Source: Hyphomicrobiales bacterium
GTDB taxonomy: Bacteria; Pseudomonadota; Alphaproteobacteria; Rhizobiales; Beijerinckiaceae
Length of the DNA stretch: 64,000 nt
NCBI GenBank assembly: GCA_900466745.1
Contig: UBNE01000003.1
Span: forward strand, 248,001 to 312,000
Direction of reading: 5' to 3'
This document shows positions 1-64,000 of the stretch, in pieces. The translations under genes were made by a program, and so were the position numbers. The notes under the pieces were generated by a model that saw only the letters and a list, made by a program, of their open reading frames with translations, was not told the origin of the DNA and did not search any database. Position 1 is the stretch's first letter, and every line of letters begins with the position of its first letter.

Positions 1-1
1 C

Positions 2-1912
2 ACGGTCTCCATCCTGGGCGATCCCGCTTCGACACTGTCGTTGGCTGAGATACTCGATTCGGCCAAGCAGGCCGAGTTTCGAACGATCCCGGGAACAAGT
101 GTCAACTTCGGCTTCATCCGTACCCCGGTCTGGATCCGGCTGGAGTTGCCCAGCCGAACATCCGCGCAGGCGATCCTCTCGCTCTCGCCGAACTTCCTCG
201 ACGAGGTCGATATCTACACAGCCCCGCCAGATGCCCCTCTTTCCGCGGAACGGTTTGTCCGACACGCGATGGGGGACCGCCGCCCGCTGCCGCAGGACGG
301 CATTTCGGCGCTCGACTATGCCGTTCGTCTCGATTTCACCGAGGGCGCGACGACGCGCGTCTTCATCCGCATCCTGAACAGCAACACGGCGACCTATCTG
401 CTTCTGCAACTCGGTTCGATCGAAGACCATACCTCGCGGGTCGTCATGAGTGCGAGCCTTTATGGCGTCTGGTTCGGCGGCATGGGCGTGCTGCTGGTGA
501 CGCAGCTCGTCTTCTTCTACTTCGACAGGAAGGCGCAGTATCCGCTGCTGGCGGCCAGCACGCTCGGGATCATGCTGATCTATATGGGCAATCTCGGCTA
601 CAGCCGGCTCTATCTCTTTCCCGACAACGGTGCCGCCAACGACGCTTTTCTCGGCTTCAACGCCTGGGCCGGCCTGACGGCGAGCGCGATCGCCTACATG
701 CACATCCTCGATCTGCGCCATCGGGCGCCGCTGGTGCGTCGCCTCTATCAGGCCGCTGCCCTGGCCGGACTCGTCGGTGTGGGCTTCGCCTTTGCCGGCG
801 AGAACATGATCTTCGGACCGATCGGCTCGGTGCTGACCATCGTCATGGCCTGCGTGAACATGGTGCAGGGCCTGCGGCAATGCAGCGAGGAAGGGACTGC
901 GAGCCGTCTCAGGGGCGCGGCATTCGCGGCGCTTTGCCTCGGCGCCGTTCTGACGATGGCGCAGCGTCTCGGAGCAAGCTGGCTGCCGCATTGGACCGTT
1001 CACAGCTACGGCATCGCCGGATTGTTTCTCACGGTGCTGCTGACGGGGGCCCTCGCGGTTCGGCTGCGGGCCGCCGAGGCGCTTACGCTGCGGATGAAGG
1101 ACGAGGCGCTGCGGCATGCGCAGCTTGCGGAGAACATCGCGGCGGGATTGGTCGAGGAGAGAACGCGCGAGCTGGTCGATGCCAGACGCATCGCCGAAGA
1201 AGCGCTTCGTCTCGAAAAGCAGTCCCAACTCCAGCAGGTCCGTTTCCTCGAAGTGGTGTCGCATCAGTACAGGACGCCACTCGCCGCCATCCGCTCGAGC
1301 ATCGACAGCATCGGACTGGCCCTGCCGTCCGACGACGGCGCCAACCAGGGCCGGATCGAGCGCATCCGCAGAGCCATTGCGCGGCTCGTCGAGATGCTGG
1401 AGATCAATCTCGCGCGCAGCCGGATACAGGGACCGTCCTTCCGCCCTCGCATCGTCCGCATCAATGCCGGCGCCCTTGTCAGCGCCGCCCACCAGCGCGC
1501 CTGCGACCTGCTCAGCGGCCCGACGATCGAGCTGCTGCTCGAGCCGCGGGCCGCGCAGGCGACGATCGCGGCCGACGAGGGCATGATGGAACTCGTCATC
1601 ATCAATCTGCTCGAAAATGCCGTCAAATTCACCGCGCTGAAGGGCAGCGAGCCGATCGAACTCACCCTGGCCATGGCGGGCGAAGAGGTCGTCGTCACCG
1701 TCACGGATCGCGGCTGCGGCATCCCGGCCTCCGAGCTTCCCGAGGTTTTCGCGCTCGGGGCGCGCGGGCGGCATTCCGAGGCCGTCGAAGGATCCGGCCT
1801 CGGCCTGTTCCTGGTGAAGAAGATCGTCACCGCCCATAACGGCCGGGTTTCGATCGAAAGCAGCGAAGGCGTGGGCACCACGGTGCGGGTCGTCCTGCCG
1901 ACAGAGCCCTGA
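2..1912 (+). CDS. 7TM-DISM sensor histidine kinase, 5' end outside the window
   Basis: Membrane histidine kinase. The reading frame stays open to the window edge, and the first start inside is a TTG at 41, so the N terminus is probably cut off. Counting from that TTG, residues 1-130 resemble the extracytoplasmic 7TMR-DISMED2 sensor domain. About seven hydrophobic segments follow (140-340), then a charged coiled coil (345-400). The HisKA box has its phospho-acceptor at about H408, in SHQYRTP. The ATPase part shows an N box (NLLENAVKF), a G1 box (DRGCGIP) and a G2 box (GSGLGLF). No response regulator is adjacent in the window. The next genes rightward form a peptide-export cluster, which it might regulate, but this is inference from position only. 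Confidence 0.85.
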   Translation, partial: TVSILGDPASTLSLAEILDSAKQAEFRTIPGTSVNFGFIRTPVWIRLELPSRTSAQAILSLSPNFLDEVDIYTAPPDAPLSAERFVRHAMGDRRPLPQDGISALDYAVRLDFTEGATTRVFIRILNSNTATYLLLQLGSIEDHTSRVVMSASLYGVWFGGMGVLLVTQLVFFYFDRKAQYPLLAASTLGIMLIYMGNLGYSRLYLFPDNGAANDAFLGFNAWAGLTASAIAYMHILDLRHRAPLVRRLYQAAALAGLVGVGFAFAGENMIFGPIGSVLTIVMACVNMVQGLRQCSEEGTASRLRGAAFAALCLGAVLTMAQRLGASWLPHWTVHSYGIAGLFLTVLLTGALAVRLRAAEALTLRMKDEALRHAQLAENIAAGLVEERTRELVDARRIAEEALRLEKQSQLQQVRFLEVVSHQYRTPLAAIRSSIDSIGLALPSDDGANQGRIERIRRAIARLVEMLEINLARSRIQGPSFRPRIVRINAGALVSAAHQRACDLLSGPTIELLLEPRAAQATIAADEGMMELVIINLLENAVKFTALKGSEPIELTLAMAGEEVVVTVTDRGCGIPASELPEVFALGARGRHSEAVEGSGLGLFLVKKIVTAHNGRVSIESSEGVGTTVRVVLPTEP

Positions 1913-2526
1913 ACAGATCTTTGACCAGGGGCAGCCCGGTGGCTGCGGCGTCCAAAATCACCTTACGGCGCGCAGTCCACTTCCCAGCCGGGCTCAGTTA
2001 ACACTTTTTTCGCCGTCCCTCAAAGAAGCAGCGCCCAGACGAAGCAAATCGTTACATCGCATTACATCGCGGAAAAAGCGTTACATTTTCGGATATTGAT
2101 TGCGGGCGACACCCGTACGAACGTCATCTCCACAGAAACACACTGGGGAGCTGGTGCGATAGCGCCGTCCGAAAGACCGCGCCAATTCGGAAATGAGATG
2201 GAGTCTCGCGCGACGACATGCGCGCCGCACTTCTTTTTTGCCTTGCTGTTTTGGTCAGTTCGGTTCCTTGCCCTCGAAACGGTGCAGGCACCGGCTTCGG
2301 TAAACGGCATTAGGTAGTATCCAAACTAAATTGAATAAATAATTCACAATTATTTGGTTATAATTGCGCAATCTCAAATAAATTGGCGATTTTTAATACT
2401 AAGTAAAATGGTTCTTCTGTAAGTTTTCTCTACTACCAGTATGCGATTACGCCAGAATAAGCCTCAAGAATGCGCCCCTCTCGAACATCACCTTCAACAC
2501 GCAATAATCAGCCGGAGACTCGATCG
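1913..2526. other. Intergenic region, partly AT-rich, upstream of the peptide cluster
   Basis: About 600 bases without a convincing gene. The short frames on both strands near 2062-2317 have no ribosome site or family signature. From about 2310 to 2460 the DNA is strongly AT-rich compared with its surroundings and contains a TATAAT at 2359-2364, so it probably carries the promoter of the downstream cluster. Three TTACAT copies lie at 2052, 2062 and 2081. Confidence 0.5.
2052..2086. promoter_or_regulatory. Three direct TTACAT repeats
   Basis: TTACAT occurs at 2052-2057, 2062-2067 and 2081-2086 on the plus strand. The first two are parts of a repeated TTACATCGC with a 10-base period, and the third lies 19 bases further on. 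Spacing near one and two helical turns is typical of tandem regulator sites. The binding protein is unknown. Confidence 0.3.
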
Positions 2527-2796
2527 ATGAACAATAACGACATCCCCGACAATGCTTCTGTGCAGCCGCCGCCGTGCTCCGACGTGAAGCTCAGCGAGCA
2601 GGAACTCGAGGCGCTGAACGGCGCCGGTGTCGGCAATGCATTCAAGGGGGCCGTCGCGGGCGGCCTCGGCCTTGCGGGCGTGGGTGCCATGTGCGGCCCC
2701 GTCGGGGCCGGGGTGTTGGGCGCTGTCGGCGTGATCGGCGGGGCGATCATGGGCGCATTCGCGCCGGACTCAGACGGTCCGGTCAGCGGTCTATAA
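2527..2796 (+). CDS. Glycine-zipper bacteriocin-like precursor peptide 1
   Basis: An 89-residue peptide, probably exported and cleaved by the downstream NHLM transporter. The start at 2527 was chosen over an upstream in-frame start at 2470 because GGAG lies about 9 bases before it. The first half is a hydrophilic leader ending in LSEQELEALNGAG. The rest is a Gly/Ala/Val-rich hydrophobic core with GxxxG-like spacing and one cysteine. The leader ending matches four other small genes at 9187-10804. No family name is certain; it could act as an unmodified membrane-active bacteriocin. It lies 49 bases upstream of the HlyD-like gene and is likely cotranscribed with it. Confidence 0.7.
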   Translation: MNNNDIPDNASVQPPPCSDVKLSEQELEALNGAGVGNAFKGAVAGGLGLAGVGAMCGPVGAGVLGAVGVIGGAIMGAFAPDSDGPVSGL

Positions 2797-2803
2797 TCGT
2801 TAT

Positions 2804-2816
2804 CGAGGTCACCTCG
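2804..2816. other. Short palindrome between precursor 1 and the export genes
   Basis: CGAGGT and ACCTCG are separated by one base (2804-2816) in the 49-base gap. An RNA hairpin here could protect the precursor mRNA 3' end or attenuate the export genes. No T-run follows, so it is not a standard terminator. Confidence 0.3.
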
Positions 2817-2845
2817 TTCGACCCTTCGTTCCGAGACAACGCGAC

Positions 2846-4096
2846 ATGACGGCGGCTCTCTACCGCAAGGAAGCGCTCGACAATCTCGCGGGCCCTGACC
2901 GGCTCGACGAGATGGTGCGCGTCACCTCTCCGCAGGGCTGGGCCGCGCTGGGCACGGCGCTGCTGATCGTAACCGGCTGTCTCGGCTGGTCGATCTTCGG
3001 CAGCTATCGCACCACCGTCTCCGGCCAGGGCCTGCTCGTCCCGGCCGGAGGCGCCTTCGTCAGCGTCTACGCTCCCAAGGCCGGGTGGCTCGACAGCTAT
3101 CGACAGCGCGGCGACAAGGTGAAGAAGGGTGATCTGATCGCCCGTCTCAGCGCGCCCGAGGACGCAGCCCGTCTCGCCGACGTCGATAGCCGCGTCACCC
3201 AGCTCACGGAACAGCGCGCAGCGCTCGCTGCGCAGATCGAGGATCGCATCCGCAAGGAGACGATCGCGGCCCAGCGCAAGCGCGAGGCGCTGCAGGAGAC
3301 GATCGATCTCGGAGAATCTCGGGTGGAGGCGCTCAATACCCTGCTCGGTCAGCGCGAAGGCCTGCTCTCGAAAGGGCTGATGCCCTCCGACCGGATCATC
3401 GAGACGCGCGAGAGGCTGTTCGCCGCCCGCGAATCGATATCCAGGGCCCGGACGGAGCTGTTATCGCTCGACGCCTCGCTCCAGACCCTGCGCCACCAGA
3501 CCGACCAGGAGCGCGCGGCGCTCGATCGCCAGTTGCGCGACGCGGAGGGCCAGCGCGCCCAGACCCATCTCAGCGAGAACCTGGCGACGACTATCGTCGC
3601 CCGTTCCGACGGCACCATCACCACCAACGAGGCCGGCGACCACGCGCTGGTCAGCGCCGGCCAGAAGCTGATGGTGATCGAGCAGGGCGGCCCGCGGCTC
3701 GACGCGCTGCTCTATGTGCCGGCGGACAGCGGCAAGGAGGTCAAGCTCGGCATGGAGGTGCGCCTGTCGCCCTCCACCGCCAAGAAGGAGGAATACGGTT
3801 CGCTGATCGGCACGGTCATCCAGGTCGACGACAGCCCGGAGAACGAGGCGGCGCTGGCCCAGCGCCTCGGCAACCCCGATCTCGCGCGCCTCTTCACCCG
3901 CGCCGGGCCGCCGCTCCAGCTTGTCGTGCGGATCAATCCCGGTTCCGACGGCCCCGACAGCTACGCCTGGACCTCCAAGCGCGGCGAGCAGGTCGAGCTC
4001 GCCTCGACCACCCTTCTGGAGGGCCAGGTGACCGTGAAGTCTGGCCGGCCGATCAGCCTGTTCATCCCGGCGCTGCGCAGGTTCGTCGGATTATGA
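2846..4096 (+). CDS. NHLM-type secretion adaptor (HlyD family)
   Basis: A 416-residue periplasmic adaptor of the HlyD/membrane fusion family, resembling the NHLM bacteriocin system secretion protein. It has a short cytoplasmic N terminus, one membrane segment at about residues 33-53, a biotinyl-lipoyl-like segment and a long coiled coil (about 95-230, rich in Arg, Glu and Gln). A beta-rich C-terminal part follows. It should link the ABC exporter to the outer membrane. Its end overlaps the next gene by four bases (ATGA), indicating translational coupling. No outer-membrane TolC-like partner is in the window. Confidence 0.88.
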   Translation: MTAALYRKEALDNLAGPDRLDEMVRVTSPQGWAALGTALLIVTGCLGWSIFGSYRTTVSGQGLLVPAGGAFVSVYAPKAGWLDSYRQRGDKVKKGDLIARLSAPEDAARLADVDSRVTQLTEQRAALAAQIEDRIRKETIAAQRKREALQETIDLGESRVEALNTLLGQREGLLSKGLMPSDRIIETRERLFAARESISRARTELLSLDASLQTLRHQTDQERAALDRQLRDAEGQRAQTHLSENLATTIVARSDGTITTNEAGDHALVSAGQKLMVIEQGGPRLDALLYVPADSGKEVKLGMEVRLSPSTAKKEEYGSLIGTVIQVDDSPENEAALAQRLGNPDLARLFTRAGPPLQLVVRINPGSDGPDSYAWTSKRGEQVELASTTLLEGQVTVKSGRPISLFIPALRRFVGL

Positions 4097-6273
4097 GCAA
4101 GGTGCCTCCCTTGCGCTTCCCGCAGACCGGCCGCAAGCGGGTCCCGACCATCCTGCAGATGGAGGCCGTCGAATGCGGCGCCGCCTGTCTCGCCATGGTC
4201 CTGGCCCATCACGGCAAATGGGTGCCGCTCGAGGAGCTGCGCGTCGCCTGCGGCGTCTCGCGCGACGGCAGCAAGGCGAAGAACCTGGTGCAGGCGGCGC
4301 GGCGCTACGGCCTGGCGGCCGAGGGCTGGCGCACCGAGCCGAACAAGCTCGCCGGCAAGCGGCTGCCGGCGATTCTGTTCTGGGAATTCAACCATTTCGT
4401 CGTGCTGGAGGGGATCGGCCGCAAGGTCGTCTACATCAACGATCCCGCCAGCGGCCCGCGCACGGTCACGCATGATGAATTCAACCGCGCCTTCACCGGC
4501 GTGATACTGACCATGGCGCCAGGGCCGGAGTTTCGGCCTTCAGGCGCGCGGGCGAATGTCTGGGGGGCGGTGCGCGACCAGCTCGCGCCCTCGCGCGGCG
4601 CCGTCGTCTTCCTGGTTCTGGCCGGCATCGCCGCCCTCGTGCCCGGCGTCTTCGTTCCGGCGGCGACGAAGGTCTTCGTCGACGACATTCTCGTTCGCCA
4701 TCTGACGGACTGGATGCGGCCGCTGCTCCTTGGCCTCACCTGCGCGGCCCTTCTCGGCGGGCTGCTGAACTGGCTGCAGGGCTATTTCCTCGCGCGCCTG
4801 CAATGGAAGCTCGGCGTGTCGCTGGGCCTGAAACTGACATGGCATCTGCTGCGGTTGTCGCCGAGCTTCTTCGCGCAGCGCTATGCGGGCGACATCGCGA
4901 GCCGGCTCGCGACCACGGAACGGGCCTGCGACCTGATCGGCAGCCAGGTTTCCGCCCTGCTGGTCACAGGGCTCGCGGCGTTGTTCTACGGGGCGTTGAT
5001 GGCGGTCTACGACCCTGTGCTGGCAGGCATCGGCCTGGCGCTTGCCCTCTTCAATGCCGTGTTCGCCCGCCTCATGGCGCGCCGGCAGGAGAATGCCGCC
5101 CGCACCGTCATGCGGGAGCAGGCGGCCCTGGGCAGCCTTTCCATCAGCGGCATCCAGTCGATCGAGACCTTGAAGGCGACGGCTTCCGAGGACGATTTCC
5201 TGAATCGCTGGGCCAACGCTCAGGCGCGCACCATGAACGCGGTGCACCGCTCGCAACTGCCGCTCCAATTCCTCGATCTGATCCCCCGTGCGCTCGGCGC
5301 GTTGACGATGGCGGCGATCCTCGGCGTCGGCGGCTGGCGCGTCATGGAGGGCCTGATCACCGTCGGGACGCTCGCCGCCTTCCAGACCGTCCTGTCGAGC
5401 TTCCTGTCGCAGGTCGGCGGTCTCGTCGGCGTCGCGTCGGGCATGCGCGAACTGCGGGTCGCGATGGAGCGCGTCGACGACGTGCTGCGCTATCCGCTCG
5501 ACCGCCGCCTGGACCCGAAATGCGCGCCCGAGGCCGAGGGGCCGCCGCGTCGTCTCTCCGGCGCCGTCGATGTCGCCGATCTGAGCTACGGCTACAACCC
5601 GCTCGATCCACCGCTGGTCGATGGCTTTTCGCTGAAGGTGGCGCCGGGTTCCCGCATCGCTCTGGTCGGCCCCTCCGGCAGCGGCAAATCCACGATCGCG
5701 CGGCTGCTCGTCGGGCTGGCCGAGCCCTGGGGCGGCAGTATCGCGTTCGACGGCCAGCCGGGGGACCGGATCCTGCCCGGCGTCCGCGCGGCTTCCATCG
5801 CCTATGTCGAGCAGTCGGTCGTCCTGATGGAAGGCACCGTCCGCGAGAATCTGACCTTGTGGGACCCGCGGGTGAGCGAGCGCACGATCGTCGAGGCGGC
5901 CCGCGACGCCGGCCTGCACGAAACCATCGCGGCGCGCCCCGGCGGATACGATGCCCCGGTCAGCGAAGGCGGCAGCAACTGGTCGGGCGGCCAGGCCCAG
6001 CGGCTGGAGATCGCCCGGGCGCTGGTGGGCGAACCGAGCATCCTCGTGCTCGATGAGGCGACCTCCGCTCTCGATGCCGCGACCGAAGCGACCATCCTCG
6101 AAAACCTCCGACGCCGGGGCTGCACCATCATCCTGGTCACCCATCGCCTCAGCGCTATCCGCGACTGCGACGAGATCCTCGTGCTGGATCGCGGCCGCAT
6201 CGTTCAGCGCGGATCGCATGAGGCGCTCTACGACCAGCCGGGCACCTATGGAGAACTCATCCGTGCTGCATGA
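4093..6273 (+). CDS. NHLM peptidase-containing ABC exporter (C39 protease, membrane and ATPase domains)
   Basis: A 726-residue bacteriocin exporter that cleaves leader peptides and moves the cores across the inner membrane. The N-terminal C39 peptidase has its catalytic Cys at C28 (in VECGAAC), His at H101 (in NHFVV) and Asp at D117 (in INDPAS), so it appears active. A six-helix membrane domain occupies about 160-450. The ATPase domain shows Walker A (GPSGSGKST), signature WSGGQAQ and Walker B (ILVLDEATSALD). C39 peptidases cut after double-glycine-type leaders, matching the GG/GA motifs of the five nearby peptides. It starts in an overlap with the HlyD-like gene and overlaps the next ABC gene by 26 bases. 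Confidence 0.93.
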   Translation: MSKVPPLRFPQTGRKRVPTILQMEAVECGAACLAMVLAHHGKWVPLEELRVACGVSRDGSKAKNLVQAARRYGLAAEGWRTEPNKLAGKRLPAILFWEFNHFVVLEGIGRKVVYINDPASGPRTVTHDEFNRAFTGVILTMAPGPEFRPSGARANVWGAVRDQLAPSRGAVVFLVLAGIAALVPGVFVPAATKVFVDDILVRHLTDWMRPLLLGLTCAALLGGLLNWLQGYFLARLQWKLGVSLGLKLTWHLLRLSPSFFAQRYAGDIASRLATTERACDLIGSQVSALLVTGLAALFYGALMAVYDPVLAGIGLALALFNAVFARLMARRQENAARTVMREQAALGSLSISGIQSIETLKATASEDDFLNRWANAQARTMNAVHRSQLPLQFLDLIPRALGALTMAAILGVGGWRVMEGLITVGTLAAFQTVLSSFLSQVGGLVGVASGMRELRVAMERVDDVLRYPLDRRLDPKCAPEAEGPPRRLSGAVDVADLSYGYNPLDPPLVDGFSLKVAPGSRIALVGPSGSGKSTIARLLVGLAEPWGGSIAFDGQPGDRILPGVRAASIAYVEQSVVLMEGTVRENLTLWDPRVSERTIVEAARDAGLHETIAARPGGYDAPVSEGGSNWSGGQAQRLEIARALVGEPSILVLDEATSALDAATEATILENLRRRGCTIILVTHRLSAIRDCDEILVLDRGRIVQRGSHEALYDQPGTYGELIRAA

Positions 6274-9136
6274 AGCCCCTCAGCGGATGGCCGGCAGCGG
6301 CACGACGCCCATCGAGCGGTGCGGAGCCGTCCCGGTCTCGGTCGCCGGGCTGCGCGTCGACGTCGGCTCGGCCGATCTGTATCTCGATTGGCCCGGCCGG
6401 GCGGGGCGGCGGCGACGCATTGCCTCTCTTGACGCCCATGACATCGCCCTGCCGCTTTCGCTCACGCCGCCCCTCTCGGAACTGCCGGCGGAAGCGCGGT
6501 TTCTCGCCTTTCCAGCGCCGGGCTCGCGCTTGTCTTCCTTCGCGATCGAACCGTTTCTGAAAAGCCTCGATGCCGGCGAGCCCGCCGCGATCGAAGCGGC
6601 GGAGCGCTGGATCGAGCGCACCGCTCAGGCCGCCGGCCGGCCATTGGCGGGGACCATGCATCTCCTCGAGGCCGGAGAGGCGACGCTGGTACCCGGTCGC
6701 GTGGCGCGGCCGGCGCAAGGGATTCTCTGGGCCTCGGCCGCCGATGCGGCGCTGCTGACCGGACTGCCGGGAGCCGCGCCGGTTCTTCCGGCCATGCCCG
6801 CAGTTCCGGTGACGGCGGCCGGCGTGGCCGTCGATCGCGCGGCGGCGATTACCTGCCGCTCGAGTGTCGCGCTGGCCTTGGAGGGCGGGCTCTCGCGGGG
6901 CGTCCTCGCCCATCACGAGCGGGTGAAGCAAGCGCTCGCCTTCGCGGAAGCCGGCCGGGAAGACGAGGAAGCCGCGTACATCGCCGGCAAGGGCGACCGC
7001 GATCGCGCTGTCCTGGCTGCGACGGTCGCGCCGCTTCTGGCTCCCGCCGCGGCAGGCTCGCTGCACGGCGCTTCGCTGGCGTCGGTGTTCAGCAGCGTCG
7101 CCCGGGCCTCTGCGGTCGGCTTGCCCAACACGCCCTGGTCCGCATCCGACGAATACGAGCGCCAGCCGGTCGAGCAGCAGATCGACGCGCTTTCGGGCTG
7201 GGCCGGCGTGCGGGCTCGGCGCATCCGGCTGGAGCCGGGCTGGTGGCGCCGGGGCGGGCAATCGATCATCGGTTTCCGGCGGGATGGTGGCGGGCCGGTC
7301 GCGCTGATCGCGGGCACCGGCTGGCGAGGCGGATATCGCATCCGCGAGGCCGGCCGCGATCGGCCTGTCGACGCCCGAGTTGCGGCATCCCTGGCTCAGG
7401 ACGGCTACATCGTTCAGCGCCGCCTGCCGGATACGGCGATGGATGGCCGCGGCCTGCTGCGTTTCGCCGCCCCGCTGGCCTGGCCTGCCTTGGTTGCGAT
7501 CGTCATCATCGGCCTGGCCGGAAGCCTGCTCGGGCTCGTGACGCCGATGGCGACCGAGATCCTGTTCGAGACGGTCATTCCGGCGGCCTCGCATGCCGAG
7601 CTGGTTCAGCTCACGGCCGGCATCGCGGCGCTGGGCCTGGGCGGCATGGTCTTCGAACTCGTCCGCAGCTTGCTGGTCTTGCGGCTGTCCACGCTGCTGA
7701 ACACCGACCTCGAAGGCGCCGTCTGGGACCGCCTTCTGCGTTTGCCAGCCGGATTTTTCCGAAGCTACACCGCCGGCGATCTCGCCTTGCGGGCCGCGGC
7801 GATCAACCAGATGCGAGACGCGGTGAGCGGCACGGCGATCAGCTCGCTGTTATCGGCGGTGTTCTCGGTCTCCAGCCTCGCCCTGATCCTCTATTACGAA
7901 TGGCGCCTCGCTCTGGTCGCGATCGGCCTCGTCATCGTCCAACTGGTCGTGATGGTCGCGGTCAATCTGCGGATGCTGGGCTGGAAGCGGCAGGCGCTCG
8001 AGACGGACGGGCGGCTCCAGGCGCTTGCGCTTCAGTTGATCCAGGGCATCGCGAAGCTGAAAGTCGCCGGTGCCGAGGCGCGGGCCTTCGCAAGGTGGTC
8101 GCCGCTGTTCATCGCAAGGCGAGCGCTCGGCTTTCGCCAGGGGGCCTTGTCGTCCGGCTTCTCGGCGTTCGGGACCGCGTTCGGCATCGCCTCGACCGCG
8201 CTGCTGGTCGGGATCGTCGGCCTCGGCGGGATCGAGATCGGGATCGGCCGCTTCGTCGCGTTCAACGCAGCCTACGGCCAGTTCGTCTCGGCGACCCTGT
8301 CCCTGGGCAGCGTCCTGCCCGCTTTGATGTCGCTGAAGCCGCTTTACGGCCGAGCCGCGCCGCTGCTCGCCGCCTTGCCGGAGAATCTTGGCCGACAGGG
8401 CGCCCGGCACGATCTGCGCGGCGGCATCGAGGTCCGCGACGTGGTGTTCCGCTATCGCGGCGAAGGCCCTGCCGTTCTCGACGGCGTGTCGATCAAGGCC
8501 AAGGCGGGCGAGTTCGTCGGCATCGTCGGTGCCTCCGGTTCCGGCAAATCCACCTTGATGCGCGTCCTGCTCGGCTTCGAGACGCCGGAAAGCGGATCGG
8601 TGTTCTTCGACGACCAGGAACTCGGCAGCCTCGACCCGAGGGCATTGCGCCGCCAGATGGGCGTCGTCCTGCAATCGAGCCGCGCCACGAGCGGCACCAT
8701 CCTCGACAACATCCTCAACGGCGCCGCGCTGACCGAGGCCGATGCCTGGGAGGCGGCGCGCCTCGCCGGGCTGGAGGCAGACATCCGGGCCATGCCGATG
8801 CGTATGTACACCTTCGTCGGCGAGGACGGGACACTTCTCTCAGGCGGTCAGCGCCAGCGCCTGCTGATCGCCCGCGCGGTGGTGCGCCGGCCGCGGATCC
8901 TGCTCTTCGACGAAGCGACCAGCGCCCTCGACAACCGCACCCAGCAGATCGTCTCCGAAGGGTTGGAATGGCTCGACGCCACCCGAGTCGTCATTGCGCA
9001 CCGCCTGTCCACCATCCAGCACGCCGACCGCATCTATGTGCTGCAGGGAGGGCGGGTCGCCGAGGAGGGAAGCTATCGCGAGTTGCTCGAGCGCGGCGGA
9101 TTGTTCGCCCAACTGGCGCTCAGGCAGGTCGCGTGA
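6248..9136 (+). CDS. NHLM second ABC transporter, no peptidase domain
   Basis: A 962-residue ABC membrane-ATPase protein of the second NHLM transporter type. Its first half (about residues 1-390) is a poorly characterised soluble region without a C39 peptidase. A six-helix membrane domain follows (about 410-700). The ATPase domain has Walker A (GASGSGKST), signature LLSGGQRQR and Walker B (ILLFDEATSALD). The ATG at 6248 is the first sensible start and overlaps the previous gene by 26 bases. A GTG at 6263 or an ATG at 6287 are alternatives. It probably forms a heterodimer or paired transporter with the C39 exporter, as in other NHLM loci. Confidence 0.88.
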   Translation: MENSSVLHEAPQRMAGSGTTPIERCGAVPVSVAGLRVDVGSADLYLDWPGRAGRRRRIASLDAHDIALPLSLTPPLSELPAEARFLAFPAPGSRLSSFAIEPFLKSLDAGEPAAIEAAERWIERTAQAAGRPLAGTMHLLEAGEATLVPGRVARPAQGILWASAADAALLTGLPGAAPVLPAMPAVPVTAAGVAVDRAAAITCRSSVALALEGGLSRGVLAHHERVKQALAFAEAGREDEEAAYIAGKGDRDRAVLAATVAPLLAPAAAGSLHGASLASVFSSVARASAVGLPNTPWSASDEYERQPVEQQIDALSGWAGVRARRIRLEPGWWRRGGQSIIGFRRDGGGPVALIAGTGWRGGYRIREAGRDRPVDARVAASLAQDGYIVQRRLPDTAMDGRGLLRFAAPLAWPALVAIVIIGLAGSLLGLVTPMATEILFETVIPAASHAELVQLTAGIAALGLGGMVFELVRSLLVLRLSTLLNTDLEGAVWDRLLRLPAGFFRSYTAGDLALRAAAINQMRDAVSGTAISSLLSAVFSVSSLALILYYEWRLALVAIGLVIVQLVVMVAVNLRMLGWKRQALETDGRLQALALQLIQGIAKLKVAGAEARAFARWSPLFIARRALGFRQGALSSGFSAFGTAFGIASTALLVGIVGLGGIEIGIGRFVAFNAAYGQFVSATLSLGSVLPALMSLKPLYGRAAPLLAALPENLGRQGARHDLRGGIEVRDVVFRYRGEGPAVLDGVSIKAKAGEFVGIVGASGSGKSTLMRVLLGFETPESGSVFFDDQELGSLDPRALRRQMGVVLQSSRATSGTILDNILNGAALTEADAWEAARLAGLEADIRAMPMRMYTFVGEDGTLLSGGQRQRLLIARAVVRRPRILLFDEATSALDNRTQQIVSEGLEWLDATRVVIAHRLSTIQHADRIYVLQGGRVAEEGSYRELLERGGLFAQLALRQVA

Positions 9137-9186
9137 ACCGGGCATCCGCCGGACGGAAACGCAGCAAACCAAAGAAGGAACCCGAC

Positions 9187-9432
9187 ATGACCGACAGCAG
9201 CAACCGCAAGCTCGAGGAGACCGAGCTCGACCACGTGCACGGCGCAGGGGCCAATGGGCATTGGGACCATACCGGAAAGTCCTCGATGTGGGTGACCACC
9301 GTGCCCGGCGACGCCCATGGCTTCTTCGGGCCGAGCGAGAACAGAAGCTCCGTGCGGCCGGACGGCAATGGCGGCTACATCCGCTGGGACCGGGCCAATA
9401 ACTGCGAAGCTCCGGCCATCCGCAGGAGCTGA
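9187..9432 (+). CDS. Small peptide 2 with double-glycine-type leader and polar core
   Basis: An 81-residue peptide starting 50 bases after the second ABC gene, behind a good AAGGA ribosome site. Residues 8-20 (LEETELDHVHGAG) match the leader ending of the other precursors here. The predicted core of about 60 residues is polar and rich in Gly, His, Trp, Asn and Asp, with one Cys. This differs from the hydrophobic cores of peptides 1, 4 and 5. I recognise no family for the core. It may be a second exported peptide or an accessory factor. Confidence 0.55.
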   Translation: MTDSSNRKLEETELDHVHGAGANGHWDHTGKSSMWVTTVPGDAHGFFGPSENRSSVRPDGNGGYIRWDRANNCEAPAIRRS

Positions 9433-9465
9433 GGCGGTGGCGCCAATCGCTTGATGGAGAAGGCC

Positions 9466-9666
9466 ATGGACAAGGAAAAAGCCAGGATCGACGAACAGCG
9501 CTTGGATATGAAGCTGTCCGACGACGATCTGGAGGCCGCGGTAGGCGGCGTCGGTCAAGCGCGCGGGTCCGTCAATGTCGAGGCCCTGGCGCACAAATAC
9601 GCCGTACGGGACCCGCTCTATCGCCCTGCCAATGTAAAACTTGCAATCGAGGTTGATCATGACTGA
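9466..9666 (+). CDS. Small peptide 3 with GG-type leader
   Basis: A 66-residue peptide. The ATG at 9466 is preferred because GGAG lies six bases upstream; in-frame starts at 9451 and 9454 would add four or five residues. The leader segment LSDDDLEAAVGGVG is nearly identical to that of the next gene. The short core is polar and mixed in charge. The end overlaps the next gene by eight bases. Its function is unknown; export by the NHLM system is inferred from the leader. Confidence 0.5.
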   Translation: MDKEKARIDEQRLDMKLSDDDLEAAVGGVGQARGSVNVEALAHKYAVRDPLYRPANVKLAIEVDHD

Positions 9667-10141
9667 AGCCGTCGAGAAATTCCAGGACCATATCCGCTCC
9701 ATCGCCGGCGATCAGCCGAAGCTGGAAAGCTTTATCACGCAGGTGAAAACGCCCGATGATCTTGTCGCCTATGCCGCGCATGCCGGCTGTCCTCTCGACA
9801 AGATCGAGGCCGAGGAATTGTTCGAACAAGGGCGGGCTGCCTATAGCCAGATGCAGAATCAGCTGAGTGACGATGATCTGGACAAAGTGGTCGGCGGCAT
9901 CAGCTTCACGGCCATCGGCGTCGGCGTCGGCGCGGCACTTGGCATCGCGGCTGTCACGGTTCTGACGGCAGGCGTGGGGACCGGGTTCTTAGCCGCCGCG
10001 GTGGCCGCCGGTACCACGACGTGGGGCGGCGTCGTTGCCGGCGTGGCAACAACAGGCGGAGCGATGGCCTTTTCCGGTGCCGTGGTCGGCGGCGGCGCTG
10101 GCCTCGTCGTGGACAAGGTGGTCGACGCCGTTAAGTCGTGA
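9659..10141 (+). CDS. Nif11-like-leader precursor peptide 4, glycine-rich core
   Basis: A 160-residue precursor. Residues 1-60 resemble a Nif11-type leader (helical, with FQDHIRSIAGDQ and VKTPDDLVAYAAHAGC). A second leader segment ends LSDDDLDKVVGG at about residue 81. The roughly 80-residue core is Gly/Ala/Val/Thr-rich, hydrophobic and without Cys, suggesting two membrane hairpins. Such leaders are typical substrates of NHLM exporters. With no lanthionine synthetase, YcaO or radical-SAM gene nearby, the core may be unmodified. It starts inside the end of the previous gene. Confidence 0.72.
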   Translation: MTEAVEKFQDHIRSIAGDQPKLESFITQVKTPDDLVAYAAHAGCPLDKIEAEELFEQGRAAYSQMQNQLSDDDLDKVVGGISFTAIGVGVGAALGIAAVTVLTAGVGTGFLAAAVAAGTTTWGGVVAGVATTGGAMAFSGAVVGGGAGLVVDKVVDAVKS

Positions 10142-10318
10142 AGCGCTTGTCCTGATCGGATAGTTGATATCCTTCGCTTTCATGCGTCAGGAAGCCAGAT
10201 TCCAGAACGTCCACAATAACAGTGGGCGTTTACCGATCTCCGTCGAGGCGACGTAACCGGCCACCCGACGAAGCCTCTTCTCCAAAACATTCTTTCTATT
10301 AAGAAGGATTCACCGCAC

Positions 10319-10804
10319 ATGACAGAACAAGCTGCTATTTCCGATAGCCCCCGGTTCATCCGGTTCCAGGGCGTCCTTTCCAAGCTCGCCTCCGACCCTG
10401 ATGAAGCAAAGCAATTCGCCTCTACTGTAAATGGCCCAGAGACGTTTGCTTCCTATCTCTCCCAGAAGGGAATCGCCGTTAGTGCGAGCGAGGCGGAGAC
10501 TGTCTACGGAGCCCTGCACGAACTCGCCGGGACGCTGCCCCATCAGGGAGGAGCAGAGCGGCCGCTCGGAGATAATGAATTGGGCGAAGTGGTCGGCGGG
10601 GGATGGGGCTGGGTCGCAATCGGCGCGGTCGCCGGGCTTGCCCTTGGAGCGGTGACGGGCGGCGTTGGTCTCGCACTTGCCGGCGCAGCCTTCGAAGTGA
10701 TTGGTACCGCCACGATCGGAGCCGTCGGAGGCGGACTTGTGGGTGCCGGCAGCGGCGCTGCGGTTGGCGGCATCGCTCAAACCATCAAAAACGCTCTTTC
10801 GTAA
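10319..10804 (+). CDS. Nif11-like-leader precursor peptide 5, glycine-rich core
   Basis: A 161-residue paralogue in architecture of the preceding precursor. It has an acidic, helical Nif11-like leader, then LGDNELGEVVGGG at about residue 80-92, then a hydrophobic Gly/Ala-rich core with many GxxxG spacings and no Cys. AAGAAGGA lies at about 10302-10309 upstream of the start. A 177-base gap separates it from precursor 4, so it may have its own promoter. A hairpin at 10824-10846 follows the stop closely and probably ends the cluster. Confidence 0.7.
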   Translation: MTEQAAISDSPRFIRFQGVLSKLASDPDEAKQFASTVNGPETFASYLSQKGIAVSASEAETVYGALHELAGTLPHQGGAERPLGDNELGEVVGGGWGWVAIGAVAGLALGAVTGGVGLALAGAAFEVIGTATIGAVGGGLVGAGSGAAVGGIAQTIKNALS

Positions 10805-10823
10805 GACGCGTTTATAAAACAGA

Positions 10824-10846
10824 CGGGAGCGGCAATGCCGCTCCCG
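10824..10846 (+). terminator. Hairpin after precursor 5
   Basis: CGGGAGCGGC and GCCGCTCCCG pair around an AAT loop, 20 bases after the stop codon. Only a short TT follows, so termination may be inefficient. It marks the likely end of the peptide-export transcription unit. Confidence 0.6.
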
Positions 10847-11150
10847 TTACTTGCCGCTCGGCCGAGATCGCTGGAATCGCCCGAAAGCCGTCGTTTTTCG
10901 CCGCCGGCCGCCCTGGGGCATTGGATTTCTCGTCCTCATCGAGCGCATTCCACCGCCGAGATCCCCGGACTGCCGGCCCAGGCGGAACCTTCGGAGAGAC
11001 TCGCCGAACAGCAGGCCGGGCGCCTCGTACTGCACCCGCCTCTCAGGTCGCGAAAAGTCCTGAAACCAGAGCTGGCTCGGGAAAACTGGACAGTGCGGAT
11101 AAGTGGAGTTTCTACCTGAAGGCGGCATGATGGCCGCGACAGGCGAGACC
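10847..11150. other. Intergenic region before the IS relic
   Basis: About 300 bases with no convincing gene. The overlapping short frames on both strands lack ribosome sites and family features. The segment TGGACAGTGCGGATAAGTGG near 11087 looks like the outer part of an IS3-type end leading into the transposase relic. Confidence 0.4.
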
Positions 11151-11412
11151 ATGGCAAAACGACCGCGGCGGAACCACGCGCCAGCCTTCAAGGCGAAAGT
11201 GGCCCTCGCAAGCTGAGCTGACACGGCAGTTCGACGTACATCCGAGCCAGATCACGCAGTGGTGCAATCAGCTTCTCGACGGGGCTGCGGGCGTCTTCGA
11301 CGGTGAAACACAGGCCGCAGCGCCCGCTCTGGCGGTCGACGTGAAGACGCTGCATGGGAAGATGAATGGCGCGCCGCGCCGAGCGATGATGACAACTACA
11401 TCTCCTCTATAG
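11151..11412 (+). pseudogene. IS3-family transposase OrfA relic
   Basis: The frame at 11151 begins MAKRPRRNHAPAFKAKVALA, the usual N terminus of IS3-family OrfA. It then hits TGA at 11214. The next frame from 11215 continues ELTRQFDVHPSQITQW and then NQLLDGAAGVFDGE, the DNA-binding helix-turn-helix region of the same family. About ten residues are missing at the junction. It then reads VDVKTLHGKMN before diverging and stopping at 11412. No OrfB remains. The relic separates the peptide cluster from the methyltransferase cassette, which suggests insertion-mediated assembly of the island. Confidence 0.8.
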
Positions 11413-11567
11413 CCCTCTAGGTCCCTCCCTTAGCCAGAACGCGGTTGGAGACGCACTTCGGGACAATAGACCTCGCATGGCTCGTCAGGTCCGCCAAAGG
11501 CTTGCACGATGCTCATGTATAAAACGCGAACTGACCGAGTTTGAGCAACGCCAGAGCAACCTTTTGT

Positions 11568-12341
11568 CTACTTAGGAATCTGCTCGGCGAACTCGCCTTG
11601 GAGAGGAATCGAATACGATGCAGCCAACTCGGCTATCTGATAACCGACCGACTTGCGCAATGCCCTGAGTGCGGCCTCGAAGGCGAGCCACTCCGGATCG
11701 CCACCGTCGCACCGGAGCGTAGTAAGGTCGAAGGGCTCAACTAGATCAAAGAAATGACGGATCGTTTTAGCCAAGGCAACAATGACGGTGTCAAGCGGGC
11801 TACCCGGAGCGCAATCGCGTCGCAGTCGACTCAAGTCGTGACGCAGACCATCGAGCGATATCCGCACCCGATCGGGGAACTCCGCGTCAAACCTTGCCCA
11901 GAAGGCTCGGCGATCTTCAACGAGTGCAACTATATCCCGAGCTAAGCTAGGCGCCATTTGCCCCGAGCGAAGCAGCTCGATGCTACTCGCCCACCCTCGC
12001 TGGCGCACCTCGACAATCAGGGCTTCATGGTCGCGTTTCCAGTCGTGGAGTTGTTGCGCTGTGAACCCCGCATGGTCCTTGTCCACCATATCGCCGCACT
12101 CACGGCACAGCCAAAGGCCGTTCGCGGCCGACCGTCGTTGAACTTCGCTTTGATTAGGATCGTAGCGCGGTCCGCCTTCGGCGGCTGCACAGATATGCGC
12201 AGCATGTCCTGTTCCTAAGCCTCGCTCATGGCCAGATCTCGGCCCAGCGGTGAGCCGAAGACATTGAGGATTGGAGCAGAAATGCGCGGCCCTCATCGCG
12301 AGTTCACGCTTTACCGGCAGAGAAAATTCATGACGCGGCAT
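11568..12341 (-). CDS. HNH nuclease-like protein
   Basis: A 257-residue protein whose first 100 residues form an HNH-type zinc finger: C22 and C27 (in FCSNPQC), H46 and H49 (in GHAAHI), N74 (in NGLWLC), C79 and C82, and D87-H90 (in DMVDKDH). The remaining 150 residues are helical and unassigned. HNH domains of this form occur in restriction and anti-phage proteins. It is the last gene of a leftward unit, 14 bases after the PD-(D/E)XK-like gene. A DNA-cleaving role in that cassette is inferred. It could instead be an independent cargo gene. Confidence 0.7.
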   Translation of the reverse strand: MPRHEFSLPVKRELAMRAAHFCSNPQCLRLTAGPRSGHERGLGTGHAAHICAAAEGGPRYDPNQSEVQRRSAANGLWLCRECGDMVDKDHAGFTAQQLHDWKRDHEALIVEVRQRGWASSIELLRSGQMAPSLARDIVALVEDRRAFWARFDAEFPDRVRISLDGLRHDLSRLRRDCAPGSPLDTVIVALAKTIRHFFDLVEPFDLTTLRCDGGDPEWLAFEAALRALRKSVGYQIAELAASYSIPLQGEFAEQIPK

Positions 12342-12355
12342 CGCCGTACCTCAGA

Positions 12356-13069
12356 TTACGACAACCAGAGGTGCCACACCGAGATAGGGCCTGGTTCAAT
12401 GCCCGCACTCGCACCGCCGTCATAGATGAAATTTCGGCCGTGCCGCGAATGAGCCAAGTCGTTCTTCGCGACGTTAGCGGCAGTAGGCAAGCTCTCGATG
12501 AGATACCCAGGGGGCTTTTTTGCCATGGCTCCCGACAAGAAGGGAACCAGTTTCGTGCCGATTGACGATCCATCTCGAACGTAGGCAATCATAAACGCTT
12601 CGCGATTTCCCCACGCATATTCTCCCTCTACGAAGCGACGAATGCCATTGTCGCAATATAGAGCCTCTGTCTTCGAGCTGGCGGCATCGATAATTTTTGC
12701 TTCGGTGATCAGCGGAAATCCACGATTTCGATTGGATAGGTAGATCGATAAATCTGGGCGCTTCTCAAGATGTGCGCCATTAAAGCTTATGCTTTCCTTC
12801 CCTCGAACCGCGCAAAGCACCAACTGGCCCCATAGCGGATCTTCCTCAATTAGGGTATTCAGCCGCGCCTCCATGAGGGCGGTGACTTCGGCTTCGCTCC
12901 CAGATGCTACTGTGATCGGAGATTTTGCCCGAACATCGCTAAAAGCTCGTAGAAGTCCCTCGGCGATGACTTCCAGGTGATCTGTTGACACCTCGGGTAA
13001 CGGCAACGCTAACCCGCGCGTTAATTCGGCAACCTGATCTGGACGTGGGCGGATTCCACTAGGCGTCAT
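12356..13069 (-). CDS. PD-(D/E)XK nuclease-like protein
   Basis: A 237-residue protein. The start at 13069 gives a four-base ATGA overlap with the methyltransferase gene, so it is preferred over an in-frame start 81 bases upstream. Around residues 104-125 it reads RPDLSIYL, then FPLITEAKI, matching the PD...(D/E)xK arrangement (D106, E123, K125), with a possible upstream acidic residue at E61 or E75. The later GIRRFVEGEYAWG segment fits the conserved C-terminal half of such folds. It is therefore a candidate cleavage subunit for the methyltransferase. No helicase motif is present. The family name is not known to me. Confidence 0.68.
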   Translation of the reverse strand: MTPSGIRPRPDQVAELTRGLALPLPEVSTDHLEVIAEGLLRAFSDVRAKSPITVASGSEAEVTALMEARLNTLIEEDPLWGQLVLCAVRGKESISFNGAHLEKRPDLSIYLSNRNRGFPLITEAKIIDAASSKTEALYCDNGIRRFVEGEYAWGNREAFMIAYVRDGSSIGTKLVPFLSGAMAKKPPGYLIESLPTAANVAKNDLAHSRHGRNFIYDGGASAGIEPGPISVWHLWLS

Positions 13070-16000
13070 GCAGTCGCCCGCCCCTTCAGCAAATCGACGT
13101 GGGACCAGACAATCCGCTGCGCAAGCAAACGAGCTTGTGTCTCGCTCCAATATCGACGTTGGGCGAGCCTTCCGATCAGTAGGCCGTCCTGCCCATCACG
13201 GATCACAATCTCAGAAGCAGCGGCGTCATCGGCAATACGAAGCAAGCCGTCCCAATCTGCGGAAGCAATTGCATTGGCGTCCTGGCGGGTCGAAGTACGC
13301 ACATCAATGCCATACCAAGGCGACTGAACTGATTTAGTTATTGGGCGAACAGCGAGCTTGGAGCCCCATCGATCACACCAAGGCTTCAGTTCCTTTTCCA
13401 AAATTTCACAGAAATGCGCTTGTTCTTGAAGCTCCGGTGCTTTTTGCGCATCATGCTTACTTTGTGCGAACGGAAGGTTGAACTCCAAGGTGTCCGAAAT
13501 CACCTGCAAGTCGCGAGGGCCAAGCCCATACAAACGCGCAACCCACGCATCGACGTCATCCCAGGATACTTCGCCCGAAATCAAGCCATCAAAAAACTTT
13601 AGAACTTCCTCGCGGCGAGGTTGCTCAAAATCTCGAAAATCTGGAAGCGGAATTCGGTCCAGCGTGGCCTTCTCAATTACCTCGCGCTCAAAGCCAAACT
13701 CACCGCTGGTTACCAGAGCAAACCAAACCGCAAGTTTGCTTCCAAGAACAAGCGCTAGATAACGCACCAGTCCATGCGCGTCTGGAAATCCGTGAGGACT
13801 GTAGCCGTAGAATGTTTCATTAAATACCGCGTTTTCTTCAGAAACGGCTACGCCGATGCGGCCGGTCAGAGCTGGCGGTGATTTATGGACGACAAGCAGT
13901 GGGCCGGAAAACAATTCCACCGATCTGGGGTCATGAATCCGATCATGCGAGAAAGCGTCGAGCGCATCGTGGTCGATTGATGTCGTAGTGAACGATGCAG
14001 CGGTAATCTCAGGAAAGCCGTGAAGATAGCGCGCGTCAACACCAGGCAGGCCATCGCCCTTCTGGCGAATCCGGCTGCTGCGTCTTAGCTTCTGATATCC
14101 GTTGCCGCTACCGCGCAAATGACCGCGATCTGTAAGGCCGATTGCTTCTTGCCAGAACCCATGAAGTGTTAGATGCCCCAGTGCCCGTATCCGCTCTACG
14201 ATGCCAAGGTCGGCTTTCGTGCCACGAAACAAAATCTTCAGGATCTCGGGTGTTTCGACCAGTTGCCGAGATGACACTATTTCCGCATTGAGCGCATCGA
14301 CGCGCATGCTACCGGCGTCGTTGAGCGAATCCTCAATCCTTGGACTGATGAGACGAAACCCTGCGCTCGCAGCGGGAACCCTATTTGTGGCAAGCAGGAT
14401 GCAGAATGGCGCCGAGATTTCCGGCCAAACCTTTGTCTGCCGCAGTTCCACGCCATTGATAATAGAGGTGACGTCCAAAGCCTCGAATAGAGCTTGGCGA
14501 GCCTCGACCATGCCATCACCTTGTTGGAAAAGCAGGCGCGCATGCAGGGCAAAAGCAATTTGACCGTTCGGCTTGGTCCATTCCATTGCGCGCCAAACGA
14601 AAGGCAAGTCTAAGCCTTCGTTTGGCAATGGTGGCGTTGCGATGGAAGTTTTTCTATCGGCGGCGATTTGGGAGACTGTTCTTCGGACAAGATGCCAATC
14701 CGATAGTCCTGTTCCACTAGCCCATGGGGGATTACCGATGACGAGGTCATATTGTCCAATGTGCTCGTCGCCGACCAGTGGGCCTAAGCTTCCAAGTTCG
14801 GCACCCGCAGCATCATCAGGGCCGAGCAAGCGATGCAGAACCTTTCCGCGCAGATCCTTAAACTTCAGCTTGTCAACAGGCCGCGGATTAGGGTCCAGCT
14901 CAATCGACATGAGATAGAGCCCGAGCGCTGCAAAACGCAGCGCAGCTTCGTTAATGTCGAACCCCACAATCTGATCGTACAGAATCCTGCGCAACGCACG
15001 CGTGTCGGGTCGCTTCTGGGTAGCGCGCCAGTTTGACGCGACCAATTCCCGAAATGCAGTAAGCAGGAACACACCTGCACCGGCCGCCGGGTCCAGAACC
15101 TTTGCTGCATAACAATGGTCATGCCGCTCAAGCGCTCTAAACGATGCGCGGACCATTAGGTCGGCAATAGAACGTGGAGTATAATATCCCCCTTCGCGTC
15201 GCTGGCGAAGCGGAGCATGATTGCGTAAGTATAGCTCGTAGGCCTGACTCAAGACTCCTACTGGAATGTGCGCGAAGTCGAGGTTGTCCCATTTCTCCTC
15301 CCAGCCGAGGAAGAGTTGGCTCTCAGGCGCACGCCTCAGCACGTCGCCTAGTACATGATAGGCAATATCCGGGAGGTTCTCGAAGATATTATCTGATAAT
15401 GGAAGCAGGTCGCCATTGAATGTGGCGTCAAGCCAAGCTGAGGTTTCTTTGGCAACCTCACGACTATCAAAGAGGCTGGCTGCACTATCGGTGCCTGACA
15501 TAGCGCTTGGAAGGAGACCGCGATCAGCCAGGAATCGAGTGAACAGCGCGCGGCCTACAAGCGAGATTGCGTCCTCGTCCGAAATCGTATCAAGGCCGCT
15601 TAGTGTCGATATCGAGCCGGTAAGCAGGTTTAGGACGACATTGGAAATCCAATTGCGCTGACTAATCGCCGCTTGTGGCCTGATGTTACCGAGGCGAGCG
15701 AGCGCCGCGGATCGCGCATCACCATCACGCCCCCAATCGACCCGGGCCTGTGCGGGAGTCTTGCTGTCGAGCGCTACGCGATAAACATCGAGCCGACCCG
15801 GCGCCACCACCCCCAGATACGGCGCATCGCCACGCATTGCGAGGAGTCGCCGAATCCTGTGCAATTGCTCATCCCCTTTGAGGGAATCTGCATCAACCAA
15901 GAAGACTAGCGGAGCACCTTGCCATTCATAAACAGCGCTCACGACGCCCAGTAGATCGCTACCGGCGCGCCGTGCAGTCATCAGCGTCGCATAAGGCAGA

Positions 16001-16083
16001 AGGTCGGGACCATCGTCGTCGAGCGATCGGAGCGAGGTAGGATCGCCCCCGAAATCGAGAAGGATGGCCGCTATGTCAGCCAT
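13066..16083 (-). CDS. Eco57I/type IIG-like N6-adenine DNA methyltransferase
   Basis: A 1005-residue protein. The start at 16083 has AGGGGG upstream. Residues 1-150 form an N-terminal domain of unknown role (GAPLVFLVDAD, APYLGVVAPGRLDVYRVAL) that recalls nuclease- or HsdR-type N-terminal domains but without a clear catalytic triad. The helical region 150-295 leads to the methyltransferase core: GYYTP (299-303), SAM motif DPAAGAG (331-337), GFDIN (374-378) and catalytic NPPW (451-454), typical of adenine methylases. The C-terminal half may contain the target-recognition domain. It is cotranscribed with two nuclease-like genes and an XRE regulator. No HsdS or HsdR is present. Confidence 0.85.
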   Translation of the reverse strand: MADIAAILLDFGGDPTSLRSLDDDGPDLLPYATLMTARRAGSDLLGVVSAVYEWQGAPLVFLVDADSLKGDEQLHRIRRLLAMRGDAPYLGVVAPGRLDVYRVALDSKTPAQARVDWGRDGDARSAALARLGNIRPQAAISQRNWISNVVLNLLTGSISTLSGLDTISDEDAISLVGRALFTRFLADRGLLPSAMSGTDSAASLFDSREVAKETSAWLDATFNGDLLPLSDNIFENLPDIAYHVLGDVLRRAPESQLFLGWEEKWDNLDFAHIPVGVLSQAYELYLRNHAPLRQRREGGYYTPRSIADLMVRASFRALERHDHCYAAKVLDPAAGAGVFLLTAFRELVASNWRATQKRPDTRALRRILYDQIVGFDINEAALRFAALGLYLMSIELDPNPRPVDKLKFKDLRGKVLHRLLGPDDAAGAELGSLGPLVGDEHIGQYDLVIGNPPWASGTGLSDWHLVRRTVSQIAADRKTSIATPPLPNEGLDLPFVWRAMEWTKPNGQIAFALHARLLFQQGDGMVEARQALFEALDVTSIINGVELRQTKVWPEISAPFCILLATNRVPAASAGFRLISPRIEDSLNDAGSMRVDALNAEIVSSRQLVETPEILKILFRGTKADLGIVERIRALGHLTLHGFWQEAIGLTDRGHLRGSGNGYQKLRRSSRIRQKGDGLPGVDARYLHGFPEITAASFTTTSIDHDALDAFSHDRIHDPRSVELFSGPLLVVHKSPPALTGRIGVAVSEENAVFNETFYGYSPHGFPDAHGLVRYLALVLGSKLAVWFALVTSGEFGFEREVIEKATLDRIPLPDFRDFEQPRREEVLKFFDGLISGEVSWDDVDAWVARLYGLGPRDLQVISDTLEFNLPFAQSKHDAQKAPELQEQAHFCEILEKELKPWCDRWGSKLAVRPITKSVQSPWYGIDVRTSTRQDANAIASADWDGLLRIADDAAASEIVIRDGQDGLLIGRLAQRRYWSETQARLLAQRIVWSHVDLLKGRATA

Positions 16084-16137
16084 CGGAACCCCCTGCATCT
16101 CGACTGCGGCCGAATGCAAGCCCCCAGAAGAACGCTG

Positions 16138-16428
16138 TCATGTGTCGAGGTCCAGGTTCGTTTGGCGATCTCCTCCAAAATGGCCTTGACGCGCAGCACC
16201 CCGTGGCTTTTTCGGGGTGACTTCCACCTTCGACATGATCTGTCGATAGTCACCGCCCAACTCGCCGACTCCCACGAGAAGGACGGCGATGAGAGCAAGG
16301 TGTGTCGGGAGCTCGCCTGTACGCGCATAATTGGAAATCGAATTTGGGTTCATACCGATGAGTTCGGCGAACGCGCGAACGCTCAACCCAGCCTTTCCAA
16401 GCACAGCAAGGAATTCCGTATAAAGCAT
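16138..16428 (-). CDS. XRE-type helix-turn-helix regulator of the methyltransferase cassette
   Basis: A 96-residue protein with an N-terminal helix-turn-helix (AGLSVRAFAELIGMNPNSIS, residues 11-30) and a basic C terminus (VEVTPKKPRG). The start at 16428 places the HTH at the usual position; a longer frame to 16527 would add a Cys-rich tail without support. It lies 54 bases upstream of the methyltransferase gene on the same strand. Small XRE proteins at this position act as controller proteins in restriction-modification operons. A palindrome pair at 16441-16478 just upstream fits autoregulation. Confidence 0.7.
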   Translation of the reverse strand: MLYTEFLAVLGKAGLSVRAFAELIGMNPNSISNYARTGELPTHLALIAVLLVGVGELGGDYRQIMSKVEVTPKKPRGAARQGHFGGDRQTNLDLDT

Positions 16429-16440
16429 CCCGGCGCACAC

Positions 16441-16478
16441 CACACAGATTAATGTAGCGTAACACATAGATTTATGTG
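16441..16478 (-). promoter_or_regulatory. Tandem operator-like palindromes upstream of the XRE gene
   Basis: CACATA-GATT-TATGTG (16463-16478) is a perfect six-base inverted repeat. CACACA-GATT-AATGTA (16441-16456) is an imperfect copy 22 bases away, with the same GATT spacer and about two helical turns of spacing. The array begins 13 bases upstream of the XRE start codon, as expected for controller-protein autoregulation. Confidence 0.5.
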
Positions 16479-16564
16479 GGTAAAGATTGCTTGCCCCGCC
16501 CATTTCCCTCTTTTCTCGCAATTTCATCCCTCTCCAAATGATCGATCACTCCCATTTCAAAATA

Positions 16565-16590
16565 GAACATATAGGGAACATGCCTGTTCC
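16565..16590. promoter_or_regulatory. SOS-like (LexA) box and overlapping palindrome
   Basis: GAAC-N7-GAAC at 16565-16579 is the complement of GTTC-N7-GTTC, the LexA box known in alphaproteobacteria. It overlaps GGAACA-TGCC-TGTTCC at 16575-16590, a perfect inverted repeat. The site lies between the divergent XRE and ParB-like genes, so either direction could be controlled. Function is inferred from the motif alone. Confidence 0.4.
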
Positions 16591-16975
16591 GTGATGCCAA
16601 ATCAAGGACGAAAAGCGATGGGCGCCCGCCAATAAGTCATTGTATGCGGGTTGGATTTTGATCGCGGTTTTGCTTTTTGGCAGCTTTGCTGACCTGCATC
16701 CCGCATGCATTCTCCGCTCCGGCCGAGCCGATGGCTTGGGGGCTCTGCCCCCTGGCGCGGCGCAAGGGATCGCTGGCGCTCGACCGGGACGGTCTCCCCG
16801 GCCTTCCGCGCGGATGCGTGTTTCTCATTCTTGCTGATGGCTTCGATCCGCTTGTGCAGGCCGGGTGATCCCCCTCCGTCCCGGTCGCCCTTGCACCTTG
16901 CACCCCCCGGTCTCGCCGACGGGCAGGGTTGCAGCGCAGCGCTGCGCTCCAACCCAAGCCCATAGGAGAAAGACC
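16591..16975 (+). other. Long 5' leader of the ParB-like gene
   Basis: No convincing gene. From about 16705 to the ATG the DNA closely matches the leader of the DUF932 gene (about 23535-23779). It contains a G-rich/C-rich inverted pair near 16738-16756 and a 30-base hairpin at 16926-16955 directly upstream of the ribosome site AGGAG (16964-16968). Confidence 0.6.
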
Positions 16976-16978
16976 ATG
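16720..16978 (+). repeat. Duplicated leader, copy 1
   Basis: A direct repeat with 23550-23782. Shared blocks include GGCGCGGCGCAAGGGATCGC, GCAGGCCGGGTGATCCCCCT, CTTGCACCTTGCACCCCCCG and the whole stretch from the hairpin through CCCATAGGAGAAAGACCATG. Copy 1 has about 30 extra bases in the middle. Both copies end exactly at a start codon, so the repeat carries the translation start signals. Confidence 0.8.
16926..16955 (+). promoter_or_regulatory. 30-base hairpin before the ParB-like start
   Basis: GGGTTG, C, AGCGCAGC pairs with GCTGCGCT, C, CAACCC, leaving one C-C mismatch. The centre is a 16-base perfect palindrome. The ribosome site begins nine bases after it, so the structure could control translation or bind a dimeric protein in DNA form. 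Confidence 0.55.
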
Positions 16979-19066
16979 ACCACGACCAAAACCAACAGCC
17001 CGACCGCTGAACACGGCTCGACCGTCTTCATCCCGCTCAACAAGCTCAAGAAGCACCCGAAGAATGCGCGGAAGACCCCGCACAGTGAGGCGTCTATCGA
17101 GGCGAAGGCCGCGAGCATCGCCGCCAAGGGCATCCTGCAAAATCTGGTGGTGGAGCCGGAGGTGGACGCGGACGGCGCGGCAACCGGCTTCTATCTCGTC
17201 AGCATCGGGGAAGGCCGCAGGCAGGCGCAGATGCTGCGCGTGAAGCGCAAGGAGATCAAGAAGACCGAACCCATCCGCTGCGTCATCGACACGGCGAACG
17301 ACGCAGCGGAAATCAGTCTTGACGAGAACGTGACCCGCGAAGACCTCCACCCTGCCGACCAGTTCGAGCGCTTCCGCGAGCTTTCGGAAGATCGGGGATG
17401 GGGTGCGGAGGAAATCGCCGCCCGGTTCGGCGTGACCGCCCATGTGGTGAAGCAGCGGATGCGGCTCGGCGCGGTCAGCCCGAAGCTGTTGCAGGTCTAT
17501 CGCGACGGCGAACTGACCTTGGACCAGTTGATGGCCTTCGCCATTACCGACGATCACGCGCGGCAGGAACACGTCTATGAGAACCTGTCCTATAACCGCG
17601 ATCCGTCCATCATCCGGCGCGACCTGACCAAGATGAACGTGCCCGCGACGGATCGCTGCGCGGTTTTCGTCGGCGCGCAAGCCTATACCGAGGCTGGCGG
17701 CAACATCATCCGCGACCTGTTCACCGAGGATCGCGGCGGCTTCTTTGAAGACCCGGCGCTTCTGGACCGGCTGGCCGTCGAGAAGCTGGAACGGATCGCC
17801 GCCGAGGTACGGGTGGTCGAGGGGTGGAAGTGGACCGCCGCCTATCTGGACTTCCCCCACGCGCATGGGATGCGCCGCGTCTATCCGCATTCCGTGGAGC
17901 TTTCGGAGGAAGACGCCGCCGCCTACGACGCCGCGCAGGACGAGCTTGAGCGCGTGACGGCGGAATGGGAAGACGCTGATATTGACCTCCCGCCCGAGGT
18001 TGATGCGCGGCTCGCGGAGCTTGAAGCCGAGATCGAGCGGATCGACGCCAAGCGCCATGCCTACGATCCCGACGAGATCGCGCGCGGCGGCGCGTTCATC
18101 GTCGTCGCCCATAACGGCGAAACCCGGATCGAGCGCGGCTTCATACGCGCCGAGGACGAGGCACCGGAGCCGGAAGCGGAAATCGCAGAGGATGGCGAAA
18201 CCATCATCGACGGCGTGCGCGTCAACGGCGATGGTGAAATCCTCGACGGTGACGGCGAAGGCGATGACCACTCCGAAACCGAACCGGAGCCGGAAGAAGA
18301 GGCCGGGGATGCTGGCAAGCCGCTGCCGGACTCGCTCATTCGCGACCTGACCGCGCATCGCACCCTTGGCCTGCGCCTCGCCCTTGGCGAGCAGCCGGAT
18401 ATGGCGTTGATCGCCGTCATCCACACGCTGGCGGCGCAGACCTTCTATCGGGGCGGCAGCACGGCCCATTGCCTCGAAATCAGCCCCACCAGCAATTACC
18501 TCGCCGCCCACGCGGACGGCATCGACGACACGGCGGCGGCGAAGATGCTGGACGACCGTCACGCCGGATGGGCGGCGGACATGCCGCGCGACGTGGCCGA
18601 CCTCTGGGGCTTCGTCGCCGGTCTTGACCATGCGAGCCTCATGGCCTTGCTCGCGCATTGCGCCTCGCTGACCGTCAATGCGGTGAAGCTCCCTTGGGAA
18701 ACCAGCAAGCGCCGCGCCCATGAAACGGCGGATAAGCTGGCGACGGCGGTGACGCTCGACATGACCGCGCACTGGACGCCGACCGTGCGGAGCTATTTCG
18801 GGCGCATCACCAAGGCCCATATCCTCGCCGCCGTGCGTGAAGCCCTTGGCGACGAGGCAGCGGAGCGGATCGCGGACAAGAAGAAGGTGGAGATGGCCGA
18901 AGCCGCCGAGCAGCTTCTGGCCGGGACCGGCTGGCTTCCGCCCGTGCTGCGCACCGCGCGTCCCGCTTGGCTCGACCAGCAGGCCGAGACGTTCGCCCTC
19001 GCACCTGTCGAGTCTGCCCCCTCGCAGGAAGCCCATGATGACCATTTCGCCATCGCAGCGGAATGA
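16976..19066 (+). CDS. ParB/RepB-like nuclease-domain protein of the ICE
   Basis: A 696-residue ParB-like protein as found near one end of alphaproteobacterial ICEs and plasmids. Residues 15-120 form the ParB N-terminal domain with IPLNKLKKHPKNAR and the nucleotide-binding type GEGRRQAQ motif. A helix-turn-helix central domain follows (about 120-200, IAARFGVTAHVVKQRMRLG). A long acidic stretch occupies about 325-460 (Glu/Asp-rich), then a helical C-terminal domain. It is larger than chromosomal ParB, and no ParA is adjacent, so a role in element maintenance or DNA processing is inferred. The ATG at 16976 has AGGAG seven bases upstream. Confidence 0.85.
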   Translation: MTTTKTNSPTAEHGSTVFIPLNKLKKHPKNARKTPHSEASIEAKAASIAAKGILQNLVVEPEVDADGAATGFYLVSIGEGRRQAQMLRVKRKEIKKTEPIRCVIDTANDAAEISLDENVTREDLHPADQFERFRELSEDRGWGAEEIAARFGVTAHVVKQRMRLGAVSPKLLQVYRDGELTLDQLMAFAITDDHARQEHVYENLSYNRDPSIIRRDLTKMNVPATDRCAVFVGAQAYTEAGGNIIRDLFTEDRGGFFEDPALLDRLAVEKLERIAAEVRVVEGWKWTAAYLDFPHAHGMRRVYPHSVELSEEDAAAYDAAQDELERVTAEWEDADIDLPPEVDARLAELEAEIERIDAKRHAYDPDEIARGGAFIVVAHNGETRIERGFIRAEDEAPEPEAEIAEDGETIIDGVRVNGDGEILDGDGEGDDHSETEPEPEEEAGDAGKPLPDSLIRDLTAHRTLGLRLALGEQPDMALIAVIHTLAAQTFYRGGSTAHCLEISPTSNYLAAHADGIDDTAAAKMLDDRHAGWAADMPRDVADLWGFVAGLDHASLMALLAHCASLTVNAVKLPWETSKRRAHETADKLATAVTLDMTAHWTPTVRSYFGRITKAHILAAVREALGDEAAERIADKKKVEMAEAAEQLLAGTGWLPPVLRTARPAWLDQQAETFALAPVESAPSQEAHDDHFAIAAE

Positions 19067-19124
19067 GGAGGCAGGCCGGGGGGGCGCAAACGGCCCCGGC
19101 TTTCTTTCCGCCCGAAAAAAATCG

Positions 19125-19148
19125 CGGGCCGCGCAGTCGCGCGGCCCG
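19125..19148 (+). terminator. Hairpin after the ParB-like gene
   Basis: CGGGCCGCGC and GCGCGGCCCG pair around AGTC. The hairpin is preceded by AAAAAAATCGCG rather than followed by a T-run. A similar A-run plus hairpin follows the DUF932 gene at 24695-24720, so this is probably a 3' end or processing structure common to the two genes. Confidence 0.4.
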
Positions 19149-19197
19149 ATCACCTCGACCGTCGCCACGGTCGGAATCACCGTGAAGGAGGAGAACT

Positions 19198-19620
19198 ATG
19201 GTTGCCGTCATGCTGATGAGCGTCGTGCTGATCGCCGGGCTTTGCGTCCTGGCCTATACGCTCGCCGTCTATGCCTTGCCCTTCATGCTCGGCGTCACCG
19301 CCGCGCAGTTCGCCTATCACACCGGCGCGGGATTCATCGGCGCGGGCCTTGTCGGTTTTGTCGCCGCCGTCGCCGCCTTCGGCGTGCTGGCGCTGTTGTT
19401 CGACAAGCTGCGCTCACCGATCCTGCGCCTGATCGTGGCGCTGGTCTTCGCCGCGCCCGCCGCCGTCGCGGGCTATGCGCTCGTCCACGGCGTCACCAAG
19501 GAAGCCGTGCCCTCCGAAATCTGTCGGCAAATCTTCTGCATCATCGGCGGGGCCTTCGTCTTCGTGTCCGCCCTGATGCGGCTGGCGGGCGGCATGGGCC
19601 ATCCCGCCCACAGAACATAA
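19198..19620 (+). CDS. Small integral membrane protein
   Basis: A 140-residue protein with a perfect ribosome site (GGAGGAG, then ATG). It has about four hydrophobic segments (residues 3-30, 40-70, 78-100 and 112-130) and two Cys in KEAVPSEICRQIFC. I recognise no named family. It follows the ParB-like gene by 131 bases and converges with arsH 30 bases away. It is likely an ICE backbone gene of unknown function. Confidence 0.65.
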   Translation: MVAVMLMSVVLIAGLCVLAYTLAVYALPFMLGVTAAQFAYHTGAGFIGAGLVGFVAAVAAFGVLALLFDKLRSPILRLIVALVFAAPAAVAGYALVHGVTKEAVPSEICRQIFCIIGGAFVFVSALMRLAGGMGHPAHRT

Positions 19621-19650
19621 CGATGTGCGGTCGAGTGAAGCGCAGCGCGA

Positions 19651-20397
19651 TCAGCGTCGCCCGATGGCGATTGCGGAAAGATCGGTCGCGGGGTTCACGA
19701 TGACGTCGGCCTGTTTTCGCTCGGAATAGCGGTCCACGAGCTGCGCCGTGTGCGGGCGCAGCAGCACCGTGAAGCGCACCAGCTCCTCCATCACGTCGAC
19801 GATGCGATCATAGTAGCTCGACGGTTTCATTCGGCCCGCCGCATCAAACTCCTGAAACGCCTTCGCCACGCTCGACTGATTGGGGATGGTGAACATCCGC
19901 ATCCAGCGGCCGAGCAGGCGCAGCGTGTTGACCGCGTTGAAGGATTGCGATCCGCCCGACACCTGCATCACCGCGAGCGTGCGCCCTTGTGTCGGACGCA
20001 TTCCCTTCATCTCCAGCGGCAGATGGTCGATTTGCGCCTTCATGATGCCGGTGATCTGGCCGTGGCGCTCCGGGCTGCACCAGACCATGCCTTCCGACCA
20101 CAAGGCATGTTCGCGCAATTCGTGGATGGCGGGATGATCGTCCCCCTTCACCTGATCAGGGAGCGGCAGATCGGACGGATCGAAGATGCGCGTCTCGGCT
20201 CCGAAGAACTGGAGCAGCCGCGCCGCTTCCTCGACCACGAGGCGCGAGAAGGAACGGTCGCGCAGGGAGCCGTAGAGCAGCAGAATGCGTGGCGACGGGC
20301 TATCGGCGCCAAGCCCGAGGGCTGGCCGTTCGTGGATATAGCGGCGGTCGAGCGCCGGCATATGATCCGGCTCGGCAAGGTCTCGCAGGCGCGTCAC
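19651..20397 (-). CDS. arsH: ArsH, NADPH-dependent FMN reductase / organoarsenical oxidase
   Basis: A 248-residue flavoprotein. It contains the FMN-phosphate loop [15 protein letters not shown] (about residues 41-55) and the family sequence [20 protein letters not shown]. ArsH oxidises trivalent organoarsenicals in the cytoplasm using NADPH. It is the last gene of the leftward arsR-arsC-acr3-arsH operon and overlaps acr3 by four bases (ATGA), so translation is coupled. The length is normal for the family. Confidence 0.93.
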
Positions 20398-21470
20398 GCA
20401 TTCATTCCCTTCTCATACCAACCGCGCGAGCGCTTCACGATCGTCACGACAGACAACATCACCGGCACCTCGACCAGCACACCGACCACGGTGGCGAGCG
20501 CAGCGCCCGACTTGAGACCGAACAGGCTGATGGCCGCAGCCACCGCCAGCTCGAAGAAATTCGACGCGCCGATCAGCGCGGCCGGAGCCGCCACGCACCA
20601 TGCCACGCCGAGGCGGTGGCTCAGCCAATAGGCCAGCCCCGCGTTGAAATAGACCTGGATCAGAATGGGGACGGCCAGCAGCGCGATCACCAGCGGCTGC
20701 GCCACGATGGCCTCGCCCTGAAAACCGAACAGCAGCACCAGCGTCGCCAGCAGCGCGGCGAGCGAGATCGGGCCGAGGCGGGCCAGCAGCGCGTCGAGTG
20801 CGGCCTGTCCACCCGTCGCCAGCACGCGGCTCCGCACGAGTTGCGCGACGATCACCGGCACGACTATATAGAGGCCGACCGAGATCAGCAGCGTGTCCCA
20901 TGGCACCGTCACCGAGGCGACACCGAGCAGCAGCCCGACCAGCGGCGCGAACAGGAACACCATGAGCACGTCGTTCAACGCGACTTGGCTCAAGGTATAG
21001 GTCGGATCGCCATCGCAGAGGTTCGACCAGACGAACACCATCGCGGTGCAGGGCGCGGCCGCGAGCAGGATCAGCCCGGCGATATAGGACGAGCCCTGTC
21101 CGGCCGGCAGCAGCGGCGCGAACAACCAGCCGATGAACACCGTGCCCAGCAGCGCCATCGAGAATGGCTTGACCGCCCAATTGATGAACAGGGTGACGCC
21201 GACGCCCCGCCAGTGCTGCCGCACCGATCCCAGCGCGCCGAAATCGATCTTGAGCAGCATCGGCACGATCATCAGCCAGATCAGCACCGCCACCACGAGG
21301 TTGACGCGGGCGATCTCGGCCGAGGCGATGGCGCTGAACAGGCCCGGTAGCAGATGGCCAAGCGCGATGCCCGCCACGATGCAGAGCGCCACCCACAGGG
21401 TCAGGTAGCGCTCGAAAAAGCCGATGCCGGGGCGTGGCGGCGCGGTCGCCGCGAGAGGAGCCGTGGACAT
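20394..21470 (-). CDS. acr3: Acr3-family arsenite efflux permease
   Basis: A 358-residue inner-membrane permease with about ten transmembrane segments. It has the conserved cysteine motif [13 protein letters not shown], characteristic of Acr3 arsenite/H+ antiporters and distinct from ArsB. The start at 21470 (MSTAPLAAT) gives a normal N terminus; the upstream in-frame start at 21509 would overlap arsC. It expels As(III) made by ArsC. Confidence 0.93.
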
Positions 21471-21477
21471 GGAAACC

Positions 21478-21903
21478 TCAGACGATCCGGTTGCCATGTT
21501 CGTCCACAACCCGTTCGCCGTCCTCCTTCGTGAATGCGCCGCGTTGGGGCGACGGCAGGAGGTCCAGCACGGCCTCCGATGGGCGGCAGAGCTTCACGCC
21601 GAGCGGCGAGACGACCAGCGGCCGGTTGATGAGGATCGGGTGCGCCATCATCGCGTCGATCAGCATGTCGTCGGGCAGAGCCTCGTCGCCCAAACCCAGT
21701 TCCGTATGGGGCGTTCCCTTTTCGCGGAGCAGATCGCGCGGCTTCATGCCCGCCCGCTCAATGAGCTGGACGAGCAGCGCGCGGGCCGGCGGGGTCTTGA
21801 GATATTCGATGACGTGCGGCTCGATCCCGGCGTTGCGGATCAGCCCGAGCGTGTTGCGCGAGGTGCCGCAGTCGGGATTGTGGTAGATGATGATGTCGGT
21901 CAT
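21478..21903 (-). CDS. arsC: ArsC, glutaredoxin-type arsenate reductase
   Basis: A 141-residue thioredoxin-fold enzyme reducing As(V) to As(III). The catalytic Cys is C12 in HNPDCGTSRNT, the classic ArsC motif, and the family segment LLREKGTPHTELGL follows. The substrate-binding Arg region is RPLVVSPLG. The stop is seven bases upstream of acr3, and the start overlaps the arsR end by four bases. Confidence 0.94.
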   Translation of the reverse strand: MTDIIIYHNPDCGTSRNTLGLIRNAGIEPHVIEYLKTPPARALLVQLIERAGMKPRDLLREKGTPHTELGLGDEALPDDMLIDAMMAHPILINRPLVVSPLGVKLCRPSEAVLDLLPSPQRGAFTKEDGERVVDEHGNRIV

Positions 21904-22247
21904 GGGCGTGGTCCTTCGCAGCAAGGCATCAGTTCCTCGACAAGCGGCGCGCACAGTTCGGACCGACCCGCACAGCAATCCTTGACGAGATAGAGAGTGA
22001 GCGCGCGAAGCGTGCCGAGGTCCGCGCGATAGATGATGGAACGGCTATGACGCTCCGATGTGACCAGCTTCGCCCGTGTCAGGATCGCCAGATGCGACGA
22101 CAGGGTGTTTTGCGGCACATCGAGCAGACGGGCGATCTCCCCTGCCGGCAAACCGTCTGGTTCGTGGCGGACTAGCATACGGAACGTGTCGAGCCGCGTC
22201 GGCTGCGCCAAGGCGCTCAAAGCGAGAATGGTCGATTCTGAATCCAT
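21900..22247 (-). CDS. arsR: ArsR-family arsenic repressor
   Basis: A 115-residue winged-helix repressor. The HTH is about residues 33-55 (LPAGEIARLLDVPQNTLSSHL). A C-terminal cysteine set (C91, C92, C99 in DCCAGRSELC) resembles the As(III) site described for the Acidithiobacillus ferrooxidans type ArsR rather than the CVC motif of E. coli. First gene of the operon. An inverted repeat overlapping its start codon is the likely operator. Confidence 0.9.
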   Translation of the reverse strand: MDSESTILALSALAQPTRLDTFRMLVRHEPDGLPAGEIARLLDVPQNTLSSHLAILTRAKLVTSERHSRSIIYRADLGTLRALTLYLVKDCCAGRSELCAPLVEELMPCCEGPRP

Positions 22248-22269
22248 ATATCGAGAATAATGGATATAT
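22246..22269 (-). promoter_or_regulatory. Probable ArsR operator
   Basis: ATATATC (22246-22252) and GATATAT (22263-22269) form a seven-base inverted repeat with ten bases between, in AT-rich DNA beginning at the arsR start codon (22245-22247). Position and symmetry fit ArsR autorepression released by As(III). Confidence 0.55.
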
Positions 22270-23083
22270 TGAGATGCGTCCAGATCGACAGATCAGAACA
22301 GACGGAAATTTTTGGCGTTGCCCTTCGGGCCGCGCTCTCGGCTGCGCCGGAACCACACCTTCGGCGCGTTTCCGCCATTCGGCTTCGATCACTAACGCGA
22401 CAGAGGCGGCGGCGGGCATTTCGCCGGAAGCCCCGCAAGCGCGAGGCGGTCGAGGGGCTGGCCTTAGTCGCCATCACGCCGAGACCGGCGAGCTGGGGAG
22501 CATGACGCCCGGAATCGATCCGCTAACAGAGCAAGGCCGGGAAACGCGGATCGCCCCCTTGGTCGGGGATCGGGCGCGGCATCATGCGGGTGGACTTTCG
22601 GCAGCGACGTGGAGGGTCAGCGCAATGAAGGTGCGGAAACAGGCCATGGGTTCGGCATCGCCCCGCAAGGCCGGGTCCGCGCCATGACGGCGAGGATCAG
22701 GCGATGGCGCAACGCCCAGCAATGCCCGCGTCGATTCCGTTCTCGAGCGTCGAGGCGCAGGGACGGCCGCCATTGCCGTATTTCCCCGATTTCCTGAAAC
22801 GGGCGTCCATCCGCGATCTCGATTGGCATGGGTCTAACCGAAGACCGGCTTCGCCTCGCTCGTCTCCCGCAACGTCCGCCGCCAGCTTTTTCCGCCGCCT
22901 TCGGCTTTGCATCGCGAAGCAAAAAAGCCGTCGTCGGCCGCCTTCCACTTCGTTCCAGCCCTGAGCCCACCCCATCGCGCAAGCGCGACGGGGACCCCGA
23001 GCGGGTGCGGGCCGAGCGTCCCCGGTCTCACGACCCCCATCGAGGTCGCAATGGAGCGGCCCGACAGGAAAAGGAATACAACA
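22270..23083. other. Region without a convincing gene between ars operon and DUF736
   Basis: About 800 bases. The frames on both strands are short, overlap each other and lack ribosome sites or family features. It contains a strong imperfect hairpin at 22970-22993. It may hold the long leader of the DUF736 gene, similar in style to the leaders of the ParB-like and DUF932 genes. Confidence 0.4.
22970..22993 (+). other. Hairpin in the DUF736 leader
   Basis: CCCC-A-TCGCGC and GCGCGA-C-GGGG pair around AA, with one A-C mismatch, about 90 bases upstream of the DUF736 start. Possible RNA structure in the leader. Confidence 0.35.
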
Positions 23084-23401
23084 ATGGCGACCATCGGCAC
23101 CTTCACCAAGAACGAAAACGGCGCGGGCTTCACCGGCGCGGTCAAGACCCTGACCCTCAACGTCAAGGCCAAGTTCGTCCCCTCGGAAGGCGAAAGCGAG
23201 CGCGGCCCGGACTTCCGCATCTTCGCCGGCGCGACCGAGTTCGGCGCGGCCTGGAAGAAGACCGCCCGCGAGACCGGCCGTGAATACCTCTCCGTCAAGC
23301 TGGACGATCCGAGCTTCCCGGCCCCGATCTACGCCAGCCTGGTCGAAGCCGAGGACGGCAGCGGTCACAACCTCATCTGGTCCCGCCGCAACGGCGACTA
23401 A
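23084..23401 (+). CDS. DUF736 family protein
   Basis: A 105-residue protein of the DUF736 family, common on alphaproteobacterial ICEs and plasmids. It begins [20 protein letters not shown] and contains [20 protein letters not shown] and [20 protein letters not shown], the conserved core. AAGGA lies about eight bases upstream. The biochemical role is not established. Its presence marks this stretch as ICE backbone. Confidence 0.9.
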
Positions 23402-23416
23402 GGCCAGCCCCTCCAG

Positions 23417-23440
23417 AAGCCCCGCCCAGCGCGGGGCTTC
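23417..23440 (+). terminator. Terminator-like hairpin after DUF736
   Basis: GAAGCCCCGC and GCGGGGCTTC pair around a four-base CCAG loop, followed by TCTATG. It lies about 15 bases after the DUF736 stop codon. Confidence 0.5.
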
Positions 23441-23549
23441 TCTATGCTCATGCCCGCCGCCTTCAGAACAGGGAATCGGGATGCAGGGCCTTCAGGCATT
23501 GCGCTCACGCGCATCCCGATCGGATCTCGTCCCCGGCGTCCGCTCCGCT

Positions 23550-23782
23550 CTCGCCGGGCAGGCTGCTTGGGGGTCTCCCCCCGGCGCGGCGCAAGGGATC
23601 GCTGACGCTCGACCGGGGCGGTTTCCCCGCCTTCCTCCACGTCGTTCCGCCGTTCCGTGCAGGCCGGGTGATCCCCCTCCGCCCCCGTCGCCCTTGCACC
23701 TTGCACCCCCCGGTCTCGGCGACGGCCAGGGGTTGCAGCGCAGCGCTGCGCTCCAACCCAAGCCCATAGGAGAAAGACCATG
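23550..23782 (+). repeat. Duplicated leader, copy 2
   Basis: Direct repeat of 16720-16978 (see there), shorter by about 30 bases in the middle and ending at the ATG of the DUF932 gene. The near identity over the last 130 bases, against divergent coding regions, indicates recent duplication or gene conversion. Confidence 0.8.
23730..23759 (+). promoter_or_regulatory. 30-base hairpin before the DUF932 start
   Basis: Same structure as 16926-16955: GGGTTG-C-AGCGCAGC pairs with GCTGCGCT-C-CAACCC, followed by AGGAG and the ATG at 23780. Confidence 0.55.
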
Positions 23783-24622
23783 TATCATCAGCTTGCCACC
23801 CGGTTCGGCCGCAATAGCCATCAGATCAGCGGGCGCGAGCCGCTGGATAACGAAGCCCTCTATCGGCACGTCCCTTCGATCTTCGCCAGCGAAGCCCATG
23901 ACAGCCGTTCCGAGCGTTACGTCTATGTCCCCACCATCGACATCGTGGAGGGCCTGCGCCGCGAGGGATGGTTCCCGTTCTTCGCCGTGCAGTCGGTTCC
24001 GCGCGACGGTTCGCGCCACGGCCACGCCAAGCACATGCTGCGCCTGCGCCGGGATGGCGGCATCGGCAAGCCGGAGGCGGCGGAAGTCATCATCGTCAAC
24101 AGCCATGACGGGACCAGTGCTTATCAAATGTTCGCGGGGATGCTGCGTTTTGTCTGCACTAACAGCATGATCGCGGGCGAGCGGTTCGAGGAAATCCGCG
24201 TTCCCCACAAGGGCGGCATTCAGGATCAGATCATCGAAGGCGTCTATACCGTCGCCGAGGATTTCCCGCGCCTCATCGACGCCACCGAGACGATGAAGGA
24301 AACGCGGCTTTCGCGGGACGAGCAGCGCGTTTTGGCCGAGGCCAGCCTTGTCGCTCGCTACGGCGAGGAGGAAAGCCCGGTGCAGCCGGATCAGATCATC
24401 ATACCGCGCCGCCACGAGGATGCAGGGCAAAGCGTCTGGAGCACGTTCAACGTCATTCAGGAAAACCTCATCCGGGGCGGTTTGCGGGGACGCCGCCAGA
24501 CATCGGATGGACGCATTCGCCGCACGCAGACCCGCGCCATCAACGGCATCGACCAGAATGTCGGCCTCAATCGCGCGCTCTGGACGCTGGCCGAGGGGAT
24601 GCAGCGCTTGAAAGGGAATTGA
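23780..24622 (+). CDS. DUF932 (plasmid/phage-like) protein
   Basis: A 280-residue protein of the DUF932 family found on ICEs, plasmids and phages. It has an N-terminal YHQLATRFGRNSHQISGREPL region and a core with FFAVQSVPRDGSRHGHAKHMLRLRR, then GMLRFVCTNSMIAGERFEEIR. The biochemical function is not known; members often lie next to ParB-like, DUF736 or recombination genes. The start is fixed by AGGAG and by leader identity with the ParB-like gene. Confidence 0.88.
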   Translation: MYHQLATRFGRNSHQISGREPLDNEALYRHVPSIFASEAHDSRSERYVYVPTIDIVEGLRREGWFPFFAVQSVPRDGSRHGHAKHMLRLRRDGGIGKPEAAEVIIVNSHDGTSAYQMFAGMLRFVCTNSMIAGERFEEIRVPHKGGIQDQIIEGVYTVAEDFPRLIDATETMKETRLSRDEQRVLAEASLVARYGEEESPVQPDQIIIPRRHEDAGQSVWSTFNVIQENLIRGGLRGRRQTSDGRIRRTQTRAINGIDQNVGLNRALWTLAEGMQRLKGN

Positions 24623-24635
24623 CCCCGAGCGCCAC

Positions 24636-24659
24636 AGGGCCGCCGACTCCGGCGGCCCT
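24636..24659 (+). terminator. Hairpin after the DUF932 gene
   Basis: AGGGCCGCC and GGCGGCCCT pair around GACTCC, 14 bases after the stop. No strong T-run follows. A second hairpin (CGCCGATCCG with CGGATCGGCG, 24695-24720) lies behind an A-run as after the ParB-like gene. Confidence 0.5.
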
Positions 24660-24928
24660 ACCTCTTCCCGCAATCAAAGAGGCGGAAAAAATCGCGCCGA
24701 TCCGGCGATGCGGATCGGCGGTGCGGCCATGCCCGAGCACATGGCCGCGCTCGCCGGGCTGCGCCCGGCTCGCAAAACAACAGCTTTCATCTTGAGAATG
24801 GAGTAACCACACCCGGTCGGCTGAGCCGCACCAGGTTTCGTGCTTCACTAACTTCAACCACTTAGACTTGCATCGGACACTCTTTGCTCGGGTTTCACAG
24901 TAGATCGCCCGCGTAAAGAGGTAACGCC
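24660..24928. other. Intergenic region before the split activator
   Basis: No convincing gene. It begins with the A-run plus hairpin described for the DUF932 3' end, then a less GC-rich stretch (24780-24920) that probably holds the promoter of the downstream activator. I found no clear quorum-sensing tra-box palindrome. Confidence 0.4.
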
Positions 24929-25132
24929 ATGCTGAACATCGACTGGCGTTCAGCGGCAGCGTACAGGCATACCAAGAGTATTGCTGCCGCCGGTTTCGCC
25001 TGGGAATATCTTCGCCGCGATGCGGATTACCATCGCGACTATCGAGCCATCAGCCGTGACCGCAAGCCAAGCACCGATGTGCTGGAGGCGTTCACACGGC
25101 GCTGGGGGTTGCGATTTCCCGAGCGACCCTGA
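24929..25132 (+). CDS. fseA: FseA-like excision activator, N-terminal part (DUF6499)
   Basis: A 67-residue frame with an upstream AGAGGTAA ribosome site. It starts MLNIDWRSAAAYRHT and carries AGFAWEYLRRDADYHRDYRAI, the DUF6499 signature. It stops at TGA 25130-25132, just after RRWGLRF. The family normally continues into DUF2285, and that continuation is present in the +1 frame. In Mesorhizobium loti ICEMlSym(R7A) the equivalent pair msi172-msi171 makes FseA by programmed +1 frameshifting and activates excision. A simple frameshift mutation is the alternative. Confidence 0.75.
   Translation: MLNIDWRSAAAYRHTKSIAAAGFAWEYLRRDADYHRDYRAISRDRKPSTDVLEAFTRRWGLRFPERP
25115..25121 (+). other. Candidate +1 ribosomal frameshift site
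   Basis: Zero frame reads CGA TTT CCC GAG and reaches TGA four codons on. If the Phe tRNA on TTT slips one base to TTC, decoding continues CCG AGC GAC CCT GAA, giving WGLRFPSDPETSADEQALFW, a seamless match to the fused family sequence. The fused protein would be 260 residues. Confidence 0.6.
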
Positions 25133-25712
25133 AACCTCCGCAGACGAACAGGCACTCTTCTGGAGTCCTGGCGTCCGGCCGCAGGCCGTGAAGCTGTTGC
25201 CCGTCGAGCACCACGGCGGCGACACCGAGCCGATAATCACGCTCGCCCATCTCGACGGCCTCGACCTTCGCCGCGCCGCCGATGGCTGGCACGGCATCTG
25301 GCAGGTCGATGGGGTGACGCATCAGTTCTGGCTTCCCGAGGCCGTGCCCGATGCCCCCGCATTCTATGCCTCGGTCCTGCCGATGGACGATTTTCATGAC
25401 CTGCGCACGCATGCCTCCCAGCGGCTCCGGCGTTCCTTCAGCGGCGACCGGCCGGGCCGCGACTTTCGAGCGATGCCTCCGCAGCTCCGGCAGCTCCACA
25501 TCCTGGCGCTGCGCGCCCTCGATGCGAAGCTCCATGGCGAGAGCTATCGCGCCATCGCCGAAGTGCTGCTTGGATTCGAGGGCACGAAGGAGGATTGGGA
25601 GGTCGATTCCCGAAAGAACAAGGTGCGCCGCCTTGTCGCCAACGGCATCGCCATGATGCGCGGCGGCTACCGGCTTCTTCTCCACTATCCGATCAAACCC
25701 ACGCGCAAGTAA
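25119..25712 (+). CDS. fseA: FseA-like excision activator, C-terminal part (DUF2285)
   Basis: In the +1 frame from the shift site, 197 residues of DUF2285 sequence: QAVKLLPVEHHGG, DGLDLRRAADGWHGIWQVDG, a helical centre and a C-terminal RKNKVRRLVANGIAMMRGGYRLLL that resembles a DNA-binding end. The frame could also start alone at ATG 24981, but that would give an N terminus unlike the family. In R7A, FseA activates the excisionase gene rdfS. No rdfS-like gene remains here because the next backbone segment is deleted. Confidence 0.75.
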   Translation, partial: PSDPETSADEQALFWSPGVRPQAVKLLPVEHHGGDTEPIITLAHLDGLDLRRAADGWHGIWQVDGVTHQFWLPEAVPDAPAFYASVLPMDDFHDLRTHASQRLRRSFSGDRPGRDFRAMPPQLRQLHILALRALDAKLHGESYRAIAEVLLGFEGTKEDWEVDSRKNKVRRLVANGIAMMRGGYRLLLHYPIKPTRK

Positions 25713-25726
25713 CCGCCGCGTCAGGG

Positions 25727-25758
25727 GTGCCGCCAGCGCGTATGCGCAAATACGGCAC
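25727..25758 (+). repeat. 32-base hairpin repeat, copy 1
   Basis: GTGCCG (25727-25732) and CGGCAC (25753-25758) enclose GCGC-GTAT-GCGC, and the same element recurs at 30876-30907. Both copies are followed by GCTAC. It lies between the DUF2285 stop and the truncated trbJ, at or near the deletion junction. Confidence 0.6.
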
Positions 25759-25796
25759 GCTACCCGTCGCCGATCCCTCGCCATGGTTTGCCGTAG

Positions 25797-26180
25797 CCCA
25801 CCGACCAGCAGCTCGTCGCCAATGCGCGCTCGCGCTGGCAGAACACGGTCGGCGGCTTGCAGGACGCCATGCGCGTGCAGGCCGGTGCTGTCGGCAATAT
25901 CGACAGCAACCGCGCGCAGATGTCGGCGCTGATCGGCCAGAGCCAGGGCGCGACCGGCGCGCTACAGGCCACGCAGGCCGGCAACCAGCTCCTCGCTCTC
26001 CAGTCGCAGCAGCTTTCCGATCTCGTCGCGGTGATCTCGGCCAATGGCCGGGCGAGCGCTTTGACCGATGCGGAGCGCGCCGCCGCCGCCGAACAGGGCC
26101 GCGAACAGCGCCGCCGCTTCCTGACGCCGGGCTCGGGCTACCAGCCCGGCAACGCGCAAATGTTCAACAGCGGCAAGTAA
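25797..26180 (+). pseudogene. trbJ: 5'-truncated trbJ
   Basis: The frame is blocked by TAG at 25794 and then reads PTDQQLVANARSRWQNTVGG and GLQDAMRVQAG. It continues through QSQGATGALQATQAGNQLLA and ends REQRRRFLTPGSGYQPGNAQ..., which is the C-terminal half of TrbJ, a periplasmic VirB5-like component of the mating pore. The signal peptide and first half are missing, and the gene sits directly after DUF2285, where intact ICEs carry many other genes. A shorter protein from ATG 25869 could be made but would not be exported. Confidence 0.8.
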
Positions 26181-26200
26181 CCGCCAGAAGGAGCATTCCC

Positions 26201-26488
26201 ATGGACGGCAAGATGCTGGCCCGCCTCGGCGCAATCGTCTTCGTCGCCGTCGCCATCACGGCGACGGTGATCGAGCTGACTCGCAAGGAGGACGCGCCGG
26301 CATCTTCGCCGGCCGTCCCTCACCAACCCGACCGCGATCCGCTGCGCGAAAGCCAGCGCCGGTGCCAGAAGCTCGGCCAGCAGGCCGCGAACGACACCGA
26401 CTGCCTGCGCGTCTGGGTCGAAACGCGCGACCGCTTTCTCGGCCGCACGCCTGCGCCGTCCTCGCCTCTCCAATCCGAGGGGCATTGA
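26201..26488 (+). CDS. TrbK-like (TrbK-alt) small protein
   Basis: A 95-residue protein with a good AAGGAG ribosome site. It has one N-terminal membrane segment (residues 7-25), then a soluble part with RRCQKLGQQAANDTDCLRVWVETRDRFLG, matching the TrbK-alt family of putative entry-exclusion proteins in ICE trb operons. The two conserved Cys fit a periplasmic disulfide. It lies between trbJ and trbL, as usual. Confidence 0.75.
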   Translation: MDGKMLARLGAIVFVAVAITATVIELTRKEDAPASSPAVPHQPDRDPLRESQRRCQKLGQQAANDTDCLRVWVETRDRFLGRTPAPSSPLQSEGH

Positions 26489-26491
26489 TCC

Positions 26492-27847
26492 ATGGGCGGC
26501 GCAGGCGTCATCGACAATTTTCTCGGGGTCTTCACCCGCTATATCGACAGCGGCTTCGGCCTGCTTGGCGGCGAGGTCGCCTTCATTGCCACGACGCTCA
26601 TCGTCATCGATGTGACGCTCGCCGCGTTGTTCTGGTCCTGGGGCGCGGATGACGATATTATCGCGCGCCTCGTCAAGAAGACACTGTTCGTCGGCGTCTT
26701 CGCTTATCTGATCGGCAACTGGAACAATCTGGCGAAGATCGTCTTCGACAGCTTCGCCGGCCTCGGCCTGAAGGCATCGGGCACCGGCTTTTCGACCGCC
26801 GACCTGATGCGTCCCGGCAAGGTCGCGCAGACCGGCCTCGATGCCGCTCGCCCGCTGCTCGAATCCATCTCCGACCTCATGGGCTGGGTCGCCTTCTTCG
26901 AGAACTTCATCCAGATCGCGTGCCTGCTCTTCGCCTGGGCGCTGGTGATCCTCGCCTTCTTCATTCTCGCCATCCAGCTCTTCGTCACCCTGATCGAGTT
27001 CAAGCTGACGACGCTCGCCGGCTTTGTCCTGATCCCGTTCGGCCTCTTCGGGAAAACCGCCTTCATGGCCGAACGGGTGCTCGGCAACGTCATCTCCTCT
27101 GGCATCAAGGTTCTCGTCCTCGCCGTCATCATCGGCATCGGCTCGACCCTGTTCTCGCAATTCACGCAAGGGTTCGGCGGCCAGACTCCGAGTATCGATG
27201 ACGCCATGGCCGTCGTGCTCGCCGCCCTGTCTCTCCTTGGCCTCGGCATCTTCGGCCCCGGCATCGCTTCCGGCCTGGTCAGCGGCGGCCCGCAGCTCGG
27301 CGCTGGCGCTGCCGTCGGCACGGGTCTCGCCGCCGCCGGCGCCACGATGGCCGTGGGCGGCGGCGCGATGCTCGCTGCGCGCGGTGGAGCCGCCATGCTG
27401 TCAGGTGGAGCCGCAGCCGTGCGCGGCGGTGCGACAGCCGCCGGTGCGGCATCCGCAGCCTTCAGCCTTGGTTCGCTCGGCCAGTCCGGCGCGGCGGGTG
27501 CCGCTTCCGGCATGGGAGGCGTCGGACGCGCGGCAGGCTCCGCCGCCATGTCGCCGCTGCGCCGTGCAGCAGCCAGCGTCAAGTCCAGCTTCTCCGATGG
27601 CGTGAAAAGCGGCTTCGGCGTCACGGGCGGCTCTTCGACCATGGGGACGGTCGGCGGTTCCGTCGATGCAGCAGCCGACGCCGCTTCCGCCACCCGCACC
27701 GCTAAGGGCCAGCCCGATTGGGCGAAGCGAATGCAGCGCTCGCAGCGCACGAGCCACGGCGTTCAGGCGACCGCCCATGCCATCCGCTCCGGCGACAGCC
27801 ACGCCTCCGGCTCCTCCGTCAACCTCTTAGAAAGTGACCGCTCATGA
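26492..27847 (+). CDS. trbL: TrbL, conjugation channel membrane protein
   Basis: A 451-residue polytopic inner-membrane protein (VirB6-like) of the P-type mating-pair apparatus. Five or six hydrophobic segments lie between about residues 30 and 290, with the family sequence ITLIEFKLTTLAGFVLIPFG-like VTLIEFKLTTLAGFVLIPFG. A Gly/Ala/Ser-rich C-terminal tail follows. It starts three bases after trbK and overlaps trbF by four bases. Confidence 0.92.
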   Translation: MGGAGVIDNFLGVFTRYIDSGFGLLGGEVAFIATTLIVIDVTLAALFWSWGADDDIIARLVKKTLFVGVFAYLIGNWNNLAKIVFDSFAGLGLKASGTGFSTADLMRPGKVAQTGLDAARPLLESISDLMGWVAFFENFIQIACLLFAWALVILAFFILAIQLFVTLIEFKLTTLAGFVLIPFGLFGKTAFMAERVLGNVISSGIKVLVLAVIIGIGSTLFSQFTQGFGGQTPSIDDAMAVVLAALSLLGLGIFGPGIASGLVSGGPQLGAGAAVGTGLAAAGATMAVGGGAMLAARGGAAMLSGGAAAVRGGATAAGAASAAFSLGSLGQSGAAGAASGMGGVGRAAGSAAMSPLRRAAASVKSSFSDGVKSGFGVTGGSSTMGTVGGSVDAAADAASATRTAKGQPDWAKRMQRSQRTSHGVQATAHAIRSGDSHASGSSVNLLESDRS

Positions 27848-28533
27848 ACCTCTTCAGACGACCCGCCACGCATTACGGCAAGACGCCGCAGCCCGAGACG
27901 CCCTATCAGCGCGCCGCACAGGTCTGGGACGAGCGTATTGGCTCGGCCCGCGTGCAGGCGAAGAACTGGCGCTACATGGCCTTCGGCTCGCTGTTCCTCT
28001 CCGCCGGCTTTGCCGCCGCGCTGGTCATCCAGTCGGCGCGCGGGACCGTCGTGCCGTGGGTGGTGCAGGTCGACAATCTCGGTCACTCGCAGGCGGTGGC
28101 TCCGGCGACAGCCGACTATCGGCCGACCGATCCCCAGATCGCATGGCATCTGGCGCGCTTCGTCGAACAGGTCCGCTCCATTCCGGCCGATCCGGTCATT
28201 GTCCGCCAGAACTGGCTTCGCGCCTACGAATGGACGACCGACCGCGGCGCGGGCGCGCTCAACGACTATGCCCGCGCCAACGACCCCTTCGCCAAGGTCG
28301 GCAAGCAGCAGATCGCCGTCGAGGTCTCCAGCGTCATCCGCGCCTCGCCGGATTCGTTCCGCGTGGCCTGGACCGAACGGCGCTACGAGGACGGCAAGCT
28401 CGCCGCGACCGAGCGCTGGACCGCCATCCTGACCATCGCGCTTCAGCCGCCGCGCGACGCCGAACGCCTGAAAGCCAATCCGCTCGGCATCTACGTCAAC
28501 GCCATCAACTGGTCGCGGGAGATGGGCCAATGA
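27844..28533 (+). CDS. trbF: TrbF, conjugal transfer protein
   Basis: A 229-residue VirB8-like protein. It has a cytoplasmic N terminus (TPYQRAAQVWDERIGSARV), one membrane segment at about residues 41-62, then a periplasmic domain with VPWVVQVDNLG and QNWLRAYEWTTDRG. It assembles the mating channel. Overlaps trbL and trbG by four bases each, so the operon is tightly coupled. Confidence 0.93.
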   Translation: MNLFRRPATHYGKTPQPETPYQRAAQVWDERIGSARVQAKNWRYMAFGSLFLSAGFAAALVIQSARGTVVPWVVQVDNLGHSQAVAPATADYRPTDPQIAWHLARFVEQVRSIPADPVIVRQNWLRAYEWTTDRGAGALNDYARANDPFAKVGKQQIAVEVSSVIRASPDSFRVAWTERRYEDGKLAATERWTAILTIALQPPRDAERLKANPLGIYVNAINWSREMGQ

Positions 28534-29489
28534 ACCGCGCAATCCGCAAACCCGCAATCGCAACCATCATGCTCTCGGCAACCATGCTCGCCGGCTGCGC
28601 CACGAACCGCCCGCCTCAGATCAGCTACGACAGTAGCGTCCCACCGCTTCCGGCCATCCCTGCCGCCGTGACGGATGAGCGGCTGAAGCCGATCCATATC
28701 CCGCCGGCCTGGACTGTTGCGCGCGGCGGCCAGACTGCCAGTACGGCGACTGGCCGTGTGGAGAACGCCAATGCCGCCGCCCGTGTGCAGCCGCGCCGCG
28801 AAGGCTACTTCAACGCCATTCAGGTCTATCCGTGGTCGGAAGGCGCGCTCTATCAGGTCTATGCCGCACCGGGGCAGATCACCAACATCGCTCTCGAACC
28901 CGGCGAGAGCCTGACTGGCGCGGGACCGATCGCGGCCGGCGATACCGCCCGCTGGATCATCGGCGACACGGAATCCGGCTCCGGCGTCGCCCGCCGCGTC
29001 CATGTGCTGGTAAAGCCGACACGTGCCGACATCACCACCAATCTCGTCATCACCACCGACAGGCGCACCTACATGGTCGAGCTGCGCTCCGGCGACAAGC
29101 CTTATATGCCCGCCGTCGCCTGGGCCTATCCGCAGCCGGCAGGCGGCGGCCGTCAGGCCACCCCGGCAACGCCGGTCATCCCGGCCGTCGCCGCGCGTAA
29201 TTATCGCTACGGCCTGACCGGCAGCAGCAATCCGCCATGGAAGCCCGTCGCCGTCTATGACGACGGCCGCCGCGTCTATGTCGAGTTTCCGCGCGGCATC
29301 GTGCAAGGCGAAATGCCGCCGATCTTCGTCATCGGCCCCGAGGGCGAGGCGCAGATCGCCAACACCCGTATCTACCAACACATCCTGATCGTCGATCGCC
29401 TGTTCGGCGCAGCCGAACTGCGCCTTGGCGTCGGCGACCGCCAGCAGACCGTCAGGATCGTCCGCACCGACGGGAGACCGCAATCATGA
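28530..29489 (+). CDS. trbG: TrbG, conjugal transfer lipoprotein
   Basis: A 319-residue VirB9-like outer-membrane channel component. A lipoprotein signal ends at LAGC (Cys at about 23). The core contains YPWSEGALYQVYAAPGQITN and RRTYMVELRSGDKPYMPAVAW, and the C-terminal domain has VYDDGRRVYVEFPRG and PPIFVIGPEGE. The start was placed at 28530, overlapping trbF by four bases. Confidence 0.93.
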   Translation: MNRAIRKPAIATIMLSATMLAGCATNRPPQISYDSSVPPLPAIPAAVTDERLKPIHIPPAWTVARGGQTASTATGRVENANAAARVQPRREGYFNAIQVYPWSEGALYQVYAAPGQITNIALEPGESLTGAGPIAAGDTARWIIGDTESGSGVARRVHVLVKPTRADITTNLVITTDRRTYMVELRSGDKPYMPAVAWAYPQPAGGGRQATPATPVIPAVAARNYRYGLTGSSNPPWKPVAVYDDGRRVYVEFPRGIVQGEMPPIFVIGPEGEAQIANTRIYQHILIVDRLFGAAELRLGVGDRQQTVRIVRTDGRPQS

Positions 29490-30628
29490 CCGAAGCCGAA
29501 TCCAATGCAGCTCCCATGCGCCTTCGCGCCGAAGCGCCCCGCGTCACGCGCCTGTCGCGCAAGATGCTCGCCAGCGTCGCCGCCGTCGCCCTGGTCGGGA
29601 TCGGCGGGGCGCTGATCTACGCGCTTCAGGCACGCGGCCCCGGCGACGGCGGGGAAGAACTCTATTCCACGTCCAACCGGCAAACCGCCGACGGTCTCGC
29701 CGGCCTGCCGCGCGACTATACTGGCCCCATCCTCGGCGCCGCGCTCCCCGGTGATCTCGGCGGCCCGATCCTGTCCGCGCAGAATGCCGGCCAGCCGGTC
29801 GTGCCGCCCGTCGTTCCGACGCCCGGCGTCGACGAGGCCGAGCAGCGCCGCCGCGCCGAAGAGGAGGCCGCGCGCCTCAGCACTGTCTTCTTCCAATCCC
29901 GGCAAGGATCGGCGGCCGCCGCTTCGCCGAGTGCTATGCCCAGCCTAGCTGGCTTCGATCCCACCAGTGCGGCGGGGCAGCCGACCGCGCAGGACAAGCA
30001 GCTTGCCTTCCTCAACGCCGCCGCCGACCGGCGCACCGTGACGCCGGATCGCGTCACGCCACCGGCATCGCCCTTCGTGCTTCAGGCCGGAGCGGTCATC
30101 TCGGCAGCGCTCATCACCGGCATCCGCTCCGATCTTCCTGGCCAGATCACCGCGCAGGTCACGGAGAACATCTATGACAGCCCGACCGGCAGCATCCTGC
30201 TCGTGCCGCAGGGCACTCGGCTCATCGGTCAGTACGACAACGCCGTTCAGTTCGGTCAGCGCCGCGTCCTGCTCGTCTGGAACCGGCTCATCATGCCGAA
30301 CGGCCGCTCCATCGTCCTCGAGCGCCAGCCGGGAGCGGACACGCAAGGCTATGCCGGCCTGGAGGATGGCGTTGACTACCACTGGTGGGATCTCGCCAAG
30401 GCTGCCGCGCTCTCAACGCTGCTCGGCGTCGGCGCCGAGCTCGCCACCGACGACAATGACCGCCTGATCCGTGCCATCCGCGACGGCGCGCAGGATACGG
30501 TCAACCAGGCCGGTCAGCAGATCGTCCAGCGCCAGTTGCAGGTTGCACCGACCCTGACCATCCGGCCCGGTTTCCCGGTGCGCGTCATCGTCACCAAGGA
30601 TTTGGTGCTCGAACCCTACAGGAGCTGA
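29486..30628 (+). CDS. trbI: TrbI, conjugal transfer protein
   Basis: A 380-residue VirB10-like protein. It has one membrane segment (about residues 30-46), a Pro/Gln/Ala-rich periplasmic linker (60-190) and a conserved C-terminal domain with VLQAGAVISAALITGIRSDL, YDSPTGSILLVPQGTRLIGQY and VDYHWWDLAKAAALSTLLG. It spans the periplasm in the channel. Overlaps trbG by four bases. Confidence 0.93.
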   Translation: MTEAESNAAPMRLRAEAPRVTRLSRKMLASVAAVALVGIGGALIYALQARGPGDGGEELYSTSNRQTADGLAGLPRDYTGPILGAALPGDLGGPILSAQNAGQPVVPPVVPTPGVDEAEQRRRAEEEAARLSTVFFQSRQGSAAAASPSAMPSLAGFDPTSAAGQPTAQDKQLAFLNAAADRRTVTPDRVTPPASPFVLQAGAVISAALITGIRSDLPGQITAQVTENIYDSPTGSILLVPQGTRLIGQYDNAVQFGQRRVLLVWNRLIMPNGRSIVLERQPGADTQGYAGLEDGVDYHWWDLAKAAALSTLLGVGAELATDDNDRLIRAIRDGAQDTVNQAGQQIVQRQLQVAPTLTIRPGFPVRVIVTKDLVLEPYRS

Positions 30629-30630
30629 CC

Positions 30631-30846
30631 ATGACCAAGCTGAAACTCGGCCCCATTGCGGACGACAAACCCGTCAGGATCACGGTGGAGTTGCCCGCCG
30701 TGCTCCATCGCGATCTCACCGACTACGGCCGTCTTCTCGCTGGAGCCGGTGCGCCGGTCGAGCCCGCCAAGCTGATCGTGCCGATGCTGGAGCGCTTCAT
30801 CGCGACAGATAGGGGGTTCGCGAAGGCTCGGCGCTCGGCCGACTGA
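30631..30846 (+). CDS. DUF2274 family protein
   Basis: A 71-residue protein (KLKLGPIADDKPVRITVELP then RDLTDYGRLLAGAGAPVEPAKLIVPMLERFIATDRGF) of the DUF2274 family, which resembles short ribbon-helix-helix-like proteins and sits after trbI in alphaproteobacterial ICEs. AGGAG precedes the start. It ends the trb operon; the hairpin repeat copy 2 lies 30 bases downstream. Confidence 0.85.
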   Translation: MTKLKLGPIADDKPVRITVELPAVLHRDLTDYGRLLAGAGAPVEPAKLIVPMLERFIATDRGFAKARRSAD

Positions 30847-30875
30847 TCGGCCCTCGGCATCCCCGATTTGCGGGG

Positions 30876-30907
30876 GTGCCGCCAGCGCGCAAGCGCGAAT
30901 GCGGCAC
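30876..30907 (+). repeat. 32-base hairpin repeat, copy 2
   Basis: GTGCCGC (30876-30882) and GCGGCAC (30901-30907) enclose GCGC-GCAA-GCGC, a stem with a GNRA-type loop. It matches the copy at 25727-25758 in length and arms. Located after DUF2274. Confidence 0.6.
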
Positions 30908-30998
30908 GCTACAGGCCGCCGTTTCCTCTCCACTGTTCGCCGATCGCCGGGGTCTCGTGACGCCCGCAATCCGATAAGCCGAACAATGGAGGAATCCC

Positions 30999-31319
30999 AT
31001 GAGCACAGAAAGAACGGCAGCGCCTCGACGGCGCGCGCGCAGGGTTGCCCCCAAGGCGACGCCCACCGACCTTTACGACTATGCTGCCGATCCCGAGCCG
31101 CGCTCGCAAAAGGGGCGGCGCGCGCCTCGCACCGACAAGCACGACTTACCGGTTTACGACGATTGGCCCGATCTCGTGCCCGTCACGGAAGAAGAGGTCG
31201 ACGTCTTCGAGCGCTATTTCGGCGACTTGCTGGACCGCCTGTTCGGTGGCCCTCTCTATAGCAAGCTCGGAGAAAATAACTTGAAAATCATATCAGAAAA
31301 CGATATGGACAAAGAGTGA
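30999..31319 (+). CDS. Uncharacterised 106-residue protein
   Basis: A small protein with an excellent ribosome site (GGAGGAA, ATG at 30999). The N terminus is basic (RRRARRVAPK), the middle polar, and the C terminus acidic with VTEEEVDVFERYFGDLLDRLFG, a likely amphipathic helix. I recognise no family. The codon use becomes less GC-rich in the last 40 bases. It lies 20 bases upstream of the HTH gene and probably belongs to the recombinase operon. Confidence 0.6.
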   Translation: MSTERTAAPRRRARRVAPKATPTDLYDYAADPEPRSQKGRRAPRTDKHDLPVYDDWPDLVPVTEEEVDVFERYFGDLLDRLFGGPLYSKLGENNLKIISENDMDKE

Positions 31320-31338
31320 ACGATGGGCGGAATTGACT

Positions 31339-31737
31339 ATGGCTACACTGAAAGTCGGCATCGCCGACTATGAGGAAATGAAGGACCGGACGCGGCAGAT
31401 CGCGGCGGGCGAGAAGAAACCCGCGCCGGGCGATCCGACCGTCTGGTTCCCATCAACGGAATCCTTTGCGCGGATACTGTCCACCGGGAACCGCGACCTG
31501 TTGCGCATCATTCACGAGCAGGCGCCCGAATCCGTGGAAGAGCTGGCGAAGATCACCGGGCGGGCGCAACCGAATGTCTCGCGCACCCTCAAGACGATGG
31601 CCGGCTACGGCCTCATCCGCATGGAAAAGGGCCGGGGCCTCAAGCTGACCCCCAAGCTCGCATATGATCGTATCGAACTGGTGCTGCCGCTGACCGCCGC
31701 CAAAGCGCCTCAGAAGGTCAAGGGAGGCCAGCAATGA
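31339..31737 (+). CDS. Winged-helix DNA-binding regulator upstream of the recombinase
   Basis: A 132-residue protein; the ATG at 31339 is preferred over an in-frame TTG at 31333. Residues 40-105 form a winged helix-turn-helix (RDLLRIIHEQAPESVEELAKITGRAQPNVSRTLKTMAGYGLIRMEKG), resembling the HVO_A0114-type or MarR-like regulators. It overlaps the serine recombinase by four bases, so it probably controls integration or acts as an accessory factor. Confidence 0.78.
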   Translation: MATLKVGIADYEEMKDRTRQIAAGEKKPAPGDPTVWFPSTESFARILSTGNRDLLRIIHEQAPESVEELAKITGRAQPNVSRTLKTMAGYGLIRMEKGRGLKLTPKLAYDRIELVLPLTAAKAPQKVKGGQQ

Positions 31738-33392
31738 ACATTCAGTCCCCGCATGTCGCCCTGCGCGCCGCCCTCTATCTGCGTGTCTCCACGACGCGCC
31801 AGGCCGAGCATGATGTGTCGATCCCCGATCAGCGCAAGCAGGGCGAAGCCTATTGCGCCGCGCGCGGCTATGAGCTTGTCGAGACCTTCGTTGAGGCCGG
31901 CGCATCCGCCACCAACGACAAGCGCCCCGAGTTCCAGCGGATGATCGAAGACGGGACCAGCAAGCCCGCGCCGTTCGATGTCGTCGTGGTTCACAGCTTC
32001 TCGCGCTTCTTCCGCGATCACTTCGAGTTGGAGTTCTACGTCCGCAAGCTCGCCAAGAACGGCGTCAAGCTCGTCTCCATCACACAGGAGATGGGCGACG
32101 ACCCCATGCACGTCATGATGCGGCAGATCATGGCCCTGTTCGACGAATATCAGTCGAAGGAAAACGCCAAGCACGTCCTGCGCGCCATGAACGAGAATGC
32201 ACGGCAAGGCTTCTGGAACGGCGCGCGGCCGCCGATCGGCTACCGCATCATCGCGGCCGAGCAGCGGGGATCGAAGACCAAGAAGAAGCTGGAGATCGAT
32301 CCGCTGCACGCCGAGACCGTGCGGATGATCTATCGCCTGTTCCTTGAGGGGGACGGCAACACCGGCCCCTTGGGCGTCAAGGCGATCACCTGCTATCTCA
32401 ACGAACGCCGCCTGTTCACCCGCGACGGCGGGCGCTGGGGCCTCGCGCAAATCCACGCGATCCTCACCCGCACGACCTATATCGGCCAGCATCGCTTCAA
32501 CACGCGCACTCATAAGAACCGGGAGAAGAAGCCGGAGAGCGAAGTCGCGATCATGGAGGTGCCGCCGCTCATCGAGCGCGAAGTCTTCCACTTGGTGCAG
32601 GCCCGGTTGAAATCTCGTCACCCGAGCTTGGTGCCCGCCCGCGTCACCAGCGGGCCGACCCTGCTGACGGGCATCTGCTTTTGCTCGAAGTGCGGGGGCG
32701 CGATGACGCTGCGCACCGGCAGGGGAAGCACGGGCGCTGAATATCGCTACTACACCTGCTCGACCAAGGCCCGGCAGGGCAAGACCGGCTGCGTCGGCCG
32801 CACGATCCAGATGGGGAAGCTCGACGATCTGGTCGCGAACCATCTGGACGAGCGCCTGTTGGTGCCCGCGCGCCTGGAAAAGATCCTCTCCAGTCTGCTC
32901 GACCGTCGCAGCGATCGTGCCGAGCGCCGTCGGGAACAACTCGCCGAAATCAACCGGCGCGTCACGGAAACGGAAGCACGGCTCAATCGTCTCTATGACG
33001 CGATCGAAGCCGGCCTTGCCGATTTGAACGACGAGAACCTGAAAGAGCGGATGACCAGCCTCAAGGCGATTCGCGATCAGGCGAAGGCCGAAGCCGAGCG
33101 GTTGCAGGCGACGCTGGATAGCTCCGGCAATCAGACGATCACCGTCGACATGCTCGATTCGCTTTCCAGCGCCGCGCGCGCAGGACTTCGGCTCGAAGAG
33201 GGCGGCTATCGGCGCGAGCACCTTCGCGCCCTGGCGCAGCGCGTTGAGGTCGCTGACGACGAAGTTCGCATCATGGGATCGAAAGCGGAACTGCTACGCA
33301 CGCTGGTTGCCGCTTCCAGCGGGAAATCGGCGGCATTCGGCGTTAGTGGTTCTGTACTGAAATGGCGCGCCCGAAAGGATTCGAACCTCTGA
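31734..33392 (+). CDS. Large serine recombinase (integrase) of the ICE
   Basis: A 552-residue large serine recombinase. Resolvase domain at residues 10-160 with the nucleophile S19 (in LYLRVSTTRQ) and conserved SFSRFFRD. A recombinase domain follows, with GYYGAR-like NGARPPIGYRII. The zinc ribbon has C-x2-C in CFCSKCGGAM (around residue 320). A coiled coil follows (390-460). The last residues RARKDSNL are encoded by the tRNA-Arg gene on the other strand, so the frame ends inside the integration target region. The ribosome site is GGAGG. It overlaps the upstream regulator by four bases. Confidence 0.92.
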   Translation: MNIQSPHVALRAALYLRVSTTRQAEHDVSIPDQRKQGEAYCAARGYELVETFVEAGASATNDKRPEFQRMIEDGTSKPAPFDVVVVHSFSRFFRDHFELEFYVRKLAKNGVKLVSITQEMGDDPMHVMMRQIMALFDEYQSKENAKHVLRAMNENARQGFWNGARPPIGYRIIAAEQRGSKTKKKLEIDPLHAETVRMIYRLFLEGDGNTGPLGVKAITCYLNERRLFTRDGGRWGLAQIHAILTRTTYIGQHRFNTRTHKNREKKPESEVAIMEVPPLIEREVFHLVQARLKSRHPSLVPARVTSGPTLLTGICFCSKCGGAMTLRTGRGSTGAEYRYYTCSTKARQGKTGCVGRTIQMGKLDDLVANHLDERLLVPARLEKILSSLLDRRSDRAERRREQLAEINRRVTETEARLNRLYDAIEAGLADLNDENLKERMTSLKAIRDQAKAEAERLQATLDSSGNQTITVDMLDSLSSAARAGLRLEEGGYRREHLRALAQRVEVADDEVRIMGSKAELLRTLVAASSGKSAAFGVSGSVLKWRARKDSNL

Positions 33393-33439
33393 CCCTCAGA
33401 TTCGTAGTCTGATGCTCTATCCAGCTGAGCTACGGGCGC
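33363..33439 (-). tRNA. tRNA-Arg (anticodon ACG)
   Basis: The complement gives GCGCCCG acceptor (5' end at 33439), GTAGCTCAGCTGG D arm, stem CAGA with loop CTACGAA (anticodon ACG), GGTTCGAATCC T arm, CGGGCGC acceptor, discriminator G and encoded CCA (33363-33365). The ICE recombinase frame ends in its 3' half, so the 3' end of this gene is probably the attachment site region. Confidence 0.95.
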
Positions 33440-33586
33440 GTCTCAGAGCGTTACGACGCTTGCGCGTCCGGCCTGATGAAGGGGGACATAACCGCTCGCT
33501 TTCGTCTTGGCAACCGGAAAATGACGAGCCTGTGCGGACCGCTCCCGCTGTGGATATCCGGGGGGCGGGGGCCGCGCCGGCGGCTC

Positions 33587-33964
33587 TCAGCGGCGTGTCT
33601 CGCCGATGGCGAGCTTCAGCGGACGCTGGCGCTTGGAGCGGTCGGGTGAGCGGGTTTTCGGCAGCTTCTCGGCAATGCCGTAGAGCCGCTCCCGGCGATC
33701 GAGCTCGGCCCAGATGTCGTCGGGCGCGATGTCCATGGCGCTCCACAAGGCGACCAGGTTGTAGATCAGGTCGGCGCTCTCCAGGATCGTCTCGCGGCGC
33801 TGGTCCTGCAGGGCCGCGATGCCGATCTCGACGGCCTCCTCCGCCAGCTTCTTCGCCATCTTGGGCATGCCGCCGCCGAACAGGCGCGCCGTCCGCGACC
33901 GGGCCGGATCGCCCTCGCGGGCCTGCTCGATGGCGGCGTGAAGCCTCTGGACCGAATCAGTCAT
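33587..33964 (-). CDS. hisE: HisE-like phosphoribosyl-ATP pyrophosphohydrolase
   Basis: A 125-residue MazG-fold protein with KKLAEEAVEIGIAALQ and ESADLIYNLVALW, the EExxE...ExxD metal sites of phosphoribosyl-ATP diphosphatase (second step of histidine synthesis). Adjacent in-frame ATGs at 33964 and 33967 are both possible starts. The C-terminal tail is basic and longer than in typical HisE. No other his genes are near, so it may be a paralogue or HisE-like enzyme of different substrate. Confidence 0.8.
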   Translation of the reverse strand: MTDSVQRLHAAIEQAREGDPARSRTARLFGGGMPKMAKKLAEEAVEIGIAALQDQRRETILESADLIYNLVALWSAMDIAPDDIWAELDRRERLYGIAEKLPKTRSPDRSKRQRPLKLAIGETRR

Positions 33965-34134
33965 CATCCGAGCGTCAGGCGCCCGGATGAGAGTTTGATG
34001 ACAGTGCCGCCACAACGCGCGGAGCGGGCCGCAATGGCCGCCGCCGCGGGCCGGGCGAGGCGGAGGGCAGGCTGCCTTCCGCCTCGCCCGGTCCTTACGC
34101 CGGCCGCCGCGGCGGCGGGTGGGGCGGCGGCGCG

Positions 34135-34344
34135 TCAGCGGGTGGCGCGGCGGGTGGCGCGCACGACGCTGGGGCCGGAGACGGCGCCGGCAGCGCCGCC
34201 GACCACCGCGCCGACCGGGCCGGCGACGGCGGCGCCCGTGCCGGCACCGACCGCGGCGCCGCCGATGCGTTGCTCGACGGTGTTGCCGCAGGCTGCGAGC
34301 GCCAGCGCGGCGGTCAGGGCGGAGGCGAGAAGAGACAGGCGCAT
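34135..34344 (-). CDS. Small glycine-zipper lipoprotein
   Basis: A 69-residue lipoprotein. The signal peptide ends at the lipobox LAAC (Cys 19), followed by a Gly/Ala-rich stretch (GGAAVGAGTGAAVAGPVGAVVGG) of glycine-zipper type. It probably anchors in the outer membrane. Transcribed away from rpmJ. Common in this group of bacteria; no defined role. Confidence 0.7.
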   Translation of the reverse strand: MRLSLLASALTAALALAACGNTVEQRIGGAAVGAGTGAAVAGPVGAVVGGAAGAVSGPSVVRATRRATR

Positions 34345-34455
34345 CTGGAGTTCTCCATGGGGCGGAATCGGGGGACGGGAATCGCCAGGCTGGTTTGTCG
34401 CCCGGGTTTCCGGTCAGGAAAAGCGGATTTTCGCAGGGCCGGGCGGGGATCCCCC

Positions 34456-34483
34456 TTGCGATCGACGGAAAAATCCGTATACA
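34456..34483 (+). promoter_or_regulatory. Probable promoter of the bL36 gene
   Basis: TTGCGA (34456-34461) and TATACA (34478-34483) are separated by 16 bases and lie about 120 bases upstream of the rpmJ start. An ACGGA-AAAA-TCCGT inverted repeat occupies the spacer. Confidence 0.4.
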
Positions 34484-34600
34484 GCCGGCATCGCATCAGT
34501 CGCACCATTGTCATGGGCGGTGAGGGTCGCGAGGCCCGCTTCGCAGACTGTAGGTTTTTGACCGGCGCGCCTGCAAGGGCGGGCCGATGGAGTTGGTACG

Positions 34601-34726
34601 ATGAAGATCCGCAATTCGCTGAAGTCGCTGCGCGCGCGCCATCGCGACAATCAGCTGGTGCGCCGCAAGGGCCGCATCTACATCATCAACAAGGTCCAGA
34701 AGCGCTTCAAGGCGCGCCAGGGCTGA
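34601..34726 (+). CDS. rpmJ: 50S ribosomal protein bL36, zinc-independent type
   Basis: A 41-residue protein starting [18 protein letters not shown] and ending KRFKARQG. It is the C-minus (YkgO-like) form: it lacks the CxxC...C...H zinc site of the other bL36 type. It binds 23S rRNA in the large subunit. A strong terminator follows at 34776. Too short for routine gene calling but unambiguous by sequence. Confidence 0.95.
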
Positions 34727-34775
34727 GCTTTTCGCGCGGCTCGCGATGCCGCGCGGCAGGCCGGGACTTTGCAAG

Positions 34776-34805
34776 GCGGGACGCCCGACGGCGCTCCCGC
34801 TTTTT
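34776..34805 (+). terminator. Terminator after rpmJ
   Basis: GCGGGA (34776-34781) pairs with TCCCGC (34795-34800), with inner GCC/GGC pairs, followed by TTTTT (34801-34805). Confidence 0.75.
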
Positions 34806-34863
34806 GCGTTGCCTCGCCGCGGCGTGATTTGACGCCGGAGGCTGGCGGTTTAGAATCGGGGTC

Positions 34864-35502
34864 ATGAGCCTGTTCCGCATCAGCTCCGCCTTCCTGGTTC
34901 TGGCGCTGACCTCGGCCGGGGCGTCGGCACAGCCGACGCCGCCTCAGCGGCCGGGAGCGGTCGCGCCCTCGGACAGGATGGACAACCCCGCGGAGCCGGA
35001 GAGCCAGGCCCCGCGCACGCCGGCCGCGACGCTCGACCGGCTGTTCCAGCGCCTGCACGACGCCAAGTCGCCGGAGGAGGCGAAGGGCGTCGCGAATCTG
35101 ATCCAGCGGCGCTGGGCGCGCTCCGGCTCGGCTACGGCGGACCTGCTGATGTCGCGGGCGCAGCAGGCGCTCAAGGCCGGGCAGACCGATCTCGCGATCG
35201 AACTGCTCGACCGCATCGTCAGCCTGCAGCCGGACTGGGCCGAGGCCTGGAACCAGCGCGCCAACGCGCTCTATCTCGCCGGGGATTCGGTGCGCTCGCT
35301 GCTCGACATCGGCGAGACGCTGAAGCGCGAGCCGCGCCATTACGGCGCGATGATGGGGCTCGGCTTCATCCTGCGCCAGCAGGGCGACGACAAGGCCGCC
35401 ATGGTCGCCTTCCGCAAGGCGCTCGAGGTCTATCCCGAATTCGAGGCGGTCAAGAAAGCCGTCGATTCCCTCCGATACGAGGTCGACGGGCGCGAGACCT
35501 GA
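34864..35502 (+). CDS. Periplasmic TPR protein
   Basis: A 212-residue protein with a signal peptide (residues 1-22, ending ASAQ) and a Pro-rich linker. Tetratricopeptide-like helices follow from about residue 58, including LLMSRAQQALKAGQTDLAIELLDRIVSLQPDWAEAWNQRANALY and GFILRQQGDDKAAMVAFRKALEVYP. Likely a scaffold for protein interaction in the periplasm. It converges with pyk. Confidence 0.8.
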   Translation: MSLFRISSAFLVLALTSAGASAQPTPPQRPGAVAPSDRMDNPAEPESQAPRTPAATLDRLFQRLHDAKSPEEAKGVANLIQRRWARSGSATADLLMSRAQQALKAGQTDLAIELLDRIVSLQPDWAEAWNQRANALYLAGDSVRSLLDIGETLKREPRHYGAMMGLGFILRQQGDDKAAMVAFRKALEVYPEFEAVKKAVDSLRYEVDGRET

Positions 35503-35576
35503 GCGACCGCCGGCTGCGTTTCCGCTGCCGGCAACGACCGGCCGGCGAGGCGGCCGGGGCCATCTGGCGGAGCCCG

Positions 35577-37016
35577 TCAGGCCTTGGCGACGTGTTCCTG
35601 CGCGACGAAGGCGATGCGCACCATATTGGTCGCCCCCGGCGTGCCGAAGGGGACGCCGGCGACGACGATGATGCGGTCGCCGAGCTTGGCGTAGTGCTCG
35701 CGCACGGCGAACTTGCAGGCCCGGAAGGCCATGTCGTCGGCGTCGCTGGCATCCTTGGTGACGATGGCGTGCACGCCCCAGACGAGGGTCATCCGGCGTG
35801 CCGTGGCACGGTTCGGCGTCAGCGCGATCACGGTCGAGTTCGGCCGCTCGCGGGCGATGCGGAAGGCGGTCGAGCCGGAGGTGGTCCAGGCGCAGATCGC
35901 CTTCAGCTTGAGCGTCTCGGCGATCTCGTGGGCGGCCTTGGCGATGGCGTCGGCGCCGGTGGCTTCCGGCTCGGCGCGTTGGGCTTCCAGGATCGAGCGG
36001 TAGACGGCTTCGTTCTCCACCTCCTCGGCGATGCGGTTCATCATCGCGACCGCCTCGACCGGATACTGGCCGGCGGCGCTCTCGGCCGAGAGCATCACCG
36101 CATCCGCGCCCTCGAAGACGGCGGTGGCGACGTCGGAGACCTCGGCGCGGGTCGGGACCGGGCTGGTGATCATGCTCTCGAGCATCTGGGTCGCGACCAC
36201 GACCGGCTTGCCCTTGCCCCGGGCCATGCGGATCATGCGCTTCTGGGTGCCGGGGACCTTCTCCAGCGGCATCTCGACGCCGAGATCGCCGCGGGCGACC
36301 ATGATGGCGTCGGACGCGTCGATGATCTCCTCCAGGCGGATGAGCGCCTGCGGCTTCTCGATCTTGGCCAGCGCCAGCGCCCGGCCGCGCACGATCTTGC
36401 GCAATTCCGCCATGTCCTCCGGCCGCTGCACGAAGGAGAGCGCGATCCAGTCGACGCCGACCTCGGCCGCGACCGCGGCATCGGCGCGGTCCTTCTCGGT
36501 CATGGCCGAGACGGGGATGGTTGTGTCGGGCAGGCTCACCCCCTTGCGCGAGGAGAGCCGGCCGCCGACCAGCACCCGGGTCACCGCCCGCTCGGGCGAA
36601 GCCTGCTCGACGACGAGGCGCAGCTTGCCGTCGTCGAGGATGAGATGGTGGCCGGGTTCGAGCGCGCTCAGGATCTCGGGATGGGGCAGGTGGACGCGCC
36701 GGGCATCGCCGGGGGCGGGGTCGGAATCGAGGATGAAGCGGGCGTCCTTCTCGAGCATGGCGCCGCCGTCGCCGCCGAAGGCGCCGACGCGCAGCTTCGG
36801 CCCCTGCAGATCGGCCAGGATGCCGACCGGGCGGCGGAACTTCGTTTCCAGCCCGCGCAGCATCGCCACCTTCTCGGCCAGCGTCTCGCGCTGGGTGTGG
36901 CTCATATTGATGCGGAAGACGTCGACGCCGGCGGCGAAGAGCCTGGCGCACATCTCCTCGGTCGCCGAGGCGGGCCCCAGCGTCGCTATGATCTTGATCC
37001 GGCGTTCGCGCTTCAT
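35577..37016 (-). CDS. pyk: Pyruvate kinase
   Basis: A 479-residue enzyme converting phosphoenolpyruvate and ADP to pyruvate and ATP. It starts MKRERRIKIIATLGPAS (37016), with GGGGAAG upstream; a longer frame to 37052 is less likely. Active-site segments: FRINMSHT, LADLQGPKLR, KDRADAAVAAEVGVDWIALSF, MVARGDLGVEMPLEKVP and QMLESMI. Normal family length. Follows glycerate kinase and DUF1036 on the same strand, a metabolically sensible group since 2-phosphoglycerate feeds phosphoenolpyruvate. Confidence 0.96.
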   Translation of the reverse strand: MKRERRIKIIATLGPASATEEMCARLFAAGVDVFRINMSHTQRETLAEKVAMLRGLETKFRRPVGILADLQGPKLRVGAFGGDGGAMLEKDARFILDSDPAPGDARRVHLPHPEILSALEPGHHLILDDGKLRLVVEQASPERAVTRVLVGGRLSSRKGVSLPDTTIPVSAMTEKDRADAAVAAEVGVDWIALSFVQRPEDMAELRKIVRGRALALAKIEKPQALIRLEEIIDASDAIMVARGDLGVEMPLEKVPGTQKRMIRMARGKGKPVVVATQMLESMITSPVPTRAEVSDVATAVFEGADAVMLSAESAAGQYPVEAVAMMNRIAEEVENEAVYRSILEAQRAEPEATGADAIAKAAHEIAETLKLKAICAWTTSGSTAFRIARERPNSTVIALTPNRATARRMTLVWGVHAIVTKDASDADDMAFRACKFAVREHYAKLGDRIIVVAGVPFGTPGATNMVRIAFVAQEHVAKA

Positions 37017-37081
37017 CGTCTTCCCCTGCAGCCGGCCTGTCCCTGCCGCCATTCTCTGGTTTCTGTCTGCTCCGGCCGCCT

Positions 37082-37534
37082 TCAGGGCCGGGGTGGCGCC
37101 GCGCCGGTGGTGTCGGTGAGCTGGATGGTCCAGCTCTTCTGTTCCCCGGTATCGACCTCGAAGAAGCCGGCGCGATCATAGCCGCGCGCCAGGCAATCGC
37201 CGATGCCGCGAATCGTGAATTCCTTGTTGCGCACGCACATGACGGATTTTCCCGTCCATTCGCCGCCTTTGTCGTAGTCGACGGCGTGCACGTAGTAGTA
37301 GCGCGCGGCCAGCGTTCCGCGCAGCAGCGTCTCGCAGCCGCGCGGGCTGATGTTCCACCAGCCTTCGGTCGTCCAGCCCTGCGCGTCGCGATAACCGATC
37401 GCGACGCCGACACGGCTGGCGGTGGTGTTGCACATGCGCAGATCGGCTTTCGCCGGCTGCGCGCCCAGCAGCAGGGCGGCGGCGCAGCCGGCGGCCAGGC
37501 AGGCGGCCGTTCGAGGATATCCCGGCATTCTCAC
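37082..37534 (-). CDS. DUF1036 periplasmic protein
   Basis: A 150-residue protein with a signal peptide (about residues 1-30, ending AKA). The DUF1036 domain follows: LRMCNTTASRVGVAIGYRDAQGWTTEGWW, then CETLLRGTLAARYYYVHAVD. Four Cys may form disulfides. Function unknown. It overlaps the glycerate kinase gene by four bases and precedes pyk by 65 bases. Confidence 0.85.
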   Translation of the reverse strand: MRMPGYPRTAACLAAGCAAALLLGAQPAKADLRMCNTTASRVGVAIGYRDAQGWTTEGWWNISPRGCETLLRGTLAARYYYVHAVDYDKGGEWTGKSVMCVRNKEFTIRGIGDCLARGYDRAGFFEVDTGEQKSWTIQLTDTTGAAPPRP

Positions 37535-38835
37535 GGTTCGATCAGGATGACGCGGCAGTCGTTGACATTGGTCAGGGTCGGTCCCGGCTGCAGCAAGTCG
37601 CCCAGCGCTTCGAAGAAGCCGGTCGAATCGTTGTCGGCGAGGGATCGGGCAGGATCAAGGCCGATTGCGCGCGCGCGCGTCAAGGTCTGGGGATCGATGA
37701 TGGCGCCGGCGGGATCGGTGGCCTCGCCGCCGCCGCCATCGGTGCCGTCGGTGTCGCCGGCGAGCGCGACGATGCCGGGCTCGCCCGCCAGCGCCACGGC
37801 CAGCGCCAGCGCGTATTCCTGGCTCGGCCCGCCGCGGCCGGAGCCGCGCAGCGTCACGGTGAGCTCGCCGCCGGAGAGGATGGCGGCGCGCCGTCCTTCC
37901 GCCTTCAGGCGCCTGGCCAGCTCCGCATGGGCGGCGGCGACCTCGCGCGCCTCGCCTTCGAGATCCGGCCCGAGATCGAGGACCGCGTAGCCGGCTCTTT
38001 CGGCGGCGGCGCGGGCCGCGGCGAGCGCATCGGCCGGGCGGGCGACGATGCGGTAGTCGCTGCCGGCGAAGGCGGGGTCCCCCGGCTTCGGCGTCTCGCT
38101 GGCATCGTCGTCGAGCAAGGCGCGGGCGGCCGGCGGCAGGTCGAGCCCGTAGCGGGCGACGATGGCGCGGGCGTCGGCCATGCTGCTCGGGTCGGGCACG
38201 GTCGGGCCGGAGGCGATGGCGGCGGGGTCGTCGCCGGGCACGTCCGAGATGGCGAGCGTCAGCAGTCGGGCCGGGGCGGCGGCGAGCGCGAGCCGGCCGC
38301 CCTTGATGCGCGAGAGCCGCTTGCGGACGATGTTCATCTCGCCGATCGGCGCGCCAGAGCGCAGCAGCGCCCGGGTGACGGCCTGCTTCTCCGCCAGGGT
38401 GAGAGCGCCGGCCGGCGCGACCCAGTTGGCCGAGCCGCCGCCGGAAAGCAGCACGAGGACGAGATCGTCGGGCGTGGCGGAGGCTGCGAGCTCGAGGGCG
38501 CGCCGGGCGCTGGCGACGCTCCCTGCGTCCGGCACCGGATGGCCGGCGGCGACCATCGGAATCTGCCGCGTCGGCGCGGTATAGCCGTGGCGGGCGACGG
38601 CATGGCCGGTGAGGCGCCCGGTCGGCAGGCCGGCGTCGAGATAATGCGCTTCGGCCAGCGCCGTCATGCTGCCGGCGGCCTTGCCGGCGGCGAGCAGGAC
38701 CAGGCGGCCGCGCGCCGGCGCCGGCGGAAGATGCGGCAGCAGGCAGCCGGCCGGGTGGGCGCGGGCCACGGCGGCGTCATAGATCGCCCGCGCCGTCGCG
38801 CGGGGCCCGGAGAAGTCGATGGATGATTGCCGCAC
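37531..38835 (-). CDS. Glycerate 2-kinase (type 2, GckA/TtuD-like)
   Basis: A 434-residue kinase phosphorylating glycerate to 2-phosphoglycerate. It has the family segments GKAAGSM, AGHPVPD, VLLSGGGSANW, EMNIVRKRLSRIKGGRLA, SDVPGDDPAAIASGPTVPD and GDTDGTDGGG. The start ATG is at 38835. It feeds the glyoxylate/serine route into lower glycolysis, consistent with pyk two genes downstream. Confidence 0.92.
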   Translation of the reverse strand: MRQSSIDFSGPRATARAIYDAAVARAHPAGCLLPHLPPAPARGRLVLLAAGKAAGSMTALAEAHYLDAGLPTGRLTGHAVARHGYTAPTRQIPMVAAGHPVPDAGSVASARRALELAASATPDDLVLVLLSGGGSANWVAPAGALTLAEKQAVTRALLRSGAPIGEMNIVRKRLSRIKGGRLALAAAPARLLTLAISDVPGDDPAAIASGPTVPDPSSMADARAIVARYGLDLPPAARALLDDDASETPKPGDPAFAGSDYRIVARPADALAAARAAAERAGYAVLDLGPDLEGEAREVAAAHAELARRLKAEGRRAAILSGGELTVTLRGSGRGGPSQEYALALAVALAGEPGIVALAGDTDGTDGGGGEATDPAGAIIDPQTLTRARAIGLDPARSLADNDSTGFFEALGDLLQPGPTLTNVNDCRVILIEP

Positions 38836-39067
38836 GCCGCGTCCCGTTTCCCCCGCCGCCGGTCGAGCCGCGGCCGTTTCGGTGGAATCTTAGGCCGGGC
38901 CCGGCCCCGCGTCATCAGGCTTGTGGATATTTAGTCATACTTTTTAGAGGTGCTGCGACATCGCAACTGTTGAGGACGGGGCGGGGGCGGGACGATGCGG
39001 CTTGACGTCCGGCCCCCATCCGCGCGAACGCTGCCGGCCGAATTTTTCGATCCCGGAAGGATAGGAC

Positions 39068-39310
39068 ATGGACGATCCGGTTCAGGGCGATCAGCTCAAG
39101 AGCATCGTCGAGCGCATCGAGCGGCTCGAGGAGGAGAAGAAGACGATCGCCGACGACATCAAGGAGGTCTATGCCGAGGCCAAGGGCAACGGCTACGACG
39201 TCAAGGTGCTGCGCAAGGTGGTGGCACTGCGCAAGCGCGACCTCGACGAGCGCAAGGAAGAGGAGGCGATCCTCGATCTTTATCTCCAGGCGGTCGGCGA
39301 GACGGCCTGA
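39068..39310 (+). CDS. gapR: GapR-like chromosome-structuring protein (DUF2312)
   Basis: An 80-residue nucleoid-associated protein. [40 protein letters not shown] is the DUF2312 coiled-coil core. In Caulobacter, GapR binds overtwisted AT-rich DNA and helps type II topoisomerases. AAGGA lies upstream. A strong terminator follows. Confidence 0.93.
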
Positions 39311-39328
39311 GCCTCCGTCGAGAAGGCC

Positions 39329-39363
39329 AAAACGCCGCCCGAGAACGTCTCGGGCGGCGTTTT
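39329..39363 (+). terminator. Terminator after gapR
   Basis: CGCCGCCCGAGA and TCTCGGGCGGCG (39333-39344, 39348-39359) pair around ACG and are flanked by AAAA and TTTT, so it can work in both directions. Confidence 0.85.
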
Positions 39364-39435
39364 GCTTGTCAGCGCGATCGCTCGGGCGAAGTGCTTCGAC
39401 CCGGCCCGCCGTCGCCGGCCGATCCCAAGCCTCGT

Positions 39436-40023
39436 TCAGCGATGCGTGCGGAAGCGCAGCTCGTCGTCGATGAAGGTCTTCTCGGCGAAGCCGGTCTCGT
39501 TGGAGCCGAAGGGCATCTGCGCCTTGAGCTGCCAGGAGGCTGGAATGTTCCAGGTCTTGGCAGTCTCCGCGTCGACGAGCGGATGATAGTGCTGGAGGCT
39601 CGCGCCGATGCCGGCGTCGGCGAGCGCGGTCCAGACCGCCAGTTGCGCCATGCCGGTCGAATGCTCGGACCAGATCGGGAAATTGTGCGCATAGAGCGGG
39701 AAATTGGCCTGGAGGGCCTTCACCGGCTCCTCGTCCTCGTAGAACAGCACCGTGCCGGCGCCGGCCGCGAAGCTGTCGATCTTCTTGCTCGTCCCCGCGA
39801 AATCGGCAGCCGGCACGATCGCGCGCAGCGCCTCGCGGGCGATGTTCCAGAACTTGTCGCTCTCATTGCCGAACAGGATCACGGCGCGCGAGCTCTGCGA
39901 GTTGAAGCTGGAGGGCGACAGGCGGATCGCCTCCCGGATGAGGGCATCGACCTGGGTTTCGGAGATCGGCAGATTCTTGCCGAGGGCATATTGCGTGCGG
40001 CGCTTCTTGAGCTTGTCGAGCAT
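39436..40023 (-). CDS. Nitroreductase family protein
   Basis: A 195-residue FMN-dependent oxidoreductase. The start at 40023 follows GAGGAAG and begins MLDKLKKRRTQYALGKNLP, typical of the Hbn1/nitroreductase subgroup; the longer frame to 40188 lacks support. It includes SPSSFNSQSSRAVILFG and an acidic loop. It likely reduces nitro- or quinone compounds with NAD(P)H. Divergent from the LysR gene, which probably controls it. Confidence 0.88.
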   Translation of the reverse strand: MLDKLKKRRTQYALGKNLPISETQVDALIREAIRLSPSSFNSQSSRAVILFGNESDKFWNIAREALRAIVPAADFAGTSKKIDSFAAGAGTVLFYEDEEPVKALQANFPLYAHNFPIWSEHSTGMAQLAVWTALADAGIGASLQHYHPLVDAETAKTWNIPASWQLKAQMPFGSNETGFAEKTFIDDELRFRTHR

Positions 40024-40217
40024 GACTTCCTCGTTTGTGACACAGGTCGCGCCGGCAGGCCGGTGGGACGGGTTCGTTTCCCCCGAGGGACGTATCCCGG
40101 GGCCCGCTTCCTGCGCGAGTGGATCCGAATGGTTCGTGCGAGAGAGGTAGCCGTTCACTTGTGCCGCTAGAATGCCCATATTGGGCACCAGACTGTTGCG
40201 TCACGAGGAACGCCGGC

Positions 40218-41216
40218 ATGGCCGAGCTGGACGATATCCGCAGCTTCATCGCGGTGGCCGAGACCGGCGGCTTCGGGCGGGCGGCGCAGGTTCTCGGGCT
40301 GTCGAAATCGATCGTCAGCCGGCGCGTCAGCAAGCTCGAGGAGGAGCTGGGCGCGCGGCTGCTGAGCCGCACCACGCGCGGCGTCAGCCCGACCGAGGCC
40401 GGCATCGTCTTCAAGGCCCGCAGCGAGCGCATCCTCGAGGCGCTGGAGGAGGCGCGCGAGGAGGTGGCGCAGGCCGGCGGCGTCACGGGGCGGCTGCGGC
40501 TGGCGATGCCGCTGACCTTCGGCAACCGCCATGTCGCGCCGCTGCTGCGCGAGCTGGCGCTGGAGCATCCGCGGCTCGAGCTCGACGTCCACGCCAGCGA
40601 CCGGTTCGTCGACCTGATCGGCGAACGGTTCGATGCGGCGATCCGCATCGGGACGCTGAAGGATTCGAGCCTGATCGCACGGCGCCTCGCGCCGGTCTAC
40701 ACCTCGGTGCTGGGCAGTCCGGCCTATCTGGCGCGCAAGGGGCGGCCGCGGACGCCGCAGGACCTCGCCCAGCATGACTGCCTGCTCTACACCGGCAGCG
40801 CCGAGCAGGAATGGACCTTCCGAGCCGGCCGGCGCTGGGTCCCGGTCCGGCCGACGGCGCGGCTGCGCTCCGATAGCGGCGAGACCCTGCTGGAATGGGC
40901 CGCGGCCGGGCTCGGCCTCGCCGTTCTTCCGAATTTCCTGGCCTCCGACGCCATCCGCGCCGGGCAGGTCGAGCCTGTGCTGCTGGATTATCCGATGCCG
41001 GCGCGCGGGCTTTTCGTCGTGAGGCCGCCCGGAGCCTTCGTCCCGGGCAAGGTGCGGGTGTTGATCGACCTCCTGGTCGCGCGCTTCGGCGCTACGCCCT
41101 ATTGGGATCCTTGCCAGGACGCGATGAAGGAACGCGGGCTTGCCCTGGAGGAGGCCTGGGAACAGCCCGGCGAAGCCCATCCGGCGGAGGAGCTTTCCGA
41201 CCCGCATCCGGCGTGA
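40218..41216 (+). CDS. LysR-family transcriptional regulator
   Basis: A 332-residue regulator. N-terminal winged HTH (MAELDDIRSFIAVAETGGFGRAAQVLGLSKSIVSRRVSKLEEELGARLL), then the two-lobed inducer domain with ANERFDAAIRIG-like GERFDAAIRIG. It stands divergent from the nitroreductase with a 194-base shared upstream region, so it likely controls that gene. The last 45 residues (Glu/Pro-rich) exceed the usual family end. Confidence 0.9.
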   Translation: MAELDDIRSFIAVAETGGFGRAAQVLGLSKSIVSRRVSKLEEELGARLLSRTTRGVSPTEAGIVFKARSERILEALEEAREEVAQAGGVTGRLRLAMPLTFGNRHVAPLLRELALEHPRLELDVHASDRFVDLIGERFDAAIRIGTLKDSSLIARRLAPVYTSVLGSPAYLARKGRPRTPQDLAQHDCLLYTGSAEQEWTFRAGRRWVPVRPTARLRSDSGETLLEWAAAGLGLAVLPNFLASDAIRAGQVEPVLLDYPMPARGLFVVRPPGAFVPGKVRVLIDLLVARFGATPYWDPCQDAMKERGLALEEAWEQPGEAHPAEELSDPHPA

Positions 41217-41271
41217 TCCGGGGCGTCACGCGCTTTCGCGAGGCCCGCGGCCGGAGCGATGCTCTGGCCGC

Positions 41272-43038
41272 TCAGTTCTGGACGTAGTTCGTTGGCAGCG
41301 GGCGCACTGCCGGGCCGCTGAAGCGGCCCGGCCGGGCGTCGACCGGGTCCGCATGGCTGAAGCCGAGCGCGGCCGCCGGGCTCGGCCCGGCGATCGGCGC
41401 GGCCGAGGGTGCGGCGGCACGGGTCCGCGCCGTCGCGACGGTGACGGGCTTGCCGGAGGCGCGCACCGGCCGGGCCACCGTCGCGAACAGCGCATCCAGG
41501 CCGGAGCGGTCCATGCCGGCCGGTTGGTCCGGCTGCTCCGGCTCCGAGGCCAGGGGGAGCGAGCGCTGCGTGGCGGTGGCGTAGCTGACGCCGCCTTCGC
41601 GCGGCCGGGCCGGCGGCAGGCTGGCGGTGACGAGCATGCCTGGGCCCGGCTGGGCGGCCGGGCCGCCATCGGCGGTGGGCCGCAGCGCCGCGAGCGCCGC
41701 ATCGGCGAGGGCGGTCGGCCGGATCGGAGGCAGCGGCGCCGGGACCGGCGTTCCGGCGACGAGCGTATCGTCCGGGGCGGCCATCGCGTCGGGGCGGCGC
41801 GGCGGCAGGGAGGCGAGGACGAGCCGGTTGGCGCCCGCTTCCGCCTGGGCGAAGGCGAGCGGCCCGGCCGGGCCGGGGAGGGAAGCGAGCTGGACCGGCC
41901 CTTCCTCGGCCGGGGCGCTGAGTCCGCGGGGACGCGCCAGGGGCAGGGGGGCGTCGATGAGCTGCGGGCGATTGTCGGGCGGTGCCGGCGCCGCGGCGGC
42001 GACGGGCGCGGGGGCCGGTGGCGGCGGCGTCGCCGGTTGCGGGGCGAGGCGTTCCGAGCGCTCGCGCGCGATGGCCTGCACCGCCGGATTCGGGGCGAGG
42101 GCGACGGCGAAGCGGCCGCCATCGGCGGAGTTGCTGTCGCCGTAGCCGGAATTGGCATAGGCCATCACGGCGGGCTGCTGGCGCGCTCCGCCGCGACCGC
42201 CGCGAACCGGCCGCGCATCGGCCTCCTCGTCGTCGCCGCCGAACAGCGAGGCCCACAGGCTCTTGCCGCCCGAGGCCTGCACGGCGCCTTCATCGGCATC
42301 GGCCACCGCATAGCCGGCGACCGCGCCGCCGCCGGAGAGGATCTCGGCCTTGGCCAGCTCATAGCCGGCGAGGGGGCGCCCGTCGGCGGGGATGTGCACC
42401 GTCTTCTGGTCCGGGAACAGCCTGACGAGCTGGTCGCGGGTCATGCGCGGCCAGGAGCGGACGGAGCCGACGTCGAGATGCACGAAGGGGGTGTGGGCGT
42501 TCGGATAGAAGCCGACGCCGCCGCGCTGCAGCCGCATGCCGACCTCGCGGATGCGGGCCGTCGGAACGTCCGGCAGGTAGAAGTCCATCGCCTTGCCGAG
42601 CATGTGCTGGCTGTGTTTGGCGACGGCGCGCGAGCGGCGGCGCAGCATGGCGTTGGTGTTGGGCGAGCGATAGGCCGAGACGACGTGGAAGGGCTGCTCC
42701 GAGCCGAGCTGGCGCTGCACCGCCCAGACCACGTCGAACAGGCGCGGATCCATGCGGATCGGCTCGTCGGTGCGCCAGTCGCGCAGGGCCCAGTTGAGCT
42801 TTTCCAGCGCGGCGGGGACGTAGCGGCCATCCTGCTTGAAGGTGACGGTGGTCTCCTCCTTGGTATGCATGTGCATGATGGTGATGGTGCGCGTCTCGCC
42901 ATTGGCGACGGCGTTCTGCGTGCCGCGGATGCCGAGCAGGGAGGCGATCACGGCGAGGCCGAGCGTCGCGACGCGATGGCGGGCTGGCCTGGAGCCGAGA
43001 CGCAACCAACCCGGAATCGTGGCGTTTATCCTGCCCAA
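41272..43038 (-). CDS. DUF882 (YcbK/M15-like) cell-wall protein with long low-complexity tail
   Basis: A 588-residue protein. N-terminal membrane/signal segment (about 24-40), then the DUF882 peptidase M15-like domain (about 45-220) with HVVSAYRSPNTNAMLRR, HMLGKAMDFYLPDV and THFVHLDVGSVR-like TPFVHLDVGSVR, giving the H/D/H zinc ligands. The last 330 residues are Pro/Ala/Arg-rich and without domains. Probably acts on peptidoglycan cross-links in the periplasm. The L,D-transpeptidase gene 280 bases upstream in the same orientation supports a wall role. Confidence 0.85.
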   Translation of the reverse strand: MGRINATIPGWLRLGSRPARHRVATLGLAVIASLLGIRGTQNAVANGETRTITIMHMHTKEETTVTFKQDGRYVPAALEKLNWALRDWRTDEPIRMDPRLFDVVWAVQRQLGSEQPFHVVSAYRSPNTNAMLRRRSRAVAKHSQHMLGKAMDFYLPDVPTARIREVGMRLQRGGVGFYPNAHTPFVHLDVGSVRSWPRMTRDQLVRLFPDQKTVHIPADGRPLAGYELAKAEILSGGGAVAGYAVADADEGAVQASGGKSLWASLFGGDDEEADARPVRGGRGGARQQPAVMAYANSGYGDSNSADGGRFAVALAPNPAVQAIARERSERLAPQPATPPPPAPAPVAAAAPAPPDNRPQLIDAPLPLARPRGLSAPAEEGPVQLASLPGPAGPLAFAQAEAGANRLVLASLPPRRPDAMAAPDDTLVAGTPVPAPLPPIRPTALADAALAALRPTADGGPAAQPGPGMLVTASLPPARPREGGVSYATATQRSLPLASEPEQPDQPAGMDRSGLDALFATVARPVRASGKPVTVATARTRAAAPSAAPIAGPSPAAALGFSHADPVDARPGRFSGPAVRPLPTNYVQN

Positions 43039-43318
43039 TCTGCCTGACCCGTCTCGGTGCCCCCGCCGAAGCGGCGCGTTGAACGTGAACGAACAGTTGC
43101 GGAGAAGCGTTAACGACTCGTTAGCAAGCCGTCGAACCCCGCGCCAGGAAATTCTGATTGTGGTTGGCTAAAGGCGGATCGTGGCGAAAAGGCGCCTTTT
43201 CCGTGGCGGCTCCTTCATCGACGGGGCTGTCCACGGCGCCTTCCGGCGCCGGGCCGTTTCAGTCCGGCATGGTCGTCCGCGGCGGCGGCGGGTGGCAATT
43301 CCGCCGAGCGGACAAGGC
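43039..43318. other. Intergenic region between the two cell-wall genes
   Basis: 280 bases without a gene. It contains a perfect 16-base palindrome, GAAAAGGCGCCTTTTC (43186-43201), and a second hairpin (CGGCGCC-TTCC-GGCGCCG, 43234-43251) downstream of the L,D-transpeptidase stop. Together they are plausible termination structures for that gene. Confidence 0.5.
43186..43201 (-). terminator. Palindromic terminator candidate after the L,D-transpeptidase gene
   Basis: A perfect palindrome, GAAAAGGCGCCTTTTC, about 120 bases beyond the L,D-transpeptidase stop. A T-run lies within the right arm. Bidirectional use is possible. Confidence 0.4.
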
Positions 43319-45310
43319 TCAACCCTGCTGCTCCAGCGCCTGCCGCACGAGGCGGTGGAAGCCGTAGACGTCGTCGAAGCGCGTGACGTGGCCGTCGGCG
43401 CCGATGACGATGGTGTTGTAGACGAGGTGGATCGGCAGCGGCTCGGGCAGGTTGATGCGGCGCTCGCCCTTGCCGATCAGCTTCTTCAGCCGCTCGCTGG
43501 TCCAGTCGGGCCCGAGCACCTGGTCGGCCAGGGCGAAGGGATTCTCCACCCGCACGCAGCCATGGCTGAAGGCGCGCTTGTCGGCGCCGAAGAGACGGCG
43601 GCTCGGCGTGTCGTGCAGATAGACCGCATGCTCGTTGGGGAACATGAACTTGATCCAGCCGAGCGCGTTGCGCTCGCCCGGCGGCTGGCGCACCGAGATG
43701 CCGCCGCCCTTGGTGCGGGTGACGACGTAGCCGCGCTTGGCCGCGTAATCGGGGTCGGCCGCGAGCCCGGGCAGGAATTCCTTCTTCAGGATCGAGGGCG
43801 GCACGTACCAGGACGGGTTGACGACGACATGGTCCATCTTGTGTGAGAAGATCGGCGTTGCCGAGCCGGGCTTGCCGATCACCGTGCGGGCGTCGAGGAG
43901 CGTGCGGCCGTCGCGGATCACGCGCACGCGCATCTCGGGCACGTTGACCATGATGTGCTTGGCGCCGAGATCGGGCGGCAGCCAGCGCCAGCGCTCCATC
44001 TGGGCGATGATGTCCTCTTCGCCGCGGGCCGCGGCCGGCTTGCCGAGCGCGGCGACGGTGCGCTCGCTGAGGATGCCGTTGGCGGGCAGGCCCGCCTTCT
44101 TCTGGAAATCGGCCAGAGCCAGCGCGGTCGAGCGGTCGAACACCGAATCGTCGCTCGGGCCGAGGCCGAGGCGGGCGCGCACCAGCGGCACGCGCTCGTC
44201 GCGCATGCCGAGCTTGAGCGTCGGCCCGGCCGGGATGCGCACCAGCGGCGTGTCGTCGAGATGCTCGCGCAGCTCGGCGAGCTTGGCCTTGAGGCGGCGG
44301 TACTGCTCGTGCGGCGGGTTGTAGGCGGCGAGCACCTTGCCCGCATCGGCGGCGCCGGCGAGCTCGGAGAGCACCTCCGTGGCCGAGGGCAGGTAGAGTG
44401 TCGGCGTGATCAGCTTGGAGAGCCGGCGCGGATCGAGGCGGCCGCCGCGCGCGTCGCGGGCGTAGAGCACGGCGAGCGCCGAGAGCCGGACATCGGCGGC
44501 GGCGAGCTTGGCCCTGTCGCTCAGCTCGAAGACGGGGAGGGCGTAGTCGGTCGGGCGCAGGCCGTCATCGGCGGCCCGCTCGAGCTGCGCGACGATCTGC
44601 TTGCCGGCTGCGGTCCAGCCCTTGGCGTCGATCCAGAACGGCTTGTTCTCGTTGGCCTGGTAGGCGGCGACGATCTCGGCACGCTCGCGCTCGCCGAGGC
44701 GGCGGACGGCGACGGCCTCGCTGGCCTGCGCCGCGATGTCGGCCGCGAAGGCGAGGCCCGGCGGCACGGCGATCACCACCTTCGGCAGCTCGGGCGGCGG
44801 CGTCAGCGCCTCGATCGTCCGCAGCGGGCCGGGGGCGGCCTCGGCGGGCGGCTGCGCGACCGAGGCCGGCGCGACGGTTTCCGGGACGGGCTGGGCCGGA
44901 GCCGCCTGGACGGGCGCGGCCTCGGCCGGGGCGGGGCCCGCCGGCTCGGCCGATTTCGAGGCCGGCACGAGGGCCGGGTCGAGAGCGGGCATCTCGACCG
45001 GCGGGATGTCGAGCGCGACCGGCTCGTCTTCGTTCTCGACGGGGGCGGTGGCGTCGATCTCGGCCGTGCCGCGCAGCCTGGCGCCGCTCGCCACGGTGCC
45101 GGTGACGATGTCGCTCTCCGGCGCCGGAGCGGCGGCCGCGGCCTGGCCGGGTCCTTCGCCGTCGGGCAGCCTGAGCTGTGGCATCTCGGGCAGCGGCACG
45201 CCGGCGGCGGGATCGACGGTGCGAGCGCTTTCGGCCAGCACCGGGGCGCAGCTCAGCATGATGGCCAGGGCGGATGCCGAGGTCAGGTTCGCCCAGTGGC
45301 GACGAGGCAT
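43319..45310 (-). CDS. L,D-transpeptidase (YcbB-like)
   Basis: A 663-residue periplasmic enzyme making 3-3 peptidoglycan cross-links. The start at 45310 (MPRRHW) gives a signal peptide ending VLAES. A Pro/Ala-rich linker spans about 30-190, then a scaffold domain, a PG-binding helix bundle (FDRSTALALADFQKKAGLPANGILSERTVAAL) and the YkuD domain with catalytic SHGCVRVENP. The longer frame to 45436 has no ribosome site. Located between the DUF882 protein and a response regulator, all leftward. Confidence 0.9.
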   Translation of the reverse strand: MPRRHWANLTSASALAIMLSCAPVLAESARTVDPAAGVPLPEMPQLRLPDGEGPGQAAAAAPAPESDIVTGTVASGARLRGTAEIDATAPVENEDEPVALDIPPVEMPALDPALVPASKSAEPAGPAPAEAAPVQAAPAQPVPETVAPASVAQPPAEAAPGPLRTIEALTPPPELPKVVIAVPPGLAFAADIAAQASEAVAVRRLGERERAEIVAAYQANENKPFWIDAKGWTAAGKQIVAQLERAADDGLRPTDYALPVFELSDRAKLAAADVRLSALAVLYARDARGGRLDPRRLSKLITPTLYLPSATEVLSELAGAADAGKVLAAYNPPHEQYRRLKAKLAELREHLDDTPLVRIPAGPTLKLGMRDERVPLVRARLGLGPSDDSVFDRSTALALADFQKKAGLPANGILSERTVAALGKPAAARGEEDIIAQMERWRWLPPDLGAKHIMVNVPEMRVRVIRDGRTLLDARTVIGKPGSATPIFSHKMDHVVVNPSWYVPPSILKKEFLPGLAADPDYAAKRGYVVTRTKGGGISVRQPPGERNALGWIKFMFPNEHAVYLHDTPSRRLFGADKRAFSHGCVRVENPFALADQVLGPDWTSERLKKLIGKGERRINLPEPLPIHLVYNTIVIGADGHVTRFDDVYGFHRLVRQALEQQG

Positions 45311-45416
45311 AGTCGCTTTCCCGATAAAGGCCGGATCGCGCTCATTCCTGCGTGACTCGGCCGGCTTCGACAAGGTGCGGAGGCGCAACAGCCTCCCGCT
45401 TTTCATCCGTCGCGGC

Positions 45417-46913
45417 TCAGGCCGCATCGGTTTCATCGGACCTGCCCTCGCTTTCGAGCAGCCCGTAATCCTTCAGCTTGCGGTAGAGCGTCGAGCGCCC
45501 GATGCCGAGCTTGCGCGAGACCTCGGACATGTGGCCGCGATAGTGCTGCAGGGCGAAGGTGATGATCTCGCGCTCCAGCTCGTCGAGCCGGCGCATGTCG
45601 GAGCCGGCGACCAGCTCGAGCGCGTTCGGGTCGCGCACCGGCATGTGGATGATGCGCGGCGGCGCCTCGGCCCGCCCCTCGGCCGGGCCGAGCTGGGCCG
45701 GCGCCGCCGGGATCTGGACGTCGTAGCCTTCCATCTGCGCCGCGACCTGCGGGAACTCGGCGAGGCCGAGCTCGGGGCCGTCGGCCAGGACCACGGCGCG
45801 GAACATCGCGTTCTCGAGCTGGCGGACATTGCCCGGCCAGTCGTAGCGCACGATCAGCGTCATCGCCTCGTCGGTGATGCCGCCGAGCTTCTTGCCCTCC
45901 TCCGCCGCGAAGCGGGCGAGGAAGCCGCGGGCGAGGTCGGGAATGTCCTCGCGACGCTGGCGCAGCGGCGGCAGCGTGATCGGGAAGACGTTGAGGCGGT
46001 AATAGAGGTCCTCGCGGAAATCGCCGCGCTTGACCTGGTCGAGCAGGCTCTTGTTGGTGGCGGAGATGACGCGGATGTCGACCCGCACCGATTTCTTGCC
46101 GCCGACCGGGTCGACCTCGCTCTCCTGGATGGCACGCAGCAGCTTGACCTGGGCGTCGAGCGGCAATTCGCCGACCTCGTCGAGGAAGAGCGTGCCGCCG
46201 TTGGCCTCGACGAACTTGCCGAGATGGCGCTCGGTGGCGCCGGTGAAGGCGCCCTTCTCATGGCCGAACAGGATGGATTCGACGAGGTTGTGCGGAATCG
46301 CGCCGCAATTCACCGTGACGAAGGGCTTGCCCCTGCGGTCGCTCGAGCCCTGGATGGCGCGGGCCAGCACCTCCTTGCCGACGCCGGATTCGCCTTCGAT
46401 CAGGATCGGGATGTTGGATTTCGCCGCCCGCTCGGCCAGCCGGACGACGCGGGCCATGTCCGGGCTCTTGGTGGTGAGGTCGCGGAAGCCGAGCGTGTTG
46501 GAGGCGCGGCGCTTGATGTGGCGCAATTCATGTTCGAGGGCGCCGAGCTTCAGAGCGTTCTTGAGCGAGACCTGCAGGCGCTCGGCGCCGACGGGCTTGA
46601 CCACGAAATCGACCGCCCCGGCGCGCATCGCCGCGACCACGGTCTCGATCGAGCCGTTCGCGGTCTGCACGATGGCGGGCTTGCCGATCTCGCGCTCGCG
46701 CAGGGCTGCGAGCACGCCCATGCCGTCCAGCCCCGGCATGTTGAGGTCGAGCACGATGGCGTCGATCGCCTCGCCGTCCGGCCCGGCCAGCAGCGTCACG
46801 GCGGCCTGCCCGTCCTCCACCGCGACGACGTCATAGCCGAAGCGCTTGAGCATCGCGTCGAGAAGGCGGCGCTGGACGGGATCGTCGTCGACGACGAGAA
46901 CGGTGGCGGTCAT
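45417..46913 (-). CDS. Sigma-54-dependent NtrC-family response regulator
   Basis: A 498-residue regulator. Receiver domain (1-120) with phospho-acceptor D56 in VLDLNMPG. AAA+ domain with Walker A GESGVGKE, the sigma-54 contact motif GAFTGA and Walker B GTLFLDEVGEL. A Fis-type HTH at the end (VSRKLGIGRSTLYRKLKDYG). The start at 46913 has GAGGTG upstream. No histidine kinase is adjacent. It might regulate the cell-wall genes downstream, but no site was identified. Confidence 0.93.
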   Translation of the reverse strand: MTATVLVVDDDPVQRRLLDAMLKRFGYDVVAVEDGQAAVTLLAGPDGEAIDAIVLDLNMPGLDGMGVLAALREREIGKPAIVQTANGSIETVVAAMRAGAVDFVVKPVGAERLQVSLKNALKLGALEHELRHIKRRASNTLGFRDLTTKSPDMARVVRLAERAAKSNIPILIEGESGVGKEVLARAIQGSSDRRGKPFVTVNCGAIPHNLVESILFGHEKGAFTGATERHLGKFVEANGGTLFLDEVGELPLDAQVKLLRAIQESEVDPVGGKKSVRVDIRVISATNKSLLDQVKRGDFREDLYYRLNVFPITLPPLRQRREDIPDLARGFLARFAAEEGKKLGGITDEAMTLIVRYDWPGNVRQLENAMFRAVVLADGPELGLAEFPQVAAQMEGYDVQIPAAPAQLGPAEGRAEAPPRIIHMPVRDPNALELVAGSDMRRLDELEREIITFALQHYRGHMSEVSRKLGIGRSTLYRKLKDYGLLESEGRSDETDAA

Positions 46914-47118
46914 GACACCTCGAAAGACGGCGCGACGGGACGGCGGGACGATGGCTCCGGGGGAATCGCCTGTTCCGTTCTGGGGCATCGTCGGCCAGAA
47001 GGGTTAAGCGGAGTTTAAATCCGCCGCCCCCGGACGATGAGGCGCGCCGCCGAGATTGATCGAGCGGCGGATGCCGGCCTAAGTGATGAGAGGCCCCGAG
47101 CGGCGAGACGGAGAGAGC

Positions 47119-48975
47119 ATGCTGTTCCAGACGATGCGAGCCCAGATTGTTCACGGCCAGGCGGCGGCGCAGGGCAGCGGCGCTGCCGTCGACGCGGCGC
47201 TGGGCGAACTGCCGGAATGGAATCTGGACGATCTCTATCCCGGCATGGAGTCGGCCGCCTTCAAGGACGATCTCGCCCGGGCCTTCACCGAGGCGCAGGC
47301 GCTGGCCGGGCGCTATCGCGGCAAGCTCGCCGAACTGGCCGGCCGGCCCGACGGCAGCGCGCTGCTGGCCGAGGCGGTCCGGGCCTATGAGAGCCTGAGC
47401 GATCTGCTCGGCCGGATCGGCGCCTATGCCGGGCTGGTCTATTCCGGCGACACCACCGATCCCAAGCGCGCCAAGTTCTACGGCGACACGCAGGACAAGC
47501 TCAACGCGGCGATCACGGAATTGCTGTTCTTCGAGCTCGAGCTCAACCGGATCGAGCCGGAGGTGCTGGCGAAGGTCGCGGGGGAGGCGCCGCTCTCGCA
47601 CTGGAAGCCCTGGCTCGACGACCTCGCCAAGGACAAGCCGCACCAGCTCGACGACCGGCTGGAGGCGCTGTTCCACGAGAAGTCGATGACGGGCGCCGCC
47701 GCCTGGAACCGCCTCTTCGACGAGACCATCGCGGCGCTGCGCTTCGAGCTCGACGGCGAGGAGCTGACGCTGGAGCTGACGCTCAACAAATTGCAGGACG
47801 CCGATGGCGAGGTGCGCCGCAAGGCGGCCGAGGCGCTGAGCAAGGTCTTCCGCAAGGAATTGCGGATCTTCGCGCTGATCACCAACACGCTCGCCAAGGA
47901 CAAGGAGATCTCCGACCGCTGGCGCAAGTTCGAGGACGTCGCGGATTCGCGCCATCTGGCCAATCGGGTCGAGCGCGAGGTGGTGGACGCGCTCGTGTCC
48001 GCGGTGCGCGAGGCCTATCCGCGCCTCTCGCATCGCTATTATCGCCTGAAGGCGAAATGGTTCGGCCGCGAGGCGCTGGATTTCTGGGACCGCAACGCGC
48101 CGCTGCCGCAGGTCGAGCAGCGCACCATCCCCTGGAACGAGGCGCGCGACACGGTGCTCTCGGCCTATGGCGCCTTCTCGCCGAAGATGGCCGAGATCGC
48201 GCGGCGCTTCTTCGACCAGCGCTGGATCGACGCGCCGCCGCGTCCCGGCAAGGCACCGGGCGCCTTCGCGCATCCCACGGTGCCCTCCGCGCACCCCTAT
48301 GTGCTGCTGAACTACCAGGGCAAGCCGCGCGACGTGATGACGCTGGCGCATGAGCTGGGGCATGGCGTGCACCAGGTGCTGGCGGCGCCGAACGGGGCGC
48401 TGATGGCGCCGACGCCGCTGACGCTGGCCGAGACGGCGAGCGTCTTCGGCGAGATGCTGACCTTCCGTCGCCTGCTCGACGGCACGACCGATCCGAAGCA
48501 GCGCAAGGCGATGCTGGCGGCGAAGGTCGAGGACATGATCAACACGGTGGTGCGCCAGATCGCCTTCTACTCTTTCGAGCGCAAGGTCCACGAGGCGCGC
48601 CGGCAAGGCGAGCTGACCGCCGAGGCGCTATGCGACCTGTGGATGGGCGTGCAGGCCGAGAGCCTGGGGCCGGCGATCCGGCTGTCGAGCGGCTACGAGC
48701 CGTATTGGTGCTACATCCCGCACTTCATCCATTCGCCGTTCTACGTCTACGCCTATGCCTTCGGCGACTGCCTGGTGAACTCGCTCTACGGCGTCTACCA
48801 GAGCGCGGCGGAGGGCTTCCAGGACCGCTATTTCGCCCTGCTCGCGGCCGGCGGCAGCAAGCCCTATGGCGAATTGCTGCAGCCGTTCGGCCTCGACGCC
48901 AAGGACCCCGGCTTCTGGCAGATCGGGCTTCGGATGATCGAGGGGATGATCGTCGAGCTGGAAGGGATGGAGTAG
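47119..48975 (+). CDS. pepF: Oligoendopeptidase F-like M3 metallopeptidase
   Basis: A 618-residue cytoplasmic metallopeptidase. The zinc site HELGH is at about residues 411-415, in TLAHELGHGVHQV, with the downstream Glu in TLAETASVFGEML. N-terminal helical lobes carry WNLDDLYPGME. The start at 47119 follows GGAGAG. It hydrolyses short peptides. Divergent from the response regulator. Confidence 0.93.
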   Translation: MLFQTMRAQIVHGQAAAQGSGAAVDAALGELPEWNLDDLYPGMESAAFKDDLARAFTEAQALAGRYRGKLAELAGRPDGSALLAEAVRAYESLSDLLGRIGAYAGLVYSGDTTDPKRAKFYGDTQDKLNAAITELLFFELELNRIEPEVLAKVAGEAPLSHWKPWLDDLAKDKPHQLDDRLEALFHEKSMTGAAAWNRLFDETIAALRFELDGEELTLELTLNKLQDADGEVRRKAAEALSKVFRKELRIFALITNTLAKDKEISDRWRKFEDVADSRHLANRVEREVVDALVSAVREAYPRLSHRYYRLKAKWFGREALDFWDRNAPLPQVEQRTIPWNEARDTVLSAYGAFSPKMAEIARRFFDQRWIDAPPRPGKAPGAFAHPTVPSAHPYVLLNYQGKPRDVMTLAHELGHGVHQVLAAPNGALMAPTPLTLAETASVFGEMLTFRRLLDGTTDPKQRKAMLAAKVEDMINTVVRQIAFYSFERKVHEARRQGELTAEALCDLWMGVQAESLGPAIRLSSGYEPYWCYIPHFIHSPFYVYAYAFGDCLVNSLYGVYQSAAEGFQDRYFALLAAGGSKPYGELLQPFGLDAKDPGFWQIGLRMIEGMIVELEGME

Positions 48976-49063
48976 GGCAGCGGCCGCTGCTCGGGCAGTC
49001 GGCAGTCGGGAGGCGGAACGCAGGGCAATCGACCGTCGGCTGCCTATTGCCGGCCGCCCCTCT

Positions 49064-50641
49064 TCAGAACTGCACCCTCAGGCCGAGCTGCGAGACATTC
49101 GCGGTATAATCGGCGCCGATCGCCGACGAGTTCAGCATCTCATGGGTGAAGCTGGCGCGGATCGCGAAGGTCCGGGTCAGCTTGTATTCGAGCCGGGCGC
49201 CGATATTCGTGTAGTCCTCGCGCAGGCCCTGGCCCTCATATTCTGTGCGGCTGAAATTGGTGAAGCCGGTGATGGTGAAGTTGCGGCGCAGCGCATGGGC
49301 GACTTCCAGCGTGGCGCGCCGGACCGTGGTGCCGGAGGAGCCGGCGATGGTGGTGTCGCCGAGCTCGGCGGTGCCGCGCAGGGTCACCGTTGTCAGCGCC
49401 GTCGGCGACCAGAGGATCGAGGCGTCGCCGACGAAGCCGCGCAGGTCCTTCAGCCGCCCGTCCTCGTAGCGCCGGTTCTGGTAGCCGCCGGAGACCTCAC
49501 CGGTCAGTTGCCGGCTGATCTCGAAGGTCGAGCCGAGCCTGGCCGTCATGCCGTCGGAGGAGCGCCGGTAGCCGTTGCTGTCGACGGTCTCGTCGAAATC
49601 GCGCCGGTCGATCTCGGCCTGGACGAAGGGCTTGAAGCCGGGCGTGACCTCGTAGGCCGCGCGCAGGCGCAGGCCGTAATCGGTCAGGTTGCGGTCCTTC
49701 TGCGAGAGGAGCGCGCCGCTGCTGAGCCGGGCGTCCTCGTAGTCGCTGCGGTCGACCGAGCCGCGCAGCGTGAGCTGCAGCCGGTTGATGTCGTGGGTGA
49801 CCCCGGCCGAGCCGCCATATTGCCAGACCAGAGGCCGGCCCTGGACATTGGCCGTGAGGTCGGGCGAGCCGGGGCGCTGGGTGTCGAGGTTGAGCCGGCT
49901 TTCGAGCAGGATGCGGGTGTCGCGCGAGGCGTCGAGCCTGAGATCGAGATTGCCCTGGGCGTCGGGGCGGGAAGCCTCGCGGTTACGGAAGAAGTCGGTA
50001 TAGCCGCCGCGCAGCCGCCCGGACAGCTCGTGCACGCGCCAGTCCGACTGCACCGCGAGCTCGCCTTCGTAGCGCCCGAAGGCCGAGCCCTTGGTGCCGG
50101 GCGTGGCGCTGCGCTCCGGGTTGGTGTCGTAGCCGAAGAACGGGGTGATCGCCGGCTTCAGCGTGACGCCGCCGACGCGCAGGCCGAGCGCCGCCCAGGG
50201 ATCCTCCTCGATGGCCGTGCGCCGGCGCGGGGGCGGGGCGGCCGGCATCGGCACGGGCAAGGTGGTCACGGCGGGGGGCGGCGCCCGGAACTGGCGCTGC
50301 GTGACGCCGCGCAAGGCCGGAGCCTGCACCGGCACGCTCGCATAGGGCGGCCGGCGCGACGAGATGGCGGAGGCCTGGTCCTGGATGAGCGAGGCGGGGT
50401 CGCGGATCGCCTGCGGATCGGCCGAGACGGGCGCCAGCGGGGGATCGGGCGCGGCCGGGGGCTGGGCGATGTAGTCCGGCGTGCCGGTCCGGAGGCCGTT
50501 GCGCGGCTGCTGCGCGGCCGCCGGCAGGCCGGCGAGCCCCAGCCCCGCCAGCGCGCAGCCGGATATCAGCAGGGTCTTGACGCGGCCGGACACGGGTTTT
50601 GCGGCGCTCCAGAGTGGCAGAAAGTGCCAGCGGCAGGTCAC
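49064..50641 (-). CDS. Outer-membrane beta-barrel protein
   Basis: A 525-residue frame. A GTG at 50593 would give a cleaner signal peptide (about 26 residues, ending AAAQ), so the true protein may be 509 residues. A Pro-rich linker (to about residue 145) is followed by about 370 residues of alternating polar/aromatic strands (for example GYQNRRYEDGRLKDLRG, NFSRTEYEGQGL), ending in a terminal Phe (LGLRVQF) as needed for BAM insertion. It resembles the OMP beta-barrel 2 family of alphaproteobacteria. The transported or bound substrate is unknown. Confidence 0.85.
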   Translation of the reverse strand: MTCRWHFLPLWSAAKPVSGRVKTLLISGCALAGLGLAGLPAAAQQPRNGLRTGTPDYIAQPPAAPDPPLAPVSADPQAIRDPASLIQDQASAISSRRPPYASVPVQAPALRGVTQRQFRAPPPAVTTLPVPMPAAPPPRRRTAIEEDPWAALGLRVGGVTLKPAITPFFGYDTNPERSATPGTKGSAFGRYEGELAVQSDWRVHELSGRLRGGYTDFFRNREASRPDAQGNLDLRLDASRDTRILLESRLNLDTQRPGSPDLTANVQGRPLVWQYGGSAGVTHDINRLQLTLRGSVDRSDYEDARLSSGALLSQKDRNLTDYGLRLRAAYEVTPGFKPFVQAEIDRRDFDETVDSNGYRRSSDGMTARLGSTFEISRQLTGEVSGGYQNRRYEDGRLKDLRGFVGDASILWSPTALTTVTLRGTAELGDTTIAGSSGTTVRRATLEVAHALRRNFTITGFTNFSRTEYEGQGLREDYTNIGARLEYKLTRTFAIRASFTHEMLNSSAIGADYTANVSQLGLRVQF

Positions 50642-50764
50642 GCGCCCCGGGGAAGGCGCATGGTTAACGGAGTTAGAACGAACAGGGTTAACGACCCGTC
50701 AACGCGGCGGCGGCCGGCGCATCGGCGGTGGAAATGCGGCGCCGGCCCGTGCTACAGCGCCGCC

Positions 50765-51739
50765 ATGACCGACGAGATCCGCGCCTCCGCGCTCCGCACC
50801 ATCGCCACCGAACGGGAGGGGCTCGACACCCTCCATGCGGCGCTCGACAACGGGCTCGGAGACCCCTTCGCCGAGGCGGTGGCGCTGATCCTCGGCGCGA
50901 GCGGGCGCGTGATCGTCTCCGGCATGGGCAAGTCCGGCCATGTCGGGCGCAAGCTCGCCGCGACGCTGGCCTCGACCGGCACGCCCGCGCATTTCGTCCA
51001 TCCGGCCGAGGCCAGCCATGGCGATCTCGGCATGGTGCGGCCCGAGGACGTGGTGATCGCGCTGTCCTGGTCCGGGGAGACGGCGGAGCTTGCCGCGCTC
51101 GTCGGCTATACGCGGCGCTTCCGCGTCGGGCTGATCGCCTTCACCGCCAATCCCGAGAGCACGCTGGGCCGGGAGGCCGATGTCGCGCTGATCCTGCCCA
51201 AGGCGACGGAAGCCTGCCCGAACGGGCTCGCCCCCACCACTTCGACGACGATGCAGATCGCGCTTGGCGACGCGCTGGCGGTGGCGCTGCTGGAGGCGCG
51301 CGGCTTCTCGCGGCAGGATTTCTTCGTCTACCACCCGGGCGGCAAGCTCGGCGCCCAGCTCAAGACGGTCGAGAGCATCATGCATCGCGGCGCGGAGCTG
51401 CCGCTGATCGGACTCGACACCGCGCTGCCGGACGTGATCGCGATGATCTCGCAGAAGAGCTTCGGCTGCGCCGTCGTGATGGACCTCGACGGCAGGCTGG
51501 CCGGCGTCGTCACCGACGGCGATCTGCGCCGTAAGGCGGCGATGGCGGGCGGAGCCGCGCTCAGGGCGCGCGACATCATGACCGTCAATCCGCGTCGCGT
51601 CGGGCCGGAGACGCTCGCCGTCGAGGCGCTGGAGCTGGTCAACCGCCTGCGGATCACGGCGCTGATCGTCGCCGATGCGGAAGAGCGGCCGGTCGGGCTC
51701 GTCCATGTCCACGACCTGCTGGCGATGGGCGTGGCGTAA
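50765..51739 (+). CDS. kdsD: Arabinose-5-phosphate isomerase
   Basis: A 324-residue enzyme converting ribulose-5-phosphate to arabinose-5-phosphate for KDO/lipopolysaccharide synthesis. SIS domain (about 35-175) with VSGMGKSGHVGRKLAATLAS and LAPTTSTTMQIALGDALAVAL, then two CBS domains. Normal length. It is the only LPS-related gene in view. Confidence 0.95.
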   Translation: MTDEIRASALRTIATEREGLDTLHAALDNGLGDPFAEAVALILGASGRVIVSGMGKSGHVGRKLAATLASTGTPAHFVHPAEASHGDLGMVRPEDVVIALSWSGETAELAALVGYTRRFRVGLIAFTANPESTLGREADVALILPKATEACPNGLAPTTSTTMQIALGDALAVALLEARGFSRQDFFVYHPGGKLGAQLKTVESIMHRGAELPLIGLDTALPDVIAMISQKSFGCAVVMDLDGRLAGVVTDGDLRRKAAMAGGAALRARDIMTVNPRRVGPETLAVEALELVNRLRITALIVADAEERPVGLVHVHDLLAMGVA

Positions 51740-51895
51740 CCCGCCCCGCCATGCTCGGGCTCGACCCGGGCATCGCATGACGCTGCCGGTTCCCCGGCCC
51801 GCTCAGCCCGAGAGTCCCGGATCGGCGCTGCGCTTGCGGGGCATGGCGCGGGCTCGTGACGGAAGCCTTGCTTCCGGCGCCTTCCTGCCTATCTG

Positions 51896-51916
51896 AAGCT
51901 CCAGGAACTACAGCTT
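51896..51916 (+). promoter_or_regulatory. MerR-type operator candidate
   Basis: AAGCT (51896-51900) and AGCTT (51912-51916) flank an 11-base spacer, ahead of the ribosome site (TGGAGG) and the start at 51928. MerR-family operators are dyads like this within elongated promoter spacers. Autoregulation is inferred. Confidence 0.35.
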
Positions 51917-51927
51917 TGGAGGCTGCG

Positions 51928-52374
51928 ATGACGGCGATGCAGAAGCTCGAACGCGTGATGCCGATCGGCGCGCTGGCGGAGCGCACCGGCGTCAAGGTCG
52001 AGACCATCCGCTATTACGAGCAGGTCGGGCTCCTGCCGCCGCCGGAGCGCTCCGAGGGCAACCAGCGCCGCTACGGCAGGCGCCATGCCGAGCGCCTCGC
52101 CTTCATCAAGCACGCGCGCGACCTCGGCTTCGCGGTCGACAACATCCGCACGCTGCTCAGGCTTTCCGACACGCCCGGCATCGCCTGCGACGAGGCGCAT
52201 GCGATCTCGGTCGCGCATCTGCAGGAGGTGCGGGACAAGATCGCCCGGCTGCGCTCGCTGGAGACGGAGCTGGAGCGCATCGCCACGACCTGCTCGGGCG
52301 GCGTCGCGGCCTGCGACTGCGCCATCATCGAGGCGCTGGCCGACCACCGGCAATGCAGCCACGCCCATCATTGA
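51928..52374 (+). CDS. MerR-family metal-type regulator
   Basis: A 148-residue regulator. MerR HTH (MPIGALAERTGVKVETIRYYEQVGLLPPPER), dimerisation coiled coil (about 85-115) and a C-terminal cysteine cluster: C122 (in TTCSGGV), then C128 and C130 (in ACDCAI), plus a His-rich end (QCSHAHH). These suit a soft or transition metal sensor. The start at 51928 has GGAGG upstream; the frame opens at 51856. The target gene is not visible. Confidence 0.88.
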   Translation: MTAMQKLERVMPIGALAERTGVKVETIRYYEQVGLLPPPERSEGNQRRYGRRHAERLAFIKHARDLGFAVDNIRTLLRLSDTPGIACDEAHAISVAHLQEVRDKIARLRSLETELERIATTCSGGVAACDCAIIEALADHRQCSHAHH

Positions 52375-52793
52375 GGCGGCCGTTGCGACCCGACGCATCG
52401 GGGGCGCGTCGCATGGTGCGGCGATCCCGGGTCCGCGCTTCGCTCGGCCCGGCGCGACCCGGCGTTTTCGCCTTGGGGGAGGAGGTTACGGATTTGCTCT
52501 CGTTTCCGCGCCGGAAAGCCTTACATAAAGGACATGCCGGGACGGTTCAGCGCCGTCCTCGTTTCGGTTTGGCAAGAGGGCGGGTGATGCCGGTATTGCA
52601 TGTGTCGGCGGGCTTCCGGCCCGGCGAGGGGAACAAACCCCGATTCTGCCGGAGTCAGCGATTCGGCCTCGCTTCGTTCCGGGCCCGTTCTCGCCGGCCC
52701 CGCTCCTGACCCAGTCCACGCCCCCGCCCGGCCAGCCCGGGGCTCCAGCGGAGTCCATGGCGGCCGGACGGGCGAGAAGATCGGCTTCCCGTC

Positions 52794-55700
52794 TTGCAGC
52801 TCTTTCGTTCGTTGCCTCCCGCCGCCCGCGCCAACGGCGTCACCGCCGTGCTCGGGCCGACCAATACCGGCAAGACGCATCTCGCCATCGAGCGCATGAT
52901 CGCCCACCCGACCGGGATGATCGGCCTGCCGCTGCGGCTCCTGGCGCGCGAGGTCTACAGTCGCGTCGTCGAGAAGGTCGGCCCCGACGCCGTCGCGCTC
53001 GTCACCGGCGAGGAGAAGATCAAGCCGGAGCGGCCGCGCTTCTGGGTCTGCACGGTCGAAGCGATGCCGCGCGACCTCGCCGTCGATTTCGTCGCGATCG
53101 ACGAAGTCCAGCTCGCCGCCGATCTCGACCGCGGCCATGTCTTCACCGACCGCCTGCTCAACCGGCGCGGCCGGGCCGAGACCATGCTGATCGGCGCCGC
53201 GACCATGCGCCCGCTGATCGAGCAGTTGATGCCGGGCGTCAACGTGGTCACGCGCCCGCGCCTCTCCGAGCTGGCCTTTTCAGGCGACCGCAAGATCACC
53301 CGCCTGCCGCCGCGCTCGGCCATCGTCGCCTTCTCGGTCGAGGAGGTCTATGCCATCGCCGAACTGATCCGCCGGCAGAAGGGCGGGGCGGCCGTGGTGC
53401 TGGGGGCGCTCTCGCCGCGGACCCGCAACGCCCAGGTCGAGATCTACCAGTCCGGCGACGTCGACTATCTGGTCGCGACCGACGCCATCGGCATGGGCCT
53501 CAATCTCGACGTCAATCACATCGCCTTCGCCGCGGACAGGAAGTTCGACGGGCATCATTACCGCAAGCTCAACCCGGCCGAGTTCGGGCAGATCGCCGGC
53601 CGCGCCGGGCGGCATCTGCGCGACGGCACCTTCGGCACCAGCGGGCGCTGCCCGCCCTTCGATGCCGAGCTGGTCGAGGCGATCGAGAATCACCGCTTCG
53701 AGCCGATCCGCCAGATGCAGTGGCGCAATTCCGATCTCGACCTGCGCTCGGTCGCCGGGCTCATCGACACGCTCAATCTCCAGCCGGCGGAGCAGGGCCT
53801 GACGCGGGCGCTGATCGCCGAGGACATGACCACGCTGGAGGTGCTGGCGCGGGACCCCGACATCGCCGCCCTGGCCAGGGGCCGGGCGGCGGTCGAGCGG
53901 CTCTGGGAGGTCTGCGGCCTGCCCGATTACCGCAAGATCTCGCCGATGCAGCACGCCGATCTGGCGACGACGCTCTATCTCAGGCTGATGCGCCATGGCC
54001 GGCTCGATGCCGACTGGTATGCCGCCCAGCTCGCCTCGCTCGACCGCACCGACGGCGAGATCGACACCCTGTCCGCGCGGATCGCGCAGGTCAGGACTTG
54101 GACTTATGTCGCCAACCGTCCCGACTGGTTGCCCGATCCTGAGCATTGGCAGGGCATGGCGCGTCTTGTAGAGGACAAGCTGTCGGACGCTCTGCACGAG
54201 CGCCTGGCCCACCGATTTGTCGATCGGCGCACCAGTGTCCTGATGCGCCGCTTGCGGGAGAATGCGATGTTGGAGGCTGAGGTCACCGCGACGGGCGACG
54301 TGCTCGTCGAGGGCCAGCATGTGGGGATGCTGCAGGGCTTCCGTTTCACGGCGGACCCGAAGGCGGGCGGGTCGGAGGTCAAGGCCCTCAACCTCGCGGC
54401 GATGAAGGCGCTCGGCTCCGAGATCGAAGCGCGGGCCGCGCGCGTCGTGCTGGCCGGTGACGATGCCTTCCTGCTCTCGCATGACGGGCTGGTGCGCTGG
54501 ACCGGCGAGCCGGTGGCCCGGCTGACCGCCGGCGAGAAGGTGCTGGAGCCGCGGCTGCGTCTGCTGGTGGAGGAGCATCTCACCGGCGCGGCGCGCGAGC
54601 AGGTCGAGGCCCGGCTCGCGCTCTGGCTGAAGAACCACATCACCCGCCTGCTCGGCGCCATCCAGATTCTCGAGGCGGCCGAGAGCGTCACCGGCATCGC
54701 CCGCGGCATCGCCTATCAGGCGGCCGAGGCGCTCGGCGTGCTGGAGCGCGCCAAGGTCGGCGAGGAGATGAAGGCGCTCGATCAGGAGGGCCGTGCCGCG
54801 CTGCGCCAGCTCGGCATCCGCTTCGGCGCCTTCCACATCTACATGCCGGCCCTGCTGAAGCCGGCGCCGCGCGCGCTCGCCGCCCAGCTCTGGGCGCTGA
54901 AGCATGGCGGGCCGGAGACGGCCGGGCTCGACGACATCGCGCATCTGGCGGCCTCGGGCCGCACCTCCTTCCCGGTCGACAAGGCCGTGCCGAAGGGGCT
55001 CTACCGCGCCGCCGGCTACCGCGTCTGCGGCGAGCGGGCGGTGCGCGTCGACATCCTCGAGCGCCTCGCCGACCTGATCCGCCCGGCGATCGCCTACCGC
55101 CCCGGCGTGACGCAAGGGGTGCCGCCGGCCGGGGCCGCCGATCAGGACGGCTTCGTCGCCACCGGCGCGATGACCTCGCTCGTCGGCTGCGCCGGCGAGG
55201 ATTTCGCTTCGATCCTGCGCTCGCTCGGCTATGTCTCGGTGAAGCGCCCCGGCCCGGCGATCACCGTCCCGCTCGCCCCGCCCCCGGCCGCGACCGAGCC
55301 GGCCAAACCGGTCGAGACCAAGCCGGACGAGACGGGTGTGGACGCCGTGCCCGCAGAAGCCGCGGCCGAGGAGGCCGGGCAGGCCGATTCCGTCGGGGCC
55401 GCCGAAGCGGCCCCGGACGCGCCTGCCGCGGTCGAGCCGGCCGCAGTCCCGAGCGAGGAGACGGTGCCGGAGGTCGAAGCCCCGGCCGCCGACGCGCCCG
55501 TTGCCGCGGCGGCGGATGCGCCGGCCGCGACGGACGCCGCGCGCGGACAGGCCGGCGAGCCGGTTTCGGCCGATGTCCTTCCCGCTCCGCAGGACGAGCC
55601 GGCGGCGGAAGCCGCCTCCGCCGAGACGGCCGTGGCGGAAGCGCCCGCCGCCGAGGCCGCACCGGCCGAGCCCGAGCTGATCGAGGTCTGGCGGCCGCAT

Positions 55701-56123
55701 CGCCATCAGGGCGGGCGCCGGCCGGAGCATGGCCAGCGCGGCCGGCATGACGGCAATCGCCGCGAAGGCGAGCGCCGTGGCGGCGACCGCGCGCAGCGCG
55801 ACGGCCGTCCCGGGGGCCCGCGCCGCGACGGCCGCCCCGACAACCGCCCGGCCGCCGCGGCCGGGGAGGGAGCTGCGGTCCAGCGTCAGGAGCGGCCGCG
55901 CCGCGACGACCAGCCGCGGCAGGGCAGGCCCGAGGGCGGCCGCGGCCCGCGGCCCGATTTCAAGCGCGACGGCCGTCCCGGCGGCCCGCGCCGCGAGGAG
56001 CGGGGGGCGGAGCGCTTCCAGCAGCCGCAGCGCCCGCGCCCGGCCAATCGCGAGCCGGACCCGGATTCGCCCTTCGCCAAGCTCGCGGCGCTCAAGGCGC
56101 AGTTGGAAGGCAGCAAGAGCTGA
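52794..56123 (+). CDS. Suv3-like RNA/DNA helicase with long acidic-basic C-terminal tail
   Basis: A 1109-residue superfamily 2 helicase. A TTG at 52794 is the first possible start. Motif I GPTNTGKTHLA, motif II-type VAIDEVQLAADLDRGH, motif VI-like FGQIAGRAGRH, then a helical Suv3-type region to about residue 830. The tail (830-1109) is low-complexity: first Ala/Pro/Glu-rich, then RDGRPGGPRR-type Arg/Gly repeats, which suggest RNA contact. Alphaproteobacterial relatives are proposed to act in RNA processing. Confidence 0.85.
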   Translation: MQLFRSLPPAARANGVTAVLGPTNTGKTHLAIERMIAHPTGMIGLPLRLLAREVYSRVVEKVGPDAVALVTGEEKIKPERPRFWVCTVEAMPRDLAVDFVAIDEVQLAADLDRGHVFTDRLLNRRGRAETMLIGAATMRPLIEQLMPGVNVVTRPRLSELAFSGDRKITRLPPRSAIVAFSVEEVYAIAELIRRQKGGAAVVLGALSPRTRNAQVEIYQSGDVDYLVATDAIGMGLNLDVNHIAFAADRKFDGHHYRKLNPAEFGQIAGRAGRHLRDGTFGTSGRCPPFDAELVEAIENHRFEPIRQMQWRNSDLDLRSVAGLIDTLNLQPAEQGLTRALIAEDMTTLEVLARDPDIAALARGRAAVERLWEVCGLPDYRKISPMQHADLATTLYLRLMRHGRLDADWYAAQLASLDRTDGEIDTLSARIAQVRTWTYVANRPDWLPDPEHWQGMARLVEDKLSDALHERLAHRFVDRRTSVLMRRLRENAMLEAEVTATGDVLVEGQHVGMLQGFRFTADPKAGGSEVKALNLAAMKALGSEIEARAARVVLAGDDAFLLSHDGLVRWTGEPVARLTAGEKVLEPRLRLLVEEHLTGAAREQVEARLALWLKNHITRLLGAIQILEAAESVTGIARGIAYQAAEALGVLERAKVGEEMKALDQEGRAALRQLGIRFGAFHIYMPALLKPAPRALAAQLWALKHGGPETAGLDDIAHLAASGRTSFPVDKAVPKGLYRAAGYRVCGERAVRVDILERLADLIRPAIAYRPGVTQGVPPAGAADQDGFVATGAMTSLVGCAGEDFASILRSLGYVSVKRPGPAITVPLAPPPAATEPAKPVETKPDETGVDAVPAEAAAEEAGQADSVGAAEAAPDAPAAVEPAAVPSEETVPEVEAPAADAPVAAAADAPAATDAARGQAGEPVSADVLPAPQDEPAAEAASAETAVAEAPAAEAAPAEPELIEVWRPHRHQGGRRPEHGQRGRHDGNRREGERRGGDRAQRDGRPGGPRRDGRPDNRPAAAAGEGAAVQRQERPRRDDQPRQGRPEGGRGPRPDFKRDGRPGGPRREERGAERFQQPQRPRPANREPDPDSPFAKLAALKAQLEGSKS

Positions 56124-56144
56124 GCCCCGGGGAGGCGCCGGCCG

Positions 56145-56453
56145 TTGCAGGATGACCGTCAACGCCTCGACAAATGGCTCTGGTTCGCGCGCTTCGCCCG
56201 GACGCGCCCCATGGCCGTGCGGCTGGTGGATGACGGCCATGTCCGCATCGCGGGGCGGCGCGCCGGGAACCCGGCGCAGGGGATCAAGATCGGCGATGTG
56301 CTGACCATCGCCCTGCCGCATGCCACCGTCGTGGTGCGGATCCAGGCCTTCGCCGAACGCCGCGGCCCCTTCGCCACGGCCCGCCTGCTCTATGAGCGCC
56401 TGGACGGCGGGGGCGACGATACGGCCCTTGCGGAGGGCGACAGCGGCGACTAA
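56145..56453 (+). CDS. S4-domain RNA-binding protein
   Basis: A 102-residue Hsp15-like protein with the S4 motif RLDKWLWFARFARTRPMAVRLVDDGHVRIAG. The start is TTG at 56145 with GGGGAGG about nine bases upstream. The acidic end (DGGGDDTALAEGDSGD) is unusual. It binds RNA, perhaps stalled ribosomes as Hsp15 does. It follows the helicase gene by 21 bases, likely cotranscribed. Confidence 0.85.
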   Translation: MQDDRQRLDKWLWFARFARTRPMAVRLVDDGHVRIAGRRAGNPAQGIKIGDVLTIALPHATVVVRIQAFAERRGPFATARLLYERLDGGGDDTALAEGDSGD

Positions 56454-56623
56454 ATCCGGTCGCTGCCGTCCCTGCCGCCGGTATGCGGCGCTGCGGCGAA
56501 CGGATTTCCCCGAGTGGTTGCCTGACGGGCGCAGAGTTCCGCGGCGCCCGGTGAAAACACCCTTGAAACCTGCGCGCGTCGGAGGTTTATGAGGTTGTTT
56601 AGAAGCATTGGAAGGGCCGGCCC

Positions 56624-56959
56624 ATGACCTATGTGGTCACCGAGAACTGCATCAAGTGCAAGTACATGGACTGCGTCGAGGTCTGCCCGGTCGACTGTTT
56701 CTACGAAGGCGAGAACATGCTCGTCATCCATCCCGACGAATGCATCGACTGCGGCGTCTGCGAGCCGGAATGCCCGGCCGAGGCGATCAAGCCCGACACC
56801 GAGCCGGGGCTCGAGAGCTGGCTCCAGCTCAACGGGAAATACGCCAGTAGCTGGCCGAACATCTCGCAGAAGAAGGAGCCGCCCGCCGACGCGAAGGCGT
56901 TCGACGGCGTTCCCGACAAGCTCGCCATGTTCTCGCCGGAGCCGGGCGAGGGCGACTGA
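56624..56959 (+). CDS. fdxA: FdxA 7Fe ferredoxin
   Basis: A 111-residue ferredoxin. The first cluster set is [17 protein letters not shown] and the second [14 protein letters not shown], the pattern of [3Fe-4S][4Fe-4S] FdxA proteins. The ribosome site is GGAAGGG. Electron donor for cytoplasmic reductases; partner unknown. Confidence 0.95.
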
Positions 56960-57018
56960 GCCGCGCCGCCGCCGCCAGCGTACCAGACCCGCACCGACCG
57001 GGACCGCGCTCGGCGCGG

Positions 57019-57038
57019 CCGCAGGCGGCTGCCTGCGG
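57019..57038 (+). terminator. Hairpin after fdxA
   Basis: CCGCAGGC (57019-57026) and GCCTGCGG (57031-57038) pair around GGCT, about 60 bases after the fdxA stop. T-run is weak (GAACCTTTG). Confidence 0.45.
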
Positions 57039-57044
57039 GAACCT

Positions 57045-57073
57045 TTGATTCGGCGTGTTTTTTGTGCTATACG
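57045..57073 (+). promoter_or_regulatory. carD promoter
   Basis: TTGATT (57045-57050) and TATACG (57068-57073) with a 17-base spacer, a good housekeeping-type promoter. The start of carD is about 260 bases downstream, giving a long leader. Confidence 0.6.
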
Positions 57074-57206
57074 CAAGCTCAGTCGAATTCGTTCCGCATG
57101 CCCCTGCGAGGTTCCCACAAAACGGGGCGTCCCCAGAGACGACGAACAGCACCGGACCCGGCGGCCCTTGCGTCGGGAGCATTTCGTTGTTCGCGTCGGT
57201 GGACGA

Positions 57207-57233
57207 GATGAACCAATCGACTGAGGGAGCGTG
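57207..57233 (+). other. Possible upstream short frame in the carD leader
   Basis: ATGAACCAATCGACTGAGGG begins an eight-codon frame (MNQSTEGA) ending at 57233, within the long carD leader. A GTG-started frame overlaps its stop. Regulation by upstream translation is possible, but no independent support was found. Confidence 0.25.
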
Positions 57234-57337
57234 AAGCGCCGCGTCAACGCGTCGCGTCAGGCAGTGTCTCCGGCCATCCGGACGGGGACGGATCATCGCG
57301 TGCCCGCCCCGGCGGGCCGGTCAGGAGTCGTAACGGC

Positions 57338-57934
57338 ATGTCCACTGTGAAGAAAGCTGCTGTGCGCCAGGGATTCAAGACGGGCGAGTACGTCGTCTAT
57401 CCGTCTCATGGCGTCGGCCAGATCACGGCGATCGAGGAGCAGGAAGTCGCGGGCTTCAAGCTCGAGCTGTTCGTGGTTTCTTTCTCCAAGGACAAGATGA
57501 CCCTGCGCGTCCCCACCGCCAAGGCCGCCAGCGTCGGCCTGCGCAAGCTCGCCGATGGCGAGGCCGTCGCCAAGGCGCTGGCCACGCTGACCGGCCGCGC
57601 CCGCGTCAAGCGCACCATGTGGTCGCGCCGCGCGCAGGAATACGAGGCCAAGATCAATTCCGGCGACCTCGTCGCCATCGCCGAGGTGGTGCGCGATCTC
57701 TATCGCTCCGAGGCGCAGCCCGAGCAGTCCTATTCCGAGCGTCAGCTCTATGAGGCCGCGCTCGACCGCATGGTCCGCGAGATCGCCGTCGTCGACGACG
57801 TGACCGAGATCGAGGCGCTCAAGAAGATCGAAGGCCAGCTCGCCAAGTCGCCGCGCCGCGCCGGCAAGGCCGAGGCCGCCGAGGAATCCGATCTCGAAGG
57901 CGACAATGACGACCTGCAGGAAGAGGCTGCCTGA
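57338..57934 (+). CDS. carD: CarD/CdnL-family transcription factor
   Basis: A 198-residue RNA-polymerase-binding regulator. N-terminal RNAP-interacting (CarD/TRCF-like) domain with FKTGEYVVYPSHGVGQITAIEEQEV and a helical C-terminal DNA-contact domain. It stabilises open complexes, especially at rRNA promoters. The acidic tail (EESDLEGDNDDLQEEAA) is a local variation. Terminator follows at once. Confidence 0.95.
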   Translation: MSTVKKAAVRQGFKTGEYVVYPSHGVGQITAIEEQEVAGFKLELFVVSFSKDKMTLRVPTAKAASVGLRKLADGEAVAKALATLTGRARVKRTMWSRRAQEYEAKINSGDLVAIAEVVRDLYRSEAQPEQSYSERQLYEAALDRMVREIAVVDDVTEIEALKKIEGQLAKSPRRAGKAEAAEESDLEGDNDDLQEEAA

Positions 57935-57962
57935 GCGGCTCCTTCGCGGTCCCGAAATGCAG

Positions 57963-57989
57963 AACCCGGCGGGCGACCGCCGGGTTTTT
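57963..57989 (+). terminator. Terminator after carD
   Basis: AACCCGGCGG (57963-57972) and CCGCCGGGTT (57977-57986) pair around GCGA, then TTT. A strong intrinsic terminator. Confidence 0.9.
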
Positions 57990-58045
57990 CGTTTGCGGGC
58001 CCCTGTTTTGCCGCGCCTCTGTTTCGCCGGCGGCTCTCCCGGCCC

Positions 58046-59530
58046 CTATTCGCCGATGACCTTGTAGCGTCGTCCGGGCGTCAGCGCGGCGTCGCGATCG
58101 AGCCCGTTGAGGAGCTGGAACAGCTCGACCGGCCGGTCCTGCTCCGGCATGTGTTCCGCCATGCTCGCCACGGTGTCGCCGGCGTTGGCTGCAACGATGC
58201 GGATGCGCAGCGGCCGGGCGGCCTGGGCCTCCGCCGGCGTCAGGGTCCTGAAGCTGTCGACGATGCTGCGCATCTGCCGCTCGGGGTCGCTGCTGCCGCG
58301 GGCGGCCAGGATGAAGCGGTAGACCCGGTCGCCGAACTGCACGGCCGCCAGGCGGAACATCCAGTCCGTCCCCTTGCCATGGGCGGTGACGGCGGGCTGA
58401 CCGCCCATCTCGGTCTTCTCGATGCCGGTCGTCGCGACGCCCTCGATCCAGCCGGCCGCGACGTAGGATTCCAGCGTCTGGTCGGACTTCAGCTTGACCG
58501 AGTCGAAGCGCAGCGCCTGGGCGCCATTGGCGCTCACCCCGATGACCATGTCCTGCGCCGCCTCGAGGCTGAAGCCTTCCGGGGCGGTGAAGGCGATGCG
58601 CAGCGTGCTGTTGACGTAGCGCCGCCCGCGGGCCACGCCGTCGCGCGGATCCTCGCCATAGGCGAGGCCCTCGATGGCGTTGAGCCAGCTTCCGGCGTCG
58701 TGCTCGCCGAGGCCCGGCGCGGCGATCTGCCGGGCGGCGGTGGTCACGGCGGCGATGCGCTCCGGCGTCTGCGGATGGGTGGCGAGCATGTCGAGGCGCT
58801 TGTCCTCGGCGCTCTGGTTCTGGCCGGCGGCGCGGAAGGCGGTGTTGCGGCCGAGCGTGGTCAGGAAGCGGCTCGCGCCATAAGGATCGTAGCCGGCGCG
58901 CGCGAGGCTGGTGACGCTGATGCGGTCGGCCTCGAATTCCTGCTGGCGCGAGAAGCGGGCGAGCGACAGCTTCGAGCCCGCCAGGACGGCGGCGCCCTGC
59001 GTCGGATTCTTCAGCACCTGCGAGGCGACCTGGCTGACCAGCGCCGATTCGGCCTCCTTCTCGGCGCGCTGCGCGGCGTGCTGGGCGGTGACATGGCCGA
59101 TCTCATGGGCCAGGACCGAGGCGATCTCGGAGGTGTCGTTGGCCAGCGCCAGCAATCCGCGCGTGACGTAGAGCCGGCCATTGGGCAGGGCGAAGGCGTT
59201 GACGGCCGGCGAGTTCAGGATGGTGATCTCGTAGGCGCCGATCTGGCCGTCGTTGGTCCGGGCCAGGCGCTTGACGATCTCGTCGAGCGCGGCGCGGGTG
59301 CGCGGCGCGCGGTATTCGCCGCCGAAGGCCGCCAGGAGCCGCTGATGCTCCTGGTCGGCGGCGCGCTGGACCGTGGTGATGGGCGGCGCGATCTCGCCGT
59401 CATGAGCGGCGTTGCCGGGCAGCAGCGAGGTCTGGTCGCCCAGGCAGCCGGCGAGCAGCAGGGCCGGCAGGGCCAGGGCGGCCAGCCGTCTTCCCCGTGG
59501 CGCGAACCATATTGGCCAGGCTTCCCGCAT
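58046..59530 (-). CDS. M48-family periplasmic metalloprotease lipoprotein
   Basis: A 494-residue protein. Lipoprotein signal with lipobox LAGC (C29). Peptidase M48 domain with HEIGH at residues 142-146 and the downstream zinc Glu in EFEADRISV, resembling BepA/YfgC-like proteases of outer-membrane quality control. The C-terminal 200 residues include a LysM-like end (AANAGDTVASMAEHM, LLNGLDRDAALTPGRRYKVI). The stop is at 58046. Confidence 0.9.
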   Translation of the reverse strand: MREAWPIWFAPRGRRLAALALPALLLAGCLGDQTSLLPGNAAHDGEIAPPITTVQRAADQEHQRLLAAFGGEYRAPRTRAALDEIVKRLARTNDGQIGAYEITILNSPAVNAFALPNGRLYVTRGLLALANDTSEIASVLAHEIGHVTAQHAAQRAEKEAESALVSQVASQVLKNPTQGAAVLAGSKLSLARFSRQQEFEADRISVTSLARAGYDPYGASRFLTTLGRNTAFRAAGQNQSAEDKRLDMLATHPQTPERIAAVTTAARQIAAPGLGEHDAGSWLNAIEGLAYGEDPRDGVARGRRYVNSTLRIAFTAPEGFSLEAAQDMVIGVSANGAQALRFDSVKLKSDQTLESYVAAGWIEGVATTGIEKTEMGGQPAVTAHGKGTDWMFRLAAVQFGDRVYRFILAARGSSDPERQMRSIVDSFRTLTPAEAQAARPLRIRIVAANAGDTVASMAEHMPEQDRPVELFQLLNGLDRDAALTPGRRYKVIGE

Positions 59531-59533
59531 CCC

Positions 59534-60304
59534 TCAGTCGATCAGTTCCAGGGCGGCGCGCGAGGAGACTTCGAGCAGAAGCCCGTTGCGGCCGCCGAGC
59601 ACGCCATAGGCGCGCAAGCGTTTACCGCCGAGCCCGGCCGCGGTCCAGCCCGCGGCCTTCAACTCCCGCCAGAGCTTGCGCGGCAGGACGATGGCGGCCG
59701 CCTCCGCCGGACGGCGGGAGAAGTTCAGATAGGTCCGCTGCGCGCGTTCGCCGACGGATGCGATCCGGCCTTCGAGCACGATGTAACGCCCCTCCTGTTC
59801 CTTCACGGCGGCGAGATCATGGCCGTCAACGGCCGGCGGGGCCAAAGGTTGCGAGGCCGAGGTGAACTTTGTCTGAACGGGACCGGCACCCGGACGGCAT
59901 GCCGCAGCCTGCCCTTCGGGCATGGCGAGGGCGGCGCCGCTCGCCTGCAGCAGCGCTGCGACATCCTGGCGGCTTCCGCCCGGAGCGGCCTCGAGGAAGA
60001 GCCGGGCGGGCCAGCGGCCCCAGCGATCCTTCTCGCCGGTGACGGCGAGGAGCAGGTCCCGGCCGATGAACGGCGCGAGGCCCGCCCGGAAGCGCATCTC
60101 CTCGGCCGTGTCCTGGCGGGGCGCCAGGCCGATCAGCCGCAAGGGGCGGCCATCGGCCAGCAGCGGATCCCCCGCCGCATCCAGGCCCGAAAGGCGCGCG
60201 GGAACGGCCTCCGCCGCATCGTCGCGGCAAGGCTCGGCCGCCGAGCCGGCGGATAGAGGCGCCCCCAGGACCGACAGGGCGAGAAGGACCCGTCTCACCA
60301 TCAT
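59534..60304 (-). CDS. Thermonuclease-like (SNase fold) secreted protein, probably degenerate
   Basis: A 256-residue protein with a signal peptide. The SNase fold is suggested by LLADGRPLRLIGLAPRQDTAEEM (Arg35-like R) and KDRWGRWPARLF (Arg87-like R). The usual catalytic Glu after APE is replaced by APRQD, so nuclease activity is doubtful. A C-terminal OB-like stretch (EGRYIVLEGRIASVGE...YLNFSRRP) follows. The stop is three bases upstream of the M48 gene start, likely an operon. Confidence 0.75.
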   Translation of the reverse strand: MMVRRVLLALSVLGAPLSAGSAAEPCRDDAAEAVPARLSGLDAAGDPLLADGRPLRLIGLAPRQDTAEEMRFRAGLAPFIGRDLLLAVTGEKDRWGRWPARLFLEAAPGGSRQDVAALLQASGAALAMPEGQAAACRPGAGPVQTKFTSASQPLAPPAVDGHDLAAVKEQEGRYIVLEGRIASVGERAQRTYLNFSRRPAEAAAIVLPRKLWRELKAAGWTAAGLGGKRLRAYGVLGGRNGLLLEVSSRAALELID

Positions 60305-60429
60305 CGCGATATCCTACAGGAAGCGTCGCGGCTGCGGGTAGCTCGATGGCCGAGCGACTGGCTTTCAGATGGTGACGGGGAGAAAGAGCGATTCTCGGGC
60401 TCTGGCGGTTCAAGCGTAGGGCCAGGCCG

Positions 60430-63018
60430 TCAAAGCACCCCTTCTTCGATGAGGGCGGCGATTTCCGCCTCCGAATAACCGAGCATGGTCGACAGGATCA
60501 TGGCGTTGTCCTCGCCATAGCAGGGGGCGCCGCGGCCGATCGGACCGCCCGCATGGGACGGCGTGGCGGCGAGCTTGACCGGAAATTCCGGCACCGGCCA
60601 GCGGCCGATCTTGGTGCCGGTCACCTCGGTCATCCAGTTCAGCGCCGCCAGTTGCGGATCGTGATCGCAGCGGTCCTGCGCCGTCTGGCACGGCCCTGCC
60701 GCGACGCCGGCGTGCTGCAGCCGTTGCATGGCATCCTCCGCCGTGACGGTGCGGGTCCATTCCGTTACCGCCGCATCCAGCGCGTCCTGATGATGCAGCC
60801 GGTCGGCGAGGGTGCGGAAGCGGGGATCCTCCCGCAGAGATTGCAGTCCGGATACGGTCGTGAATGCCTGCCATTCAGATTCGTCGAAACAGGAGATCGC
60901 GATCCAGCGGTCCTCGCCGAGGCAGCGATAGGCGCCGTGCGGGGCCGCCGGCTTGTAGGGCGAGCGATTGCCGATGCGCTGCCAGGCCCGTTCGTTCGCG
61001 GACCAGTCGAGCACGGGCACCGCCGTCTGGAAGATGCCGGCCTCGCATTGGGAGGAATCGATCCACTGGCCCTCGCCGGTCCGCTCGCGATGATAGAGCG
61101 CGCCGAGGATGGCGAGCGCGAAGCCATGGGCGCCGGCCCAGTCCAGATAGGAATAGCCCCAGCCGGCCGGCATCGCGGGCTCGGGCAGGCCCGACATGTC
61201 GGTCGTGCCGGCGAAGGAGGCGGCCACGGGGCCGACGGTGCGGAAGCGGCCGTATTTGCCGATGCTGCCCATGCCCGATTGCTGGATGTAGATGATGTCG
61301 GGGCGGATCGCCTTCAGCACCTCGTAGCCGAGCCCGAGCCGTTCGAGGACGCCGGGAGAGAAACCCTCGGCGACCACGTCCGAGACGCGGATCAGGTCCT
61401 TGGCGATGGCGAGGCCCTTCGGATGGCGGATGTTGAGCGAGAGCCCGCGCTTGCCGGTGTTCTTGTTGTTGAACTGGCCGCCCATATCGGAATCGGTGAC
61501 GCCGGGCAGGGGCGCCGTCGCGGCCTCGCGTGCCGCCCGGCCGCCGATCGGGGCCATGGCGGCCAGGCGCGTATCGGGATTGGCCTTCCATTCGACCTTG
61601 AGGCTTTCCGCGCCGAGCGAGGCGAGGAAGCGGGTTCCGCCGGCCGAGGCCAGGAACCAGGAGAAGTCGAAGATGCGGACACCTTGGAGCGGGAAGGGCT
61701 TGCCGTGGGGGGAGAGGGTCTGCGCTGGCGCGGAATCGGAGCGGACCTGCGCGAAGATGGGCGTTTCCTCATGGCGGGAGGCCGAGCTTGCGGCAAGGAC
61801 CGCCTGTGTATGCTCCCCGATATGGGGGGCGCGCGTGCCGGGCTGCCAGGAGGTCGCCGTGCTCAGCCATTTACTGGTGGGGTAGCGGAAGCTGCGGCCG
61901 AGTTCCGGATGCTCGATGTCGGTGAAGGCCTGCCGCGACAGCCAGTGCTCGTCGATCGCGTTCTCATGCGGCTTGCGGACCGGGGCCCAGAGCAGCCCGG
62001 CGGTCTGCGCTTCCCGCCAGGGCACATCCGCGTAGCGATAGGAGCGCACGAAGCGCTGGATGACGTCGAGCGTGTGGTTGCTGGCCTCGTCGCTATCGGT
62101 CGAGCCGGGGATGCTGCGGGCGGTGAGGTCTGCTCCCTCGGCCGGCGGCTTCAGGTCGGCGGCCATGCCGTAGCTGTCGAGGAACGGCACGAGCTGCAGC
62201 TTGTCCTTGGCCGAGACTCCCCAGCTCATCACCCAGCGGCCATCCTTGGTGTAGCTGACATTGGGCGTGCGATTGGGCTTCTCGACGGCATGGCGCGCCG
62301 TCTGGCGGAAGAGCGGTGCCCGCCGCATCACCCAGGACATCAGGTCGAGCTCGGTGTTCTTGGAGACCGCCTCGTGGACGGCCACCGAGACGTCCTGTCC
62401 CTCGCCGTTGCGCAGCCGATGCAGCAAGGCTGCCGCGATGCCGATGGCGAGCTGCTCTCCGGCGATGTGATAGGCGTGCCAGAGCTGGGGTGCGATGGGC
62501 GGCAGGTCATAGCCGTCCGGGGCGGCGTCGTAGCCGCAGTTCATCATGATGCCGCCAAGGGCCAGATGCACCAGGTCCGAACCCTTGAAATCCTTCCAGG
62601 GGCCGGTGTCGCCGAAAGGCGTGATCTGCGCCGTGACGAGCCGCGGGAAACGGCTGTTCAGTTCGGCGAGCGCGATGCCGAAGGTCGAGAGCAGGCGGCC
62701 GCCATCGCTGACGAGGAGGACGTCGGCGCCGGCGATCAGCGACAGCACAGCCTCCGCGTTCGGCGCGACCACCGATTTCTTGCCGCGGTTATAGGCCCAG
62801 AAATGCAGGGAGGCTTCGGGATCGGGCTTGTCGTCGAGGAAGGGGCCGAAGCGGCGTGTCGGCGAGCCTTCCAGAGGCTCGATCTTGATGACCTCCGCGC
62901 CCAGACCCATCAGGAGAAGGCCGCAATATTCCCCCAGCTCGTCGGCGCTCTCGACGACGCGCAGCCCGGCGAACATGCCCGGCTTGAGAGCCTGCCCGTC
63001 CGCTTCCTTCATAGCCAT
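60430..63018 (-). CDS. Tandem CaiB/BaiF-type CoA-transferase
   Basis: An 862-residue protein made of two family III CoA-transferase halves. First half (about 15-410): GLRVVESADELGEYCGLLLMGLGAEVIKIE, and NRGKKS. Second half (about 440-862): GVRIFDFSWFLASAGGTRFLASLGAESLKVE, NKNTGKRGLSLNIRHPKG, and HRERTGEGQWIDSSQCEAG. Tandem forms act in steroid or aromatic acid CoA-thioester metabolism. The start at 63018 has GGAG upstream. The catalytic Asp lies in the second half; the first half may be structural. Confidence 0.85.
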   Translation of the reverse strand: MAMKEADGQALKPGMFAGLRVVESADELGEYCGLLLMGLGAEVIKIEPLEGSPTRRFGPFLDDKPDPEASLHFWAYNRGKKSVVAPNAEAVLSLIAGADVLLVSDGGRLLSTFGIALAELNSRFPRLVTAQITPFGDTGPWKDFKGSDLVHLALGGIMMNCGYDAAPDGYDLPPIAPQLWHAYHIAGEQLAIGIAAALLHRLRNGEGQDVSVAVHEAVSKNTELDLMSWVMRRAPLFRQTARHAVEKPNRTPNVSYTKDGRWVMSWGVSAKDKLQLVPFLDSYGMAADLKPPAEGADLTARSIPGSTDSDEASNHTLDVIQRFVRSYRYADVPWREAQTAGLLWAPVRKPHENAIDEHWLSRQAFTDIEHPELGRSFRYPTSKWLSTATSWQPGTRAPHIGEHTQAVLAASSASRHEETPIFAQVRSDSAPAQTLSPHGKPFPLQGVRIFDFSWFLASAGGTRFLASLGAESLKVEWKANPDTRLAAMAPIGGRAAREAATAPLPGVTDSDMGGQFNNKNTGKRGLSLNIRHPKGLAIAKDLIRVSDVVAEGFSPGVLERLGLGYEVLKAIRPDIIYIQQSGMGSIGKYGRFRTVGPVAASFAGTTDMSGLPEPAMPAGWGYSYLDWAGAHGFALAILGALYHRERTGEGQWIDSSQCEAGIFQTAVPVLDWSANERAWQRIGNRSPYKPAAPHGAYRCLGEDRWIAISCFDESEWQAFTTVSGLQSLREDPRFRTLADRLHHQDALDAAVTEWTRTVTAEDAMQRLQHAGVAAGPCQTAQDRCDHDPQLAALNWMTEVTGTKIGRWPVPEFPVKLAATPSHAGGPIGRGAPCYGEDNAMILSTMLGYSEAEIAALIEEGVL

Positions 63019-63180
63019 GGTCTTCTCCCTGCCGGCGGGCTCATCGTCCCGCCCGTCCTTGCCTGCCGCCTTCCGCGAGCGTGGCATGTTCCTTCCGCTC
63101 CGGCGCTGCCGGCTGCTCCCGGGCGCGGCGTCTTCAGGATGGCGGGTGCTCTTCCGGGGGACGTCGCTCTTCCCGCGAGG

Positions 63181-63588
63181 TCATGCCGCCGGCGGGGCGG
63201 AAAGCTTCACCTTCGGAATGCTGCCCTGCTCCGCGTCGGGCTCGTAGCAGATCGTCACCTCGCGCCCGATCCAGCCGCCTTCCGGCTCCGGGCCGACCAG
63301 GTTGCTGATCACCAGGGGGCCTTCGGCGAGCTGCACCGCGACGACGTTGTAGGGAGGCTTGTAGTTGTCGAAATACTGACGGTGAAACACCACCCAGGAG
63401 ATGATCTTCCCCTTGCCCGAGAGGGGCTTCCAGCTCGCCGACATCCCCACGCAATGCGGGCAGCAGGGCCCCGGCGGATAGCGGTATTGCGAACAGTCGT
63501 CGCATTGCTGGAGTGCCCAACGCTGCGCGCGGATGCTCTCCCACATCGGCTCATCGTAGAACTGGATGAACGCTCGCGAATTCGCCAT
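63181..63588 (-). CDS. OB-fold/zinc-ribbon thiolase partner (DUF35-type)
   Basis: A 135-residue protein with a zinc ribbon (C29xxC32 ... C42 C43xxC46, in CDDC and CCPHC) and an OB-fold (GKIISWVVFHRQYFDNYKPPYNVVAVQLAEGPLVISNLV). Such proteins pair with thiolase-like enzymes of CoA-ester degradation. It sits nine bases downstream of the thiolase gene. The start is at 63588. Confidence 0.9.
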   Translation of the reverse strand: MANSRAFIQFYDEPMWESIRAQRWALQQCDDCSQYRYPPGPCCPHCVGMSASWKPLSGKGKIISWVVFHRQYFDNYKPPYNVVAVQLAEGPLVISNLVGPEPEGGWIGREVTICYEPDAEQGSIPKVKLSAPPAA

Positions 63589-63596
63589 GGCGCGCC

Positions 63597-64000
63597 TCAC
63601 CGACCGTAGATGATGGAGACGGCCTTGCCGGCGACGTCCGAATTGTAGTGCACGAAGCGGCAATCCTCGACCTGCCGGGCGCCGCATTCGCCCCGCACCT
63701 GCCGCACCGCCTCGACCTGGTGGTTCCAGCCCTGCATGTAGGTTTCGGAGAGATGCCCGCCGGCGGTGTTGACCGGCAGCTTGCCCTTCAGCGAGATGCC
63801 GTCCTCGCGCATGAACCGGCCGGCCTCGCCGGAGCGGCAATAGCCGTAGCCTTCGAGCGCGAAGGGGACATGGCAGGAGAAGCTGTCGTAGATCTGGACG
63901 GCGTCCATGTCCTCCGGACCAAGCCCGGACATATTGAAGACCTGGCTCGCGCAGGCCTCCTGGGCGGGACGGTAGAAGTCCAGCAGGCGCGGTTCGAGGC
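63597..64000 (-). CDS. Thiolase-like protein (SCP-x/acetyl-CoA acetyltransferase type), partial
   Basis: The C-terminal part of a thiolase-superfamily protein whose 5' end lies past the right edge. The frame is open to 64000 (RLLDFYRPAQEACASQVFNM). The C-terminal NTAGGHLSETYMQGWNHQVEAVRQVRGEC contains the GGHLSETY-type thiolase end found in SCP-x-like family members. It acts with the OB-fold protein and CoA-transferase on a CoA-thioester pathway. The 111 residues from ATG 63932 are not a separate gene. Confidence 0.88.
   Translation of the reverse strand, partial: LEPRLLDFYRPAQEACASQVFNMSGLGPEDMDAVQIYDSFSCHVPFALEGYGYCRSGEAGRFMREDGISLKGKLPVNTAGGHLSETYMQGWNHQVEAVRQVRGECGARQVEDCRFVHYNSDVAGKAVSIIYGR

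Follow-up and report, generated by a model that had tools for sequence, protein, structure and literature searches.

What does an NHLM-type exporter secrete when it is accompanied by five small, diverse peptides and by no recognizable modification enzyme? This question is raised by a gene cluster in a 64-kb stretch of DNA (the window) from a Hyphomicrobiales bacterium that is a relative of Bosea. Its export genes, all on the plus strand, encode an HlyD-type adaptor (2846..4096; TIGR03794, 244.9 bits, cut-off 156.2), a C39 peptidase/permease/ATPase, designated ABC1 (4093..6273; TIGR03796, 973.9 bits, cut-off 853.3), and a second ABC permease/ATPase without a peptidase, designated ABC2 (about 6248..9136, start codon uncertain; TIGR03797, 800.7 bits, cut-off 709.4). 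These three families, adjacent and each above its NCBIfam curated cut-off, define an NHLM exporter, and the adaptor, the C39 exporter, the second ABC protein and the five small genes of the original prediction were confirmed at their coordinates. The C39 domain of ABC1 (PF03412, 126.4 bits) was the top-scoring of three C39 matches in the whole genome; by eye, the other two seem to lack an ECGAAC-type cysteine. TolC-type OEP domains were detected elsewhere in the genome (six matches in three ORFs).

The five peptides are also encoded on the plus strand. P1 (89 aa, 2527..2796) has the leader end LSEQELEALNGA and a hydrophobic, Gly-rich core of 56 aa, and its 11 homologues are 88-89 aa long. P2 (81 aa, 9187..9432) has the leader end LEETELDHVHGA and a polar core of 61 aa, and is predicted to consist mostly of beta strands (mean pLDDT 69). 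The leader of P3 (66 aa, 9466..9666, alternative ORF start 9451) ends in LSDDDLEAAVGG and is followed by a polar core of 38 aa; neither P2 nor P3 appears membrane-active. P4 (160 aa, 9659..10141), which overlaps P3 by 8 bases, combines a Nif11-like leader and a hydrophobic, Gly-rich core, each of 80 aa, and P5 (161 aa, 10319..10804) consists of a 94-aa leader homologous to that of P4 and a 67-aa core of the same hydrophobic, Gly-rich character. Homologues include proteins from Bosea thiooxidans and Bosea sp. RCC_152_1, and those that are named carry "hypothetical" or "uncharacterized" labels.

A leader ending common to all five peptides had been predicted and was recovered: in six frames of the window, a pattern fitted to P1-P5 after the peptides were known gave five matches, all at P1-P5, compared to 0.02 in residue-shuffled frames. 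None of the five peptides matched the NHLP leader (TIGR03793) up to E 1. As for the Nif11-like leaders proposed for two peptides, the homology of P4 and P5 stood, but formal membership did not, with P4 scoring 22.5 bits against TIGR03798 (the Nif11-leader family, N11P), below the cut-off of 32.3, and P5 having no match in NCBIfam.

We regard P1-P5 as real genes, since Bosea sp. ASV33 (L006) has all five in collinear order, with 81-89% amino-acid identity and dN/dS of 0.13-0.32 (two genomes only, with few changes in P2 and P3). A decaying remnant, in which acquired genes are now unused, might be suspected from a broken IS3-like transposase fragment, recognized by eye, directly right of the cluster. 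However, all eight frames (HlyD, ABC1, ABC2 and P1-P5) are open, dN/dS is 0.11-0.32 across the six cluster genes tested and gene order in ASV33 is identical, making such decay highly improbable. Similarity to ASV33 stops at 10868. An NHLM ABC1 above cut-off was present in 4 of 67 genus genomes (best 14 candidates per genome scored), and distribution of the block is patchy and accessory. Plasmid carriage was not supported: none of 72,556 plasmid records matched P5, and the 22 plasmid records matching ABC1 all showed less than 60% identity.

The cluster is flanked by a 7TMR-DISM sensor histidine kinase (1..1912, plus strand, beginning left of the window at L004 15672) and a divergent response regulator (left of the window, L004 14985-15776), both assigned by Pfam. 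Their counterparts beside the same cluster in ASV33 are 84% and 86% identical, respectively. Among 41 genomes drawn from the genus, two had the kinase (E 1e-100, best 30 candidates per genome scored) and in the other 39 it was not found; its co-inheritance with the cluster rests on two lineages. The kinase/regulator pair probably controls the operon. The region upstream of P1 (1913..2526) is AT-rich by eye at about 2320-2440, and its positions 2131-2495 are unaligned with ASV33. A sigma-70 scan gave one site, on the minus strand, against 1.0 expected, and Rfam gave no match over 1-12000. A GC-rich hairpin of 11 pairs lies 3′ of P5 (10823..10847); its role as terminator of the peptide operon is uncertain because the T-run is on the minus strand.

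Absence of a modification enzyme, claimed for the window, also applied beyond it for the families searched. LANC_like, YcaO and MbnB/TglH had no match anywhere in the genome, and all 11 genomic radical-SAM matches were on contigs other than the 407-kb contig of the cluster. Pfam analysis revealed no modification enzyme among 15 chosen ORFs in the 18 kb left of position 1, several of which had no match at all, or among three ORFs rightward up to 16.1 kb. In addition, three plasmid NHLM loci provided eight GNAT and radical-SAM proteins, none of which had a relative within 80 kb around the cluster. For the families searched, the enzyme encoded together with precursors that marks a RiPP cluster was thus not found. 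The cores of P3, P4 and P5 contain no Cys, and there is a single Cys in the core of P1 and in that of P2; lanthionine or azole chemistry is therefore unlikely. The peptides are probably plain and unmodified.

The same picture emerged from relatives, in whose flanks 114 ORFs were called and 112 scanned with Pfam. No modification enzyme was detected among the Pfam families listed (the 25 most frequent of 63 and the 25 most frequent of 83), when the 114 ORFs were scanned for a radical-SAM motif, by tblastn with eight annotated enzymes, or by genome-wide LANC_like and YcaO searches. Five of the eight annotated NHLM loci examined had no nearby enzyme; enzyme-less NHLM loci are not rare, and the original view that such a lack is uncommon is not supported. 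Haft, Basu and Mitchell, in their 2010 description of NHLM (PMC2887384), had already noted precursors that lack TOMM or lanthionine enzymes.

NHLM exporters and Nif11 leaders are associated with RiPPs, and that description also includes precursors located far from their own modification genes (Haft 2010; PMC2887384). Together with the 11 radical-SAM matches, this leaves some room for a RiPP pathway in which an enzyme encoded elsewhere, or one of an undescribed family, modifies the peptides. Such a pathway is nevertheless improbable given the genome-wide lack of LANC_like, YcaO and MbnB-type matches, the radical-SAM-free contig, the missing relatives of the plasmid-locus proteins and the Cys-poor cores. 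Compared to the NHLM systems with NHLP/N11P precursors as characterized in the 2010 report (PMC2887384), our cluster shares the adjacent TIGR03794/TIGR03796/TIGR03797 genes in one operon, the GG-type leader ends and one leader (P4) with weak similarity to TIGR03798. It differs in that a TOMM or lanthionine enzyme was not found, the cores are hydrophobic and Cys-poor, the P5 leader is unmatched by existing models and the leaders of P1-P3 are short. Bacteriocin groups IV and V of cyanobacteria (Wang, Fewer and Sivonen 2011; PMC3140520) likewise combine HlyD and a C39 ABC protein with a peptidase-less second ABC protein, and each cluster contains several diverse GG precursors. LanM defines group IV, and an alphaproteobacterial host, a glycine-rich pair and the P2 family set our cluster apart.

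P4 and P5 are divergent paralogues, homologous to each other, and a protein search with them gave at least 35 homologues among the best 8000 candidates scored. Tandem pairs with a Nif11-type leader and a glycine-rich core also adjoin an NHLM exporter at one locus in Methylobacterium sp. Leaf118 and at one locus in a third genus (genome G089). In the family tree, in which long branches meet, one G089 and one Leaf118 member group with P4 (95/92) and the second G089 member groups with P5 (91/86). With such pairs next to NHLM genes in two further genera, the P4/P5 pairing is compatible with the predicted two-peptide organization. An additional Nif11-leader peptide of Leaf118 stands alone, with no NHLM genes in 19 kb. 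In G392 there was a P5-core-like ORF, but the 20 kb examined contained no NHLM gene, and glycine-rich peptides with short leaders occurred in G327 and G301, again with no NHLM gene in the stretch examined.

Other candidate homologues were assessed by core similarity. The P2-like peptide of Leaf118 is a clear P2 homologue (0 of 2000 shuffles as good). The P2-like peptides of L107/L108 and of L009/L012 were rejected as P2 family members, their matches being leader-driven and their core similarity at the shuffled level (p=0.19 and 0.16); the count of 33 P2 homologues, from alignments that included these doubtful rows, is too high for P2 proper. A 60-aa P3-like peptide adjoining the G089 pair was rejected as a P3 orthologue, as its match (E 0.002) was best in the leader (core p=0.17).

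Glycine-zipper cores had been proposed for P1, P4 and P5. In single cores, the number of GxxxG motifs was not above that of residue shuffles (P1 p=0.65, P4 p=0.12, P5 p=0.15). Among 23 proteins of the P5 family, conserved core glycines formed six four-spaced pairs compared to 1.65 under a null in which positions were sampled among the glycines of P5 itself (p=0.0008). The signal was weaker with 19 rows (p=0.04) and absent from the nearest 15 (no excess, p=0.50); this glycine ladder is visible solely in the wider P5-family alignment. The structural model of P5 is poor in the core (pLDDT 29-63 in 10-residue blocks), and neither it nor the P2 model matched a fold in the PDB (best E 3.7 and 1.1, respectively).

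Conservation of the cores raises the issue of whether the peptides are toxic at all. Identity among P5 orthologues was 0.90 in the core versus 0.74 in the leader, the core being higher in 89 of 91 pairs, and P5 therefore shows no sign of an arms race; such a pattern would be unusual for a fast-diversifying toxin. Cores of P2 were likewise more conserved than leaders, in 35 of 36 pairs of close orthologues and 106 of 120 pairs of the wider set. In addition, no immunity gene, including a CdzI-like type with three TM helices, was recognized in the ORF lists and the ASV33 alignment. These observations, and the polar cores of P2 and P3, would suit peptides that are exported unmodified and serve as a non-toxic surface coat, matrix or kin signal, with a structural P5 core. 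We consider this function rather unlikely: cores of P4 are slightly more variable than leaders (0.73 vs 0.79), and both a patchy accessory distribution and hydrophobic peptides in pairs go more typically with antagonism.

Class IIb two-peptide bacteriocins of Gram-positive bacteria and class II microcins are unmodified, have a GG leader, are exported by C39 ABC proteins and include GxxxG-rich pairs. Our cluster, likened to them by description, differs in leader type, exporter type, the lack of a recognized adjacent immunity gene and the more conserved core than leader of P5. Likeness to the Cdz system of Caulobacter crescentus, as described by Garcia-Bayona, Guo and Laub 2017 (PMC5380434), includes two adjacent small glycine-rich proteins, leaders ending in G-G/A/S (the rule G[G/A/S] holds for all five peptides, whose leaders end in G-G or G-A), a type I exporter, a probable absence of modification and an outer-membrane pore presumably encoded at another site. 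Transposases lie close to many of the Cdz-like systems, for which glycine zippers uninterrupted by Pro or Cys are a criterion (PMC5380434); cores of P4 and P5 contain neither residue, and the Gly-rich stretch of P1 is interrupted by Cys-Gly-Pro. Unlike Cdz, our cluster has an NHLM-type exporter with two ABC proteins, long Nif11-like leaders, three extra peptides and no recognized CdzI-like gene, and while P1 (89 residues) fits the Cdz-like length range of 60-151 residues, P4 (160) and P5 (161) exceed it (PMC5380434). Contact-dependent killing and surface aggregates are features of Cdz; the present cluster is likened to it by description.

On balance, we lean slightly towards unmodified, membrane-active secreted peptides of Cdz or class IIb type, encoded in an accessory block of approximately 12 kb. 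Under this model, the two-component system would control both the NHLM-type exporter and the five double-glycine peptides, which stay plain, and the C39 domain of ABC1 would cleave each peptide after G-G or G-A. ABC1, ABC2, HlyD and a TolC-like pore encoded elsewhere would then export the cores unmodified. P4 and P5 may form a two-component pair whose hydrophobic glycine-rich helices pack in the surface or membrane of neighbouring bacteria, with P1 as a third, shorter member of this type, and P2 (polar and beta-rich in its model) and P3 may be helpers or have separate tasks. The mode of action would be similar to that of Caulobacter CdzC/CdzD or class IIb bacteriocins.

More tentatively, and with considerable doubt, the NHLM exporter of these Hyphomicrobiales may be the secretion machinery of a multi-peptide weapon or surface system whose peptides are unmodified. 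Such a system would have a Nif11-leader, glycine-ladder paralogue pair older than the split of at least three genera, a separate P2 family present with the exporter also where no pair was found, its own two-component switch and self-protection without a dedicated immunity gene. NHLM/Nif11 loci are usually taken as signs of modified peptides, and this locus indicates that plain hydrophobic peptides, too, can use such an exporter and leader. Plain-peptide loci of this kind would be overlooked by mining based on modification enzymes. The cluster thus offers a testable bridge between NHLM exporters and two-peptide systems of the Cdz or class IIb type, and P5 emerges as a conserved-core peptide that may keep the same target or structural role from genus to genus.

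Re-reading the ORFs and sequence of the window bore out the genes and coordinates of the export cluster. The genome (4.49 Mb, 73 contigs) has Bosea sp. ASV33 as the nearest named relative found (ABC1 identity 93%). HlyD, ABC1 and the peptidase-free ABC2 all exceed the NCBIfam cut-offs of three NHLM exporter families, and ABC1 has Walker motifs and a C39 peptidase domain (126.4 bits). Two more C39 matches occur in the genome, both on contig C39, and their N-termini, judged by eye, seemingly lack ABC1's cysteine motif, which points to ABC1 as the likely processing enzyme for the peptides. TolC-type pores are encoded away from the cluster (6 OEP matches in 3 ORFs). At locus L005 on contig C39 (5748-10069 of the locus), two neighbouring ABC-type ORFs, with C39-like domains seemingly without the catalytic cysteine, adjoin an 800-aa ORF; the group is perhaps a type I exporter of large proteins.

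The leader-end pattern, derived from the five small peptides P1-P5 themselves, matched five times in six frames of the window, always at P1-P5, versus 0.02 expected from shuffled frames. The peptides are collinear with those of ASV33 (81-89% identity), with dN/dS of 0.19, 0.30, 0.32, 0.23 and 0.13 for P1 to P5 and 0.11 for ABC1. The cores of P1 (56 aa, GAVI fraction 0.68, one Cys), P4 (80 aa, 0.69, no Cys) and P5 (67 aa, 0.72, no Cys) are hydrophobic (GRAVY 1.07 to 1.34), whereas those of P2 and P3 are polar. The P3 and P4 genes share 8 bases, as they do in ASV33, and a predicted protein of Methylobacterium currus starts with a P3-like leader and continues in frame into P4. In AlphaFold models, P2 has a short helix and five strands (mean pLDDT 69.4), and P5 has a helical leader (67-79 in 10-residue blocks between 11 and 70) and low-confidence core helices (54.6 overall); neither model matched a PDB fold at E 0.001 or better.

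The original prediction saw glycine-zipper cores in P1, P4 and P5. In single sequences, no excess of GxxxG over composition was found (P1, 5 versus 5.1, p 0.65; P4, 6 versus 3.7, p 0.12; P5, 7 versus 4.9, p 0.15). When 23 P5-family proteins are aligned, nine glycines of the core reach a conservation of 90% of rows or more, and 6 pairs of these are spaced by four, versus 1.65 for draws from P5's own glycines (p=0.0008). This excess drops with fewer rows (p=0.04 at 19) and is absent among the 15 nearest (p=0.50), so the ladder (102-106-110, 134-138-142-146-150) is a property of the P5 family that appears only after divergent rows are added.

Protein searches found at least 35 P4/P5-like and 11 P1-like proteins, and 33 P2-like ones, a figure too high for P2 proper; all named homologues are labelled hypothetical or uncharacterized, and the organisms given by name are Bosea, Methylobacterium, Methylorubrum and Ancylobacter. 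Cores are more conserved than leaders in P5 orthologues (14 rows; identity 0.90 versus 0.74, core higher in 89/91 pairs), in P5 with Ancylobacter-type rows (18 rows; 0.79 versus 0.59, 151/153), in close P2 (9 rows; 0.80 versus 0.66, 35/36) and in wider P2 (16 rows; 0.65 versus 0.53, 106/120). For P4 (12 rows) the values are 0.73 for core versus 0.79 for leader, with the core higher in 19/66 pairs. The zipper profile matched 5/298 family genomes and 2/397 order genomes drawn, own genome included in both; two of the five family matches (G301, G327) are weak and lack a Nif11-like leader.

Five places allowed Nif11-leader glycine-core peptides to be examined together with their flanks. At four (the window, ASV33, contig C49 of Methylobacterium sp. 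Leaf118, and G089, a genome of a third genus), a tandem pair adjoins an NHLM exporter; on Leaf118 contig C57 the peptide stands alone, and the 19 kb fetched there contain no NHLM gene. In a 33-row tree, in which the tree tool flagged long branches, the second peptide of the G089 pair and that of the Leaf118 pair cluster with P4 (support 95/92), the first G089 peptide clusters with P5 (91/86), and the first Leaf118 peptide falls weakly on the P4 side. P2-type peptides adjoin exporters in 5 of the nine nearest loci, L006-L014 (ASV33, L007, L010, L014 and L011, the last at a contig end); the most divergent, that of L007, is homologous to P2 in its core. In Sabulicella, two glycine-rich short-leader peptides lie upstream of a C39 exporter. 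Glycine-rich GG peptides with short leaders also occur in two genomes of the genus taken as that of Leaf118 (L132, 9343-9831; L133, 3187-3561), with no NHLM gene within the stretch fetched. Two other genus genomes carry a convergent Trp-rich GG peptide (L107, 4488-4751; L108, 13389-13676; core GAGQWVAP..WWVWKES) by an NHLM exporter of 49% identity; the peptide has close homologues of its own.

When 16 kb to the left and 20 kb of the window were compared with 19.6 kb of ASV33, DNA similarity was confined to -1018 to 2130, 2496 to 10152 and 10303 to 10868. The similar stretch includes a response regulator and sensor kinase (86% and 84% identical), a pair that we infer to control the operon. The kinase was found in 2/41 genus genomes drawn (E 1e-100), the genome taken as ASV33 not being among the 41; NHLM ABC1 exceeded the cut-off in 4/67 genus genomes. 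The other of the two kinases is 46% identical and adjoins a 51%-identical regulator, and the 17 kb fetched there contain no NHLM gene; thus, co-inheritance of kinase and cluster rests on two lineages. Directly right of the cluster, a broken IS3-type transposase fragment was read by eye (11127-11400), followed on the minus strand by a defence patch (11568-16119; Pfam, PADLOC) that encodes a type IIG-like restriction-methyltransferase beside an endonuclease-like protein. The latter matches PADLOC effector and SAVED_HNH models, which are linked to CBASS. Further right (25595-33439), conjugation genes of TrbK, TrbL and CagX type lie with a serine recombinase ORF (31734-33392) that overlaps a tRNA-Arg gene (33363-33439); together they resemble an integrative conjugative element close to the cluster.

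The observation that no modifying enzyme is visible with the exporter was upheld. None was found among 15 chosen ORFs left of window position 1, whose Pfam matches were a sensor kinase, response regulator, molybdopterin oxidoreductase, CoA transferases and ABC uptake system parts (several ORFs had no match), or among three ORFs to 16.1 kb on the right, which include the endonuclease-like and restriction-modification proteins. The whole genome yielded no LANC_like, YcaO or MbnB/TglH match, and its 11 radical-SAM matches all lie off the cluster-bearing contig; the ASV33 genome likewise yielded none of the former and 11 radical-SAM matches. Among ten genomes searched, LANC_like occurred in 1 and YcaO in 8; three of the 8 YcaO contigs were compared, and each has a length other than that of the exporter contig. 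The view that the configuration is uncommon was not supported as far as the lack of an enzyme goes: 22 plasmid records match NHLM ABC1, and of the 8 annotated alphaproteobacterial ones examined, 5 have no modification-type gene annotated within 10 kb, PLSDB annotation being incomplete. The other three (Shinella, Mesorhizobium, Ensifer) have such genes annotated within 10 kb of NHLM, with the Ensifer GNAT presumed to be a maturase. Eight GNAT/radical-SAM proteins taken from the annotation of three plasmid NHLM loci had no relative in 80 kb around our cluster, nor at other loci tested except their own three. The Shinella and Mesorhizobium plasmids combine NHLM exporters, Nif11 precursors, radical-SAM enzymes and GNAT proteins (with NHLP precursors too in Shinella) and are likely genuine RiPP clusters. 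In the literature searched, no paper named Nif11 and glycine zipper together, and none combined the whole-word terms NHLM, ABC transporter and Alphaproteobacteria.

We did not file the cluster as Cdz, the Caulobacter contact-dependent bacteriocin, because P4 and P5 are longer than the range for Cdz-like proteins (60-151 residues; PMC5380434), a Cys-Gly-Pro interrupts the P1 glycine stretch, and no immunity gene was recognised at the cluster. It is best read as an accessory, conserved cluster that exports plain peptides and, judged by its anatomy, would work like Cdz or class IIb systems.
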